Source: Clostridia bacterium
Lineage (GTDB): Bacteria; Bacillota; Clostridia; Oscillospirales; Acutalibacteraceae
Assembly: GCA_017414705.1 (NCBI GenBank)
Contig: JAFQKX010000077.1
Coordinates: 1-44,413 of the forward strand
Length of the DNA: 44,413 nucleotides
Direction of reading: 5' to 3'
The notes below the pieces were generated by a model that had not been told where the DNA came from, made no database searches, and saw only the letters and a list, made by a program, of their open reading frames with translations. Positions 1-44,413 of this stretch are shown piece after piece. The position numbers and the translations under genes were made by a program. Every line of letters starts with the position of its first letter. Positions within the stretch are counted from its first letter, which is position 1.

Positions 1-787
1 CACTCATACCCATCTTTTCTCCCAACTCGTCTGCGGTGGCTTCTCTGCCCAGCTCCTGCAACATCTGGCGGGAATAACGGCTGACCTTATGGATGGTCTC
101 GACCATATGAACGGGGATACGGATGGTACGCGCCTGATCGGCGATGGCACGGGTGATGGCCTGACGGATCCACCAGGTGGCGTAGGTGGAGAACTTAAAG
201 CCCTTGGTATAGTCGAATTTTTCAACTGCCTTAATGAGGCCGACGTTGCCCTCCTGGATCAGATCCAGAAAATGCATTCCGCGTCCGACGTACCGCTTGG
301 CACTGCTGACCACCAGACGCAGGTTGGCCTCTGCCAAACGCTGCTTGGCACCTTTGTCTCCGTCGGAGATGCGCTGTGCCAGCGCCAATTCCTCGTCGTT
401 GCTCAGCAGCGGCACGCGGCCGATCTCTTTGAGGTAAAGCTTGACGGGATCGTCCAACACCATGGCGTCCACGTTAAGGTTATTGAGATCATCCAGATTG
501 ACCTCCTCTGCCTTGAGCGCCTCTTCGCTGGGCTCGTCGAGCAGGTCAATATCAATCAGGCCGTCTTCCATATCCAGCTTTTCGATGTTGCCGTCCATGG
601 CAAATTCCTCAGCTTCCGCCTCCAGATCGGCCTCGGACTCTTCCTCGTCCAATTCATCCAGCTCGGCATCAAGCGCGGAAATCTGTGCGGCAATCTCCTT
701 GGGCGCTTGGGTCGCTGCAGTTTCCTCTGCGGCAGCGGCGGTGGTTTCCAGCAATTCTTCTGATTTCTTGGTTTTTTTGGTGCTCAT
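1..787 (-). CDS. rpoD: RNA polymerase primary sigma factor RpoD/SigA (C-terminus cut by window edge)
   Basis: This is the housekeeping sigma factor that directs RNA polymerase to -35/-10 promoters. The 262 codons present give a Lys-rich start, a long acidic stretch (about residues 35-105) and region 1.2 ([12 protein letters not shown]). Region 2 follows, with [32 protein letters not shown] and [20 protein letters not shown], then the start of region 3 ([11 protein letters not shown]). Regions 3 and 4 lie beyond base 1. The ATG overlaps the dnaG stop as ATGA (784-787), and the ribosome site AGAGGT lies inside the dnaG end, so the two are translationally coupled. The dnaG-rpoD order is the conserved macromolecular-synthesis arrangement of Firmicutes. 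The identification is secure. Confidence 0.97.
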
Positions 788-2568
788 TGATTTGTACCTC
801 TCGTTTTCTGCTCGCGCAGCGTCTGCATATAACGGCGCAATTCCTCATCCGTCATCTGCTCGCTGTCCGCCGGCGAGATCTTTTGTTTTTCTTCTTTTAT
901 AATACTGATGCAGGCTCTGCATTCATCCATGGTGTTAGCCCGCTCGCTGCCGCGCACCTGAATGTGCACGATGCGGCTGAGCTCCTCGGGCGTAAATTCG
1001 CCGCCGAAAAGCGTGACGTCGATTCCTCTGCCCTCCTGCTGGCGTTGCACCAAAACCTCGTAGATCTTGCGATTGAAGTCGGTGACGAACTCCTCGGGAG
1101 CAAGTTCCTTGCGCACCGCCGCGATGAAATCGGGATTGCGCAGCAGGACGCCGATCAAGCCTTCCTCGGCATTGGCGGCACGCGTATTGGCGGGACGTTG
1201 CGGATTGACGGGATCGGTGTTAGGCTTGGCCGTGATCTGCCGCTCCTGCTGCTCACGCCGCTGCTTTTGCTGCTTGTCGTAGGTGCGCTTGGCCTCTGCC
1301 AAGATGGCGTCCTTGGAAACGTGGTACTGTTCGGCAAGCTTGCCCGCGTAGACCTCCCGTTCAATGGGCGAGGTCAGGGTACCCAAGACGGCGGCGGCGC
1401 TTTGCAAAGCAGCCGTTCTGCCCTCGTTGGTGTTGTGATTTTGATGGCGAGTGGCTTTGTACAGACGGTATTCGGTATCGCTGCCCGCGCCGTCCAGCAA
1501 CGCACGAAAGCGCACCGCGCCGTCCTTTCCGTGAGATTTGATAAATTCATCGGGGTCCTTACCGTTGGGGATCTGCACCACCTTGACGTCCAAGCCCTCG
1601 TCCGAAAGCAGCTTGATGGCACGATCGGTGGCCTTTTGACCCGCCTCGTCGGCGTCCAGCGTCAGAATGATCTCCTGCGTGTAATTGTGCAGCAGTCTCG
1701 CCTGCTCGGCGGTCAGCGCGGTCCCCCACGCCGCAACGGCGTTATGAAAGCCTGCCTGATGCAGCATAACGACGTCCATACTTCCCTCGCAGAGGATCAG
1801 GCGGTTCTCGCCGCTTTTTTTGGCAAGGTTGAGGGCAAAAATGTTATGGCTCTTTTTATAGACCGGCGTATCGCTGGTATTGACGTATTTACCGCCCTTA
1901 TCCTCGGGGTCGATCTTACGGCAGCTGAAGGCGATGACGTTGCCGCGCAGGTCAATCAGCGGAAAGACCATACGGTTGCGGAATCGGTCAAAGACCCGAT
2001 TGCCCTCCCGCGCGGCGCTTGCAACACCGGCTGCCAGCAGTTCGTCATTATGATAGCCCTTGGAGCGCAGGTGGTTGGTCAGCTTGTCCCACGAATCCGG
2101 TGCATAGCCCAATCCAAAGCGACGAATGGTGGCGTCGGTGATCTGTCGGCCTTTCATATACTCGTAGCCGACCTTGCCCTGCGGGGACATCAGATAGGAA
2201 TGGAAAAATCGGGCGGATTCCCGATTGATCTCGTAGATTCGGCGGCGCAGCTTGGTCTGGGAATCGTCGACGCCGACCTCCGGCATAGTCATGCCGCTGC
2301 GTTCTGCCAACAACCGGACGGCTTCCATATAATCGAGATTTTCCATGCGCATGGTGAACGAGATCACATCGCCGCCCACGCCGCAGCCAAAGCAATAGAA
2401 GGAGCCGTTTTCGGGGTACAGCGTAAAAGACGGCGTTTTTTCATTATGAAACGGACACAACGCCTTGGGATTGCGTCCCGCGCGCTTGACGCTGACGTAG
2501 CGGTTGACGGTTTCTTCAATGGGATTCCTGCTTTTGAGCTCGGTCAAAAAATACTCGTCTAATCGCAT
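784..2568 (-). CDS. dnaG: DNA primase DnaG
   Basis: DnaG makes the RNA primers for chromosome replication together with DnaB helicase. The 594 residues match the family. The N-terminal CHC2 zinc site is C38, H41, C59 and C62. The TOPRIM catalytic core contains EGSMDV (E261) and LTLDADEAG (D305, D307). A basic, Gln-rich linker of about residues 415-450 leads to the C-terminal helicase-interaction domain. The start is supported by AAAGGAGGAG about 5 bases upstream. It lies about 44 bases after dgt and overlaps rpoD by 4 bases, which fits a dgt-dnaG-rpoD transcript. Nothing about it is abnormal. Confidence 0.97.
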
Positions 2569-2612
2569 CCTGCTCCTCCTTTCGGTGAAATAAAACTTTG
2601 TTTCATGTAAGA

Positions 2613-3623
2613 TCAGTCTCTGCTCCAGGAATTGGGGACAAAGCGCTGAGAAAAGCTATGTACGGCATAGTCGTCGGTCATGCCGGCAGTGAAGTCGGCG
2701 GCGGCACGTTCAAGACCTTCGCTTTGCACCACAAAGCCAACATCCTTTTGCAGCTCCTCGGGATGCTGCAGGAAATAGTCGTAAAGCATATGGATCATGG
2801 TAACGGCCTTGTCTTCTTCGCCCTTTGCCTCGGGATTGGCATAGACGTTGGCGAACATAAACTCGTGCAGTTCCTCCACTGCCTCGGCAATCTCAGGCTG
2901 CAAGCAAATGGTATCGCTTTGCAGAGATGCAGTGACGGCGGAATTGACCATAATATTGACCCGCTCGCTTAAGCGTTGGCCAAATAAACGGCGCAGACGG
3001 ACGGGAATCTGATCCTGCCGCAGCACACCTGCGTGCTCGGCATCCTCGATATCGTGATTGATATAGGCGATACGGTCAGCAAAACGGACCACCCTGCCCT
3101 CCAGCGTCATGGCTTCCTTACCGCGGGTATGGCAGAGGATGCCGTCGCGCACCTCTTTGGTCAGATTGAGTCCGCGTCCGTTCTTTTCTAATTTTTCTAC
3201 CACGCGAACGCTTTGCTCATAGTGGCGAAAGCCACCCTCAATGCGGGCAGAAAGCGCACGCTCACCTGCATGTCCGAAGGGGGTATGTCCAAGGTCGTGA
3301 CCGAGTGCAATGGCTTCGGTCAGATCCTCGTTGAGCTGCAGAGCGCGCGAAATGGTGCGTGCGATCTGCGAAACCTCCAGCGTATGGGTGAGTCGGGTGC
3401 GGTAATGGTCGCCGCGCGGTGCCAAAAAGACCTGCGTTTTGTGCTTGAGACGGCGAAACGCCTTGCAATGCACAATGCGGTCGCGGTCGCGCTGAAACTC
3501 GGTGCGCAATGCATCCGGTTCCTCCGGCTTGTCACGCCCGAGCGTGTCGCTGCTGCAAACCGCGCGCGGGGACAAAAAGGTACGCTCTGCTTCTTCGATA
3601 CGGTTACGGATATCCGACTGCAT
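2613..3623 (-). CDS. dgt: dGTPase-like HD-domain deoxynucleoside triphosphohydrolase
   Basis: The protein has 336 residues and belongs to the dGTP triphosphohydrolase-like HD superfamily, which cleaves dNTPs to deoxynucleoside and tripolyphosphate. The metal-binding signature is visible: the RLTHTLEVSQIART block (H80) and GHDLGHTPFGHAGE (H109-D110, H113, H118). The N-terminal RDRDRIVHCKAFRRLKHKTQVF block is typical of the short Firmicute form. The ribosome site AGAGGTGA precedes the ATG. Its place just upstream of dnaG is conserved in Clostridia and fits nucleotide-pool control near replication. Substrate preference within the family cannot be read from the sequence. Confidence 0.92.
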   Translation of the reverse strand: MQSDIRNRIEEAERTFLSPRAVCSSDTLGRDKPEEPDALRTEFQRDRDRIVHCKAFRRLKHKTQVFLAPRGDHYRTRLTHTLEVSQIARTISRALQLNEDLTEAIALGHDLGHTPFGHAGERALSARIEGGFRHYEQSVRVVEKLEKNGRGLNLTKEVRDGILCHTRGKEAMTLEGRVVRFADRIAYINHDIEDAEHAGVLRQDQIPVRLRRLFGQRLSERVNIMVNSAVTASLQSDTICLQPEIAEAVEELHEFMFANVYANPEAKGEEDKAVTMIHMLYDYFLQHPEELQKDVGFVVQSEGLERAAADFTAGMTDDYAVHSFSQRFVPNSWSRD

Positions 3624-3662
3624 AGACTCACCTCTATATACTTTATACGGCGAAAAAAAGAA

Positions 3663-3712
3663 AAATCCTTTTTATTTTTTAAAAAAGTCGTATTTTTTAC
3701 GAAAAAGTTGTT
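3663..3712 (-). other. AT-rich spacer between yigZ and dgt with a weak hairpin
   Basis: The 109-base gap 3624-3732 is very A/T rich. On the minus strand a 5-bp stem (TCGTA/TACGA, loop of about 6) is followed by a T run, which may act as a weak terminator after yigZ. A clear dgt promoter was not found, although TATAAAGTATAT just upstream of the dgt ribosome site could serve as a -10 element. Confidence 0.3.
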
Positions 3713-3732
3713 TTTGCGCAAAGCTTATCAAT

Positions 3733-4344
3733 TTAAAAGGGCAAAAAGCCGTCCTTGAGCTTGGCGGTGCAAACACAACCTGCGGTCTTGTCGGCCAACG
3801 CACGCAAAAACGGTTGCTGCCGCTGCTGCGGCAAAAAGAATTGCAGAATCACCTGTGTTTCAAATGCGCTGTCGGTGATCTTACCTTCGGCAGAGATCAA
3901 CGCCGCCACCGTATTATAAAGGAAATAGTCGCACGACAGCGTAAAATAGCTGCCGTAGGTCATGGTGACGGTTCCTGCAGCCTCAAGTCCGAGCCTGGCA
4001 GCGGTGGAATAGGCACGCACCAAGCCGCCCGTTCCAAGCAAGACTCCACCGAAATACCGCGTGACCACGACGACGAGGTCGGTCACATCGGCACCCGTGA
4101 GCACCTCCATGGTCGGAGCACCTGCCGTTGACTGCGGTTCGCCGTCGTCGCTGCAGCGCGCGCAGCCGTTATGCAGACGGTAGGCAAAAACGTTGTGACG
4201 GGCGTCCCAATGCTTTTTCCGGATCTGCTCGATAAAATCCAACGCCTGCTGCTCGGTACTGACGGGGCAAACGTACGCCAAAAATCGCGAACGCTTTTCG
4301 GTAAACTCCGCCTGTGCCTCGCGGGCAACGGTACGGTAATCCAT
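3733..4344 (-). CDS. YigZ/IMPACT family protein
   Basis: About 203 residues with the UPF0029 N-terminal domain: the KSRFLAYVCPVSTEQQALDFIEQIRKKHWDARHNVFAYRL block, then CSDDGEPQSTAGAP, then VVVVTRYFGGVLLGTGGLVRAYSTAA. The C-terminal domain is small. Family members resemble the eukaryotic translational regulator IMPACT, and their bacterial role is not settled. An in-frame GTG sits one codon upstream (4347). Because AAGGAG lies about 9 bases from that GTG and 12 from the ATG, the GTG could be the true start. The gene lies between rpmE and dgt on the same strand. Confidence 0.9.
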   Translation of the reverse strand: MDYRTVAREAQAEFTEKRSRFLAYVCPVSTEQQALDFIEQIRKKHWDARHNVFAYRLHNGCARCSDDGEPQSTAGAPTMEVLTGADVTDLVVVVTRYFGGVLLGTGGLVRAYSTAARLGLEAAGTVTMTYGSYFTLSCDYFLYNTVAALISAEGKITDSAFETQVILQFFLPQQRQQPFLRALADKTAGCVCTAKLKDGFLPF

Positions 4345-4388
4345 CACAGCCGTGCTCTCCTTTCAAAATTTCGGCAACAACGCGAACA

Positions 4389-4411
4389 AAGGCGACGCAT
4401 CGCGTCGCCTT
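4389..4411 (-). terminator. Hairpin after rpmE
   Basis: A perfect 10-bp inverted repeat AAGGCGACGC/GCGTCGCCTT with a 3-base loop lies between the rpmE stop and yigZ. On the minus strand it is followed by TGTT rather than a long T run, so it is either a modest terminator or an attenuating hairpin. Confidence 0.6.
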
Positions 4412-4426
4412 GTAAGTTGCGCACAA

Positions 4427-4630
4427 TTACTTGCTGAGACCAAAGCGCTTGTTGAAACGATCAACGCGTCCGCCGGTATCAACGAGCTTCTGACGGCCCG
4501 TGAAAAACGGATGGCACTTGGAGCAGATGTCCACGCGAAGTTCCTTCTTGGTGGAGCGAGTCTCAAACTCGTTGCCGCATGCACACTTTACAGTGGCTAC
4601 CTCATAGTTGGGATGAATTCCTTGCTTCAT
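4427..4630 (-). CDS. rpmE: 50S ribosomal protein L31 (zinc-binding type)
   Basis: This 67-residue large-subunit ribosomal protein starts [10 protein letters not shown]. It keeps the zinc-ligand cysteines C16, C18, C36 and C39, so it is the zinc-containing form rather than the zinc-independent paralogue made under zinc starvation. The conserved [20 protein letters not shown] block is present. The ATG at 4630 was chosen because AGAGGTGA lies just upstream and family members begin with MKxGIHP. The gene has its own promoter in the gap before addA. Confidence 0.96.
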
Positions 4631-4696
4631 TCCTGTCACCTCTTTCGGCCTGGTTATCGTCAAACGGGTTACCCCGCTTTTTAGTCAGCACATGGA

Positions 4697-4725
4697 ATCA
4701 TAACATACTTTTTTTCAAAATGCAA
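4697..4725 (-). promoter_or_regulatory. Promoter of rpmE
   Basis: Minus-strand -35 TTGCAT (4720-4725) and -10 TATGAT (4697-4702) are separated by exactly 17 bases, upstream of the rpmE ribosome site. Confidence 0.7.
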
Positions 4726-4739
4726 GCATTTTTTCAATT

Positions 4740-7700
4740 TTATACGCAGATTTCTTGTCCTAACCACAAAGAATACAGTACTTTTTGCTTGATCGGGCAG
4801 CCCAGAACGCCGCAAAGCGCCTGAGAATAGACCTCCAACTGCTGCTGATACCGCTCGCGCAGGATCTCGATATCCTGCACACGGTCGGTCTTATAATCCA
4901 GGATCACAGCGCCGTCCTCCTCCAAAAAGACACAGTCTGCGATGCCCTGAATGACCACCGTTTCCGCACGGCAGGATTCCGGCAGATCGGGCTGCACCTG
5001 TGTGGCGGGCAGCTCGCTCATAAAGCGCATTTCGCGCAGAACCTTTTTGCTCTGTGACAGACGGCGGAAGATATCGGATGCAAAGAATTGCCGCAATTTG
5101 GCAACGTCCAGACACTCCGCCTGCTTCTGCGAAAGATATTTTCCCGCGGCGAGGCGGTCGATCTCGGCTTGCAGGTCGACGGCGGCAGCGGCAAAATCGG
5201 CATTTTCCAAAAACTGATGCATAGCAGTACCGCGTTGGGCAGGCGTCAGTCCGCCGCGCGAGACAAAGGCAGGCTGCGCATTACACTCGGTTTGCCTTTG
5301 CGTATGCTTTTCGGTCAGTTGGGTAACCGCCATTTTAGAGGCGATGCCCTCCAACGCGCTGTACGGATATTGCCACGCAAAATTTTGTTGCAGCAATTCG
5401 GCAAGCTGCTCGTCAGGCTGCGGATCAGGTATTTTCTGTTGCGGTTGCAAGGAAATCTTTAACGGACTGCTATCTGAAACGAACACACTCAAGCAACTGG
5501 AGTCAAGCATCTCGTACGCAGAATACGGCGCATCGTAGTACTCTGCATCACGCAGAGAGCTCGCATCAGGATGCATTGTAGCATCCGTCAGAAGCCATCG
5601 GCTCCAAGAATGAGCATGCAGAATATCCAAATCAGGAATGATTGCTTGATCCTTATACACAATCGGATAGGTGGAAATATTGGCTAAAAGATGTCTCTTC
5701 TTTTTTGAAAAATCCTGTTCACCGATCACGAAGATTAACTTTTCTTTTGCACGGGTGGCGGCGACGTAGAAGGTGCGCAATTCCTCTGCAACGGCTTCGT
5801 TTTTGGCCAACATATTGATATACTCGTACATCCGCGTCTTTTGCTTGGTTCGGCGTGCTGCATCGTAATGCAGCAGCCCGAGCCCCGCGTGCAGATCACA
5901 CAGGCAGGAGCTGCTGCGCCCCTGTCGGGTGAAGTCGTGGTTGAGGTCGGCCAAAAAACAGATGGGAAACTCCAGACCCTTGGAGCCGTGCACCGTCATG
6001 ATGCGCACCGCACCCTCACCGCTGCCGACACTGGCAGGGGCCTTAAAAGAATCGGCGTGTTGGGTGAGCAGCTGCAGAAAGCCGGAGAGCTCTCCTCCGT
6101 TTTGGGCGTACTGCTCGGCAATACGGATGAGATCGTACAGGGCGGCAACCTCGTCGGCACCGTTTTCTCCCGCCAACACGGCGGCTTCAAATCCGGTCTG
6201 CTCGAGCATCTCACGCAGCAGCTCGGGCAGGCTCTTGCCGGCGGCAAGGGTGCGCAGGCTGTGCAGCTTTTGCAAAAAGCGTTGGCAGGCTGCATTGTCC
6301 TGCGCGGCAGCACGGCAGATGGTGTCGTACAGTCCCACCCAACGCTGATCGGCGCGCAACAATGCCAACTCATCGGGAGAAAAGCCAAAGATGGGCGACA
6401 GCAGCACCGCCAGCAGCGCAATATCGTCGTGCGGATTTTGGATGACCCGCAGCAGCGAGCAAACACGCGAAACGGCGGGAACCTCCATCAGATTCTGTGC
6501 CGCATCGGTCCAAACGGGGATCCCGCGGCGACGCAAAGCATCGGCATATTCTGCCATATGGGTACGAAACCGCAGCAAAATGGCGATCTCTCCGTAACGG
6601 GCAGGGCGCAAAAGACTTAGGGAAGTAGCATGCTTTTGTTCCGCCTCATTCATGGTAACACTAGGGTGAGCGCAAAGATGCTCGATCTCCTCAGCAATAT
6701 ATTCTGCCTCCGCCTCAACATCGGTTTGCTCGTCGGCGTGTTGCACTACATGCAGCTGCACATCCCCATCGTCCTCATAGAAATGATTCTTTGCATCCAA
6801 CTCCTGATCTGAATCATATCGGATTCCTGCAGTCTCTTTTTTCATGAGCATATAAAAGAGATTGTTAATAAAATCGCAAATCACCTCACCGGAGCGGAAG
6901 TTACCCGACAATACCACAACGCCGTCGGTTTGACCGTCCCGATAAGGCGGCAAGGTCTCGGCTCGGCGCAGAAAATTGGCGGGATCCGACAGACGGAAGC
7001 GATAGATGCACTGCTTGACGTCTCCCACCGTGAAAAAGTTTTTCCCTTTTCCGGAGAGGATCTCAAAAATCTCGTTTTGCAGATCGTTGACGTCCTGATA
7101 CTCGTCCACCATGACCTCAGCATAGCGGGCGCTGATCTGCTTGCCGATCTCCGACGGCTCGGTAACGCCGTTTTGGCGCACCGTCAGCAGCTGCAGGGCT
7201 GCCAATTCGATATCGGCAAATTCGAACTGCCGCACCTCGGCTTTTTTCTCCCAAAGCTTGAGGCGGAACAGCTCGACGGCTTCCATGAATTTTTCTACCG
7301 TAGGTGCCAGACGCTGCTGCTCCTCGATGGCTGCTGCCAGCGGCAGGCAGAAAATTGAACGCAGCTCCTTTTGATCGGTCTTAACGGCATTGGCTACCGC
7401 GCGAAGCACCTCATACTCTTCATCGTCGCATGCTTTGGTGGTGGTTCTGTCGCAGCAGGGCTTATCCCCGCGGTCACATAGCAAGGAATAGCAGGCATCC
7501 CAATCGTTATCCTTGATTTTCGTTTGCAGATGGGTATAGAAGGTCTGATCTTCCAAAATAGGCTCTTGAAAGATTTTTTCGCAGACCTCATCAAACTCGT
7601 TTGAAAGTATCTCATTCCCTCGATACAGACGGTCGAGTGCATCCTGCACCAGATCGGCGCCGCGCTGCAGCAAGGCGGGAAACCAAAGCGTTTGGGCAGC

Positions 7701-8309
7701 ATCCTTTTGGCGATACTGCGCGCAGACCTGCTGCATCCACTCACGCGGGTACGGCAGAGCGCTCAAATAGGTATGCATTTCCAGCAGGACCTCGCCGAAT
7801 TTTCGGTCTCCGCCGCCGCAGGTGATCTGTTCGACCATTCGGTTAAACTCGGCATCCTGCGTCTGGCTGTAATAGGAAAAGGTCTCGTCTATCGCCTGCT
7901 GCAGCATACTGTTCATGACGGCCGGATCGGCGGTACGAAAATCTGCAGGCAGGTCGGTACTCTCGAAATATTCGCGCACCAAGGAAGCACAGAAGGAGTC
8001 GATGGTGGTGATATCGGCACGCTCCAGTAAGGTGCGCTGACGCAGCAACGCCACCGGCATATTCTGCTTGACGATTTCTTTTTCCAGTCGGTCGCTGATG
8101 CGGTTTTTCATTTCAGCGGCCGCCGCCTTGGTGAAGGTAACGATGAGCATTCGGTCGGCGTCAATGGGGTCTTTTCCGGTAATGCGGTCGATGACTCGTT
8201 CGGCCAAAACGAAGGTTTTTCCGCTGCCTGCCGCTGCCGAGACCAGCACGTTTCCGCGCGCTTCAACGGCTTGCTTTTGCTGCGGGGTCAGGGTGCGTTC
8301 TTCAGCCAT
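4740..8309 (-). CDS. addA: ATP-dependent helicase/nuclease subunit A (AddA)
   Basis: AddA is the UvrD-type 3'-5' helicase and nuclease subunit of AddAB, which resects double-strand breaks for RecA loading. The 1189 residues match the family. Visible motifs are the Q motif/Walker A (LTPQQKQAVEARG then AAAGSGKTFVLAER), Walker B (MVDEYQDVND), motif IV-like VLSGNFRSGEVICDF, motif V (VHGSKGLEFPICFL), motif VI (RTFYVAATRAKEKL) and the C-terminal RecB-type nuclease motif AVILDYKTDR. The start has GGAGGAA 8 bases upstream and overlaps the addB end by 8 bases, so translation is coupled. Confidence 0.96.
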   Translation of the reverse strand: MAEERTLTPQQKQAVEARGNVLVSAAAGSGKTFVLAERVIDRITGKDPIDADRMLIVTFTKAAAAEMKNRISDRLEKEIVKQNMPVALLRQRTLLERADITTIDSFCASLVREYFESTDLPADFRTADPAVMNSMLQQAIDETFSYYSQTQDAEFNRMVEQITCGGGDRKFGEVLLEMHTYLSALPYPREWMQQVCAQYRQKDAAQTLWFPALLQRGADLVQDALDRLYRGNEILSNEFDEVCEKIFQEPILEDQTFYTHLQTKIKDNDWDACYSLLCDRGDKPCCDRTTTKACDDEEYEVLRAVANAVKTDQKELRSIFCLPLAAAIEEQQRLAPTVEKFMEAVELFRLKLWEKKAEVRQFEFADIELAALQLLTVRQNGVTEPSEIGKQISARYAEVMVDEYQDVNDLQNEIFEILSGKGKNFFTVGDVKQCIYRFRLSDPANFLRRAETLPPYRDGQTDGVVVLSGNFRSGEVICDFINNLFYMLMKKETAGIRYDSDQELDAKNHFYEDDGDVQLHVVQHADEQTDVEAEAEYIAEEIEHLCAHPSVTMNEAEQKHATSLSLLRPARYGEIAILLRFRTHMAEYADALRRRGIPVWTDAAQNLMEVPAVSRVCSLLRVIQNPHDDIALLAVLLSPIFGFSPDELALLRADQRWVGLYDTICRAAAQDNAACQRFLQKLHSLRTLAAGKSLPELLREMLEQTGFEAAVLAGENGADEVAALYDLIRIAEQYAQNGGELSGFLQLLTQHADSFKAPASVGSGEGAVRIMTVHGSKGLEFPICFLADLNHDFTRQGRSSSCLCDLHAGLGLLHYDAARRTKQKTRMYEYINMLAKNEAVAEELRTFYVAATRAKEKLIFVIGEQDFSKKKRHLLANISTYPIVYKDQAIIPDLDILHAHSWSRWLLTDATMHPDASSLRDAEYYDAPYSAYEMLDSSCLSVFVSDSSPLKISLQPQQKIPDPQPDEQLAELLQQNFAWQYPYSALEGIASKMAVTQLTEKHTQRQTECNAQPAFVSRGGLTPAQRGTAMHQFLENADFAAAAVDLQAEIDRLAAGKYLSQKQAECLDVAKLRQFFASDIFRRLSQSKKVLREMRFMSELPATQVQPDLPESCRAETVVIQGIADCVFLEEDGAVILDYKTDRVQDIEILRERYQQQLEVYSQALCGVLGCPIKQKVLYSLWLGQEICV

Positions 8310-11300
8310 GGCAGGATTCCTCCGTTTCTGTCAGTTGTGCAAACTTACGCGATGCGGTCTTTCGGTGCGGGCGGTCGGAGCGGATGGTGCAGACTGCGCG
8401 GTAATCACAGTACTCACAGCCGGTATGCTCGGCTCCGTCCAACGGATCGACGGCAATATTGCCGCCTTTGATCTGCCGTCCCATATCGGTCAGCAGGGTC
8501 TCAATGCGCTGCTCCAGTGCCTGCATAACGGCACGACCGACCACGGTATCGCTTTTACGCAGCTTTCCCATTGAGGTATAGGAGACCGGCAGGAACTCCT
8601 CGGCAGCAAGGCCGCCCAAGGCATTGAGCACCACCGAATCATCCAACAGCAGTCCGTTCATACGAAGCTGCTTACAATGCTCGCGACGCACCGCTTGATC
8701 GTCGGCTCCGTACGGGACGGCTACCGTTTCCTTACGTGCGGGCAGGTATAACAGTCCTGCGGGAATGACCTGCTTGGCGTCAAAATATTCTGCAGCACCG
8801 CGGCGCAGCGCAAACAGATAGCAAAGCATCTGCAGACTGAGTCCCTCATAAACGTCGCCTGCACGCAGATTTTTCAGTCCGGTCTTGTAATCGATAATAC
8901 GCACGTATGCGTTATCGTTTTGACGGAAGATGTCCACGCGATCAACGATGCCGCTGACCGAAAGGGTGCTGCCGTCAGGCAGCGGCAGGTGCATGGGCGG
9001 AACCGCTGCCGACATACTGTCCGAAATCTCAAGCTCACAGTCGGAGGTCTCAAACTTGCTGATCGCCAACTCCTGCGCCATATGATCGCTGACGTTATGG
9101 AGCATAGAGCGCGTATCGGCAAGGTCGCGGTAAAAACGCAGAGATTTGCCTTGCACGCCGCCCATCGCCTTTTGCAGATATTCCTGCAACAGGCGGTCGA
9201 TCTCTTGCTCGCGCTGTTGCGAGGTGAGGGCGGCAAACGCCTTGGATCCGCGCTCAGAGATCAATTTTTCAAACACGTAATGTACCAAGGTACCGCGCTG
9301 CTGTGCATCCAGCGATGCGCTGACGCTGCGGCGCACCGACAGTCCGTATCCGCAGAAATAGCGGAAGGGACAGGTGAAGAAATTTTCCACCGCGGTGGGA
9401 GACAGACGAAGGTCGCCTGCGTACAGTCTTTGTGCCGCTGTCTCGGACAGAGCAGACGGCAAGCCATGCACGCTGCTCTCCACCGGAGATAACAGCTGCT
9501 CGTGTCCGTCCTTTTGCAATGCAAGGCGAACCGACTGCCCCAACACGGTCTGTCGATTGGCGGCGTATGCCTGAACGCCGACGGCGGGGGTACAGATCCA
9601 TTCCTTGGCGGCATCGGTCTGCAGTGCGGCGGCGCGCTGCTGCAGATCACTGAAGGAGTGCTCCTTCAGAGCGGGTAAAATCGTTTTCAGATCGGTCACG
9701 ATGCGGGAGGGATACGCCACGGTGCCGTCGGGCGCAGTCTCACCGTAGATGACCATCAGCTGCTCAGAGGCAGAGCAGACGGCGGTATATGCCAAAAAGT
9801 CCTCTTCCACGGTTCCTTCTTTGACATGATCGGGTAACGCCAGACCGCGGGCAGACAAAACCTCCCGCTCACGCAACGTCAGCAGGCCGGTTTCCTTGCA
9901 AACGGCCGGAAAAATACCTTGGTTGGCACCGACGATCACGACGGCGCGCGGGGCAGCGGGACGCATACGCTCGGCAGTACCGACTGTGACCTCGTCAATT
10001 CCCTGCGGCACGCTGCCGACCGTGGCGGTGGTGCTGATGAGTTCAAACACCTCGCGATATTCCTGCAGTGTGATCTCTTCCGGCAGCGCCACCGCAAGCT
10101 GATCGAGCAGCTGCATAACAGCACCCCAGGTATCAATGGCGGTTTGTGCGGCGTTGGCATCGCCCTGCTCCCGCAGCTTGTCCGCGGTAGCGGTAACTGC
10201 CTGCGGGATCTGCGTGGTCTTGAGAGCATCGTATAAGGCTTTGGAATAGGTCAGTCCCGTACCGTTGCCTGAGAGCGCATTGACGTACGGGGTAAAAAAG
10301 GCCACCATTTGTTGGCGGATCTCATTGAGCTTTTGCAGCTTTTGGGCATCGCGCTCGCGCAATTCAGGGGCGAAGCCTGCGGGGTTTTGATCCCATTCGC
10401 GGTGCCAACTTTCCTTGCCAAGCTCCCACAGATGCATATAATCCTGTGCGGCGGCAATATCATCGTATTCGACGGGGCTGAAGCCGCAACGCAGCGCGGC
10501 AAACAAGGCATCGGGACGGCGGTTGGATACAAAGGAAAGCATCGACAAACAAAATCGAACCAATGCAGTCTGATCCAGCGCGACGCGCTGATCGCTGAAG
10601 CACGGAATACGGTACCGTTTCAGGACGGCGGCGACCTCCTTGGCATGCAGACTGTCGCGCGTAATGACGGCGATCTCCTGATAGCGCAGACCTTGGTCGC
10701 GCACCAAGGAAAGAATGCGCTGTGCCGCGAGTTGCGCCTGACGGCGCAGGTCCGGTGCCTTCCACAGCTCCACCCCTTGGGTTTCCTGTGTCGATTGCGG
10801 GGCGGTGGGGCGCAAAATACCGCTTTCAACGAAACGCAACGCTTCGCTTTGATAACGGTGCGGGGTATCCAGATGTACGATCGGGGCAACGCCGACGCCG
10901 TTTTGTGCAGCCATCTGCAAAAGCCTGCGCGCGGTGGCGGAAACGTTGGAGAACAGATCTACCCCGCTGTAACGGTCTTCAATACTATCACAGGACAGCG
11001 TAATATAGACCTCCTGCGCTTGGGAAAGGATCTGCTCAAGCAAGCAAAACTGCTGCCCCGTAAAGCCCTTGAAGGAATCCAAGGCAACGGTACGTCCTTG
11101 AAAGAACGAATGACTTCGAAGCAATTCACAAGCGCGGGTGAGATCGTCCTGCGGATCGGCAGCGGTGTCGCCCAGCAGGGCATCGTACGCGCCGAGCAGC
11201 AGACTGAGCTCCTGCGCCTTTGCCTGCAAAGCAGGCTGTGCATCTGCCGCAGCGGCACGCAGCTGCTCGGGTGTGACGGCGCTGCGCTTGCATTCGGTGG

Positions 11301-11670
11301 CCAGAGAAAGCATTGAGGCAATGAAAGAATCGCTGCCGCAATGACGGCGGTAGACCGTCATACGGTCGGCACATTGCTTGATGGCATTGCGCATGACGAC
11401 GGCACGACCGCCCTCGTCCAAATGAGAAACGGCGCATCCGCCGTAGGTACGAAACAGCAGCTCGCACAAACGCGAAAAGCCCATGGTCTCTACCGATACG
11501 GTACCCGCGGCACCCAGCAGAGAGAGCATGGCTTTTTCGGTCTCAAACGAATACTGATCCGGCACCAAAAACAAGATCCCCTCTTCCCCGCTTTGGGCAC
11601 GCTGCGCCAACAAATCGCGCAGATAATGCGTCTTTCCGCTGCCGGCGCGGCCAAGGATCAAATGCAGCAT
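8302..11670 (-). CDS. addB: ATP-dependent nuclease subunit B (AddB)
   Basis: AddB is the partner of AddA in double-strand-break resection and Chi recognition. The 1122 residues begin MLHLILGRAGSGKTHYL, with a Walker A motif. The C-terminal nuclease contains VRIIDYKTGLKNL. The four cysteines expected for the AddB iron-sulfur staple are present: one in FFTCPFRYFCGYG and the C-terminal group GCEYCDYRAVC. The ATG at 11670 is preferred over an in-frame GTG at 11679, because that GTG is part of the AGAGGTGA ribosome site. The gene is followed directly by addA. Confidence 0.95.
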   Translation of the reverse strand: MLHLILGRAGSGKTHYLRDLLAQRAQSGEEGILFLVPDQYSFETEKAMLSLLGAAGTVSVETMGFSRLCELLFRTYGGCAVSHLDEGGRAVVMRNAIKQCADRMTVYRRHCGSDSFIASMLSLATECKRSAVTPEQLRAAAADAQPALQAKAQELSLLLGAYDALLGDTAADPQDDLTRACELLRSHSFFQGRTVALDSFKGFTGQQFCLLEQILSQAQEVYITLSCDSIEDRYSGVDLFSNVSATARRLLQMAAQNGVGVAPIVHLDTPHRYQSEALRFVESGILRPTAPQSTQETQGVELWKAPDLRRQAQLAAQRILSLVRDQGLRYQEIAVITRDSLHAKEVAAVLKRYRIPCFSDQRVALDQTALVRFCLSMLSFVSNRRPDALFAALRCGFSPVEYDDIAAAQDYMHLWELGKESWHREWDQNPAGFAPELRERDAQKLQKLNEIRQQMVAFFTPYVNALSGNGTGLTYSKALYDALKTTQIPQAVTATADKLREQGDANAAQTAIDTWGAVMQLLDQLAVALPEEITLQEYREVFELISTTATVGSVPQGIDEVTVGTAERMRPAAPRAVVIVGANQGIFPAVCKETGLLTLREREVLSARGLALPDHVKEGTVEEDFLAYTAVCSASEQLMVIYGETAPDGTVAYPSRIVTDLKTILPALKEHSFSDLQQRAAALQTDAAKEWICTPAVGVQAYAANRQTVLGQSVRLALQKDGHEQLLSPVESSVHGLPSALSETAAQRLYAGDLRLSPTAVENFFTCPFRYFCGYGLSVRRSVSASLDAQQRGTLVHYVFEKLISERGSKAFAALTSQQREQEIDRLLQEYLQKAMGGVQGKSLRFYRDLADTRSMLHNVSDHMAQELAISKFETSDCELEISDSMSAAVPPMHLPLPDGSTLSVSGIVDRVDIFRQNDNAYVRIIDYKTGLKNLRAGDVYEGLSLQMLCYLFALRRGAAEYFDAKQVIPAGLLYLPARKETVAVPYGADDQAVRREHCKQLRMNGLLLDDSVVLNALGGLAAEEFLPVSYTSMGKLRKSDTVVGRAVMQALEQRIETLLTDMGRQIKGGNIAVDPLDGAEHTGCEYCDYRAVCTIRSDRPHRKTASRKFAQLTETEESCHG

Positions 11671-11700
11671 TTCTTTCACCTCTTTTGAAATGATACCTAC

Positions 11701-11728
11701 ATTATATCAAATTTTTTGGATTTGTACA
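11701..11728 (-). promoter_or_regulatory. Promoter of addBA
   Basis: Minus-strand -35 TGTACA (11723-11728) and -10 TATAAT (11701-11706), spacing 16, lie about 30 bases upstream of the addB start. Confidence 0.65.
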
Positions 11729-11740
11729 GAGTTTGCAAAC

Positions 11741-11776
11741 AAAAACCTCCCGCAGATGACTCTGCAAGAGGTTTTA
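11741..11776 (-). terminator. Terminator after spoIIR
   Basis: On the minus strand a long stem (AAAACCTCTTGCAGA against TCTGCGGGAGGTTTT, with two mismatched or wobble positions) closes a 4-base loop and ends in a T-rich run. It separates spoIIR from the addBA promoter. Confidence 0.8.
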
Positions 11777-11817
11777 AGTCCCATGATCGGGACAGTTATT
11801 CGTTCTTTCTTGATGTC

Positions 11818-12432
11818 TTATCGATTTTTCCACCAATCGCGCAGCTGATAATACCATTCCACCACGCGAAAGCCGACCTGATACGTGATCTCGTCCTCGT
11901 AGACCAGCTCTCCGTTTTCTCCAAACGACGATGCGGTAACGCTTTGGCTGGCGGCGGGAATACACACCGACGGAAACAGGACGCACCACCAATTCTGCCC
12001 CTTGCCGCCGTCCAGCTCGATCACAAGCGATTCATACACCCCTGCGGGCAAGGTAAGCTCGCCGTAGGTGCGAGTGGGAAAGGAGGTTTCCTCCAGCCGC
12101 ACGGCAACCGTTTGGTCGCTGCCTCTCTTATGCAACTCGTCGCAGCAGAGAGCTTGAATCTCGTCCAAATGATCGTAGAGCACCGCGGCGGCCTGCTCGT
12201 GGGTACGGCATTGCTCAAACCAAAGCGGACTGTCGGCCAGCAAACGGTCCCGCACGCCGATCTTGAGCGCCTGATCCTCAGGGGAATCGGAGGCGGCACG
12301 GATATGAAGGCGCAGCACCTGCTCGCGCACCGTTTGGCACTTGGATTCAAAAGAATAAAAAAATCCCACGCAGCCCACCAGCAAGAGCACTGCACAGACG
12401 AGGGAAATGCGTTTTAAGGTTGCTTGCGGCAT
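11818..12432 (-). CDS. spoIIR: Stage II sporulation protein R (SpoIIR)
   Basis: SpoIIR is the forespore-made secreted signal that activates SpoIIGA, which processes pro-sigma-E in the mother cell. The 204-residue protein has an N-terminal hydrophobic export segment (about residues 8-24). The family block VLRLHIRAASDSPEDQALKIGVRDRLL follows, then PAGVYESLVIELDGGKGQNWWCVLFPSVC. It shows that the organism belongs to an endospore-forming lineage. The ATG at 12432 was chosen. An in-frame TTG at 12438 lies closer to the AAAGGA ribosome site and cannot be excluded. The start region sits inside a large inverted repeat, listed separately. Confidence 0.93.
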   Translation of the reverse strand: MPQATLKRISLVCAVLLLVGCVGFFYSFESKCQTVREQVLRLHIRAASDSPEDQALKIGVRDRLLADSPLWFEQCRTHEQAAAVLYDHLDEIQALCCDELHKRGSDQTVAVRLEETSFPTRTYGELTLPAGVYESLVIELDGGKGQNWWCVLFPSVCIPAASQSVTASSFGENGELVYEDEITYQVGFRVVEWYYQLRDWWKNR

Positions 12433-12478
12433 AAACAAAACCGTCCTTTCGCTGTTGTTATGGACGGTTTTGCAAGCA
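12421..12478 (-). promoter_or_regulatory. Nested inverted repeat enclosing the spoIIR start, between ispE and spoIIR
   Basis: CAAAACCGTCC (12436-12446) is perfectly complementary to GGACGGTTTTG (12462-12472), with a 15-base loop. An outer pair TGCTTGC (12421-12427) and GCAAGCA (12472-12478) nests around it. In the minus-strand RNA the 3' arm contains the spoIIR AAAGGACGG ribosome site, and the spoIIR ATG (12430-12432) lies between the two stem segments. It may be the ispE terminator, or a structure that hides the spoIIR ribosome site, or both. Confidence 0.6.
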
Positions 12479-12510
12479 TTTATTCAGGATCGGAAAATTT
12501 TTCCTGTTTT

Positions 12511-13344
12511 TTATTCGGTGGTGGAGCAAAGCCAGGCATCGCGACCCATACGCTCAAGGGCATCCACGCAATCCTGCGCTGCCTGCCAATCCTCAAACAA
12601 GCCGTAGACGCTGGGACCCGAGCCGGTCAGGTTGACGCCGATGGCGCCGTATTCGCGCATGAGCTGCATATTTTCGGTGCTCGGTGTCTCTTCCCATAAC
12701 GGCAAAAAGTCGTTGGAGAGTGCTTCAGCGACCTCCCACACGGTATCGGCCGAAAGGATACGGGTATCGGCGGCAGGCGTGTCGCCGTTTTGGGCGCGCA
12801 GCTCATCCAATTTCCGGTACATCCCGCCGGTGGATGGCTTTTGCCCGGTGCGGGCGATGACCACCGCCGTGACCGGTAAGGCATCCAGTTGCGTGACCTT
12901 CTCACCTTTTCCCTCGCAAAGCGCCAAACCTCCCTCGATACAAAACGGAACGTCGGCACCGATCTCGGCCGCCAACTCGCGCAATCTCTGATAATCCAGA
13001 CCTGCATCATACAGATCGTTCAGACCACACAAAACAGCCGCAGCATCGGCGCTGCCACCTCCGAGACCTGCCGCGACGGGAATACATTTGTCGATCTCGA
13101 TGGCAACGCCGCCTTGGATGCCGGTGTGTTTAAAAAAGGCGTTGGCGGCGCGGAAGGCAATATTATCGGACGGATCGATCTCGCTGCTGTCGCACGCGAC
13201 CAAAATCTCGGGATCCTTTTGCAGACGAATGACATCGCACAGCGACACAGTCTGCATAACCGAATGCAGGTCGTGGCAGCCGTCCTCACGGCGGTCCAGA
13301 ATACTTAAGGTCAGATTCAATTTGGCGTAGGCACGTACGATCAT
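12511..13344 (-). CDS. ispE: 4-(cytidine 5'-diphospho)-2-C-methyl-D-erythritol kinase (IspE)
   Basis: IspE is a cytoplasmic GHMP kinase that phosphorylates CDP-methylerythritol in the MEP isoprenoid pathway. The 277 residues start MIVRAYAKLNLTLSILDRREDGCHDLHSVMQTV, the standard IspE opening. The ATP-binding GHMP loop PVAAGLGGGSADAAAVL follows, then the C-terminal TGSGPSVYGLF block. The ATG at 13344 has AAGGAG upstream. The gene is divergent from the ACT-domain gene and lies upstream of spoIIR. The length is normal and the motifs are intact. Confidence 0.96.
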   Translation of the reverse strand: MIVRAYAKLNLTLSILDRREDGCHDLHSVMQTVSLCDVIRLQKDPEILVACDSSEIDPSDNIAFRAANAFFKHTGIQGGVAIEIDKCIPVAAGLGGGSADAAAVLCGLNDLYDAGLDYQRLRELAAEIGADVPFCIEGGLALCEGKGEKVTQLDALPVTAVVIARTGQKPSTGGMYRKLDELRAQNGDTPAADTRILSADTVWEVAEALSNDFLPLWEETPSTENMQLMREYGAIGVNLTGSGPSVYGLFEDWQAAQDCVDALERMGRDAWLCSTTE

Positions 13345-13380
13345 ACGGCGGACTCCTTTACAAACGAGGTAATTTTCTTT

Positions 13381-13408
13381 ATGATACCACATTTTTTGCA
13401 TCCTGCAA
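13381..13408 (-). promoter_or_regulatory. Promoter of ispE
   Basis: Minus-strand -35 TTGCAG (13403-13408) and -10 TATCAT (13381-13386), spacing 16, lie 36 bases upstream of the ispE ATG. Confidence 0.6.
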
Positions 13409-13460
13409 AGAGATTTTTTTGATTTTGGGGAATTTGCGGGTAGATTTTTGGAGATATCTT

Positions 13461-13469
13461 TGGTATAAT
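13461..13469 (+). promoter_or_regulatory. Extended -10 promoter of the ACT/UPF0210 unit
   Basis: TGGTATAAT is an extended -10 with a perfect TATAAT (13464-13469), about 34 bases before the ACT-protein ATG. No good -35 is visible at 16-18 bases. Confidence 0.6.
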
Positions 13470-13502
13470 GTGGTGGAACTTTTAAAAGGGAGATCGATAA
13501 AC

Positions 13503-13772
13503 ATGAAAGTAATCATTTCCGTATTGGGTAAGGACACGGTTGGTATCCTTGCAAAGGCCTCCGGCGTTTGTGCTGACTGCAACGCCAACATCCTCGAGGT
13601 TGCACAAAACGTTTTGGGCGACGTGTTTGCCATGACCATGATCGCTGATATCGACAAGCTGTCGGTCTCGTTTGACGAGCTGTCCGACCGTCTCAACGCC
13701 ATGGCGGAAGAAATGGGACTGTCGGTGCGCGTGATGCACGAAGATATTTTCAATTCCATGCACCGTATTTAA
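13503..13772 (+). CDS. ACT domain-containing protein (UPF0237 family)
   Basis: A stand-alone 89-residue ACT domain starting MKVIISVLGKDTVGILAK, with the family's later blocks NILEVAQNVLGDVFAMTMIAD and LGLSVRVMHEDIFNSMHRI-like C-terminal residues. UPF0237 members are small ligand-binding regulators related to GcvR; the ligand of this one is unknown. The start was set at the ATG with AAAGGGAG about 9 bases upstream. It is followed 12 bases later by the UPF0210 protein, a pairing conserved across Firmicutes, so it may be a regulatory partner of that protein. Confidence 0.9.
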   Translation: MKVIISVLGKDTVGILAKASGVCADCNANILEVAQNVLGDVFAMTMIADIDKLSVSFDELSDRLNAMAEEMGLSVRVMHEDIFNSMHRI

Positions 13773-13784
13773 CAGGAGATTGCC

Positions 13785-15143
13785 ATGCTGAACATAGGAG
13801 ATATTCAGGAAACCATTACCATGATCCAGGACGAGCACCTGGACATCCGCACCGTCACTATGGGCATCTCGTTGCTGGACTGCATTGACGATGACATCAA
13901 CAAGGCCTGCGACAAGGTGTATGAAAAGATCGCGCGCTACGCCGAGCGGCTGGTGCCGGAGTGCGAAAGCATCGAAAAGCGCTACGGCATTCCCATCATC
14001 AACAAGCGCATTGCCGTCACCCCCATTGCCATGCTGGCATCTGCCTGCCCCACCAGCAACCCGGTGCATTTTGCACATGCGCTGGAGCGTGCTTCCCGCA
14101 CGGTGGGCGTCAATTTTATCGGCGGTTATTCCGCGTTGGTCAATAAGGGCTTTTCGGCGGGCGACTACGCCTTGATCGAAAGCATTCCGCAGGCACTGGC
14201 CGAAACCGAGCATCTTTGCTCGAGCGTTAACATCGGTTCTACCAAATCCGGCATTAACCTGGATGCGGTGGCAAAGATGGGCGGCGTCATCCGCAAGGCC
14301 GCCGAATTGACGGCAGATCGCAACTGCATCGGTGCCGCAAAGCTTGTGGTATTCTGCAACGCGCCTGAGGACAACCCGTTTATGGCGGGTGCGTTCCACG
14401 GAACCGGTGAGCCCGACTGCGTCATCAACGTCGGTGTTTCGGGTCCCGGCGTTGTGGCGGCGGCACTCAAAAAGGCCGGCGACTGCAACATTACCGAGGT
14501 TGCCGATACCATCAAGCGCACGGCATTCAAAATCACCCGCATGGGACAGCTGGTAGCGCAGGAGGCCTCCCGCCGCTTGTGCGTGCCGTTCGGCATCGTT
14601 GACCTGAGCCTTGCCCCCACGCCTGCCGTGGGCGACTCGGTAGCACATATTCTGGAGACCATGGGATTGGAGCATTGCGGCGCTGCCGGCACCACCGCCT
14701 GTCTGGCGCTGCTCAACGACGCAGTCAAAAAGGGCGGCGTGATGGCATCGTCGCACGTAGGCGGTCTGTCGGGCGCTTTCATTCCCGTTTCCGAGGACGC
14801 CGGCATGATCGACGCCGCCAGAAACGGCCATTTGTGCATCGAAAAGCTGGAAGCTATGACGGCGGTCTGCTCGGTGGGTCTGGATATGATCGTCATTCCC
14901 GGCGATACGTCTGCCGAGATTATTTCCGCTATTATCGCCGACGAAGCTGCCATCGGTATGATCAACTCCAAGACCACGGCGGTACGACTGATCCCCGCCA
15001 TTGGAAAATCGGTGGGCGACGAGCTGGAATTCGGCGGTCTGTTGGGCAGCGGCCCCGTCATGCCGGTCAACACGGCTTCTCCCGCACGGTTTATTCACCG
15101 CGGCGGACAGATCCCCGCACCCATCCAAAGTCTCAAAAACTAA
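13785..15143 (+). CDS. UPF0210/DUF711 (PFL-fold) family protein
   Basis: 452 residues beginning [15 protein letters not shown], with the conserved family segments [61 protein letters not shown] and the C-terminal [21 protein letters not shown]. The family has a fold related to pyruvate formate-lyase, but no glycyl-radical motif is visible here and no activase is adjacent, so it should not be called a radical enzyme. Its function is unknown. It is cotranscribed with the ACT-domain protein 12 bases upstream. A strong terminator follows. Confidence 0.9.
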
Positions 15144-15150
15144 GTTTTTC

Positions 15151-15179
15151 CCGCATACCGATTCGGTATGCGGCTTTTT
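15151..15179 (+). terminator. Terminator after the UPF0210 gene
   Basis: An 11-bp perfect stem (CCGCATACCGA/TCGGTATGCGG) with a one-base centre, in practice a shorter stem with a small loop, is followed by CTTTTT. Confidence 0.85.
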
Positions 15180-15219
15180 GTATTCTAAAACAAGACGTGA
15201 ATTATTTTTATTATCTATA

Positions 15220-15248
15220 TTGACAAAAATCGGGGGCTGTAGTATACT
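15220..15248 (+). promoter_or_regulatory. Promoter of the MBOAT/DHHW operon
   Basis: TTGACA (15220-15225) and TATACT (15243-15248) with 17-base spacing form a near-consensus housekeeping promoter, 36 bases upstream of the MBOAT ATG. Confidence 0.85.
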
Positions 15249-15284
15249 TAATTTTGGTTATTTTGAGGAAAGGGGTTGAATCGT

Positions 15285-16775
15285 ATGCTATTTAGTTCCA
15301 TGCTGTTTTTGTGGATCTTTTTATCATCGGTTCTGGTGTTAAACGCGATTCTGAGCTTTGTGCCGTTTAAGACCGAAAAAATGCGCATTACCGCGAAAAA
15401 TGCGGTACTTCTGATTGCCAGTCTTACGTTCTATGCGTGGGGCGGCATTTACTATCTGCTGATCATGCTGTCCTCCATCACCATCAACTATATCGGAGGA
15501 TTTTTGCTGGTTAAGGCAAGCAAGACGCCAAAGGCAAAAAAGCTTTGGCTGGCGTTGATTGTGACGCTCAATCTCGCCATTCTGTTCTTCTTTAAATATT
15601 TCAACATGCTGGTGGTCATCATCGAGTCGCTGATGAATACCTCGCAGGGCGTGGGATCCATGTTCGAATCCATGATCTCCATGGAAGGCACGGGTGCCTT
15701 GGGAATGCCCAACATCGTGCTGCCCATCGGCATTTCGTTCTTCACCTTCCAGGCTATGTCCTACGTGATCGACGTGTACCGCGGCAACGCAAATCTGCAA
15801 AAGAGCATTGTGGATTTTGCCTTGTACGTATCGCTGTTCCCGCAGCTCATTGCGGGTCCCATCGTGCGCTACAGCGACGTAGAGCTGCAGTTACATAACC
15901 GCACCGAGTCGTTGAACCTGTTCGTTTCGGGTCAAAAGCGCTTCTGCTACGGCTTGGGCAAAAAGGTACTGCTTGCCAACACCTTTGCCAAGGTCGCCGA
16001 CGATGTTTGGGCATTGGAGACCAACGAAATGGGCACTGCGGTAGCGTGGCTGGGACTGCTGTGCTACACGCTTCAGATCTATTACGATTTCTCGGGTTAT
16101 TCGGATATGGCCATCGGCTTGGGCCGTATGTTCGGTTTCTCCTTCAAGGAAAACTTCAATTATCCGTACACCTCGTTGTCCGTCAAGGAATTTTGGAGCA
16201 GATGGCACATCTCTCTGTCCTCCTGGTTCAAGGAGTACGTTTACATCCCGCTGGGCGGCAACCGAAAAGGTCTGCCGCGTCAGATGCTGAATCTGCTGAT
16301 TGTTTGGTTTTTGACCGGTCTTTGGCATGGTGCCAACTTTACCTTCATTGCGTGGGGTCTGTTCTACGTAGCTCTGCAGATTATTGAACGTTTGTTCCTG
16401 AAAAAGCTGCTGGATAAAAACCCCGTCAAAATTCTCAATTGGCTCTACACCATTTTAGCCGTTATGATCGCCTGGGTATATTTCCGCTCCGACAATATCT
16501 GGCAGGCAAACGAATATATTGTGCAATTATTCAATTTCTCCTCTACCCACAACAGCATTCTGTCCTTCCTTTCCATGAAGACCATTATTGCTCTGCTGAT
16601 CGCAATCCCCTGCGTGGGATTCGTACAACGCCCGCTCAAGAAGGTCTATGAAAAGGTACAGTACAAGGTGCCCGTTATGGCGGTGGATCTGGTGGTGCAG
16701 GTCGCGATCGTGTTCCTTGCCGTTCTTTCACTGATCGGCAGCACCTACAACCCGTTCATTTACTTCCAATTCTGA
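15285..16775 (+). CDS. MBOAT family membrane-bound O-acyltransferase (AlgI/DltB-like)
   Basis: A polytopic membrane protein of 496 residues that moves acyl (probably acetyl) groups across the membrane for O-acylation of a surface polymer. Family marks are the hydrophobic N-terminus, ASLTFYAWGGIYYLLIML, LPIGISFFTFQAMSYVIDVYRG, LFPQLIAGPIVRY, DFSGYSDMAIGLGRMFGF and FWSRWHISLSSWFKEYVYIPLGGNR. The catalytic-His segment is LTGLWHGANFTFIAWG (His near residue 348). The ATG at 15285 is favoured over a TTG three codons upstream, because AGGAAAGGGG is too close to that TTG. It is followed 17 bases later by the DHHW-type partner. The acylated polymer is unknown. Confidence 0.92.
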   Translation: MLFSSMLFLWIFLSSVLVLNAILSFVPFKTEKMRITAKNAVLLIASLTFYAWGGIYYLLIMLSSITINYIGGFLLVKASKTPKAKKLWLALIVTLNLAILFFFKYFNMLVVIIESLMNTSQGVGSMFESMISMEGTGALGMPNIVLPIGISFFTFQAMSYVIDVYRGNANLQKSIVDFALYVSLFPQLIAGPIVRYSDVELQLHNRTESLNLFVSGQKRFCYGLGKKVLLANTFAKVADDVWALETNEMGTAVAWLGLLCYTLQIYYDFSGYSDMAIGLGRMFGFSFKENFNYPYTSLSVKEFWSRWHISLSSWFKEYVYIPLGGNRKGLPRQMLNLLIVWFLTGLWHGANFTFIAWGLFYVALQIIERLFLKKLLDKNPVKILNWLYTILAVMIAWVYFRSDNIWQANEYIVQLFNFSSTHNSILSFLSMKTIIALLIAIPCVGFVQRPLKKVYEKVQYKVPVMAVDLVVQVAIVFLAVLSLIGSTYNPFIYFQF

Positions 16776-16792
16776 TGCGTGAATGAGGTGAT

Positions 16793-18646
16793 ATGATGGA
16801 AAACAATAATACCGTTGTCTATACCGATGAAGCAATGGAACGCGCAAAAAACATCAACCGCAAATTTGCGGTGGTTTCCGTCTGTGTGTTTTTGTCGCTG
16901 ATCCTGCTGCCGTCGATCGTTTGGGGAATTTTATCCCTTGCCGCGCCCGGATTGGTCAAAAAACTGGATTTTGACACCGGTGAAAACCGCAACAAGGTGC
17001 AGATGCCCGAGACCATTGACGTCTCGACTTTGACCTCCGATCTCGAATCCTATTATAATGACCGCGTTCCCTTCCGTTCGGTGTTGTATTTGTTGCAGAA
17101 AAATATGGAGAACGGGCTGGAGCAGCCGTATACCGACCACATCGTCCCGTTTTTCTCCAAGCTTCTGTACTCAAATCAAACCGATAAGGATCAGGCCAAT
17201 CAGGTTGAAGACAGCGTCAACAACCCGAACTTAGATCTGGATAATCTGTTTGGTAATACAGATTCCTCCGACGTGACTTCTTCTGACGTGACCTCCTCCG
17301 AACCGAAGCCCGAGCTTCCCCCGCTCCCCGAAACCGAGGTGAAAGACGAGGGCGATCAAGAATGTGAGCACGTTTTGGACAAAGGCACGGTTACCAAAAA
17401 AGCCACCTGCCTTGTATTTGGTGAAACCACTTATCGATGCACCAAGTGCGACTATACCAAAATCGAATATTCTCCGAAGGCTGACCACGATGATAAGGTC
17501 ATCAACAAGACTGACGCCACCTGCACCACGGACGGCACGCAGACGGTACAATGTAAAAACTGCAAGCGTGAGAAGACCTCCACCATATCCAAATTGGGAC
17601 ACAAGGAAATCTTCTCGCACACCTCTTTGCCCTCGTTGGATGATTACGGTTATGATCTGTACAAGTGCAAAAATTGCGCAATGCAGTGGAAAAAGAATAT
17701 CAAGAACAAGCTGGTCGATACCTCCTATCTGGCTCCGTTGCTCACGGGCCCTGCTGCCAAGAAAACCATCATCGGACGACGCGATTGGTTGTTCTTCACG
17801 GGCGACGGCGGAATCAACGCCTCCAACAACTGCGTTGATTACTATCGCGGAACCAACATCCTCTCCAATTCGACTATGTCGAGCTACCTCAACACCATGA
17901 ATCAGTTGAAGGCCATCTGCGATCAAAAAGGCATCAAGCTGGTGTTCTGCGTTATGCCCAACAAGGAGCAGGCGTACAGTGAATATATGCCGTATTATCC
18001 GATTTCCAATACGACGAAACGGTGCGTCATCTGGCGCAATTACGTCAAGAATAATTCCACGGTGCCGTTTGTCTATCCGCTTGAAGAGTTGACAACTTAC
18101 AAGCAATATTTCCAAACCTATTATAAGCACGACACCCATTGGAACACCGCCGGCGGCTTCGTCGGTCTGCAGGCCATTTACAAGGCCATCGGACTGCCCA
18201 CCACCGACCTGCGCGATCTGGTTTGGAAAGAAACCGTCAAGCGGGGCGACCAGATGTGGAAAGACCACGCTGTTGGAGACCTGTACAATATTGGTGGATT
18301 GGATAGCAAAAACTATTCCGACAAATACTATGACATCACCTATAAGCCTGAGGTCACAGTCAACGAACAGGTAATCAACACCAGCAACGGACGAATTTGG
18401 TTTACCACCTCGGATTCGCCCAACAAGCAGAAGATCGCCGTTTTGTCCGACTCCTTCAAGGATGCTATGGCACCCTTCATCCCCAAGGACTTTGCGTCTG
18501 CCATGATCACGCACCGCAGCAACTTTGGACGAGCGGATGTACAGGCTGCAGTTAAGGACGCTGACGTGTTGGTCGTTGCCGCAGTAGAGCGTTACGATAC
18601 CGCTATTATCTCCTGTGCACAGCAGTGCATTAATCTGCTGCGATAG
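16793..18646 (+). CDS. DHHW/AlgX-like SGNH-fold surface acetyltransferase partner with inserted Cys-rich repeats
   Basis: 617 residues: a short cytoplasmic end, a membrane anchor (about residues 25-50), and a DHHW/AlgX-type SGNH domain that would complete polymer O-acetylation outside the cell. Catalytic-domain marks are RRDWLFFTGDGG, the HDTHWN motif (near residue 446; the D-x-H-W signature) and AVLSDSFKDAM, which carries the likely nucleophile Ser. The domain is split by an acidic, Ser-rich linker (about residues 155-185) and a Cys-rich segment (about 190-305) with CxxC pairs such as CTKC, CKNC and CKNC plus His residues. That segment looks like two to three small zinc-ribbon-like repeats. 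Two adjacent ATGs (16793, 16796) follow GAGGTG. Confidence 0.87.
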   Translation: MMENNNTVVYTDEAMERAKNINRKFAVVSVCVFLSLILLPSIVWGILSLAAPGLVKKLDFDTGENRNKVQMPETIDVSTLTSDLESYYNDRVPFRSVLYLLQKNMENGLEQPYTDHIVPFFSKLLYSNQTDKDQANQVEDSVNNPNLDLDNLFGNTDSSDVTSSDVTSSEPKPELPPLPETEVKDEGDQECEHVLDKGTVTKKATCLVFGETTYRCTKCDYTKIEYSPKADHDDKVINKTDATCTTDGTQTVQCKNCKREKTSTISKLGHKEIFSHTSLPSLDDYGYDLYKCKNCAMQWKKNIKNKLVDTSYLAPLLTGPAAKKTIIGRRDWLFFTGDGGINASNNCVDYYRGTNILSNSTMSSYLNTMNQLKAICDQKGIKLVFCVMPNKEQAYSEYMPYYPISNTTKRCVIWRNYVKNNSTVPFVYPLEELTTYKQYFQTYYKHDTHWNTAGGFVGLQAIYKAIGLPTTDLRDLVWKETVKRGDQMWKDHAVGDLYNIGGLDSKNYSDKYYDITYKPEVTVNEQVINTSNGRIWFTTSDSPNKQKIAVLSDSFKDAMAPFIPKDFASAMITHRSNFGRADVQAAVKDADVLVVAAVERYDTAIISCAQQCINLLR

Positions 18647-18662
18647 TCACAAACACAGATCA

Positions 18663-18698
18663 AAAAATCCCCTTCTCCTCACGGAAAAGGGGATTTTT
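18663..18698 (+). terminator. Terminator after the DHHW gene
   Basis: A 12-bp stem AAAAATCCCCTT/AAGGGGATTTTT ends in a T run. It works for the plus-strand operon and may also serve the convergent AraC gene that ends at 18721. Confidence 0.85.
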
Positions 18699-18720
18699 AT
18701 GTTGTAAGATGATTTCAAAA

Positions 18721-19566
18721 TCAGGCTTCTTCGTCCGCAGGTCTGCCATTCTTTTCCTGCTGGGGAGACACGCCGAACCGCTTGCAGTAAGCACGGTAAA
18801 ATGTGGAATAATCATTGAATCCGCAATTTGTCGCTACCTTTTGCGCCGACATTCCGCCGCGCAGATAGTCCCTGGCTTCAATAAGCCGTTTGACGGTAAT
18901 ATAGTCACGCACCGACGTGCCGGTTGCCTGCTTGAAAATACGGCAAAGCTGAGAACGGCTGATAAAAAAGCGTTCACAGATGCGGTTGAGATCCAACGGA
19001 TCGTGCAAGTGACGATTGATATAGCGTATCATTCGTCCTGCAGTAGTGTCGTTATTTCCCGTGTCGATCGTTTCCTCGTCACGGCACAAAAAAATCTTGT
19101 ACAGCTCATTGAGCAGCGGAAACAGCGACGTGGTAATTTGCAGGCGCTGCGCGGTGGACGGCTTCTGAAAATTTCTCAAATACACCAAATGGTCGGGATC
19201 GCTGAAATCACTGTCGCGAAAACGATTCATATGTCCTGCTTCGCGATCGTAAAACGGCTTGAGCAAGGATCCTTCGGGATCAATTTGCTCTACCAGCTGC
19301 GGAGAAAAATGCAACACAGCGCGTTCGTACGGCTGAGAAGAATCCACACGAATATAATGTGATTCCGCCGGTCGCATAATCAAAATGTCGCCGCTTTGCA
19401 ACGGATACTGACTGCCTTCAATATGAAAAATCGCCTTGCCGGAATAAAAAAAACAGATCTCACATTCGTCGTGCGTATGCATCTTAAATGCATCCGAATC
19501 CGGTCGTTCATCCCGCGTGTGCGTAAAGCGAATATCGGAAAAAGAGCTCTCGTAAAGTATCGCCAT
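18721..19566 (-). CDS. AraC family transcriptional regulator (cupin sensor), hexuronate locus
   Basis: 281 residues. The N-terminal cupin sensor has the metal/ligand-type motif HTHDECEICFFYSGKAIFHIEG and later SGDILIMRPAESHYIRV. The C-terminal pair of helix-turn-helices has DLNRICERFFISRSQLCRIFKQATGTS and QKVATNCGFNDYSTFYRAYCKRFGVSPQQ. The ATG at 19566 has GGGAGGAGAA immediately upstream. The gene diverges from uxaC across a 142-base gap, so it is the likely regulator of the uronate operon. Its effector, probably a uronate or pathway intermediate, is inferred from position only. Confidence 0.9.
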   Translation of the reverse strand: MAILYESSFSDIRFTHTRDERPDSDAFKMHTHDECEICFFYSGKAIFHIEGSQYPLQSGDILIMRPAESHYIRVDSSQPYERAVLHFSPQLVEQIDPEGSLLKPFYDREAGHMNRFRDSDFSDPDHLVYLRNFQKPSTAQRLQITTSLFPLLNELYKIFLCRDEETIDTGNNDTTAGRMIRYINRHLHDPLDLNRICERFFISRSQLCRIFKQATGTSVRDYITVKRLIEARDYLRGGMSAQKVATNCGFNDYSTFYRAYCKRFGVSPQQEKNGRPADEEA

Positions 19567-19592
19567 TTCTTCTCCTCCCTCAATTTGATTGG

Positions 19593-19621
19593 AGTATAGC
19601 ATAAAACGAGACGATTTGCAA
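19593..19621 (-). promoter_or_regulatory. Promoter of the hexuronate-locus araC gene
   Basis: Minus-strand -35 TTGCAA (19616-19621) and -10 TATACT (19593-19598), spacing 17. Confidence 0.65.
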
Positions 19622-19643
19622 TATAATTTGCAACTTTTTGCAA
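19616..19643. repeat. Three TTGCAA copies in the araC-uxaC divergent gap
   Basis: TTGCAA occurs at 19616, 19628 and 19638 (start-to-start 12 and 10 bases, about one helical turn each). The first and third double as -35 elements of the two divergent promoters and the middle one has no such role. They are candidate AraC-regulator contacts, but TTGCAA also occurs at rpmB as a plain -35. Confidence 0.4.
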
Positions 19644-19667
19644 TTTTATTGTAACAGATTATATGAT
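19638..19667 (+). promoter_or_regulatory. Promoter of the hexuronate operon
   Basis: -35 TTGCAA (19638-19643) and -10 TATGAT (19662-19667), spacing 18, about 42 bases upstream of the uxaC start. An alternative -10, TACAAT, lies at 19667-19672. The non-ideal spacing fits an activator-dependent promoter. Confidence 0.5.
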
Positions 19668-19708
19668 ACAATAGTAAAAACATCTTTTATTAGGTAGGTG
19701 GACTTTTC

Positions 19709-21076
19709 TTGAAACATACATACTTACTCAAGGGTAATACCGCGCAAAAGCTATACTGCGCCGTAAAGGATCTGCCCATCATGGACTATCACTGCCATCT
19801 GTCCCCCCAGGAGATCTACGAGGATCTGCCCATTGATAACATCGGTGAGGTCTGGCTGGGCGGTGACCATTACAAATGGCGCCTGATGCGCACCGCAGGA
19901 ATTGATGAAGCCTACATTACCGGCGACGCCAGCTGGCACGATAAATTCGTGCACTACGCAAAGGCGATTGAGTTTGCGGCAGGCAACCCGCTGTACCACT
20001 GGTCGCATATGGAGCTGAGTATGTATTTCGGCATTGACGATGCTTTGTGCAGCGCCAGCGCCGAGGATATCTGGAGTCGCGCCAACGCTTACATTGAAGA
20101 ACACAAGCTCTCTGCACGCAAGCTCATTGAGCAGTCCAACGTAGAGCTGATCTGCACCACCGACGATATTGTAGATTCGTTGGAATGGCACGAGAAAATC
20201 CGCAAGGAGGGCAAGCTGAAGGCTGCCGTTCTCCCCTCCTTCCGCACCGACAATCTGCTGCTCATGCGCCGCGCGGGATATGCAGATTATCTGCAAAAGC
20301 TTTCCGATGTTTCGGGTATTGCCATCCTCTCGTTGGAGGATCTGAAGGCAGCGGTTGAAAGCCGTCTGCAGTATTTCGTCAAGATGGGCTGCAAATTCAC
20401 CGACGTGGGAATTCCCTTCTTCCCCGATCGCATCGCCGACCGTGCAGAGGCCGATGTCTCGTTTGCCAAGGTACTGCGCGGCGAAGCTCTGACCGACGCC
20501 GAATATCTCGGATTGGTCGGGCATCTCTATGTTTTCCTTGGCGCGTTGTACGCCAAGTACGATCTGGTCATGCAATGGCATCTGTCGGTCATCCGCAATG
20601 CAAACTCCGTCTACTTTGACCGTTTGGGCGGTGACTGCGGCGTGGACTGTGTGGGCGATCCCGTCCCCGGTGCCGATCTGGTGCGTTTGCTGGATGCCAT
20701 CAACCGCACCAGCAAACTGCCTGAGACGATCCTGTACACGCTGACCCCCGCAAACAAGGAGCAGATCGGGTCCATTGCGGGCTCCTTCCCCCGTGTGCGC
20801 TGCGGCGCGGCGTGGTGGTTCTGCGATCACAAGCGCGGCATTGAGGATGAGATCAAAGTTATCTCGGAAAACGGCTCCCTGGGGGCGTTTTTGGGAATGC
20901 TGACCGACTCGCGCAGCTTCCTTTCCTATGCCAGACACGACTATTTCCGTCGGATTCTGTGCAGTGTGATCGGCGAATGGGTAGACGCTGATGAGTATGA
21001 TGATGCACCGGCAGCAACGCTTGTCGCACGCATTTGTTATCAAAATCTGAAAGAATTGGTAGGTGGCACAAAATGA
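19709..21076 (+). CDS. uxaC: Glucuronate isomerase (UxaC)
   Basis: UxaC converts D-glucuronate to D-fructuronate (and galacturonate to tagaturonate) in the cytoplasm, the first step of the hexuronate pathway. The 455 residues have the amidohydrolase-fold metal motif MDYHCHLSPQEI and the family blocks GGDHYKWRLMR, WHLSVIRNANS and WWFCDHKRGIEDEI. GMLTDSRSFLSYARHDYFRRILC is also present. It starts at TTG (19709), 8 bases after AGGTAGGTGG, and no suitable ATG is nearby. Its stop overlaps the uxuA ATG as ATGA. It is the first gene of a ten-gene operon. Confidence 0.96.
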   Translation: MKHTYLLKGNTAQKLYCAVKDLPIMDYHCHLSPQEIYEDLPIDNIGEVWLGGDHYKWRLMRTAGIDEAYITGDASWHDKFVHYAKAIEFAAGNPLYHWSHMELSMYFGIDDALCSASAEDIWSRANAYIEEHKLSARKLIEQSNVELICTTDDIVDSLEWHEKIRKEGKLKAAVLPSFRTDNLLLMRRAGYADYLQKLSDVSGIAILSLEDLKAAVESRLQYFVKMGCKFTDVGIPFFPDRIADRAEADVSFAKVLRGEALTDAEYLGLVGHLYVFLGALYAKYDLVMQWHLSVIRNANSVYFDRLGGDCGVDCVGDPVPGADLVRLLDAINRTSKLPETILYTLTPANKEQIGSIAGSFPRVRCGAAWWFCDHKRGIEDEIKVISENGSLGAFLGMLTDSRSFLSYARHDYFRRILCSVIGEWVDADEYDDAPAATLVARICYQNLKELVGGTK

Positions 21077-22113
21077 AAATGACCTTCCGTTGGTACGGGG
21101 AATCCGATCCCGTAACCTTATCACAGATCCGACAGATCCCCACCATGACGGGTATCGTTTCGGCGGTATACGACGTCAAGCCGGGCGGTTTGTGGAGCGA
21201 AGAAAGCATCAACAACATCAAAAAGCAAGCCAACGACAACGGTTTGGAATTTGAGGTTGTAGAAAGCGTTCCCGTTCCCGAGGACATCAAGCTGGGCAAC
21301 GAGAAAGCTCCTCAATTGATTGAAAATTACTGTGAAAACGTACGCCGTCTGGGCAAGGCAGGCGTCAAGTGCATCTGCTATAACTTCATGCCGGTGTTCG
21401 ACTGGCTGCGCAGCGAGCTGGAGCATCAGCAGGCTGACGGTGCCAACGCGTTGGCATACGATCACAACACGGTTTTGGCCATGGACCCGCTCAAGGGCGA
21501 TCTGGCACTGCCCGGTTGGGACGCAAGCTACACCAAGGAAGAGCTCAAGGGCTTATTGCTCGCTTATCAGGAATTGGGCGAGGAAAAGCTGTGGAACAAT
21601 ATGCAGACCTTCCTGGAGGCCGTCATTCCCGTAGCGAAAGAGGTTGGCGTCAACATGGCCATCCATCCCGACGATCCCCCCTGGGGCATGTTCGGTCTGC
21701 CTCGTATTATCACCAACAAGAAAAATCTGACCCGTTTCCTCAAGCTGGTGGACGAGACCAACAACGGCTTGACGCTGTGCACCGGATCGCTGGGCGCCAA
21801 TCCCGACAACGATCTGATCGATATGGTGCGCTCCTTTGAGGGCCGCATTCACTTCATGCATATGCGCAACATCAAGCACACCGGTCCCCTGCAGTTTGAA
21901 GAAGTGGGACATCCCACCGAATGCGGCTCGTTGGATCTGTACGGCATTGCCAAGGCGTTGGTGGACACCAACTTTGACGGTTACGTCAGACCCGACCACG
22001 GTCGTATGATCTGGGGTGAAAAGGGTCGCTACGGCTACGGCCTGTTTGACCGCGCTTTGGGCGCCACCTATTTGGCAGGTTTATTTGAGGGTATTGAAAA
22101 GACCGTAAAATAA
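21073..22113 (+). CDS. uxuA: Mannonate dehydratase (UxuA)
   Basis: UxuA dehydrates D-mannonate to 2-keto-3-deoxygluconate (KDG). The 346 residues start MKMTFRWYGESDPVTL and carry the family blocks YNFMPVFDWLRSEL, MAIHPDDPPWGMFGLPRI, LCTGSLGANPDND and HFMHMRNIKHTG, followed by VRPDHGRMIWGE. These hold the His, Cys and Asp residues of the metal site. The ATG overlaps the uxaC stop by four bases and has AGGTGG upstream, so the two are translationally coupled. A TIM-barrel epimerase-like gene follows after 13 bases. Length and motifs are normal. Confidence 0.96.
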   Translation: MKMTFRWYGESDPVTLSQIRQIPTMTGIVSAVYDVKPGGLWSEESINNIKKQANDNGLEFEVVESVPVPEDIKLGNEKAPQLIENYCENVRRLGKAGVKCICYNFMPVFDWLRSELEHQQADGANALAYDHNTVLAMDPLKGDLALPGWDASYTKEELKGLLLAYQELGEEKLWNNMQTFLEAVIPVAKEVGVNMAIHPDDPPWGMFGLPRIITNKKNLTRFLKLVDETNNGLTLCTGSLGANPDNDLIDMVRSFEGRIHFMHMRNIKHTGPLQFEEVGHPTECGSLDLYGIAKALVDTNFDGYVRPDHGRMIWGEKGRYGYGLFDRALGATYLAGLFEGIEKTVK

Positions 22114-22126
22114 GCGAGAAATTTCT

Positions 22127-22897
22127 ATGAAATTAGGCATTTGCACCAACAAAGATTTTGATGCGGTCGCCCGCGCCGGTTACGATTATATTGAGACTGC
22201 TTTTTGCCTGTTGGTCGAACAGAGCGCGGATGAATTTGCGGCCTACAAAAAATCGATCCTGGACACCGGGCTGAAGGCCGAGACCTTCAACTGCTTCTTC
22301 CGCGGCGACGTTGCGCTGGTGGGTGAAAAGGTAGATCTCAAGCTGATCGCGGACTTTACCCGCAAGGGTATGCAGCGTGCTGCGCAGTTAGGCGGTGAGG
22401 TTGCCGTCATCGGCAGCGGTGCAGCCCGTACCATTCCAGACAGCTGCGACCGCAAGCAAGCGGTAGAGCAATTTGCCTCGGTGTTGGATCTTTGCGCCGA
22501 CATTGCCGGTGAATACGGTATGAAGATCGTGGTGGAGCCGCTCAATGCCAAGGAGACGAATTTCGTCAATACCGTGACAGAGGGCTTGGAGCTTGCCCGC
22601 ATGGTCAACAACCCCAACGTAGGCGGTTTGGTGGATTTCTATCACGCACATCTGAGCGGAGAATCCTTGGAGACCGTTGAGACGGCAGGCGATGCTTTAT
22701 TTCACGCTCATTTGGCGCGCGCCAACGCTGACCGTGACATCCCCGTAACGTCTCAGGATCTGGAATATTGCAAGCGCTGGGCACAGGCGCTCAAAACCTG
22801 CGGTTATAACAAGCGCTTGAGTCTGGAATGCATCCATAGCAGAAGCTTTGAAGAATCGATTATTGCGGCACGGCCCGCGATGGAATTATTTCTTTAA
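22127..22897 (+). CDS. Sugar isomerase/epimerase-like TIM-barrel protein (tagatose-3-epimerase-like)
   Basis: 256 residues of the xylose-isomerase-like/AP-endonuclease-2 superfamily. The likely divalent-metal ligands are in the expected order: Glu in MKIVVEPLNAKETNFVNTV, Asp in GGLVDFYHAHLSG, His in FHAHLARAN and Glu in LSLECIHSRSFEE. A phosphate- or sugar-contact loop GSGAARTIPD is also visible. This arrangement resembles ketose 3-epimerases and hydroxypyruvate-isomerase-like proteins. It lies between uxuA and uxuB with 13- and 24-base gaps. Classical glucuronate breakdown needs no such enzyme, so it probably handles a related uronate or keto-sugar. The exact reaction is unknown. Confidence 0.82.
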   Translation: MKLGICTNKDFDAVARAGYDYIETAFCLLVEQSADEFAAYKKSILDTGLKAETFNCFFRGDVALVGEKVDLKLIADFTRKGMQRAAQLGGEVAVIGSGAARTIPDSCDRKQAVEQFASVLDLCADIAGEYGMKIVVEPLNAKETNFVNTVTEGLELARMVNNPNVGGLVDFYHAHLSGESLETVETAGDALFHAHLARANADRDIPVTSQDLEYCKRWAQALKTCGYNKRLSLECIHSRSFEESIIAARPAMELFL

Positions 22898-22921
22898 TTA
22901 TTTTGGAAGGGAAGTAAATTT

Positions 22922-23746
22922 ATGAGTAAAACGATCGTTATTACCGGCGCGGGCGGCATTCTGTGCTCCTCGTTTGCCAAGCATCTGGCAAAGGCGGGAC
23001 ACCGCATTGCCGTTTTGGATCTGAATATTGACGCCGCGCAGGCGGTTGCTGATGAAATTACGGCAGCCGGCGGCAAAGCCATTGCCTACAAGACCAACGT
23101 GTTAGACAAAGCAAATCTGCAGCAAGTCCACGATCAGATCGTCAAGGACTTGGGCAAATGTGAGATCCTCATCAACGGTGCCGGCGGCAACAATCCCAAG
23201 TGCACCACTAAAAACGAGACCTATCAGCCCGGTGACGAGAGCGCCGAGGATTATCTGACCTTCTTTAACATTGACGAAGCCGGATTTGACTTTGTCTTTG
23301 ACCTCAACCTCAAGGGCGTTTTGCTGCCCACGCAGGTCTTCCTGCCTGACATGCTGGGCGTTGCGGGCTGCTGCGTGCTCAACATTTCTTCCATGAACGC
23401 CTACCGTCCGTTGACCAAGATTCCCGCTTACAGCGCCGCAAAATCCGCGGTGGGCAACTTCACCCAATGGCTGGCGGTGCATTTTGCAGAGCAGAACATC
23501 CGCGTGAACGCCATTGCTCCCGGATTTTTCGTCACCAATCAGAACCGTGCCATGCTGTTCAACGCAGACGGCACCCCCACTCCCCGCACCGGCAAGATCC
23601 TTGCCGCTACGCCCATGAAGCGGTTTGGCGAGGCCGAGGAGCTGCTCGGCACGCTGGATTTCTTGTTGGATGAAACCAAAGCAGGCTTCGTAACCGGTAT
23701 TACCATTCCCGTGGACGGCGGCTTCTCCGCATACTCGGGCGTGTAA
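22922..23746 (+). CDS. uxuB: Short-chain-dehydrogenase-type fructuronate reductase (D-mannonate oxidoreductase)
   Basis: 274 residues of the SDR family. The nucleotide-binding glycine motif ITGAGGILCSSFAKHLA is followed by INGAGGNNPKCTT, catalytic Ser in LNISSMNAY and the YSAAK catalytic motif, with C-terminal GFVTGITIPVDGGFSAYSGV. The GAGGNNPKCTT segment and overall form match the Bacillus YjmF/UxuB-type enzymes that reduce fructuronate to mannonate. They are unrelated to the long-chain E. coli UxuB. The setting between uxuA and the KDG genes supports this. GGAAGGGAAG precedes the ATG. The substrate call depends on both similarity and context. Confidence 0.87.
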   Translation: MSKTIVITGAGGILCSSFAKHLAKAGHRIAVLDLNIDAAQAVADEITAAGGKAIAYKTNVLDKANLQQVHDQIVKDLGKCEILINGAGGNNPKCTTKNETYQPGDESAEDYLTFFNIDEAGFDFVFDLNLKGVLLPTQVFLPDMLGVAGCCVLNISSMNAYRPLTKIPAYSAAKSAVGNFTQWLAVHFAEQNIRVNAIAPGFFVTNQNRAMLFNADGTPTPRTGKILAATPMKRFGEAEELLGTLDFLLDETKAGFVTGITIPVDGGFSAYSGV

Positions 23747-23760
23747 AAAGGAGAAGAAAT

Positions 23761-24606
23761 ATGAGCAATATTCGCATTTTTGCATTTGCAGATGAATCCA
23801 GCCCTATGATCGATCAGCAGATCGTTGCCATGCACCGCAACGGTTTGCAGGGTCTTGAAATTCGTAACGTTGACAATGAGAATGTGTCCTTTATCTCCTT
23901 GGAAAAAGCAAAAGAAGTGCGCAAAAAAATGGACGATGCCGGACTGATCACCTGGTCTATCGGCTCGCCCATCGGCAAGATCGACATCGAAAAGGACGAC
24001 TTTGCAAAGCATTTGGACGTCTTCCGTCACACCTTGGAGCTTGCTGATATTCTGGGTGCGGAAAACATCCGCTTATTCTCCTTCTTCATTCCGGAAGGCA
24101 AAGATCCCGCCGATTACAAAAACGAGGTCATTGACCGTATGGGCGCTTTTGCCGACGCAGCGAAGGGCAGTAATGTAGTTTTGTGCCATGAGAATGAAAA
24201 AGGCATTTACGGCGATATGGCCAACCGTTGCCTTGAGGTTTTGCAGGCGGTTCCTTCCATCAAAGGAATTTTTGATCCCGCCAACTTTGTGCAATGCGGG
24301 CAGGACACTCTGCAGGCTTGGAACTTACTCAAGCCCTACATCAAGTATATGCACATCAAGGATGCGCTGGCAGACGGCAACGTTGTTCCCGCAGGTCAAG
24401 GCATCGGAAACGTCAAGCAGATCGTGGGCGACTTCATTGCCAACGGCGGCAAGGAATTTACGCTGGAACCGCACCTGGCGGTCTTTGCAGGTCTCAGCGC
24501 TCTGGAGCGCGAAAACGAAAAGAGCGTTGTAGGACATCAATTTGTTTACGAGAGCAACGAGCAGGCATTTGATGCTGCTTGCAATGCATTCAAGTGTCTT
24601 TTATAA
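23761..24606 (+). CDS. Sugar phosphate isomerase/epimerase-like TIM-barrel protein
   Basis: 281 residues starting MSNIRIFAFADESSPMIDQQIVAMHRNGLQGLEIR. This opening is typical of a subgroup of the xylose-isomerase-like TIM-barrel family found in gut Firmicutes near Gfo/Idh/MocA genes. Candidate metal ligands are VLCHENEKGIYGD (Glu), IKGIFDPANF (Asp), YMHIKDALADG (His) and FTLEPHLAVF (Glu). Its sequence is clearly different from the other two TIM-barrel proteins in this operon, so the three are not recent copies. It follows uxuB by 14 bases, with AAAGGAGAAG as ribosome site. Its substrate is not known. Confidence 0.82.
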   Translation: MSNIRIFAFADESSPMIDQQIVAMHRNGLQGLEIRNVDNENVSFISLEKAKEVRKKMDDAGLITWSIGSPIGKIDIEKDDFAKHLDVFRHTLELADILGAENIRLFSFFIPEGKDPADYKNEVIDRMGAFADAAKGSNVVLCHENEKGIYGDMANRCLEVLQAVPSIKGIFDPANFVQCGQDTLQAWNLLKPYIKYMHIKDALADGNVVPAGQGIGNVKQIVGDFIANGGKEFTLEPHLAVFAGLSALERENEKSVVGHQFVYESNEQAFDAACNAFKCLL

Positions 24607-24620
24607 CAAGGAGGTCTGTT

Positions 24621-25367
24621 ATGGATATCGGCGCTCAATTATTTACCGTGCGTGAATTTTGCAAAACACCCAAGGATCTTTCAGAGACTTTAAAAAAGGT
24701 TGCCGACATCGGATATGAAACGGTGCAGATTTCCGGCACCTGTGATTATGATCCATCTTGGCTGCGGGAGCAGCTGCAGCAAAACGGTCTGCGCTGTGTG
24801 CTTACGCACGTTGCCGCACAAAAGTTGGAACAAGATGCTGCTGCGGTTGCCCGCGATCACGATGTATTTGACTGTGATCTGGTTGGGCTGGGATATTTCC
24901 CTTTTTTTAATGAAAACCAGACCTCGCAGGATTTTATCCGTCGGTTTGGTCCGGTAGCAAAGACGCTGCAGGAAAACGGAAAGCATTTTTGCTATCACCA
25001 TCATGCGCACGAATTTGCCAAAGAAGACGGAAATCTGATCCTGCAGATCCTGTGCGATGCCTTCGACAAAGATGAATTATACATTACGGCAGACACCTAT
25101 TGGATGCAAGCCGGCGGCGTGAGTCCCGAACTTTGGTTAAAGAAGCTGTCCGGTCGTATTCCCTGCGTGCATTGTAAGGACATTTCTTTTGACCGAAAGA
25201 TGATGCCGGTCGGCGAGGGTAACCTCAACTGGGACGGCATTCTGTCAATTGCTCAGTCCTGCGGTACCCGTCATTTGTTGGTGGAGCAGGATGATTGTAA
25301 CGGCGAGGACCCGTTTGACTGTCTCAAGCGCAGTTTTTGTAATCTACGCGCAATGTTAGGACAATAA
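24621..25367 (+). CDS. Sugar phosphate isomerase/epimerase-like TIM-barrel protein (GAQLFTVR type)
   Basis: 248 residues starting MDIGAQLFTVREFCKTPKD, the opening of a third xylose-isomerase-like subgroup. Visible active-site blocks are LRCVLTHVAAQ, FCYHHHAHEFAKEDG, YITADTYWMQAGG, IPCVHCKDISFDRKMMPVGEGNLNWDGIL and LLVEQDDC. They carry the Glu/Asp/His/Glu metal set. Relatives often sit beside Gfo/Idh/MocA dehydrogenases, and some members of this superfamily act on 3-keto-sugars by epimerisation or beta-elimination. The ATG at 24621 follows AAGGAGGT. Two such dehydrogenases come directly after it. The function is a prediction only. Confidence 0.82.
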   Translation: MDIGAQLFTVREFCKTPKDLSETLKKVADIGYETVQISGTCDYDPSWLREQLQQNGLRCVLTHVAAQKLEQDAAAVARDHDVFDCDLVGLGYFPFFNENQTSQDFIRRFGPVAKTLQENGKHFCYHHHAHEFAKEDGNLILQILCDAFDKDELYITADTYWMQAGGVSPELWLKKLSGRIPCVHCKDISFDRKMMPVGEGNLNWDGILSIAQSCGTRHLLVEQDDCNGEDPFDCLKRSFCNLRAMLGQ

Positions 25368-25401
25368 TTTGAATCGAACCTGTATAAAAGGAGAATCCAT
25401 T

Positions 25402-26574
25402 ATGGAAAAGAAAATCAGACTTGGCATTATCGGTTTGGGCAATATGGGAACCGCTCACGCCAAAAATATTTTAGAAGGAAAATGTCCCGAGATCGTGATC
25501 ACCGCAGTGGCTGACCGCAACGAAGATCGCCTTAATTGGGCGAAAGAAAATCTGCCGGGTGTCACCTGCTTTACCGACCCCATTGAATTGATGGACAGCG
25601 GACTGGTAGACGGATGTCTCATCAGCGTGCCGCACTACGATCATCCCACCTACTCCATCGCCTGCATGCAGCGCGGTCTGCACGTCATGTGCGAAAAGCC
25701 TGCCGGCGTTTACACCAGGCAGGTGCGTGAAATGATTGCAGAATCCGAGAAGCATCCCGAGGTCGTTTTTGGTATGATGTTTAATCAGCGCACCAATCAT
25801 ATTTATCGCAAGATGCGCGAGCTGGTGCAGTCGGGCGACTACGGTCAGATCCGCCGCACCAACTGGATCATTACCGATTGGTACCGTCCGCAGTGCTATT
25901 ATGATTCGGGCGATTGGCGTGCAACCTGGAGCGGCGAGGGCGGCGGCGTGCTGCTCAACCAATGTCCGCATCAGCTGGATCTGTGGCAATGGATCTGCGG
26001 TATGCCGGTCAAGGTGCAGGCACATCTGCAGTTTGGAAAATGGCACGACATTGAGGTGGAGGACGACGTGACCACCTATGTGGAATATGCAAATGGTGCC
26101 ACCGGCGTATTTGTGACCACCACGGGCGATGCGCGCGGCACCAACCGCTTTGAGATCCAGATGGACAAAGCAAAAATCGTTGCAGAAGGCAATGATCTCA
26201 AAGTCATCGAATTTGACGTCAGCGAGCCTGAATTCTCCAAGACCAACGAACAACCGTTTGGCAATCTGACCTCGCACAATCTTGAAATCGTGACGGATGG
26301 TAAAAACGAGCAGCACGTTGGCGTGCTCAACGCTTGGGCAGGCGCCATTCTGCGCGGTGAGCCGCTGGTGGCTGCAGGTGCAGAGGGCATCAACGGTCTG
26401 ACGCTGTCCAACGCCATGCATTTGTCCGCCTTCCTGGGCAAGGCGGTGGAGCTGCCGTTTGATGAGGATCTGTATTACGAAGAGCTGATGAAGCGCGTTG
26501 CCACCTCCCGCCGCAAGACCAATGTCAAGGCGGTCGTAGCTGACACCAGCGCTTCTTATGCGGGCAATCAATAA
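25402..26574 (+). CDS. Gfo/Idh/MocA family oxidoreductase (copy 1)
   Basis: 390 residues of an NAD(P)-dependent sugar/polyol dehydrogenase family. The Rossmann motif is LGIIGLGNMGTAHAKNILE, the catalytic-Lys motif is MCEKPAG, and GGGVLLNQCPHQLDLWQWICGMP carries the likely catalytic His. The C-terminal domain contains YVEYANGATGVFVTTTGD. The ATG at 25402 has AAAAGGAG upstream. It shares long identical blocks with the next gene, so the two are tandem paralogues. Family members oxidise a sugar hydroxyl, often at C3 of glucosides, or inositol. No such step occurs in the standard glucuronate route. Confidence 0.88.
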   Translation: MEKKIRLGIIGLGNMGTAHAKNILEGKCPEIVITAVADRNEDRLNWAKENLPGVTCFTDPIELMDSGLVDGCLISVPHYDHPTYSIACMQRGLHVMCEKPAGVYTRQVREMIAESEKHPEVVFGMMFNQRTNHIYRKMRELVQSGDYGQIRRTNWIITDWYRPQCYYDSGDWRATWSGEGGGVLLNQCPHQLDLWQWICGMPVKVQAHLQFGKWHDIEVEDDVTTYVEYANGATGVFVTTTGDARGTNRFEIQMDKAKIVAEGNDLKVIEFDVSEPEFSKTNEQPFGNLTSHNLEIVTDGKNEQHVGVLNAWAGAILRGEPLVAAGAEGINGLTLSNAMHLSAFLGKAVELPFDEDLYYEELMKRVATSRRKTNVKAVVADTSASYAGNQ

Positions 26575-26603
26575 TCCGTATCGGGATCAAAAGGAAGATC
26601 TTT

Positions 26604-27779
26604 ATGCAAACAATACGTATCGGCATCATCGGAATCGGCAACATGGGAACCGCTCATGCTGCCTGCTTGGCACAAAATAAAATTGACGCTATGGTTCTGA
26701 CTGCCGTTTGTGACGTCCGTGAAGAACGATTGGAGTACTGCCGACAAAACTATCCGCAGGTACAGACCTTCCGCGATTATCGCGAGCTGTTGGACAGCGG
26801 TTTAGTGGACGCAGTACTGATCGCAGTACCGCACCGCCTGCATTCGAAAATTGCCATTGAGGCGTTTGAGGCAGGATTGCACGTGCTGACCGAAAAACCG
26901 GCCGACGTTTCGGTTTCTGCCGCACGCAGACTCAACGAGGCGGCGCAAAAAAGCGGAAAAGTCTTTGGTATTATGTTCAATCAACGCACCAATCCCCTGT
27001 TCTGCAAAGCGCGTGAATTGGTGCAAAGCGGTGCATTGGGCGCACTCAAGCGCAGCGTTTGGGTGGTGACCAACTGGTACCGCACGCAGCATTATTACGA
27101 CTCCGGCAGCTGGCGCGCAACCTGGAATGGTGAGGGCGGCGGCGTGCTGCTCAATCAGGCTCCGCATAATTTGGATCTGTGGCAATGGATCTGCGGTATG
27201 CCCGTGAGCGTTACTGCGTTTTGCGACGTTGCAAAATATCATCATATTGAGGTAGAAGACGATGTCACCCTTTTTGCCCGCTATGAAAACGGTGCAACGG
27301 GGTTGTTCGTGACCTCTACGGGAGAATATCCCGGCACCAACCGTCTTGAAATCTCCGGAGAACGCGGAAAGCTGGTACTGGAAAACGGCGTTCTGAAATG
27401 GTGGGATCTTGGAGAAAGCGAAGCAGACGTCCGTTTTTGCTCGCAAGAAAATTTCCCGTCAATCGAATGCAAGTATCAAGAGTTTACGCAGGATGCGCCC
27501 GAAACCGCACATGCAGGCATTTTGCAAAATTTTGCAAATGCCGTTTTAACGGGAGAAGCCTTGATTTCTCCCGGTTATGAGGGCATCAAAGAATTGACCC
27601 TTTCCAATGCCGCTTACCTGTCGCAATGGAACGGCAATATAGCCATTGACCTTCCCTTTGACGAATCGGAGTTTGACCGACTGTTGGCTCAACACGCCGA
27701 GACCTCTGACTGCAAAGAAAAGGCCGGTGTCTCACACAATCACACAGACTATGACCAACGCTGGCAAGTGCGCTGGTAA
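26604..27779 (+). CDS. Gfo/Idh/MocA family oxidoreductase (copy 2)
   Basis: 391 residues, paralogous to the gene just upstream. Both have GNMGTAHA in the Rossmann motif, an EKPA catalytic-Lys motif (TEKPADV here), FGIMFNQRTN-type and YYDSGSWRATWNGEGGGVLLNQ segments, and LDLWQWICGMPV. They differ mainly in the second half (ISGERGKLVLENGVLKWWDLG here), which shapes the substrate pocket. This suggests different substrates or opposite directions in an oxidation/reduction cycle. The C-terminus extends past the paralogue's end with HNHTDYDQRWQVRW. It sits 29 bases after copy 1 and 31 bases before the eda start. Confidence 0.88.
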   Translation: MQTIRIGIIGIGNMGTAHAACLAQNKIDAMVLTAVCDVREERLEYCRQNYPQVQTFRDYRELLDSGLVDAVLIAVPHRLHSKIAIEAFEAGLHVLTEKPADVSVSAARRLNEAAQKSGKVFGIMFNQRTNPLFCKARELVQSGALGALKRSVWVVTNWYRTQHYYDSGSWRATWNGEGGGVLLNQAPHNLDLWQWICGMPVSVTAFCDVAKYHHIEVEDDVTLFARYENGATGLFVTSTGEYPGTNRLEISGERGKLVLENGVLKWWDLGESEADVRFCSQENFPSIECKYQEFTQDAPETAHAGILQNFANAVLTGEALISPGYEGIKELTLSNAAYLSQWNGNIAIDLPFDESEFDRLLAQHAETSDCKEKAGVSHNHTDYDQRWQVRW

Positions 27780-27810
27780 TTGATCAACAAAAGCAGGAGG
27801 TATGTTTTAT

Positions 27811-28455
27811 ATGGATCCAAAATTCGTAAAACAGTTGGAAGAGTTCGGTGTCATCCCTGTCATCAAGATCGACCGTGCCGAGGATGCCGTTCCTCTGGCG
27901 ACGGCATTGCGTGACGGTGGACTCAATTGTGCCGAGGTCACCTTCCGCACCGCAGCGGCACCCGATGCCATCCGTGCCATCAGCAAGGCATATCCCGATA
28001 TGCTCATCATTGCCGGTACGGTATTGACGACGACGCAGGCAGATGAAGCCATGGCAGCCGGTGCGAAGTGCATCGTAGCGCCAGGTCTCAACCCCGCCGT
28101 GGTACAGTACTGCATCGACAAGGGCTACCCCGTTCTGCCGGGTGTTTGCACCCCCAGCGAGGTGGAATTGGGTCTATCCCTGGGCCTGACCCATCTCAAG
28201 TTCTTTCCTGCCGAGGCAGCCGGCGGTGTTGGTATGATCAAGGCTATGGCAGCTCCCTATACTGCCGTGCGCTTTATGCCCACCGGCGGTGTGAATATCA
28301 AAAACGTTGCCGACTATCTCAACTGCAAGGCCGTCTTCTGCTGCGGCGGCAGTTGGATGGTTCCCGCCGACAAGATCGCTGCCGGCGAATTTGAAGAAAT
28401 CAAAAATATGACTGCTCAGGCAGTTACGTTAGTAAAGGAGATCCGATCAAAATGA
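27811..28455 (+). CDS. eda: KDPG/KHG aldolase (Eda)
   Basis: Eda cleaves 2-keto-3-deoxy-6-phosphogluconate to pyruvate and glyceraldehyde-3-phosphate, the last step of the pathway. The 214-residue class I aldolase has the Schiff-base Lys in LKFFPAEAAGG (K130), the catalytic Glu in CAEVTFRT (E42), IIAGTVLTTTQADEAMAAGA and RFMPTGGVNIKN. The ATG at 27811 is preferred over one at 27802, because AGGAGG ends at 27800, too close to the upstream ATG. The stop overlaps the kdgK start (ATGA), so the last two genes are coupled. Confidence 0.95.
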   Translation: MDPKFVKQLEEFGVIPVIKIDRAEDAVPLATALRDGGLNCAEVTFRTAAAPDAIRAISKAYPDMLIIAGTVLTTTQADEAMAAGAKCIVAPGLNPAVVQYCIDKGYPVLPGVCTPSEVELGLSLGLTHLKFFPAEAAGGVGMIKAMAAPYTAVRFMPTGGVNIKNVADYLNCKAVFCCGGSWMVPADKIAAGEFEEIKNMTAQAVTLVKEIRSK

Positions 28456-29474
28456 AACGAGTCATTACTTTTGGTGAATTGATGCTACGCTTGGCGCCCG
28501 AGGGCTATCTGCGCTTTGCACAGGCCGAAAAATTCCAGGCAACCTTCGGCGGCGGCGAAGCCAATGTTGCCGTCTCTCTGGCAAACTACGGCGTGGATGC
28601 CGCTTTTGTCAGTAAGTTCCCCACCCACGAGATCGGTCAGATGGCGGTCAACTCTCTGCGCAAATACGGTGTTGATACCTCGCTGATCGTACGCGGCGGC
28701 AACCGTGTCGGCGTTTATTACGTAGAAAAGGGCGCTTCGCAGCGTCCCTCCAAGGTCATTTATGACCGTGCCGATTCTGCGATCGCACAGGCATCGGCTG
28801 CTGATTTTGATTGGGATCACATTTTTGAGGGTGCTGATTGGTTCCACTTTACCGGCATCACGCCGGCTCTGGGCGACAATGTTGCTGAGATCTGCCTGCA
28901 GGCACTCAAGGCTGCCAAGGCACACGGTCTGACCGTCAGCTGCGATCTCAACTACCGCAAAAAGCTGTGGACCCGCGAAAAGGCCGGCGAGGTCATGGGC
29001 AAACTGATGCAGTACGTGGACGTTTGCATTGCCAATGAAGAAGATGCTGCAGACGTGTTTGGCATTCATGCTGCCAACACCGACATCAACAGCGGCAAGG
29101 TGGATCACGAGGGCTACAAGGATGTTGCCCGTCAGCTCAAGGAGCGTTTTGGCTTCTCGCACGTTGCCATCACACTGCGCGGCTCTATTTCCGCCAACGA
29201 CAACGACTGGGCCGCTATGCTGTATGACGGCAACGACTATTACTTCTCCCGCCAGTACCGCGTGCACATCGTGGACCGCGTGGGCGGCGGCGACAGCTTT
29301 GGCGGCGGACTGATCTACGCCATGCTGGACGGCAGAGATCCGCAGGCAGTCATTGAGTTTGCCGTTGCGGCAAGCTGCCTGAAGCACTCCATTGAGGGCG
29401 ATTACAACCTGATGAGTGTAGCAGAAGTCGAGAGTTTGGCAGGCGGCAACGCCAGCGGACGCGTACAACGCTAA
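28452..29474 (+). CDS. kdgK: 2-dehydro-3-deoxygluconate kinase (KdgK), PfkB family
   Basis: KdgK phosphorylates KDG to KDPG, the substrate of the aldolase encoded immediately before. The 340-residue PfkB/ribokinase-type protein has the N-terminal ITFGELMLRLAPEG and FGGGEANVAVSLANYG substrate motif. The C-terminal VDRVGGGDSFGGGLIYAML carries the anion hole and catalytic Asp. The ribosome site AAAGGAG lies in the eda end. It is the last gene of the operon and is followed by a strong terminator. The KDG assignment rests on the family opening and pathway context. Confidence 0.94.
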   Translation: MKRVITFGELMLRLAPEGYLRFAQAEKFQATFGGGEANVAVSLANYGVDAAFVSKFPTHEIGQMAVNSLRKYGVDTSLIVRGGNRVGVYYVEKGASQRPSKVIYDRADSAIAQASAADFDWDHIFEGADWFHFTGITPALGDNVAEICLQALKAAKAHGLTVSCDLNYRKKLWTREKAGEVMGKLMQYVDVCIANEEDAADVFGIHAANTDINSGKVDHEGYKDVARQLKERFGFSHVAITLRGSISANDNDWAAMLYDGNDYYFSRQYRVHIVDRVGGGDSFGGGLIYAMLDGRDPQAVIEFAVAASCLKHSIEGDYNLMSVAEVESLAGGNASGRVQR

Positions 29475-29487
29475 CCGATCTAAAACG

Positions 29488-29529
29488 AAAGAAGGCTTTG
29501 CACGGTTTGTGCAAGGCCTTCTTTGTTTT
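29488..29529. terminator. Terminator between kdgK and the second araC gene
   Basis: A 16-bp stem (AAAGAAGGCTTTGCAC/GTGCAAGGCCTTCTTT, one G-T pair) with a 5-base loop is followed by GTTTTT. It can serve both convergent genes. Confidence 0.88.
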
Positions 29530-29532
29530 TGC

Positions 29533-30339
29533 TCAAAGATAGGTTTCTTTACGGTACTGCGCGGGGGTGATACCTTTTGCTTTTTTAAAAACACGGCAAA
29601 AATATTGCAGGGTGGAAAATCCGCTTTGCTTGGCGCACTCTTCCAGAGTCAGGAACGGATATTTCATCAGGCTTTCCGCCTGCTTCAGGCGGGCGTTCAC
29701 AATATACTGCGATGGTGAAATGCCGTATAAGGTCTTGAATAGCTTTCTGAAATAAACCTCGCTGACGTTGCCCAATTCAGCAAGCCGAGAAACACTCAAG
29801 GTATGATCCGAGAAATTAATATCAATATGCGCTTTGATTTGTTCAAGCTTTTTGAGGACTGATTTTTCCAGATACTGACTGTTTACGAAAAACTGAACAA
29901 TACCGTAGATCTGATATAACAGCGACATTTCTTCCGGAAACGAATGACCTGTGGGATTCTGATGACACCGCAGCAGGCGGCGAAACAAGGTCCGCGCCTC
30001 GGAGGTGTCCTGCGGCGAATAGACGTCACTTTTTCTCGGGATATCATGATCGAAGGAGAAATCGCAAAAAATAAAATGATAGTTTTCGGTCAGCAGCGTC
30101 ATCTCATAGATCGCTTGATCCGCAAGATAAAGGATATCTCCTTCCCTCACCGTGAACCGTGTTCCGTCATCAAACTGATATTGGCAGCTTCCCGAAAGGA
30201 TATAAACAAAAGCATCGCTGTGCCGTCCGTTGACAATATGGCGGGCAGCGCTTTTTTGCATTTGCGAACGAATCACAAGAATCCGCTTTTTGATATACAG
30301 AGGTTGTACCGCAATGTCGGTTTTCTCCAAGCAAATCAC
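29533..30339 (-). CDS. AraC family transcriptional regulator, divergent from the glycyl radical enzyme
   Basis: About 268 residues: an N-terminal cupin-like sensor (ARHIVNGRHSDAFVYILSG, VREGDILYLADQAIYEM) and a C-terminal AraC DNA-binding domain (SVSRLAELGNVSEVYFRKLFKTLYGISPSQY and LEECAKQSGFSTLQYFCRVFKKAKG). The start is uncertain. GTG at 30339 gives the longest form but has no ribosome site, and GGAG lies inside the first codons, nine bases before an ATT. Because the gene diverges from the glycyl-radical-enzyme operon, it is its likely regulator. It shares only the fold with the other AraC protein in this window. Confidence 0.85.
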   Translation of the reverse strand: MICLEKTDIAVQPLYIKKRILVIRSQMQKSAARHIVNGRHSDAFVYILSGSCQYQFDDGTRFTVREGDILYLADQAIYEMTLLTENYHFIFCDFSFDHDIPRKSDVYSPQDTSEARTLFRRLLRCHQNPTGHSFPEEMSLLYQIYGIVQFFVNSQYLEKSVLKKLEQIKAHIDINFSDHTLSVSRLAELGNVSEVYFRKLFKTLYGISPSQYIVNARLKQAESLMKYPFLTLEECAKQSGFSTLQYFCRVFKKAKGITPAQYRKETYL

Positions 30340-30363
30340 CCAATCAATTCGTTTTATATAAAT

Positions 30364-30392
30364 ATTATAATATTAAAAAACCATCTTTTCAA
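30364..30392 (-). promoter_or_regulatory. Promoter of the second araC gene
   Basis: Minus-strand -35 TTGAAA (30387-30392) and -10 TATAAT (30364-30369), spacing 17. It predicts a transcript with only about 18-20 bases before the GTG. Confidence 0.65.
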
Positions 30393-30442
30393 GGTCTTTT
30401 CTAATATTTGTTTCGGAAAGTATAAAATTTCTTTTTTTGACA

Positions 30443-30471
30443 TTTACTTTTTCTTTTGAAACGAGTATGCT
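30443..30471 (+). promoter_or_regulatory. Possible weak promoter of the glycyl radical enzyme operon
   Basis: TTTACT (30443-30448) and TATGCT (30466-30471), spacing 17, each match consensus at four of six positions. An isolated TTGACA lies at 30437-30442 but at the wrong distance. Weak elements would fit activation by the divergent AraC protein. Confidence 0.35.
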
Positions 30472-30511
30472 ATTATTAAGAGCAGAGCCCATCTCAAAGG
30501 AGTGAATTGAT

Positions 30512-32587
30512 ATGGCCGTTTACCAAGCTGAATTATTAGAGATCGGTCGTCAGTACTTGAAGAACGATGCAAAGGACGGCGTGCTAAAGGTTAACAGTGA
30601 TATTATCATTGATTGTATGCAAAATTGCAAACTTTTGTTTGCCCCTGAAAACCGTTTCTTTTGTACGGTCGACTGTGACGGCCTTGTGCGCGATCTGCAC
30701 TTTATCCGTACGCAACAATATAACGATGAATTGGAGCGCCTTGGGCTGCAGGACGGTCAGGAGGCTCTGGCGCATACCGGCGGTCCCGATATCGGACATA
30801 CCTGTGCGCACTGGGAAAGCATCATTCCGCTGGGCATCTTTGGCTTGAGAGAACGCATTGTGCAATACCGTGATCTGCACGGCAAAACCGAAAAAAAGAA
30901 AGCGTTTTACGATGAACTTTTGCGGGTCTACGATGCAGCGTTACGATTTATGCTTCGGGCGGCAGATGCAGCTGATGCCAACGGAAATCACGAAATGGCG
31001 CGAAGCCTTCGCGTCCTGACGCAGCGTTCGCCAAGCACCCTGTTTGAAGCCATGCAGACCTCCTTGATCTATTACGTGCTGCAGCAGATGTTTGACGGCA
31101 CGGTACTGCGCACCATGGGACGGATAGACCAATTATTTTATCCGTTTTACCGTAATGAAGATGCAGACACCGCAAAAACGCTGGTTGAGGCGTACTTGCA
31201 AGAGATCAATGCATTGGCTCCCACCGCCAACATTCCCTTCGCATTGGGCGGAACCGATCCCGACGGAAACAGTCTGGTCAACGAGCTTTCCTATCTGTTT
31301 TTATCCTGCTACGGCAAGGCGCATCTGCCCGACACGAAGCTGCATCTTTATTGTTCCAAAAATACGCCGAACGAGTTCATTGAGCAAGGATTGGACTGCG
31401 TCAGAAACGGCAATAACAGCATCGTATTTTTGTCGAATGAGGCCGTGATTGCGTCACTCAAAAAACTGGGAGCACAGCATAACGACGCCGTCAATTATCA
31501 CGTAGTGGGCTGTTATGAATGCGGTGCCGAGCAGGAGTTGACCTGCTCGTGCAACGCTCGCGTCAATCTGCCCAAGGCGTTGGAGCTTGCGCTCAACAAC
31601 GGTCGGGATATGTTGACCGGTAAAAAGATCGGTTTGGAAAACGACGGTACCTTTCCTTCGTTTGAAGCAGTATTTACGGAATTTTTGCGGCAGGTCGAGT
31701 ATCTGTGCAAATGCGCAATAAAAATCACCGATCTGCACGAAATGCATTATGCTCAAACCCACGCGGCGCCTATTATGACGGCGACTTATCCGCACGCTTT
31801 GGAGCAGGGCGGAGACCTCTACGGTGACAATGCCGCAAAATACAACAACTCTTCCCTCAACGCCATCGGCTTGGCAACCGCAACCGATTCCCTTGCCGCG
31901 ATCCGTAAATTGGTTTTTGAAGAAAAACAAATGACCATGGATCAACTCATCCAACTGTTAAAGACGGATTGGGCAGAGCATGAGGCGCTACGGCTGATGA
32001 TCCGAAATAAGTATCCGAAGTACGGAAACGCAGATCCCGCCATCGACACGATTGCGCAAAAAACGGTCGATTTTTTATCCCGTACCGTCAGCGGGCACCC
32101 CAACAAAAAGGGCGGCGTTTATCGGTTAGGACTGTTTTCCATTGATTGGCGTTGGCAGATGGGAGAAAAAACCGCCGCTTCTGCTGACGGACGTCTTGCG
32201 GGACAGCCGTTGTCTCAAAACAGCGGAGCCACCTTCGGAGCTGACCGCTCGGGTGCAACCGCTCATCTGATCTCCGTCGCCAGCCTGGATTCCTCTGGCG
32301 TACCAAACGGCCTGATCGTAGATCTGGATCTGCATTCCTCCTGCGTGAGGGGAGAAAACGGTTTGCAGGCATTTACCGGACTGCTGCGTTCGTATTTTAC
32401 GTTGGGCGGCTTTGCGGTGCATTGCAACGTCTTGGATACCGAAACGCTGAAAAAAGCCAAAGAAGATCCGGCTGCCTATCCGAATCTGCAGGTGCGTCTG
32501 TGCGGGTGGAATGTGTTGTTCTCCTCGCTTTCCGACAAAGAAAAGGACGAATTTATTGCGCGATCGATCCAACAAGGGAGTCTGTAA
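30512..32587 (+). CDS. Glycyl radical enzyme of the pyruvate formate-lyase superfamily, unknown substrate
   Basis: 691 residues, shorter than most characterised members (roughly 750-850). Superfamily marks are RSPSTLFEAMQTSLIYYV, MGRIDQLFYPFYR, the thiyl-radical loop VGCYECGAEQE (C334 with E336) followed by NLPKALELALNNGRD, ASADGRLAGQPLSQNSG, and the C-terminal radical site VRLCGWNVLF (G665). The Cys-x-Glu arrangement is that of eliminases/dehydratases such as diol, choline or hydroxyproline enzymes, not the Cys-Cys of true pyruvate formate-lyase. The radical loop is unusual (Cys before and Trp after the Gly). The ribosome site is AAAGGAG. The activase gene follows one base after the stop. 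The substrate is unknown. Confidence 0.9.
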   Translation: MAVYQAELLEIGRQYLKNDAKDGVLKVNSDIIIDCMQNCKLLFAPENRFFCTVDCDGLVRDLHFIRTQQYNDELERLGLQDGQEALAHTGGPDIGHTCAHWESIIPLGIFGLRERIVQYRDLHGKTEKKKAFYDELLRVYDAALRFMLRAADAADANGNHEMARSLRVLTQRSPSTLFEAMQTSLIYYVLQQMFDGTVLRTMGRIDQLFYPFYRNEDADTAKTLVEAYLQEINALAPTANIPFALGGTDPDGNSLVNELSYLFLSCYGKAHLPDTKLHLYCSKNTPNEFIEQGLDCVRNGNNSIVFLSNEAVIASLKKLGAQHNDAVNYHVVGCYECGAEQELTCSCNARVNLPKALELALNNGRDMLTGKKIGLENDGTFPSFEAVFTEFLRQVEYLCKCAIKITDLHEMHYAQTHAAPIMTATYPHALEQGGDLYGDNAAKYNNSSLNAIGLATATDSLAAIRKLVFEEKQMTMDQLIQLLKTDWAEHEALRLMIRNKYPKYGNADPAIDTIAQKTVDFLSRTVSGHPNKKGGVYRLGLFSIDWRWQMGEKTAASADGRLAGQPLSQNSGATFGADRSGATAHLISVASLDSSGVPNGLIVDLDLHSSCVRGENGLQAFTGLLRSYFTLGGFAVHCNVLDTETLKKAKEDPAAYPNLQVRLCGWNVLFSSLSDKEKDEFIARSIQQGSL

Positions 32588-32588
32588 T

Positions 32589-33476
32589 ATGAAGGGAATC
32601 ATTTCCGGCATCAAGCGCATGGAGATCCACGACGGCGCAGGACTGCGCACCACGGTATTTTTCAAGGGATGTCCGCTGCGGTGTATTTGGTGTCATAACC
32701 CCGAAAGTCTTTCCCCCGCACCGCAGATTGCTTTTTTTGAAGCCAAATGCTGCGGTTGCGGCAGCTGCAAGCTCGTTTGCCCCGAAGAAGCGGCAGACGG
32801 CGGAGTCGATTTTTCCAAATGCAGTCAATGTCTGCAATGCGCGCAGGTTTGCCCGACCGGTGCGCTGACGATCTACGGGCAGGAATATGAAGCAGATGAG
32901 CTCGCAGAACTGCTAATGCAGGACGCTGTGTTTTTTGAAACCAGCGGCGGCGGTGTAACGCTGTCGGGCGGAGAATGCTTAATGCAACCCGATTTTGCAG
33001 TAGAATTGGCACAAAAGCTACGCCAAAAAGGCATCAGCGTTGACGTAGACACCTGCGGCTTTTTGGCGCGCAGCGCGCTGGAGCGTATTCTGCCCTACAC
33101 CGATGAATTTTTGTACGATCTCAAGGCAATTGATGCACAGGTGCACCGAAAATGTACGGGGCAGGATAACACCGTTATTTTGGAAAACCTCAAATTTTTG
33201 CTGCAACACGGTTGTAAGGTCGAGATCCGTTATCCGTTGGTGGTTGGCTTTAACGACGGTGAATGCCAAAAGATCGGGCAATTTTTGCAGGATCTTAAAT
33301 TTACCGGAAAGATCAAGGTTTTGCAGTATCATTCCTTTGCAAAATCACGGTATACGGCGTTGGGCATACCCGATTCCCTGCCCGACACCGAAACAACGTT
33401 TGAGGACGTTGCCAATGCGGTAGAAATTCTGAAAGCATACGGTCTCAACGCCGTCAACGGCATTACAGAGGATTAA
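32589..33476 (+). CDS. Glycyl-radical enzyme activating enzyme (radical SAM)
   Basis: 295 residues that use S-adenosylmethionine and a [4Fe-4S] cluster to install the glycyl radical on the partner encoded upstream. The radical SAM motif is GCPLRCIWCHNPES (C28, C32, C35). A ferredoxin-like insert follows with two cluster motifs (C54/C57/C60/C64 and C78/C81/C84/C88), and then SGGGVTLSGGECLMQ. The ferredoxin insert is typical of activases of eliminase-type enzymes and absent from the short pyruvate formate-lyase activase. The ATG at 32589 sits after AAGGGAG in the end of the partner gene. A terminator follows. Confidence 0.94.
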   Translation: MKGIISGIKRMEIHDGAGLRTTVFFKGCPLRCIWCHNPESLSPAPQIAFFEAKCCGCGSCKLVCPEEAADGGVDFSKCSQCLQCAQVCPTGALTIYGQEYEADELAELLMQDAVFFETSGGGVTLSGGECLMQPDFAVELAQKLRQKGISVDVDTCGFLARSALERILPYTDEFLYDLKAIDAQVHRKCTGQDNTVILENLKFLLQHGCKVEIRYPLVVGFNDGECQKIGQFLQDLKFTGKIKVLQYHSFAKSRYTALGIPDSLPDTETTFEDVANAVEILKAYGLNAVNGITED

Positions 33477-33477
33477 A

Positions 33478-33515
33478 AAAACGGATTCGAAGCAGTCTTG
33501 CTTCGAATCCGTTTT
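33478..33515. terminator. Terminator between the activase and the SGNH lipoprotein gene
   Basis: A 17-bp perfect stem (AAAACGGATTCGAAGCA/TGCTTCGAATCCGTTTT) with a 4-base loop ends in T-rich sequence. It is symmetrical, so it can act on both convergent transcripts. Confidence 0.9.
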
Positions 33516-33526
33516 CTGTTGTTCCC

Positions 33527-34360
33527 TTATAAAGTCTGCATCCAATTGGCAATGAAGGGAGTCAGGCGTTCATAGCCGGTTGCATTTGGATGCACAGGAT
33601 CACGCAGGCAAATATTTGTAGTTACCTGCATAACGGTGTTACTGATATAATCGTCAAAATACAAATCCAGATACGGAATCTCCCATTTATCACAGATCTG
33701 CTTGGCAACTTCCCAATATTCTTTCATATCAGAGACCTGATTCCACTCCTTGGAAGCATTTGGCATATAAAAAGAGATAATAAAACCGAATTTTGCATTG
33801 GGAAAATACTGTTTGGCGTGATAAATAGTCTCTTCAAAGCCACCCGCAAAAGTATTTCGATCAAAATCCTCAACGTCAAAAGAATCGCTCATGGTACCTA
33901 CCTGTGCATAAACAGGGCCGCCGGGATGACCTGCGGCATCGTTGACACCGCCCTGCAAAATGACGTAATCATAGGTGTTTTGCTGCACCTTTTCCAATTG
34001 GTGCAGGATGCGCCACTGATCGCCGCGAGTCGTAGAAAAGCAATATCCGCCCAACGCCTGATTGTCCGCTTCTTCGAGGTCGCATCGCTTAGCAATGCGT
34101 CCTGCCCATGCGTATCCCTTGACGGTATCCCATTCACCGTAGCAAATCGAATCTCCACAGAATAAAACCTTTTTTCCTTTCAGATTATTAACAGCTTGCG
34201 AAGCAGCTTGAGACGAGACTGCCTCACTACTAGCCGAAATAACACTGCTTTCAGCCATTTCAGATGATGAAACCATAGACGATACCTCCTCTTCGGAACA
34301 TGCCGACATCAACATTAAAAAAATCATGCAAAGCAAAAAACAAACTGTTTTTCTGATCAT
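33527..34360 (-). CDS. SGNH/GDSL-type hydrolase lipoprotein
   Basis: 277 residues with a lipoprotein signal peptide (hydrophobic residues 5-19, lipobox ending at C21), a Ser/Ala/Glu-rich spacer to about residue 58, and an SGNH hydrolase domain. Block I is VLFCGDSICYGEW (Ser71), block III is ILQGGVNDAA, and block V is DPVHPNATGYERL (Asp and His). Such enzymes are surface esterases that often remove acetyl groups from carbohydrates. The ATG at 34360 has AGAGGAG upstream. A protein-like fragment ends 8 bases before it on the same strand. The substrate is unknown. Confidence 0.88.
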   Translation of the reverse strand: MIRKTVCFLLCMIFLMLMSACSEEEVSSMVSSSEMAESSVISASSEAVSSQAASQAVNNLKGKKVLFCGDSICYGEWDTVKGYAWAGRIAKRCDLEEADNQALGGYCFSTTRGDQWRILHQLEKVQQNTYDYVILQGGVNDAAGHPGGPVYAQVGTMSDSFDVEDFDRNTFAGGFEETIYHAKQYFPNAKFGFIISFYMPNASKEWNQVSDMKEYWEVAKQICDKWEIPYLDLYFDDYISNTVMQVTTNICLRDPVHPNATGYERLTPFIANWMQTL

Positions 34361-34365
34361 ATTAA

Positions 34366-34548
34366 TTACTCCTCTCTCTGCAATTCCCATTGTTCGATGG
34401 AATGCAGCGTTACATCAGCACCGAGTGCCGTCAGCGTAATACCCGTACTGTCTGCGCGGGAAGGCATCTTTTGCATACAGCGTCCTTCTTTCACTCTTCT
34501 CTGCTCTATTGTCCTTGGGGTGCAAGGTACACTCACACCGCGACAGCT
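34366..34548 (-). pseudogene. Possible C-terminal remnant of a secreted or carbohydrate-active protein
   Basis: The 380-base gap 34361-34740 holds a start-less reading frame, open for 61 codons on the minus strand. Its last residues (MPSRADSTGITLTALG, then DVTLHSIEQWELQREE) look like the end of a beta-sandwich domain such as those closing GH32-type glycosidases. There is no start codon with a ribosome site and no upstream domain, so at most a gene stump is left. The likeness is from memory of the family pattern and is unproven. The rest of the gap holds only the GNAT promoter and AT-rich sequence. Confidence 0.35.
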
Positions 34549-34658
34549 TCATTATAACACCTTTTCTTGAGAAAGAAAGAGAAAATCTTCTTAAAAAAAT
34601 GTAATTTCTTCCCGAATCGTTTTCTTCTTATTTTTGTTAAAATTCCAAACGTAAGATA

Positions 34659-34687
34659 TTTACTTTTTTGTTGTCAATTGATATAAT
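34659..34687 (+). promoter_or_regulatory. Promoter of the GNAT/CDF unit
   Basis: TTTACT (34659-34664) and a perfect TATAAT (34682-34687), spacing 17, lie about 54 bases before the GNAT ATG. Confidence 0.65.
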
Positions 34688-34740
34688 GAATTACATCAAT
34701 AAAAAGAGTTACGGGCAAACCGTTAATTGAGGTGTTTTTT

Positions 34741-35238
34741 ATGATCAAGGGAACCTTTTTGTGCTGGGAAAACGGCGCGGGTGAGCCTGCCGCCAATATC
34801 CGCCGTGCCGTCTTTGAACAAGAGCTCGGCTGGAGCAGAGAAGAAAACGAGGACGGCTTGGACGAGTTTGCCATGCATGCTATCGTTTACGACGGCAATG
34901 AGATCGCCGGCGCGGGTCGCGTGGCATATCTCGACGGAAAATACGAGATCGCACGCATCTGCGTGTTGCCGCAATACCGCCGCAAGCAGTATGCGGATTT
35001 TCTGCTGCGCATGATGTGTGACCGCGTGTTTTGCGTCGGTGCACAGACGGTATGGTTTACGCTGCCGATGCGCTGCAAGGGACTTGCCGAAAACGTGGGC
35101 TTTGAGGCTGCGGGAGAGATCGAAACGCGCCACGGTGAGGCGTATCAGCCCATGAAGCTGGAGGTCTCCAAATTTCATATGCAATGCGGACACGCATACT
35201 GTCCCGCCGCGGCACCTACTCCGCAGGACGTGCACTGA
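34741..35238 (+). CDS. GNAT family N-acetyltransferase
   Basis: 165 residues with a GNAT fold like ElaA/YjcF-type proteins: IRRAVFEQELGW (N-terminal), AIVYDGNEIAGAGRVAYLDGKYEIARICVLPQYRRKQYADFLLRMM (the acetyl-CoA loop is the Q-Y-R-R-K-Q-Y segment), and a short C-terminal tail. It would transfer an acetyl group to a small molecule or protein; the acceptor is unknown. The ATG at 34741 was chosen because GAGGTG lies about 6 bases upstream and also forms a false in-frame GTG start. It is followed two bases later by a cation transporter gene. Confidence 0.85.
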   Translation: MIKGTFLCWENGAGEPAANIRRAVFEQELGWSREENEDGLDEFAMHAIVYDGNEIAGAGRVAYLDGKYEIARICVLPQYRRKQYADFLLRMMCDRVFCVGAQTVWFTLPMRCKGLAENVGFEAAGEIETRHGEAYQPMKLEVSKFHMQCGHAYCPAAAPTPQDVH

Positions 35239-35240
35239 TC

Positions 35241-36425
35241 ATGATACGCTTTCTTGCCAAACGGTTGATCCGCGATCACAAAAACTTCACCTCCCCAAAG
35301 GTGCGTGAGGGATACGGCGTTTTGTGCGGGGCAATCGGTATTATCTTGAATCTTCTGCTGTTTTTGGGGAAATTCGTTGCAGGAACGGTCAGCAATTCCA
35401 TCGCCGTGATCTCGGATGCGTTCAACAATTTATCCGACAGCGGGTCGTCTCTGATCAGCATGATCGGGTTTAAATTTTCGGGCAAGAAGCCTGACCCCGA
35501 TCACCCCTTCGGGCACGGCAGATTTGAGTACATTGCGGGGCTCATCGTCTCGCTGCTCATTTTGCTGATGGGCTTTGAGCTGGCAACCTCCTCGGCCAAA
35601 AAACTGTTTGCACCGCAGCAGACGGTATTCAGTTGGCTGACGGTAGGAATTTTAGCCGCCTCGATCTTGGTCAAGCTTTATATGCTCGTCTACAATCTGA
35701 GCATCGGGAAGAAGATCAATTCTGCCGCCATGCGCTCGACCGGAATCGATTGTCTGAGCGACTGTATCTCCACGACGGTGGTGCTGCTGTGTACGCTGCT
35801 TTCCCCCATCGTCTCCATTCCGCTGGATGCGTGGTGTGGTGTGGGTGTTTCGGTCTTTATTCTGATTGCCGGCTTTCGCGCCGCCATCGACACCGTCAAT
35901 CCGTTGTTGGGTATGCCGCCCGAGCCGGAATTCGTACAGCAGATCCGCGACATCGTGCTGTCTCATCCCGACGTGGTAGGCATTCACGATCTGATCGTAC
36001 ACAACTACGGACCGGGGCGCCGCATCATCTCGCTGCACGCCGAAGTGCCTTGCGATGCCAATATGCTGACCATCCACGAGGTCATTGACGATATTGAAAC
36101 GGATCTCAGCCGCCGGCTGAATTGTCTGGCTACCATTCATATGGATCCCATCGCCACCAACGATCCCAAAACGCTGTCTTACAAGATTTTGGCGGCGCAA
36201 GCGGTCAAGGAATTGGAAGGCAATATCAGCATGCACGATTTCCGCGTGGTGCACGGGACGGGGCATACCAACCTGATCTTTGACGTAGTACTGCCGTTCG
36301 GATACCGTTTTTCGGACGAGCAGGTGCGACAGACCGTATCACAGGCAGTCAGCCGTAAGGACGCCTCCTGCCGCTGTGTCATTAACATAGATCGTGACTA
36401 TAGCTCCTCCCCCGGAGAACGCTGA
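35241..36425 (+). CDS. Cation diffusion facilitator (CDF) family metal transporter
   Basis: 394 residues with about six membrane segments in the first half and a cytoplasmic C-terminal domain. Metal-site signatures are SNSIAVISDAFNNLSDSGSS (D59/N63 region of TM2), DPDHPFGHGRFEY (cytoplasmic His site) and a TM5 segment GIDCLSDCISTTVVL. The C-terminal dimerisation domain includes DVVGIHDLIVHNYGPGRRIISLHAEVPCD and HMDPIATND, and carries a further C-terminal extension. It probably exports Zn, Mn or a similar divalent ion by proton exchange. The metal cannot be fixed by eye. The start is two bases after the GNAT stop. Confidence 0.92.
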   Translation: MIRFLAKRLIRDHKNFTSPKVREGYGVLCGAIGIILNLLLFLGKFVAGTVSNSIAVISDAFNNLSDSGSSLISMIGFKFSGKKPDPDHPFGHGRFEYIAGLIVSLLILLMGFELATSSAKKLFAPQQTVFSWLTVGILAASILVKLYMLVYNLSIGKKINSAAMRSTGIDCLSDCISTTVVLLCTLLSPIVSIPLDAWCGVGVSVFILIAGFRAAIDTVNPLLGMPPEPEFVQQIRDIVLSHPDVVGIHDLIVHNYGPGRRIISLHAEVPCDANMLTIHEVIDDIETDLSRRLNCLATIHMDPIATNDPKTLSYKILAAQAVKELEGNISMHDFRVVHGTGHTNLIFDVVLPFGYRFSDEQVRQTVSQAVSRKDASCRCVINIDRDYSSSPGER

Positions 36426-36450
36426 AACGGTCAAGGAAAGGACGATTATT

Positions 36451-37308
36451 ATGAGATACTATTTTTTACGCTTCCCCGAAGGAAAATTCAAGGCTGTGAC
36501 CTTCAGCTATGATGATGCGGTACGGCAGGATCTTCGCCTTGCTGAAATCATCAACCGTCACGGTATCAAGTGCGCCTTTAATGTCAACAGTGCTTGGCTC
36601 AACGACGCGCATCATTTGAGCACGCAAGAGCTGCAAGCCCTCATCAAAGACGGACACGAGATCACGGTGCACGGACAAATTCACCGCGCCCCCGGTGTCA
36701 TCCGCCCCGTTGATGGCATTCGCGAGGTACTGATGTGCCGTTTGGAGTTGGAGCAAATGCTCGGGCGCATCATTCGCGGTATGGCGTATCCCGATAGCGG
36801 CATTACCCGATTTTCCAACCAAGCAAGCTACGAATCCATCCGCCATTATCTGAAGGATCTGGGCATTGTATATGCTCGCACGCTGGGCGGTGACAACGAT
36901 CGGTTTGATTTGCCGCAGGATTGGTATGCCTGGATGCCGACGGCACACCATAAAAACCCGAAGGCGTTGGAATATGCCGAAAAATTCGCTGCCATAACCG
37001 ATCCGGATCGCTGTCATCCCGCTGCTCACGATGCCCGCCTGTTCTATTTGTGGGGACACAGCTACGAGTTTGACAACGACAACAACTGGGAGCATCTTGA
37101 GAAGCTATGTGAGGTTTTGGGCGGCAAGGCAGACACCTGGTACGCCACCAACATTGAGATCTACGATTACGTCACGGCGTATCATTCTCTGGTACACAGT
37201 GCCGACGGAAAGACCGTCTACAACCCCACCCTGCTGAAGATTTGGTTCGAGGTAGACAAAAAGCTGTACTGCATCGAATCGGGTCAAACCTTAACCATCG
37301 AAGAATAA
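36451..37308 (+). CDS. Polysaccharide deacetylase (NodB-fold) family protein, no signal peptide
   Basis: 285 residues with the CE4/NodB-like core: FSYDDAVRQD (D21-D22, motif 1) and HEITVHGQIHRAP (H74 and H78, motif 2). RGMAYPDSGITRFSN and LFYLWGHSYEFDNDNNWEHL follow, the latter typical of a subgroup in gut Firmicutes. No signal peptide or membrane segment is visible, so it should act in the cytoplasm, unlike peptidoglycan deacetylases. The ATG at 36451 follows AAGGAAAGGA, 25 bases after the CDF stop, so it may share that transcript. The substrate is unknown. Confidence 0.85.
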   Translation: MRYYFLRFPEGKFKAVTFSYDDAVRQDLRLAEIINRHGIKCAFNVNSAWLNDAHHLSTQELQALIKDGHEITVHGQIHRAPGVIRPVDGIREVLMCRLELEQMLGRIIRGMAYPDSGITRFSNQASYESIRHYLKDLGIVYARTLGGDNDRFDLPQDWYAWMPTAHHKNPKALEYAEKFAAITDPDRCHPAAHDARLFYLWGHSYEFDNDNNWEHLEKLCEVLGGKADTWYATNIEIYDYVTAYHSLVHSADGKTVYNPTLLKIWFEVDKKLYCIESGQTLTIEE

Positions 37309-37314
37309 AAAGAA

Positions 37315-37349
37315 AAACGGAGATCAAAACTGATCTCCGTTTGTTTTTG
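37315..37349. terminator. Terminator between the deacetylase and rpmB
   Basis: A 12-bp perfect stem (AAACGGAGATCA/TGATCTCCGTTT) with loop AAAC, followed by GTTTTT on plus and by a T-rich run on minus. It serves both convergent genes. Confidence 0.88.
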
Positions 37350-37357
37350 TGTGTCGC

Positions 37358-37546
37358 TTAGACCGCACGAGTCACCTTGCCGGAACGCAGGCAGCGTGTG
37401 CAGACATTGACTCTGCAGGGAGTACCGTTGACAATCGCTTTGACCCGTTTGACATTGGGCTTCCAGGTTCTGTTCGAGCGTCTGTGAGAGTGGGACACTT
37501 GGATACCGAACTTTACGTCCTTACCACAAAATTCGCATTTTGCCAT
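37358..37546 (-). CDS. rpmB: 50S ribosomal protein L28
   Basis: A 62-residue large-subunit protein starting MAKCEFCGKDVKFGIQVSHSHRRSNRTW, with NVKRVKAIVNGTPCRVNVCTRCLRSGKVTRAV. It contains two CxxC pairs, so it is the zinc-binding form. The ATG at 37546 is preferred because AAGGAGG lies 7 bases upstream and the residue pattern matches the family. It is a single-gene unit with its own promoter and terminator. Confidence 0.96.
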   Translation of the reverse strand: MAKCEFCGKDVKFGIQVSHSHRRSNRTWKPNVKRVKAIVNGTPCRVNVCTRCLRSGKVTRAV

Positions 37547-37613
37547 GCATAGCACCTCCTTCAAGTCATTACAATAATATCATATGCATGATTAAAAACC
37601 AATCGCGAATGAT

Positions 37614-37642
37614 ATAATACCAAATTGCAAACACAATTGCAA
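37614..37642 (-). promoter_or_regulatory. Promoter of rpmB
   Basis: Minus-strand -35 TTGCAA (37637-37642) and -10 TATTAT (37614-37619), spacing 17. A second TTGCAA lies at 37625-37630. Confidence 0.65.
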
Positions 37643-37701
37643 GTATTTTTTGAAAAAAAGTAAATTTTTTTGAATTCTCTTGTCTTTTTCACAAAAATCC
37701 C

Positions 37702-37730
37702 TTGTCAAGAGGGCCAAAATATGGTATGAT
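37702..37730 (+). promoter_or_regulatory. Promoter of hpf
   Basis: TTGTCA (37702-37707) and TATGAT (37725-37730), spacing 17. It predicts a 5' leader of about 160 bases before the hpf ATG. Confidence 0.75.
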
Positions 37731-37795
37731 AAGCATGACAAGAGAAGCGGGATTCCCCGTTTTTCAAACATTCCCCATGGAAAGAGGTGTTTCCG

Positions 37796-37864
37796 ATGCA
37801 GACAGAAGAGTTATCACAGACTGATTCTGCGGAGGGAAGCGCTTTTTTGTTTCTCTCCGCCTGA
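37796..37864 (+). CDS. Possible 22-residue leader peptide upstream of hpf
   Basis: An ATG with AAAGAGGTG about 7 bases upstream opens a 22-codon frame (starts MQTEELSQ, ends FLFLSA) that stops just before the next ribosome site. Its second half spans a GCGGAG/CTCCGC inverted repeat (about 37834-37861). It looks like a leader peptide but has no known family, and it may be chance. Confidence 0.3.
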   Translation: MQTEELSQTDSAEGSAFLFLSA

Positions 37865-37899
37865 AAGGAGAGGCACGGCGATGACCGTGCAAGTAAATT

Positions 37900-38430
37900 A
37901 TGAATACTGTATTTACCGCCAGAAAGATCAACCTTCGCGACTCCTACAAGGATCACGTAGAGCAGAAGCTGGAGAAGATGCAAAAATTCTTTTCCGATGA
38001 CGCCGATGCCACTGTCGTGGTATCGCTGGAAAAGGATCGCTTTACCTGCGAGATCACCATCCGCAGCCGTTCCATTATGCACCGCGCGGAATGCACCGCC
38101 AACAATCTGGACGACGCTACCGAGCAGGTGTTTGATGATCTGATCCGAAAGATCCGCCGCAATAAGACCAAGCTGGAGAAAAGACTGCGTACCGCCATTC
38201 CCGAGGTATCGGCTCCCGAGCCGCTCTTTGCCGAGGAGACGGAGTTCCACATCGTACGGGTCAAGAAATTCCCCATCGACGAGATGTTCGTGGATGACGC
38301 CATTCTGCAGATGAACCAGCTGGGGCACGAGTTCTTCCTGTTCCGCAATGTGGACACCAAGGACCTCAACGTGGTGTACCGCCGCAAGGACGGAGACTAT
38401 GCACTCATCGAGCCGGTCGAAAAGGGCTGA
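37900..38430 (+). CDS. hpf: Ribosome hibernation-promoting factor, long form (HPF)
   Basis: HPF binds the 30S decoding region and dimerises ribosomes in stationary phase. The 176-residue long form has the N-terminal S30AE/YfiA domain (FTARKINLRDSYKDHVEQKLEKMQKFF, VVVSLEKDRFTCEITI, RKIRRNKTKLEKRLR). A linker leads to the C-terminal dimerisation domain (HIVRVKKFPIDEMFVDDAILQMNQLGHEFFLFRNVDTKDLNVVYRRKDGDYALIEP). The ATG at 37900 is required by the protein pattern but lacks a good ribosome site. The strong AAAGGAG at 37864-37870 instead serves an ATG at 37881 in another frame, which runs over the hpf start to 38000. Confidence 0.94.
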   Translation: MNTVFTARKINLRDSYKDHVEQKLEKMQKFFSDDADATVVVSLEKDRFTCEITIRSRSIMHRAECTANNLDDATEQVFDDLIRKIRRNKTKLEKRLRTAIPEVSAPEPLFAEETEFHIVRVKKFPIDEMFVDDAILQMNQLGHEFFLFRNVDTKDLNVVYRRKDGDYALIEPVEKG

Positions 38431-38462
38431 CGATAAACCGCTTAAATTACAAAAATCAACCC

Positions 38463-38492
38463 GCGGGCGGGAGCTTTCCTGCCCGCTTTTTT
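38463..38492 (+). terminator. Terminator after hpf
   Basis: A 10-bp G/C-rich stem (GCGGGCGGGA/TCCTGCCCGC, one G-T pair) with loop GCTT is followed by TTTTTT. Confidence 0.92.
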
Positions 38493-38516
38493 ATGAAATG
38501 GAGAAATCAGAAAGCT

Positions 38517-39635
38517 ATGAGTACGTATCGCTGCGCCGCTCCCTGTCTGTTCGGGCTGGAGAGCTTGGTCGCCAAAGAATTAGAGCAAATGGGGGCCCAA
38601 GAGGTCAACGCACAAAACGGACGGGTGTTGTTTTCGGGCGACGCCAAGATCGTTGCGCGCGCCAATATCCGTTTGCGCTGCGCAGAGCGCGTTGAGATCG
38701 TGGTGGGGCAATTCAGAGCCGTCACCTTTCAGCAGCTCATCGACGCCAGCGAACTGATCCCGTGGGAACAGTATCTGCGCGAGGACGATGCCTTCCCCGT
38801 GGCGGGCTGGTCGCGGGATTCCAAGCTGTTCAGCGTACCCGACTGTCAGGCAATTATCAAAAAAGCAGCCGTCAACCGTATGGCAAAGCATTACGGCATT
38901 GCGCGTCTGCCCGAGACGGGACCCAAGGTACAGATCCGTTTCTCCATTCTCAAGGATGAGGTAACCGTTCTTTTAGATACCTCGGGTGTGGGACTGCACA
39001 AACGCGGCTATCGCGAAAACAGTACCGAGGCACCTATCAAGGAAACGCTGGCTGCAGGTATGGCCATGCTGGCGAGATTATATGATGACAGCGTGGTGTA
39101 CGATCCGTTCTGCGGCTCGGGCACGCTGCTGATCGAAAGCGCCATGCTCGCACGCAACATTGCCCCGGGGATTCGGCGTGCATTTTCTGCCGAGCGGTGG
39201 GGATTTTTACCGCGTGAGATCTGGACACAAGAGCGTATGGCAGCCATCTCAGAGATCAAAAAAGGCCTGCCGTTTCGTTGCGTAGGCAGCGACGTTGATC
39301 CGAAAGCAGTAGAACTGACGCTGCAAAACGCCAAAAAAGCAGGCGTTGCCGATTGCTTCACGGTAACGCAGGCAGACGCCAAGGATTTTTGCATCCCAAC
39401 GCCGCGCGGCGTAGTACTGACCAATCCTCCTTACGGAGAGCGATTGCTGGATCAGGCCGAAGCCAAGCAGCTGACCCAACTGATGGGCAAGGTATTCGTC
39501 AAGGATTACGGTAAGCGGTATTTGATCATTTCTCCCGACGAGGAATTTGAGACGCTGTTCGGCAGAAAGGCCGACAAACGCCGCAAGCTGTATAACGGAA
39601 TGATTCCTTGTCAGTTGTATCTGTATTATCAATAA
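38517..39635 (+). CDS. THUMP-domain class I RNA methyltransferase (YpsC/RlmL-N type)
   Basis: 372 residues of the N2-guanine methyltransferase group that modifies 23S rRNA. An N-terminal ferredoxin-like plus THUMP region comes first (LFGLESLVAKELEQMGA, IRLRCAERVEIVVGQF, VQIRFSILKDEVTVLLDTSG, LHKRGYREN). The catalytic Rossmann domain follows, with SAM-binding VVYDPFCGSGTLLIESAML, CVGSDVDPKAVE and the NPPY motif VLTNPPYGERL. The ATG at 38517 is preferred, with GGAG 13 bases upstream. An in-frame ATG at 38493 lies in the U-tract region of the hpf terminator and has no ribosome site. The exact target base is not readable. Confidence 0.93.
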   Translation: MSTYRCAAPCLFGLESLVAKELEQMGAQEVNAQNGRVLFSGDAKIVARANIRLRCAERVEIVVGQFRAVTFQQLIDASELIPWEQYLREDDAFPVAGWSRDSKLFSVPDCQAIIKKAAVNRMAKHYGIARLPETGPKVQIRFSILKDEVTVLLDTSGVGLHKRGYRENSTEAPIKETLAAGMAMLARLYDDSVVYDPFCGSGTLLIESAMLARNIAPGIRRAFSAERWGFLPREIWTQERMAAISEIKKGLPFRCVGSDVDPKAVELTLQNAKKAGVADCFTVTQADAKDFCIPTPRGVVLTNPPYGERLLDQAEAKQLTQLMGKVFVKDYGKRYLIISPDEEFETLFGRKADKRRKLYNGMIPCQLYLYYQ

Positions 39636-39701
39636 AGAACATCCAATATACTTGGAATATGAATAATATTTAAACTTTTTTCACTTTTTCCATTTTTCCC
39701 C

Positions 39702-39729
39702 TTGATTTTTGGAAAAGTATTGGTAGAAT
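39702..39729 (+). promoter_or_regulatory. Promoter of groESL
   Basis: TTGATT (39702-39707) and TAGAAT (39724-39729), spacing 16, immediately upstream of the CIRCE operator. Confidence 0.7.
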
Positions 39730-39734
39730 AGTAA

Positions 39735-39761
39735 TTAGCACTCGACACTCGAGAGTGCTAA
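39735..39761 (+). promoter_or_regulatory. CIRCE operator (HrcA binding site)
   Basis: TTAGCACTC and GAGTGCTAA, separated by exactly nine bases, form a perfect consensus CIRCE element at the groESL transcription start. HrcA repression under non-stress conditions is therefore expected; hrcA itself is not in the window. Confidence 0.97.
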
Positions 39762-40082
<321 letters not shown>

Positions 40083-40088
40083 TTTTAA

Positions 40089-41750
<1,662 letters not shown>

Positions 41751-41766
41751 TCCCCGTTTAAAACAC

Positions 41767-41803
41767 AAAGAACATCCGACAAAATTGTCGGATGTTCTTT
41801 TTT
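41767..41803 (+). terminator. Terminator after groEL
   Basis: A 16-bp perfect stem (AAAGAACATCCGACAA/TTGTCGGATGTTCTTT) with a 2-base centre, followed by further T residues. Confidence 0.92.
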
Positions 41804-41856
41804 AATTCGGCGAAAAATGAAAAGTTTTTTATTTTTGGTTCTTAAAAAGGAAATTC

Positions 41857-42093
41857 TTATTCTAATTCTTCTTCCAACTTGAGAATAACGGTACTCATTT
41901 TGACATTCAATGCATTGCAAAGTCGATAAAGCGTTTCTAAGGTCGGCTTTCGTTCACCACGTTCAATGGCACTTAAATGACTCCTTCCTATATCCGCAAA
42001 CCCGCTCAACACCTCTTGCGACATGCCGCTTTTTTGCCTAAAAGACGCAATCACTTTCCCAACCTTAATTGGATCCAACGTGGGAATATACAT
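41857..42093 (-). CDS. XRE family helix-turn-helix regulator
   Basis: A 78-residue single-domain DNA-binding protein: KVIASFRQKSGMSQEVLSGFADIGRSHLSAIERGERKPTLETLYRLCNALNV is a complete Cro/CI-type HTH. A short acidic tail follows (VILKLEEELE). The ATG has a consensus GGAGGTGAT ribosome site. It diverges from a small lipoprotein gene across 173 bases that contain a tandem repeat over the lipoprotein promoter, so it may repress that gene. The base composition is more A/T rich than the flanking groEL and crp genes. No phage or plasmid genes are adjacent. Confidence 0.9.
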   Translation of the reverse strand: MYIPTLDPIKVGKVIASFRQKSGMSQEVLSGFADIGRSHLSAIERGERKPTLETLYRLCNALNVKMSTVILKLEEELE

Positions 42094-42137
42094 CGTATCA
42101 CCTCCATGCTTATTGTAGGAGATTTTTTAATCAGTTA

Positions 42138-42177
42138 TGAATACATATGTTGACAAATGAACACTTATGTGTTAAAA
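42138..42177. repeat. Tandem 20-base imperfect direct repeat over the lipoprotein promoter
   Basis: Units 42138-42157 and 42158-42177 agree at about 14 of 20 positions (shared TGAA-AC--TATGT pattern), with a 20-base period (two helical turns). They cover the -35 and most of the -10. It is a candidate operator for the divergent XRE protein. Confidence 0.45.
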
Positions 42178-42178
42178 T
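42150..42178 (+). promoter_or_regulatory. Promoter of the small lipoprotein gene
   Basis: TTGACA (42150-42155) and TAAAAT (42173-42178), spacing 17, about 88 bases upstream of the ATG. Confidence 0.7.
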
Positions 42179-42266
42179 ATTTTCAAATCGTGGCTCTTTC
42201 ATGGTCAATCTGACTATTGCCTTGAAAGTTTTGTTGGAGTTGTAAAAGAAAAAAGGAGTTTTCATA

Positions 42267-42671
42267 ATGAAAAAAATCTTGAGCACTTTATTGATAGTTT
42301 GTTTTTGCGCCCTTCTTTTTGTCGCTTGTGACAATAACGCAAACGCCCCCACCGACAACACCGGAAACACTGACGATCCACAGAACGAATCTATTATCAC
42401 ATCCGATTTGGAAGAAGATAAAAATTGGGAAACCTTTTTAGCGGAATACGAAGCTTTTGTGGATGATTACATTGAGCTCACAAACAAATACAAAGCCAAT
42501 CCAACCGATCTGACAATTGTCAATCAATATACTGAAATGAGCCAAAAAGTTGCGGAGTGGAATCAAGAAATTGATGAAATAAAAAATGAATTGGCAAACG
42601 ATCCTACCGCGGCAGCAGAATTTGCTGATAAACTAGCTGATATCGTTAAAAAGTTAGAAAAAGCCCAATAA
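42267..42671 (+). CDS. Small lipoprotein of DUF6591-like type
   Basis: 134 residues with a lipoprotein signal peptide (hydrophobic residues 4-19, lipobox ending at C21) and an Asn/Thr/Asp-rich spacer to about residue 45. A helical, Glu/Lys-rich domain follows (WETFLAEYEAFVDDYIELTNKY, QYTEMSQKVAEWNQEIDEI, ADKLADIVKKLEKAQ). The pattern recalls the DUF6591 family of small surface lipoproteins in Clostridia, whose function is unknown. AAAGGAG precedes the ATG. Composition is A/T rich compared with the core genes. Confidence 0.8.
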   Translation: MKKILSTLLIVCFCALLFVACDNNANAPTDNTGNTDDPQNESIITSDLEEDKNWETFLAEYEAFVDDYIELTNKYKANPTDLTIVNQYTEMSQKVAEWNQEIDEIKNELANDPTAAAEFADKLADIVKKLEKAQ

Positions 42672-42703
42672 AATTTAACCTTCATCTCCAACACACGTAA
42701 AAC

Positions 42704-42732
42704 AACAGCCTATCTAAGCAGATAGGCTGTTT
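42704..42732 (+). terminator. Terminator after the small lipoprotein gene
   Basis: A 12-bp perfect stem (AACAGCCTATCT/AGATAGGCTGTT) with loop AAGC, followed by TTCTC. Confidence 0.75.
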
Positions 42733-42773
42733 CTCATATTCTAATAAATATTAATGTTTTAATGAGAATCCTA

Positions 42774-42802
42774 TTGACAAATCGGGAAGGGATGTTTATA
42801 AT
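42774..42802 (+). promoter_or_regulatory. Promoter of the Crp/Fnr-type gene
   Basis: Consensus TTGACA (42774-42779) and TATAAT (42797-42802) with 17-base spacing: a full-consensus promoter. Confidence 0.92.
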
Positions 42803-42807
42803 AAAAT

Positions 42808-42823
42808 TGTCTTAAATGAGACA
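42808..42823 (+). promoter_or_regulatory. CRP-geometry palindrome at the crp-like transcription start
   Basis: TGTCT-N6-AGACA is a perfect two-fold site with the same half-site length and six-base spacer as CRP-family operators (TGTGA-N6-TCACA in CRP itself). It begins at about +1 of the consensus promoter, a place suited to repression. Confidence 0.6.
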
Positions 42824-42839
42824 GTTTTGAGGTGAATCT

Positions 42840-43508
42840 ATGACTTCTCGCGACCGAGAATTGTTGAAAAAGTGTTTTCTGTTTTCCGACGGCGCCCTGC
42901 CACCGGATTTGGCAGTGGAGATTCGGCAATTCAGCACGGGACAGCTCGTTTACGGACCCGAATCGCAGCAGCGTTGTCTGGGCATCCTGTTAGAGGGACG
43001 TGCCATTGCACACAAGGACGAGACCGACGCGGTACTCAATCTCTTTACACCGGGGGACGTTTTCGGGGCGGCGGCGCTGTTTGGCTCGCAGGCGGCATAT
43101 GCCTCACGCATCGTTGCCAAAGGAAAATGCCGCGTGGCGTTTCTGACCGAGGCAGCGGTGACCGAGCTGTTGCAGGCTAACCCAAAAGCGGCGCTGTCGT
43201 ATATTCGATATCTGTCGGACAAGATTCGATTTCTCAACGAAAAAGTATTGATCTTCACCAGCACCCGCTGCGAGAGCCGTCTGGCATCGTATCTGCTCAT
43301 CCGTCAAGAGGGTGGCCGGGTACATCAACAGTTATCAGGCGGAAAGTTGGCTTCCCTGCTGGCGGTATCGCGGGCATCCTTATACCGCGCTGCAGAACAG
43401 TTGGAATCGGCAGGCGCTATTCGGCGCGAGGGTAAGGAATGGATCATCACCGATGGACAAGCACTTCTCCGGTTTCGTGCCGGTGGCGGCGAAACGCCGC
43501 AAGAATAG
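42840..43508 (+). CDS. Crp/Fnr family transcriptional regulator
   Basis: 222 residues: an N-terminal cyclic-nucleotide-binding-type beta-roll (FSTGQLVYGPESQQRCLGILLEGRAIAHK, LFTPGDVFGAAALFGSQAAYASRIVAKGKCRVAFL), a long dimerisation helix (SYIRYLSDKIRFLNEKVLIFTS) and a winged HTH (LASLLAVSRASLYRAAEQLESAGAIRREG). No N-terminal Cys cluster of the FNR iron-sulfur type is seen, so the signal is unknown. The recognition helix has Ala where CRP has its base-reading Glu. The ATG follows GAGGTG. The next gene, 15 bases on, encodes an ABC substrate-binding lipoprotein, so this is probably a local regulator of that transporter. Confidence 0.9.
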   Translation: MTSRDRELLKKCFLFSDGALPPDLAVEIRQFSTGQLVYGPESQQRCLGILLEGRAIAHKDETDAVLNLFTPGDVFGAAALFGSQAAYASRIVAKGKCRVAFLTEAAVTELLQANPKAALSYIRYLSDKIRFLNEKVLIFTSTRCESRLASYLLIRQEGGRVHQQLSGGKLASLLAVSRASLYRAAEQLESAGAIRREGKEWIITDGQALLRFRAGGGETPQE

Positions 43509-43523
43509 AAAGGATCTGATCAA

Positions 43524-44413
43524 ATGAAACGTTTATTCACACTGTTACTGGCTGTTTTACTGATGGGCACTTTGGTTGCCTGCACAAACGATAAACAGAC
43601 GGCATCTGAGTCCTCGGCAGTCTCGCAGACCGCTTCGGAAAGCTATAAGGCGGTTGACCTGACCGTCATGGGACTTAAGGGCCCTACCGGCATGGGGTTG
43701 TCCAAACTGATGGATCATGCTGAAGCCAAAACTGCCGCCAACAATTACACCTTTCAGCTGACCGGTGATCCCACTGAAGTTGCCGCTGCGGTCATTAAGG
43801 GCGAAGTGGATCTTGCTGCCGTCCCCACCAATCTTGCTGCAACGCTGTACAAAAAAACCGCAGGCAAAGTGCAGGTCATTGCGCTCAACACGCTGGGCGT
43901 TCTGTATATGCTGGAGGACGGCAACGCCATCAACTCGGTCGCCGATCTTGCCGGCAAGACGGTATACGCCACCGGCGAGGGCTCCACTCCCGAATATATT
44001 CTCAATTATATTTTGAAGGCAAACGGTCTGGATCCTGAAAAGGATCTGACCATCCAATGGATGGGCGAACACGCTGAACTGGTCAGCGCCATGGCAAGCG
44101 GAAAGACGGTACTCGGTATGCTGCCCGAGCCCAACGTTTCCACCGCCATGAGCAACAACGCCAAGCTGCGCATTGCGCTGAATATGACCGAGGAATGGAA
44201 AAAAGCCACCACGGCAGCAGGCGATCCCACCGTGCTGACGCAGGGTTGTCTGATCGTGCGCAAGGAGGTACTGGACGCAAATCCCGCCGCTATTGAAAAA
44301 TTCCTGGAGGAATACAAGGCAAGCGTGGATTACGTCAACGCCGATCCCGCCGCAGCGTCGCAGATCATCGCAAAGCACGGCATCGTTCCCAAGGCTCCTT
44401 TGGCGCAAAAGGC
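43524..44413 (+). CDS. ABC transporter substrate-binding lipoprotein, NitT/TauT/SsuA-like (C-terminus cut by window edge)
   Basis: 296 codons are present. A lipoprotein signal (LFTLLLAVLLMGTLVAC, C20) and a Ser/Gln/Ala-rich spacer come first, then a periplasmic-binding-protein type II domain: VMGLKGPTGMGLSKLM, EVAAAVIKGEVDLAAVPTNLAATLYKK, INSVADLAGKTVYATGEGSTPEYILNYILKANG and MGEHAELVSAMASGKTVLGMLPEP. This is the pattern of nitrate/taurine/thiamine-precursor-type uptake proteins. The ligand cannot be told. The permease and ATPase are expected past the window end. The ATG at 43524 follows AAAGGA. Confidence 0.9.
   Translation, partial: MKRLFTLLLAVLLMGTLVACTNDKQTASESSAVSQTASESYKAVDLTVMGLKGPTGMGLSKLMDHAEAKTAANNYTFQLTGDPTEVAAAVIKGEVDLAAVPTNLAATLYKKTAGKVQVIALNTLGVLYMLEDGNAINSVADLAGKTVYATGEGSTPEYILNYILKANGLDPEKDLTIQWMGEHAELVSAMASGKTVLGMLPEPNVSTAMSNNAKLRIALNMTEEWKKATTAAGDPTVLTQGCLIVRKEVLDANPAAIEKFLEEYKASVDYVNADPAAASQIIAKHGIVPKAPLAQK

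Follow-up and report, generated by a model that had tools for sequence, protein, structure and literature searches.

A short glycyl radical enzyme with a Cys-Gly-Trp-Asn radical loop, its activase and an AraC-type gene in a clostridial genome

Introduction

Glycyl radical enzymes (GREs) have repeatedly explained gut chemistry for which an enzyme had been missing, as with choline, hydroxyproline, isethionate and skatole, and their textbook radical loop reads R-V-A-G-Y. The stretch of DNA considered here (hereafter the window) is the entire 44,413-nucleotide contig JAFQKX010000077.1 of a 1.04-Mb genome bin from a member of the Clostridia (GCA_017414705.1), estimated to be 70% complete, and it encodes a GRE, an oxygen-sensitive radical enzyme, on its forward strand at 30512-32587.

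The closest described counterpart is the trans-4-hydroxy-L-proline dehydratase HypD (6VXC), the best PDB match and nearly the best NCBIfam match, with which the window GRE has in common the Cys-x-Glu motif, the beta-1 His, the radical Gly and a ferredoxin-type activase. The two are, however, only about 27% identical, and the window GRE scores 303.4 bits on NF043068 against a cut-off of 1100, whereas labelled HypDs of the same order reach 1415-1506 bits. B12-independent glycerol/1,2-propanediol dehydratases (GD, PD; 1R8W, 5I2A, 9RCO) likewise have Cys-x-Glu and a beta-1 His of the GD His164 type, but the position of GD His281 is Val198 in the window GRE and they occupy a separate clade in the tree. 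Escherichia coli YbiW and PflD, 1,5-anhydrohexitol-6-phosphate enzymes by their PDB titles, also have Cys-x-Glu and the His, at 24% identity and on a separate branch. The GRE fold and Cys-x-Glu extend to the choline TMA-lyase CutC (TIGR04394, 208 bits against a cut-off of 1050; the CutC Asp216 site is His96 in the window GRE), to the DHPS dehydratases HpsG/HpfG (251-253 bits against 1000) and to the isethionate sulfite-lyase IslA, whose Gln193 site is again His96. PFL differs in its Cys-Cys motif, where the window GRE has G333-C334, and in score (TIGR01255, 99 bits against 994). Archaeoglobus fulgidus PflD (2F3O) resembles the window GRE in carrying Trp after the radical Gly, within RVAGWS, but has Ala before the Gly and Ser after the Trp. 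Aminoacyl radical enzymes, a family treated in PMC11528403, have Ala, Ser or Thr in place of the Gly that is retained here.

The gene, the protein and its clade

The GRE gene runs from ATG 30512 to TAA 32587, has a ribosome-binding site in its upstream sequence (aaaggag, about 30497-30503, forward strand) and encodes 691 aa. Residues 334-336 of the translated ORF are C-Y-E and residues 660-669 are QVRLCGWNVL, which places the radical Gly at Gly665 within R-L-C-G-W-N; the length, the Cys334-Tyr-Glu336 loop and the Cys and Trp on either side of Gly665 are thus as the original prediction had described them. Pfam scores of 308.6 bits for the PFL-like domain (cut-off 24.3) and 62.7 bits for Gly_radical (cut-off 22.2) lie so far above their cut-offs that the domain matches are not chance. 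Similarities in NCBIfam and the PDB are exclusively to GREs, with the eliminases HypD, GD and PD as the best, and the protein exceeds the cut-off of none of the NCBIfam equivalog models. Cys334 and Gly665 align with C434 and G765 of HypD. An AlphaFold2 model built on an alignment of five sequences is of low confidence (mean pLDDT 59, loops below 50, Gly loop below 40); the 41 best structures in a fold search with this model were all GREs, and a scan of viral contigs for a deeper alignment returned one fragment.

The protein is some 90 aa shorter than classical GREs and, by comparison with HypD, lacks about 16 N-terminal residues, a run of 36 beyond residue 55, another of 14 beyond residue 243 and a number of shorter segments. 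In the alignment these gaps recur throughout a group of 36 GREs with the loop R-[LV]-C-G-W-N (the CGWN clade), which forms a single clade with support 100 in a tree that includes PFL, HypD, CutC, GD, PD, 9RCO, YbiW, PflD and A. fulgidus PflD as references. When the tree was rebuilt without the loop and all residues after it, the same clade was recovered, again with support 100, so the grouping is not circular on the loop. Membership of the window protein in the GRE superfamily and in this clade is very probable. The clade lies apart from PFL, HypD, CutC, PD/GD, YbiW and PflD, with A. fulgidus PflD outside it too, and clusters tightly with no characterised GRE of the tree; for GREs that were not among the references (IslA, HpsG, HplG, N-methyl-hydroxyproline dehydratases, HPAD and BSS), PDB and/or NCBIfam scores were all below that of HypD. 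The clade is surrounded by further GREs, short in many cases and with other loops, among which is none of the references (branch 95). The radical loop had been called unusual, and it does depart from R-V-(S/A)-G-(Y/F), but R-L-C-G-W-N is the rule within a large clade and its Trp is also present in 2F3O.

Close relatives are 51-64% identical to the window GRE, with complete members of 682-692 aa; they come from MAGs bearing the label Oscillospiraceae, one of goat-caecum origin, and from genomes of several families. Distribution is patchy: among the genomes sampled from the window's own family, a close relative is present only in the window's genome, and outside the class there was only one weak match across 398 genomes of the phylum. 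More distant relatives (31-43% identity) keep R-[LV]-C-G-W-N and, except at locus L067, GCYE. The CGWN GREs are an uncharacterised group of ruminant-gut and related clostridia. In the literature searched, which lay mostly outside subscription journals, no paper joins CGWN with glycyl radical, and earlier notice, for example in GRE similarity networks, is possible. Recurrent in gut and rumen clostridia and with clear hallmarks, the clade offers a unit small enough to express and assay.

A probably separate unit beside a uronate operon

Upstream of the GRE is a uronate operon (uxaC, uxuA, mannonate oxidoreductase, KDG kinase and KDPG aldolase), which appears to end in an intrinsic-terminator-like hairpin of 17 pairs with a T tail at 29488-29524 on the forward strand. 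On the reverse strand at 29533-30339, divergent from the GRE as had been predicted, Pfam identifies an AraC-type regulator with a cupin-like N-terminal sensor, and between the two genes is an AT-rich divergent promoter region of 172 bp (30340-30511). A sigma-70-like site is present here at 30392-30364 on the reverse strand, and a promoter scan of this region gave no more matches than shuffled sequence. The activase gene (32589-33476, forward strand, ATG 32589 to TAA 33476, 295 aa) starts one base after the GRE stop, its ribosome-binding site (aagggag) sitting within the 3' end of the GRE gene, and a symmetric 17-pair hairpin at 33478-33515, a probable terminator, follows directly on the activase stop. 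GRE and activase are probably co-transcribed from the divergent promoter between terminators on both sides, and from the position of the AraC-type gene we infer that it controls the GRE promoter. GC3 is 0.52-0.58 in the AraC-type, GRE and activase genes against 0.67-0.70 in uxaC, uxuA, KDG kinase and GroEL, suggesting that the GRE unit was perhaps acquired separately from its neighbours; together with the terminators and the opposite-strand AraC-type gene, this makes the unit look transcriptionally separate. Long reverse-strand ORFs in the window, such as that at 28485-29594, were rejected as genes and regarded as shadows of GC-rich coding DNA. Beyond the activase, and convergent with it, is a gene for a GDSL/SGNH-hydrolase-like protein with a lipoprotein-type signal (33527-34390, reverse strand).

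The original prediction placed the GRE directly after the uronate operon and took this location as a suggestion of a substrate derived from a sugar acid or polyol. The first statement is right as to position, but a 17-pair terminator and an opposite-strand gene intervene; the second has fared less well. If the enzyme dehydrated a sugar acid derived from uronates, in concert with the neighbouring operon, this would account for the location, for an Arg350 that might bind the carboxylate and for the few relatives that are found near GH28 or GH78 genes. Such a role is nonetheless unlikely, given the separate transcription unit with its own regulator and its lower GC3, the uronate operon having an AraC-type gene of its own (18724-19683, with an AraC_binding domain) divergent from and upstream of it. 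Glucuronate isomerase UxaC, moreover, is no commoner in hosts of the clade (9/14) than among genomes of the order (168/290), and four of the five hosts that lack it are at least 90% complete. No other near-clade locus adjoins a uronate operon, and among those annotated none has uronate-catabolism genes beside the GRE. A specific tie between the GRE and the adjacent uronate genes is not supported. As an observation on the operon itself, its stretch at 22127-27779 also holds three xylose-isomerase-like TIM barrels and two Gfo/Idh/MocA oxidoreductases, beyond the needs of glucuronate breakdown, and it may also handle oxidised glycosides. Further upstream, at 15276-18646, an AlgX/SGNH-like protein comes after an MBOAT acyltransferase, the two forming an exopolysaccharide O-acetylation pair.

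What does travel with the GRE is limited. Across 12 near-clade loci with 81 neighbouring proteins, an activase is adjacent in 11 and AraC-type genes number 10, with every other family present at most three times; AraC (18) and activase (14) dominate the neighbours of the wider clade too, and AraC-type homologues flank most CGWN GREs. As a control, small and not position-matched, 94 proteins were taken from arbitrary regions of these genomes; among them the AraC and activase families each matched at most once. Close relatives retain AraC-GRE-activase while other neighbours change, and beyond those two families the near clade has no conserved neighbour that would indicate a substrate. Glycoside hydrolases of GH10, GH78 and GH42 were considered as a substrate clue and set aside because they recur only weakly near clade GREs and are common in such genomes. 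Microcompartment-associated GREs have shell genes beside them; the original prediction saw none near this one, and none was found in the whole of the window's 70%-complete genome, which is one of nine clade hosts out of 14 without shell genes, those of the other five being on other contigs and never beside the GRE. The recurrence of AraC and activase alone, the location of shells elsewhere and the lack of a uronate association all point to a single-enzyme unit that has its own sensor and whose product would need no dedicated partner.

Active site and reaction class

Roles of the catalytic residues follow the HypD structure paper (PMC7077986), and the common beta-1 substrate site of GREs is named in PMC8473560. 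In the alignment the window GRE keeps the catalytic set of His96 (HypD H160, GD H164), Cys334, Glu336 and Gly665; His96 is present in 13/13 near relatives, as are Cys334 and Glu336, and the catalytic residues are nearly invariant over the 36 members. The residues with which HypD holds its substrate are, in contrast, all changed or deleted: Asp278 (V198 in the window GRE), Lys326, Ser334 (a gap), Asp339 (A239), Phe340 (N240), Tyr450 (R350) and Thr645 (I544). Asp93, Arg200, Lys276, Asp604, Gln660, Cys664, Trp666 and Asn667 are, singly or combined, specific to the clade, and Arg350 and Trp546-Arg547-Trp548 to the near relatives. Arg200 is found in 36/36 members of the CGWN clade and is absent from all other GREs compared, accompanied by Asp93 wherever that stretch is present, and the pair may merely be a structural salt bridge between neighbouring strands. 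Position 350 is R or K in all 15 members of at least 42% identity and aligns with the Arg of the PFL motif GAR-x-N, which we take to be E. coli Arg435, the ligand of the pyruvate carboxylate. Of the clues at hand, Arg350 points most clearly to an anionic substrate, a suggestion that remains tentative at somewhat under even odds; in the wider clade the position varies (Y, K, T, G, S), so Arg350 may make no substrate contact.

The original prediction treated Cys-x-Glu with a ferredoxin-type activase as the mark of an eliminase, which is too strong, as the arylacetate decarboxylases HPAD and IAD share both features: in indoleacetate decarboxylase the motif is Cys500-x-Glu502 and the activase is of the 8-Cys type (PMC6181972). 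Its proposal of an eliminase or dehydratase from a clade with an undescribed substrate accordingly keeps its latter half, there being no characterised clade member in the tree and no NCBIfam equivalog passed, and loses the marker rule. Elimination is favoured instead by the beta-1 partner His96, standing alongside C334-Y-E336, and by a similarity ranking in which HypD, GD and PD come above HPAD and IAD; an eliminase is the better bet, and a reasonably good one. A role as decarboxylase or C-C lyase, similar to that of the arylacetate decarboxylases and with Arg350 perhaps holding the carboxylate, has the shared motif and activase type to its credit, but with the eliminase beta-1 His conserved and with HPAD and IAD models giving 192 and 150 bits (cut-offs 1150 and 1100) against 303 for HypD it is improbable, to much the same degree as a uronate dehydratase. 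Slightly less probable again is action on a sugar derivative that is phosphorylated or cyclic, like the 1,5-anhydrohexitol 6-phosphates of YbiW and PflD, with Arg200, Lys276 and Arg350 holding a phosphate: the solved complexes show that GREs act on such sugars and several relatives are near glycoside hydrolases, but the clade is separate from both enzymes in the tree (about 24% identity) and neither a kinase nor a PTS gene accompanies the unit. That the protein is a degenerate or inactive paralogue, as its loop unlike R-V-A-G-Y and its shortfall of about 90 aa might suggest, is very improbable: the catalytic residues hardly vary among the 36 members, and most loci retain a paired activase. The GRE is real and probably functional.

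The best explanation of the whole is a self-contained, AraC-controlled radical unit that performs an elimination on a small hydroxylated anion, to which we assign a probability of about 0.5. In such a unit the substrate is predicted to induce expression through the AraC-type regulator, and the activase would cleave SAM and take the alpha-hydrogen of Gly665, whose radical would pass to Cys334. The resulting thiyl radical would pull a hydrogen from the hydroxylated substrate, Glu336 and the beta-1 His96, paired as in HypD and GD, would handle the hydroxyl proton, and the leaving group on the next carbon, most likely OH, would be expelled before the radical returned. More speculatively, Arg350 would bind a carboxylate or other anionic group. 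Neither an aldehyde dehydrogenase, nor a shell, nor a dedicated dehydrogenase travels with the unit, and the product is therefore probably one that central metabolism can use directly; a 2-oxo acid is an example, though as a specific identity it is rather unlikely. It is also conceivable, at a little short of even chances, that GREs with the R-[LV]-C-G-W-N loop make up a class of new function, marked by a short barrel, a Cys-Gly-Trp-Asn loop and, at the active site, Cys-Tyr-Glu together with Arg200/Arg350; they would carry out on an anionic substrate a reaction unlike that of any characterised GRE, and their activases would differ in the number of auxiliary clusters even between close homologues.

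Apparent reduction of the activase ferredoxin domain

The window activase scores 302.8 bits on TIGR02494, a GRE activase subfamily model, above its cut-off, and combines the radical-SAM motif CPLRCIWC (CX3CX2C) with two complete CX2CX2CX3C motifs, CCGCGSCKLVC and CSQCLQCAQVC, in agreement with the two extra ferredoxin motifs predicted for it. Both motifs are kept in the window activase and in L043, whereas 11 of the 14 activases nearest to the window's have a single C-x2-C-x2-C...C set; a single set also occurs in the wider-clade activases L025, L029 and L056 and in E. coli PflC (L069), the activase of PflD. In an activase tree made without the ferredoxin segment, starred branches force at least four changes and the best tree nine, many branches being weak. 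By these cysteine patterns, the ferredoxin domain of CGWN-clade activases (window 32589-33476, L003, L005, L037-L043 and L062) appears to have been reduced repeatedly from two motifs to one 4-Cys set, where one motif would, by Cys count, correspond to one cluster. The role of the auxiliary clusters of GRE activases is unknown according to PMC11528403 and PMC10239695, and close homologues with one or two of them therefore constitute a natural experiment on cluster function, by which the question becomes directly testable.

Variant enzymes within and around the clade

Several further GREs among the loci compared depart from the common pattern. At L067 (1483-3774, reverse strand) a member of the CGWN clade has Cys-Trp-Asp in place of Cys-Tyr-Glu. 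The GREs of L073 and L075 have Cys-Val-Val for Cys-x-Glu and Glu at the position of the beta-1 His, and their best matches are to the CutC model, below its cut-off. Local expansions of GRE genes are evident at L078 (G394:C69, 3994-15726), where five short tandem genes on the same strand stand beside one GRE activase gene, and at L079 (G367:C166, 1524-8059), with three such genes and one GRE activase gene. Finally, the short GREs L051 15797-17872 and L086 2239-4236 combine the loop R-I-W-G-W-S with Cys-Trp-Glu and carry Asn in place of the beta-1 His, and the activases paired with them show unusual Cys spacing.
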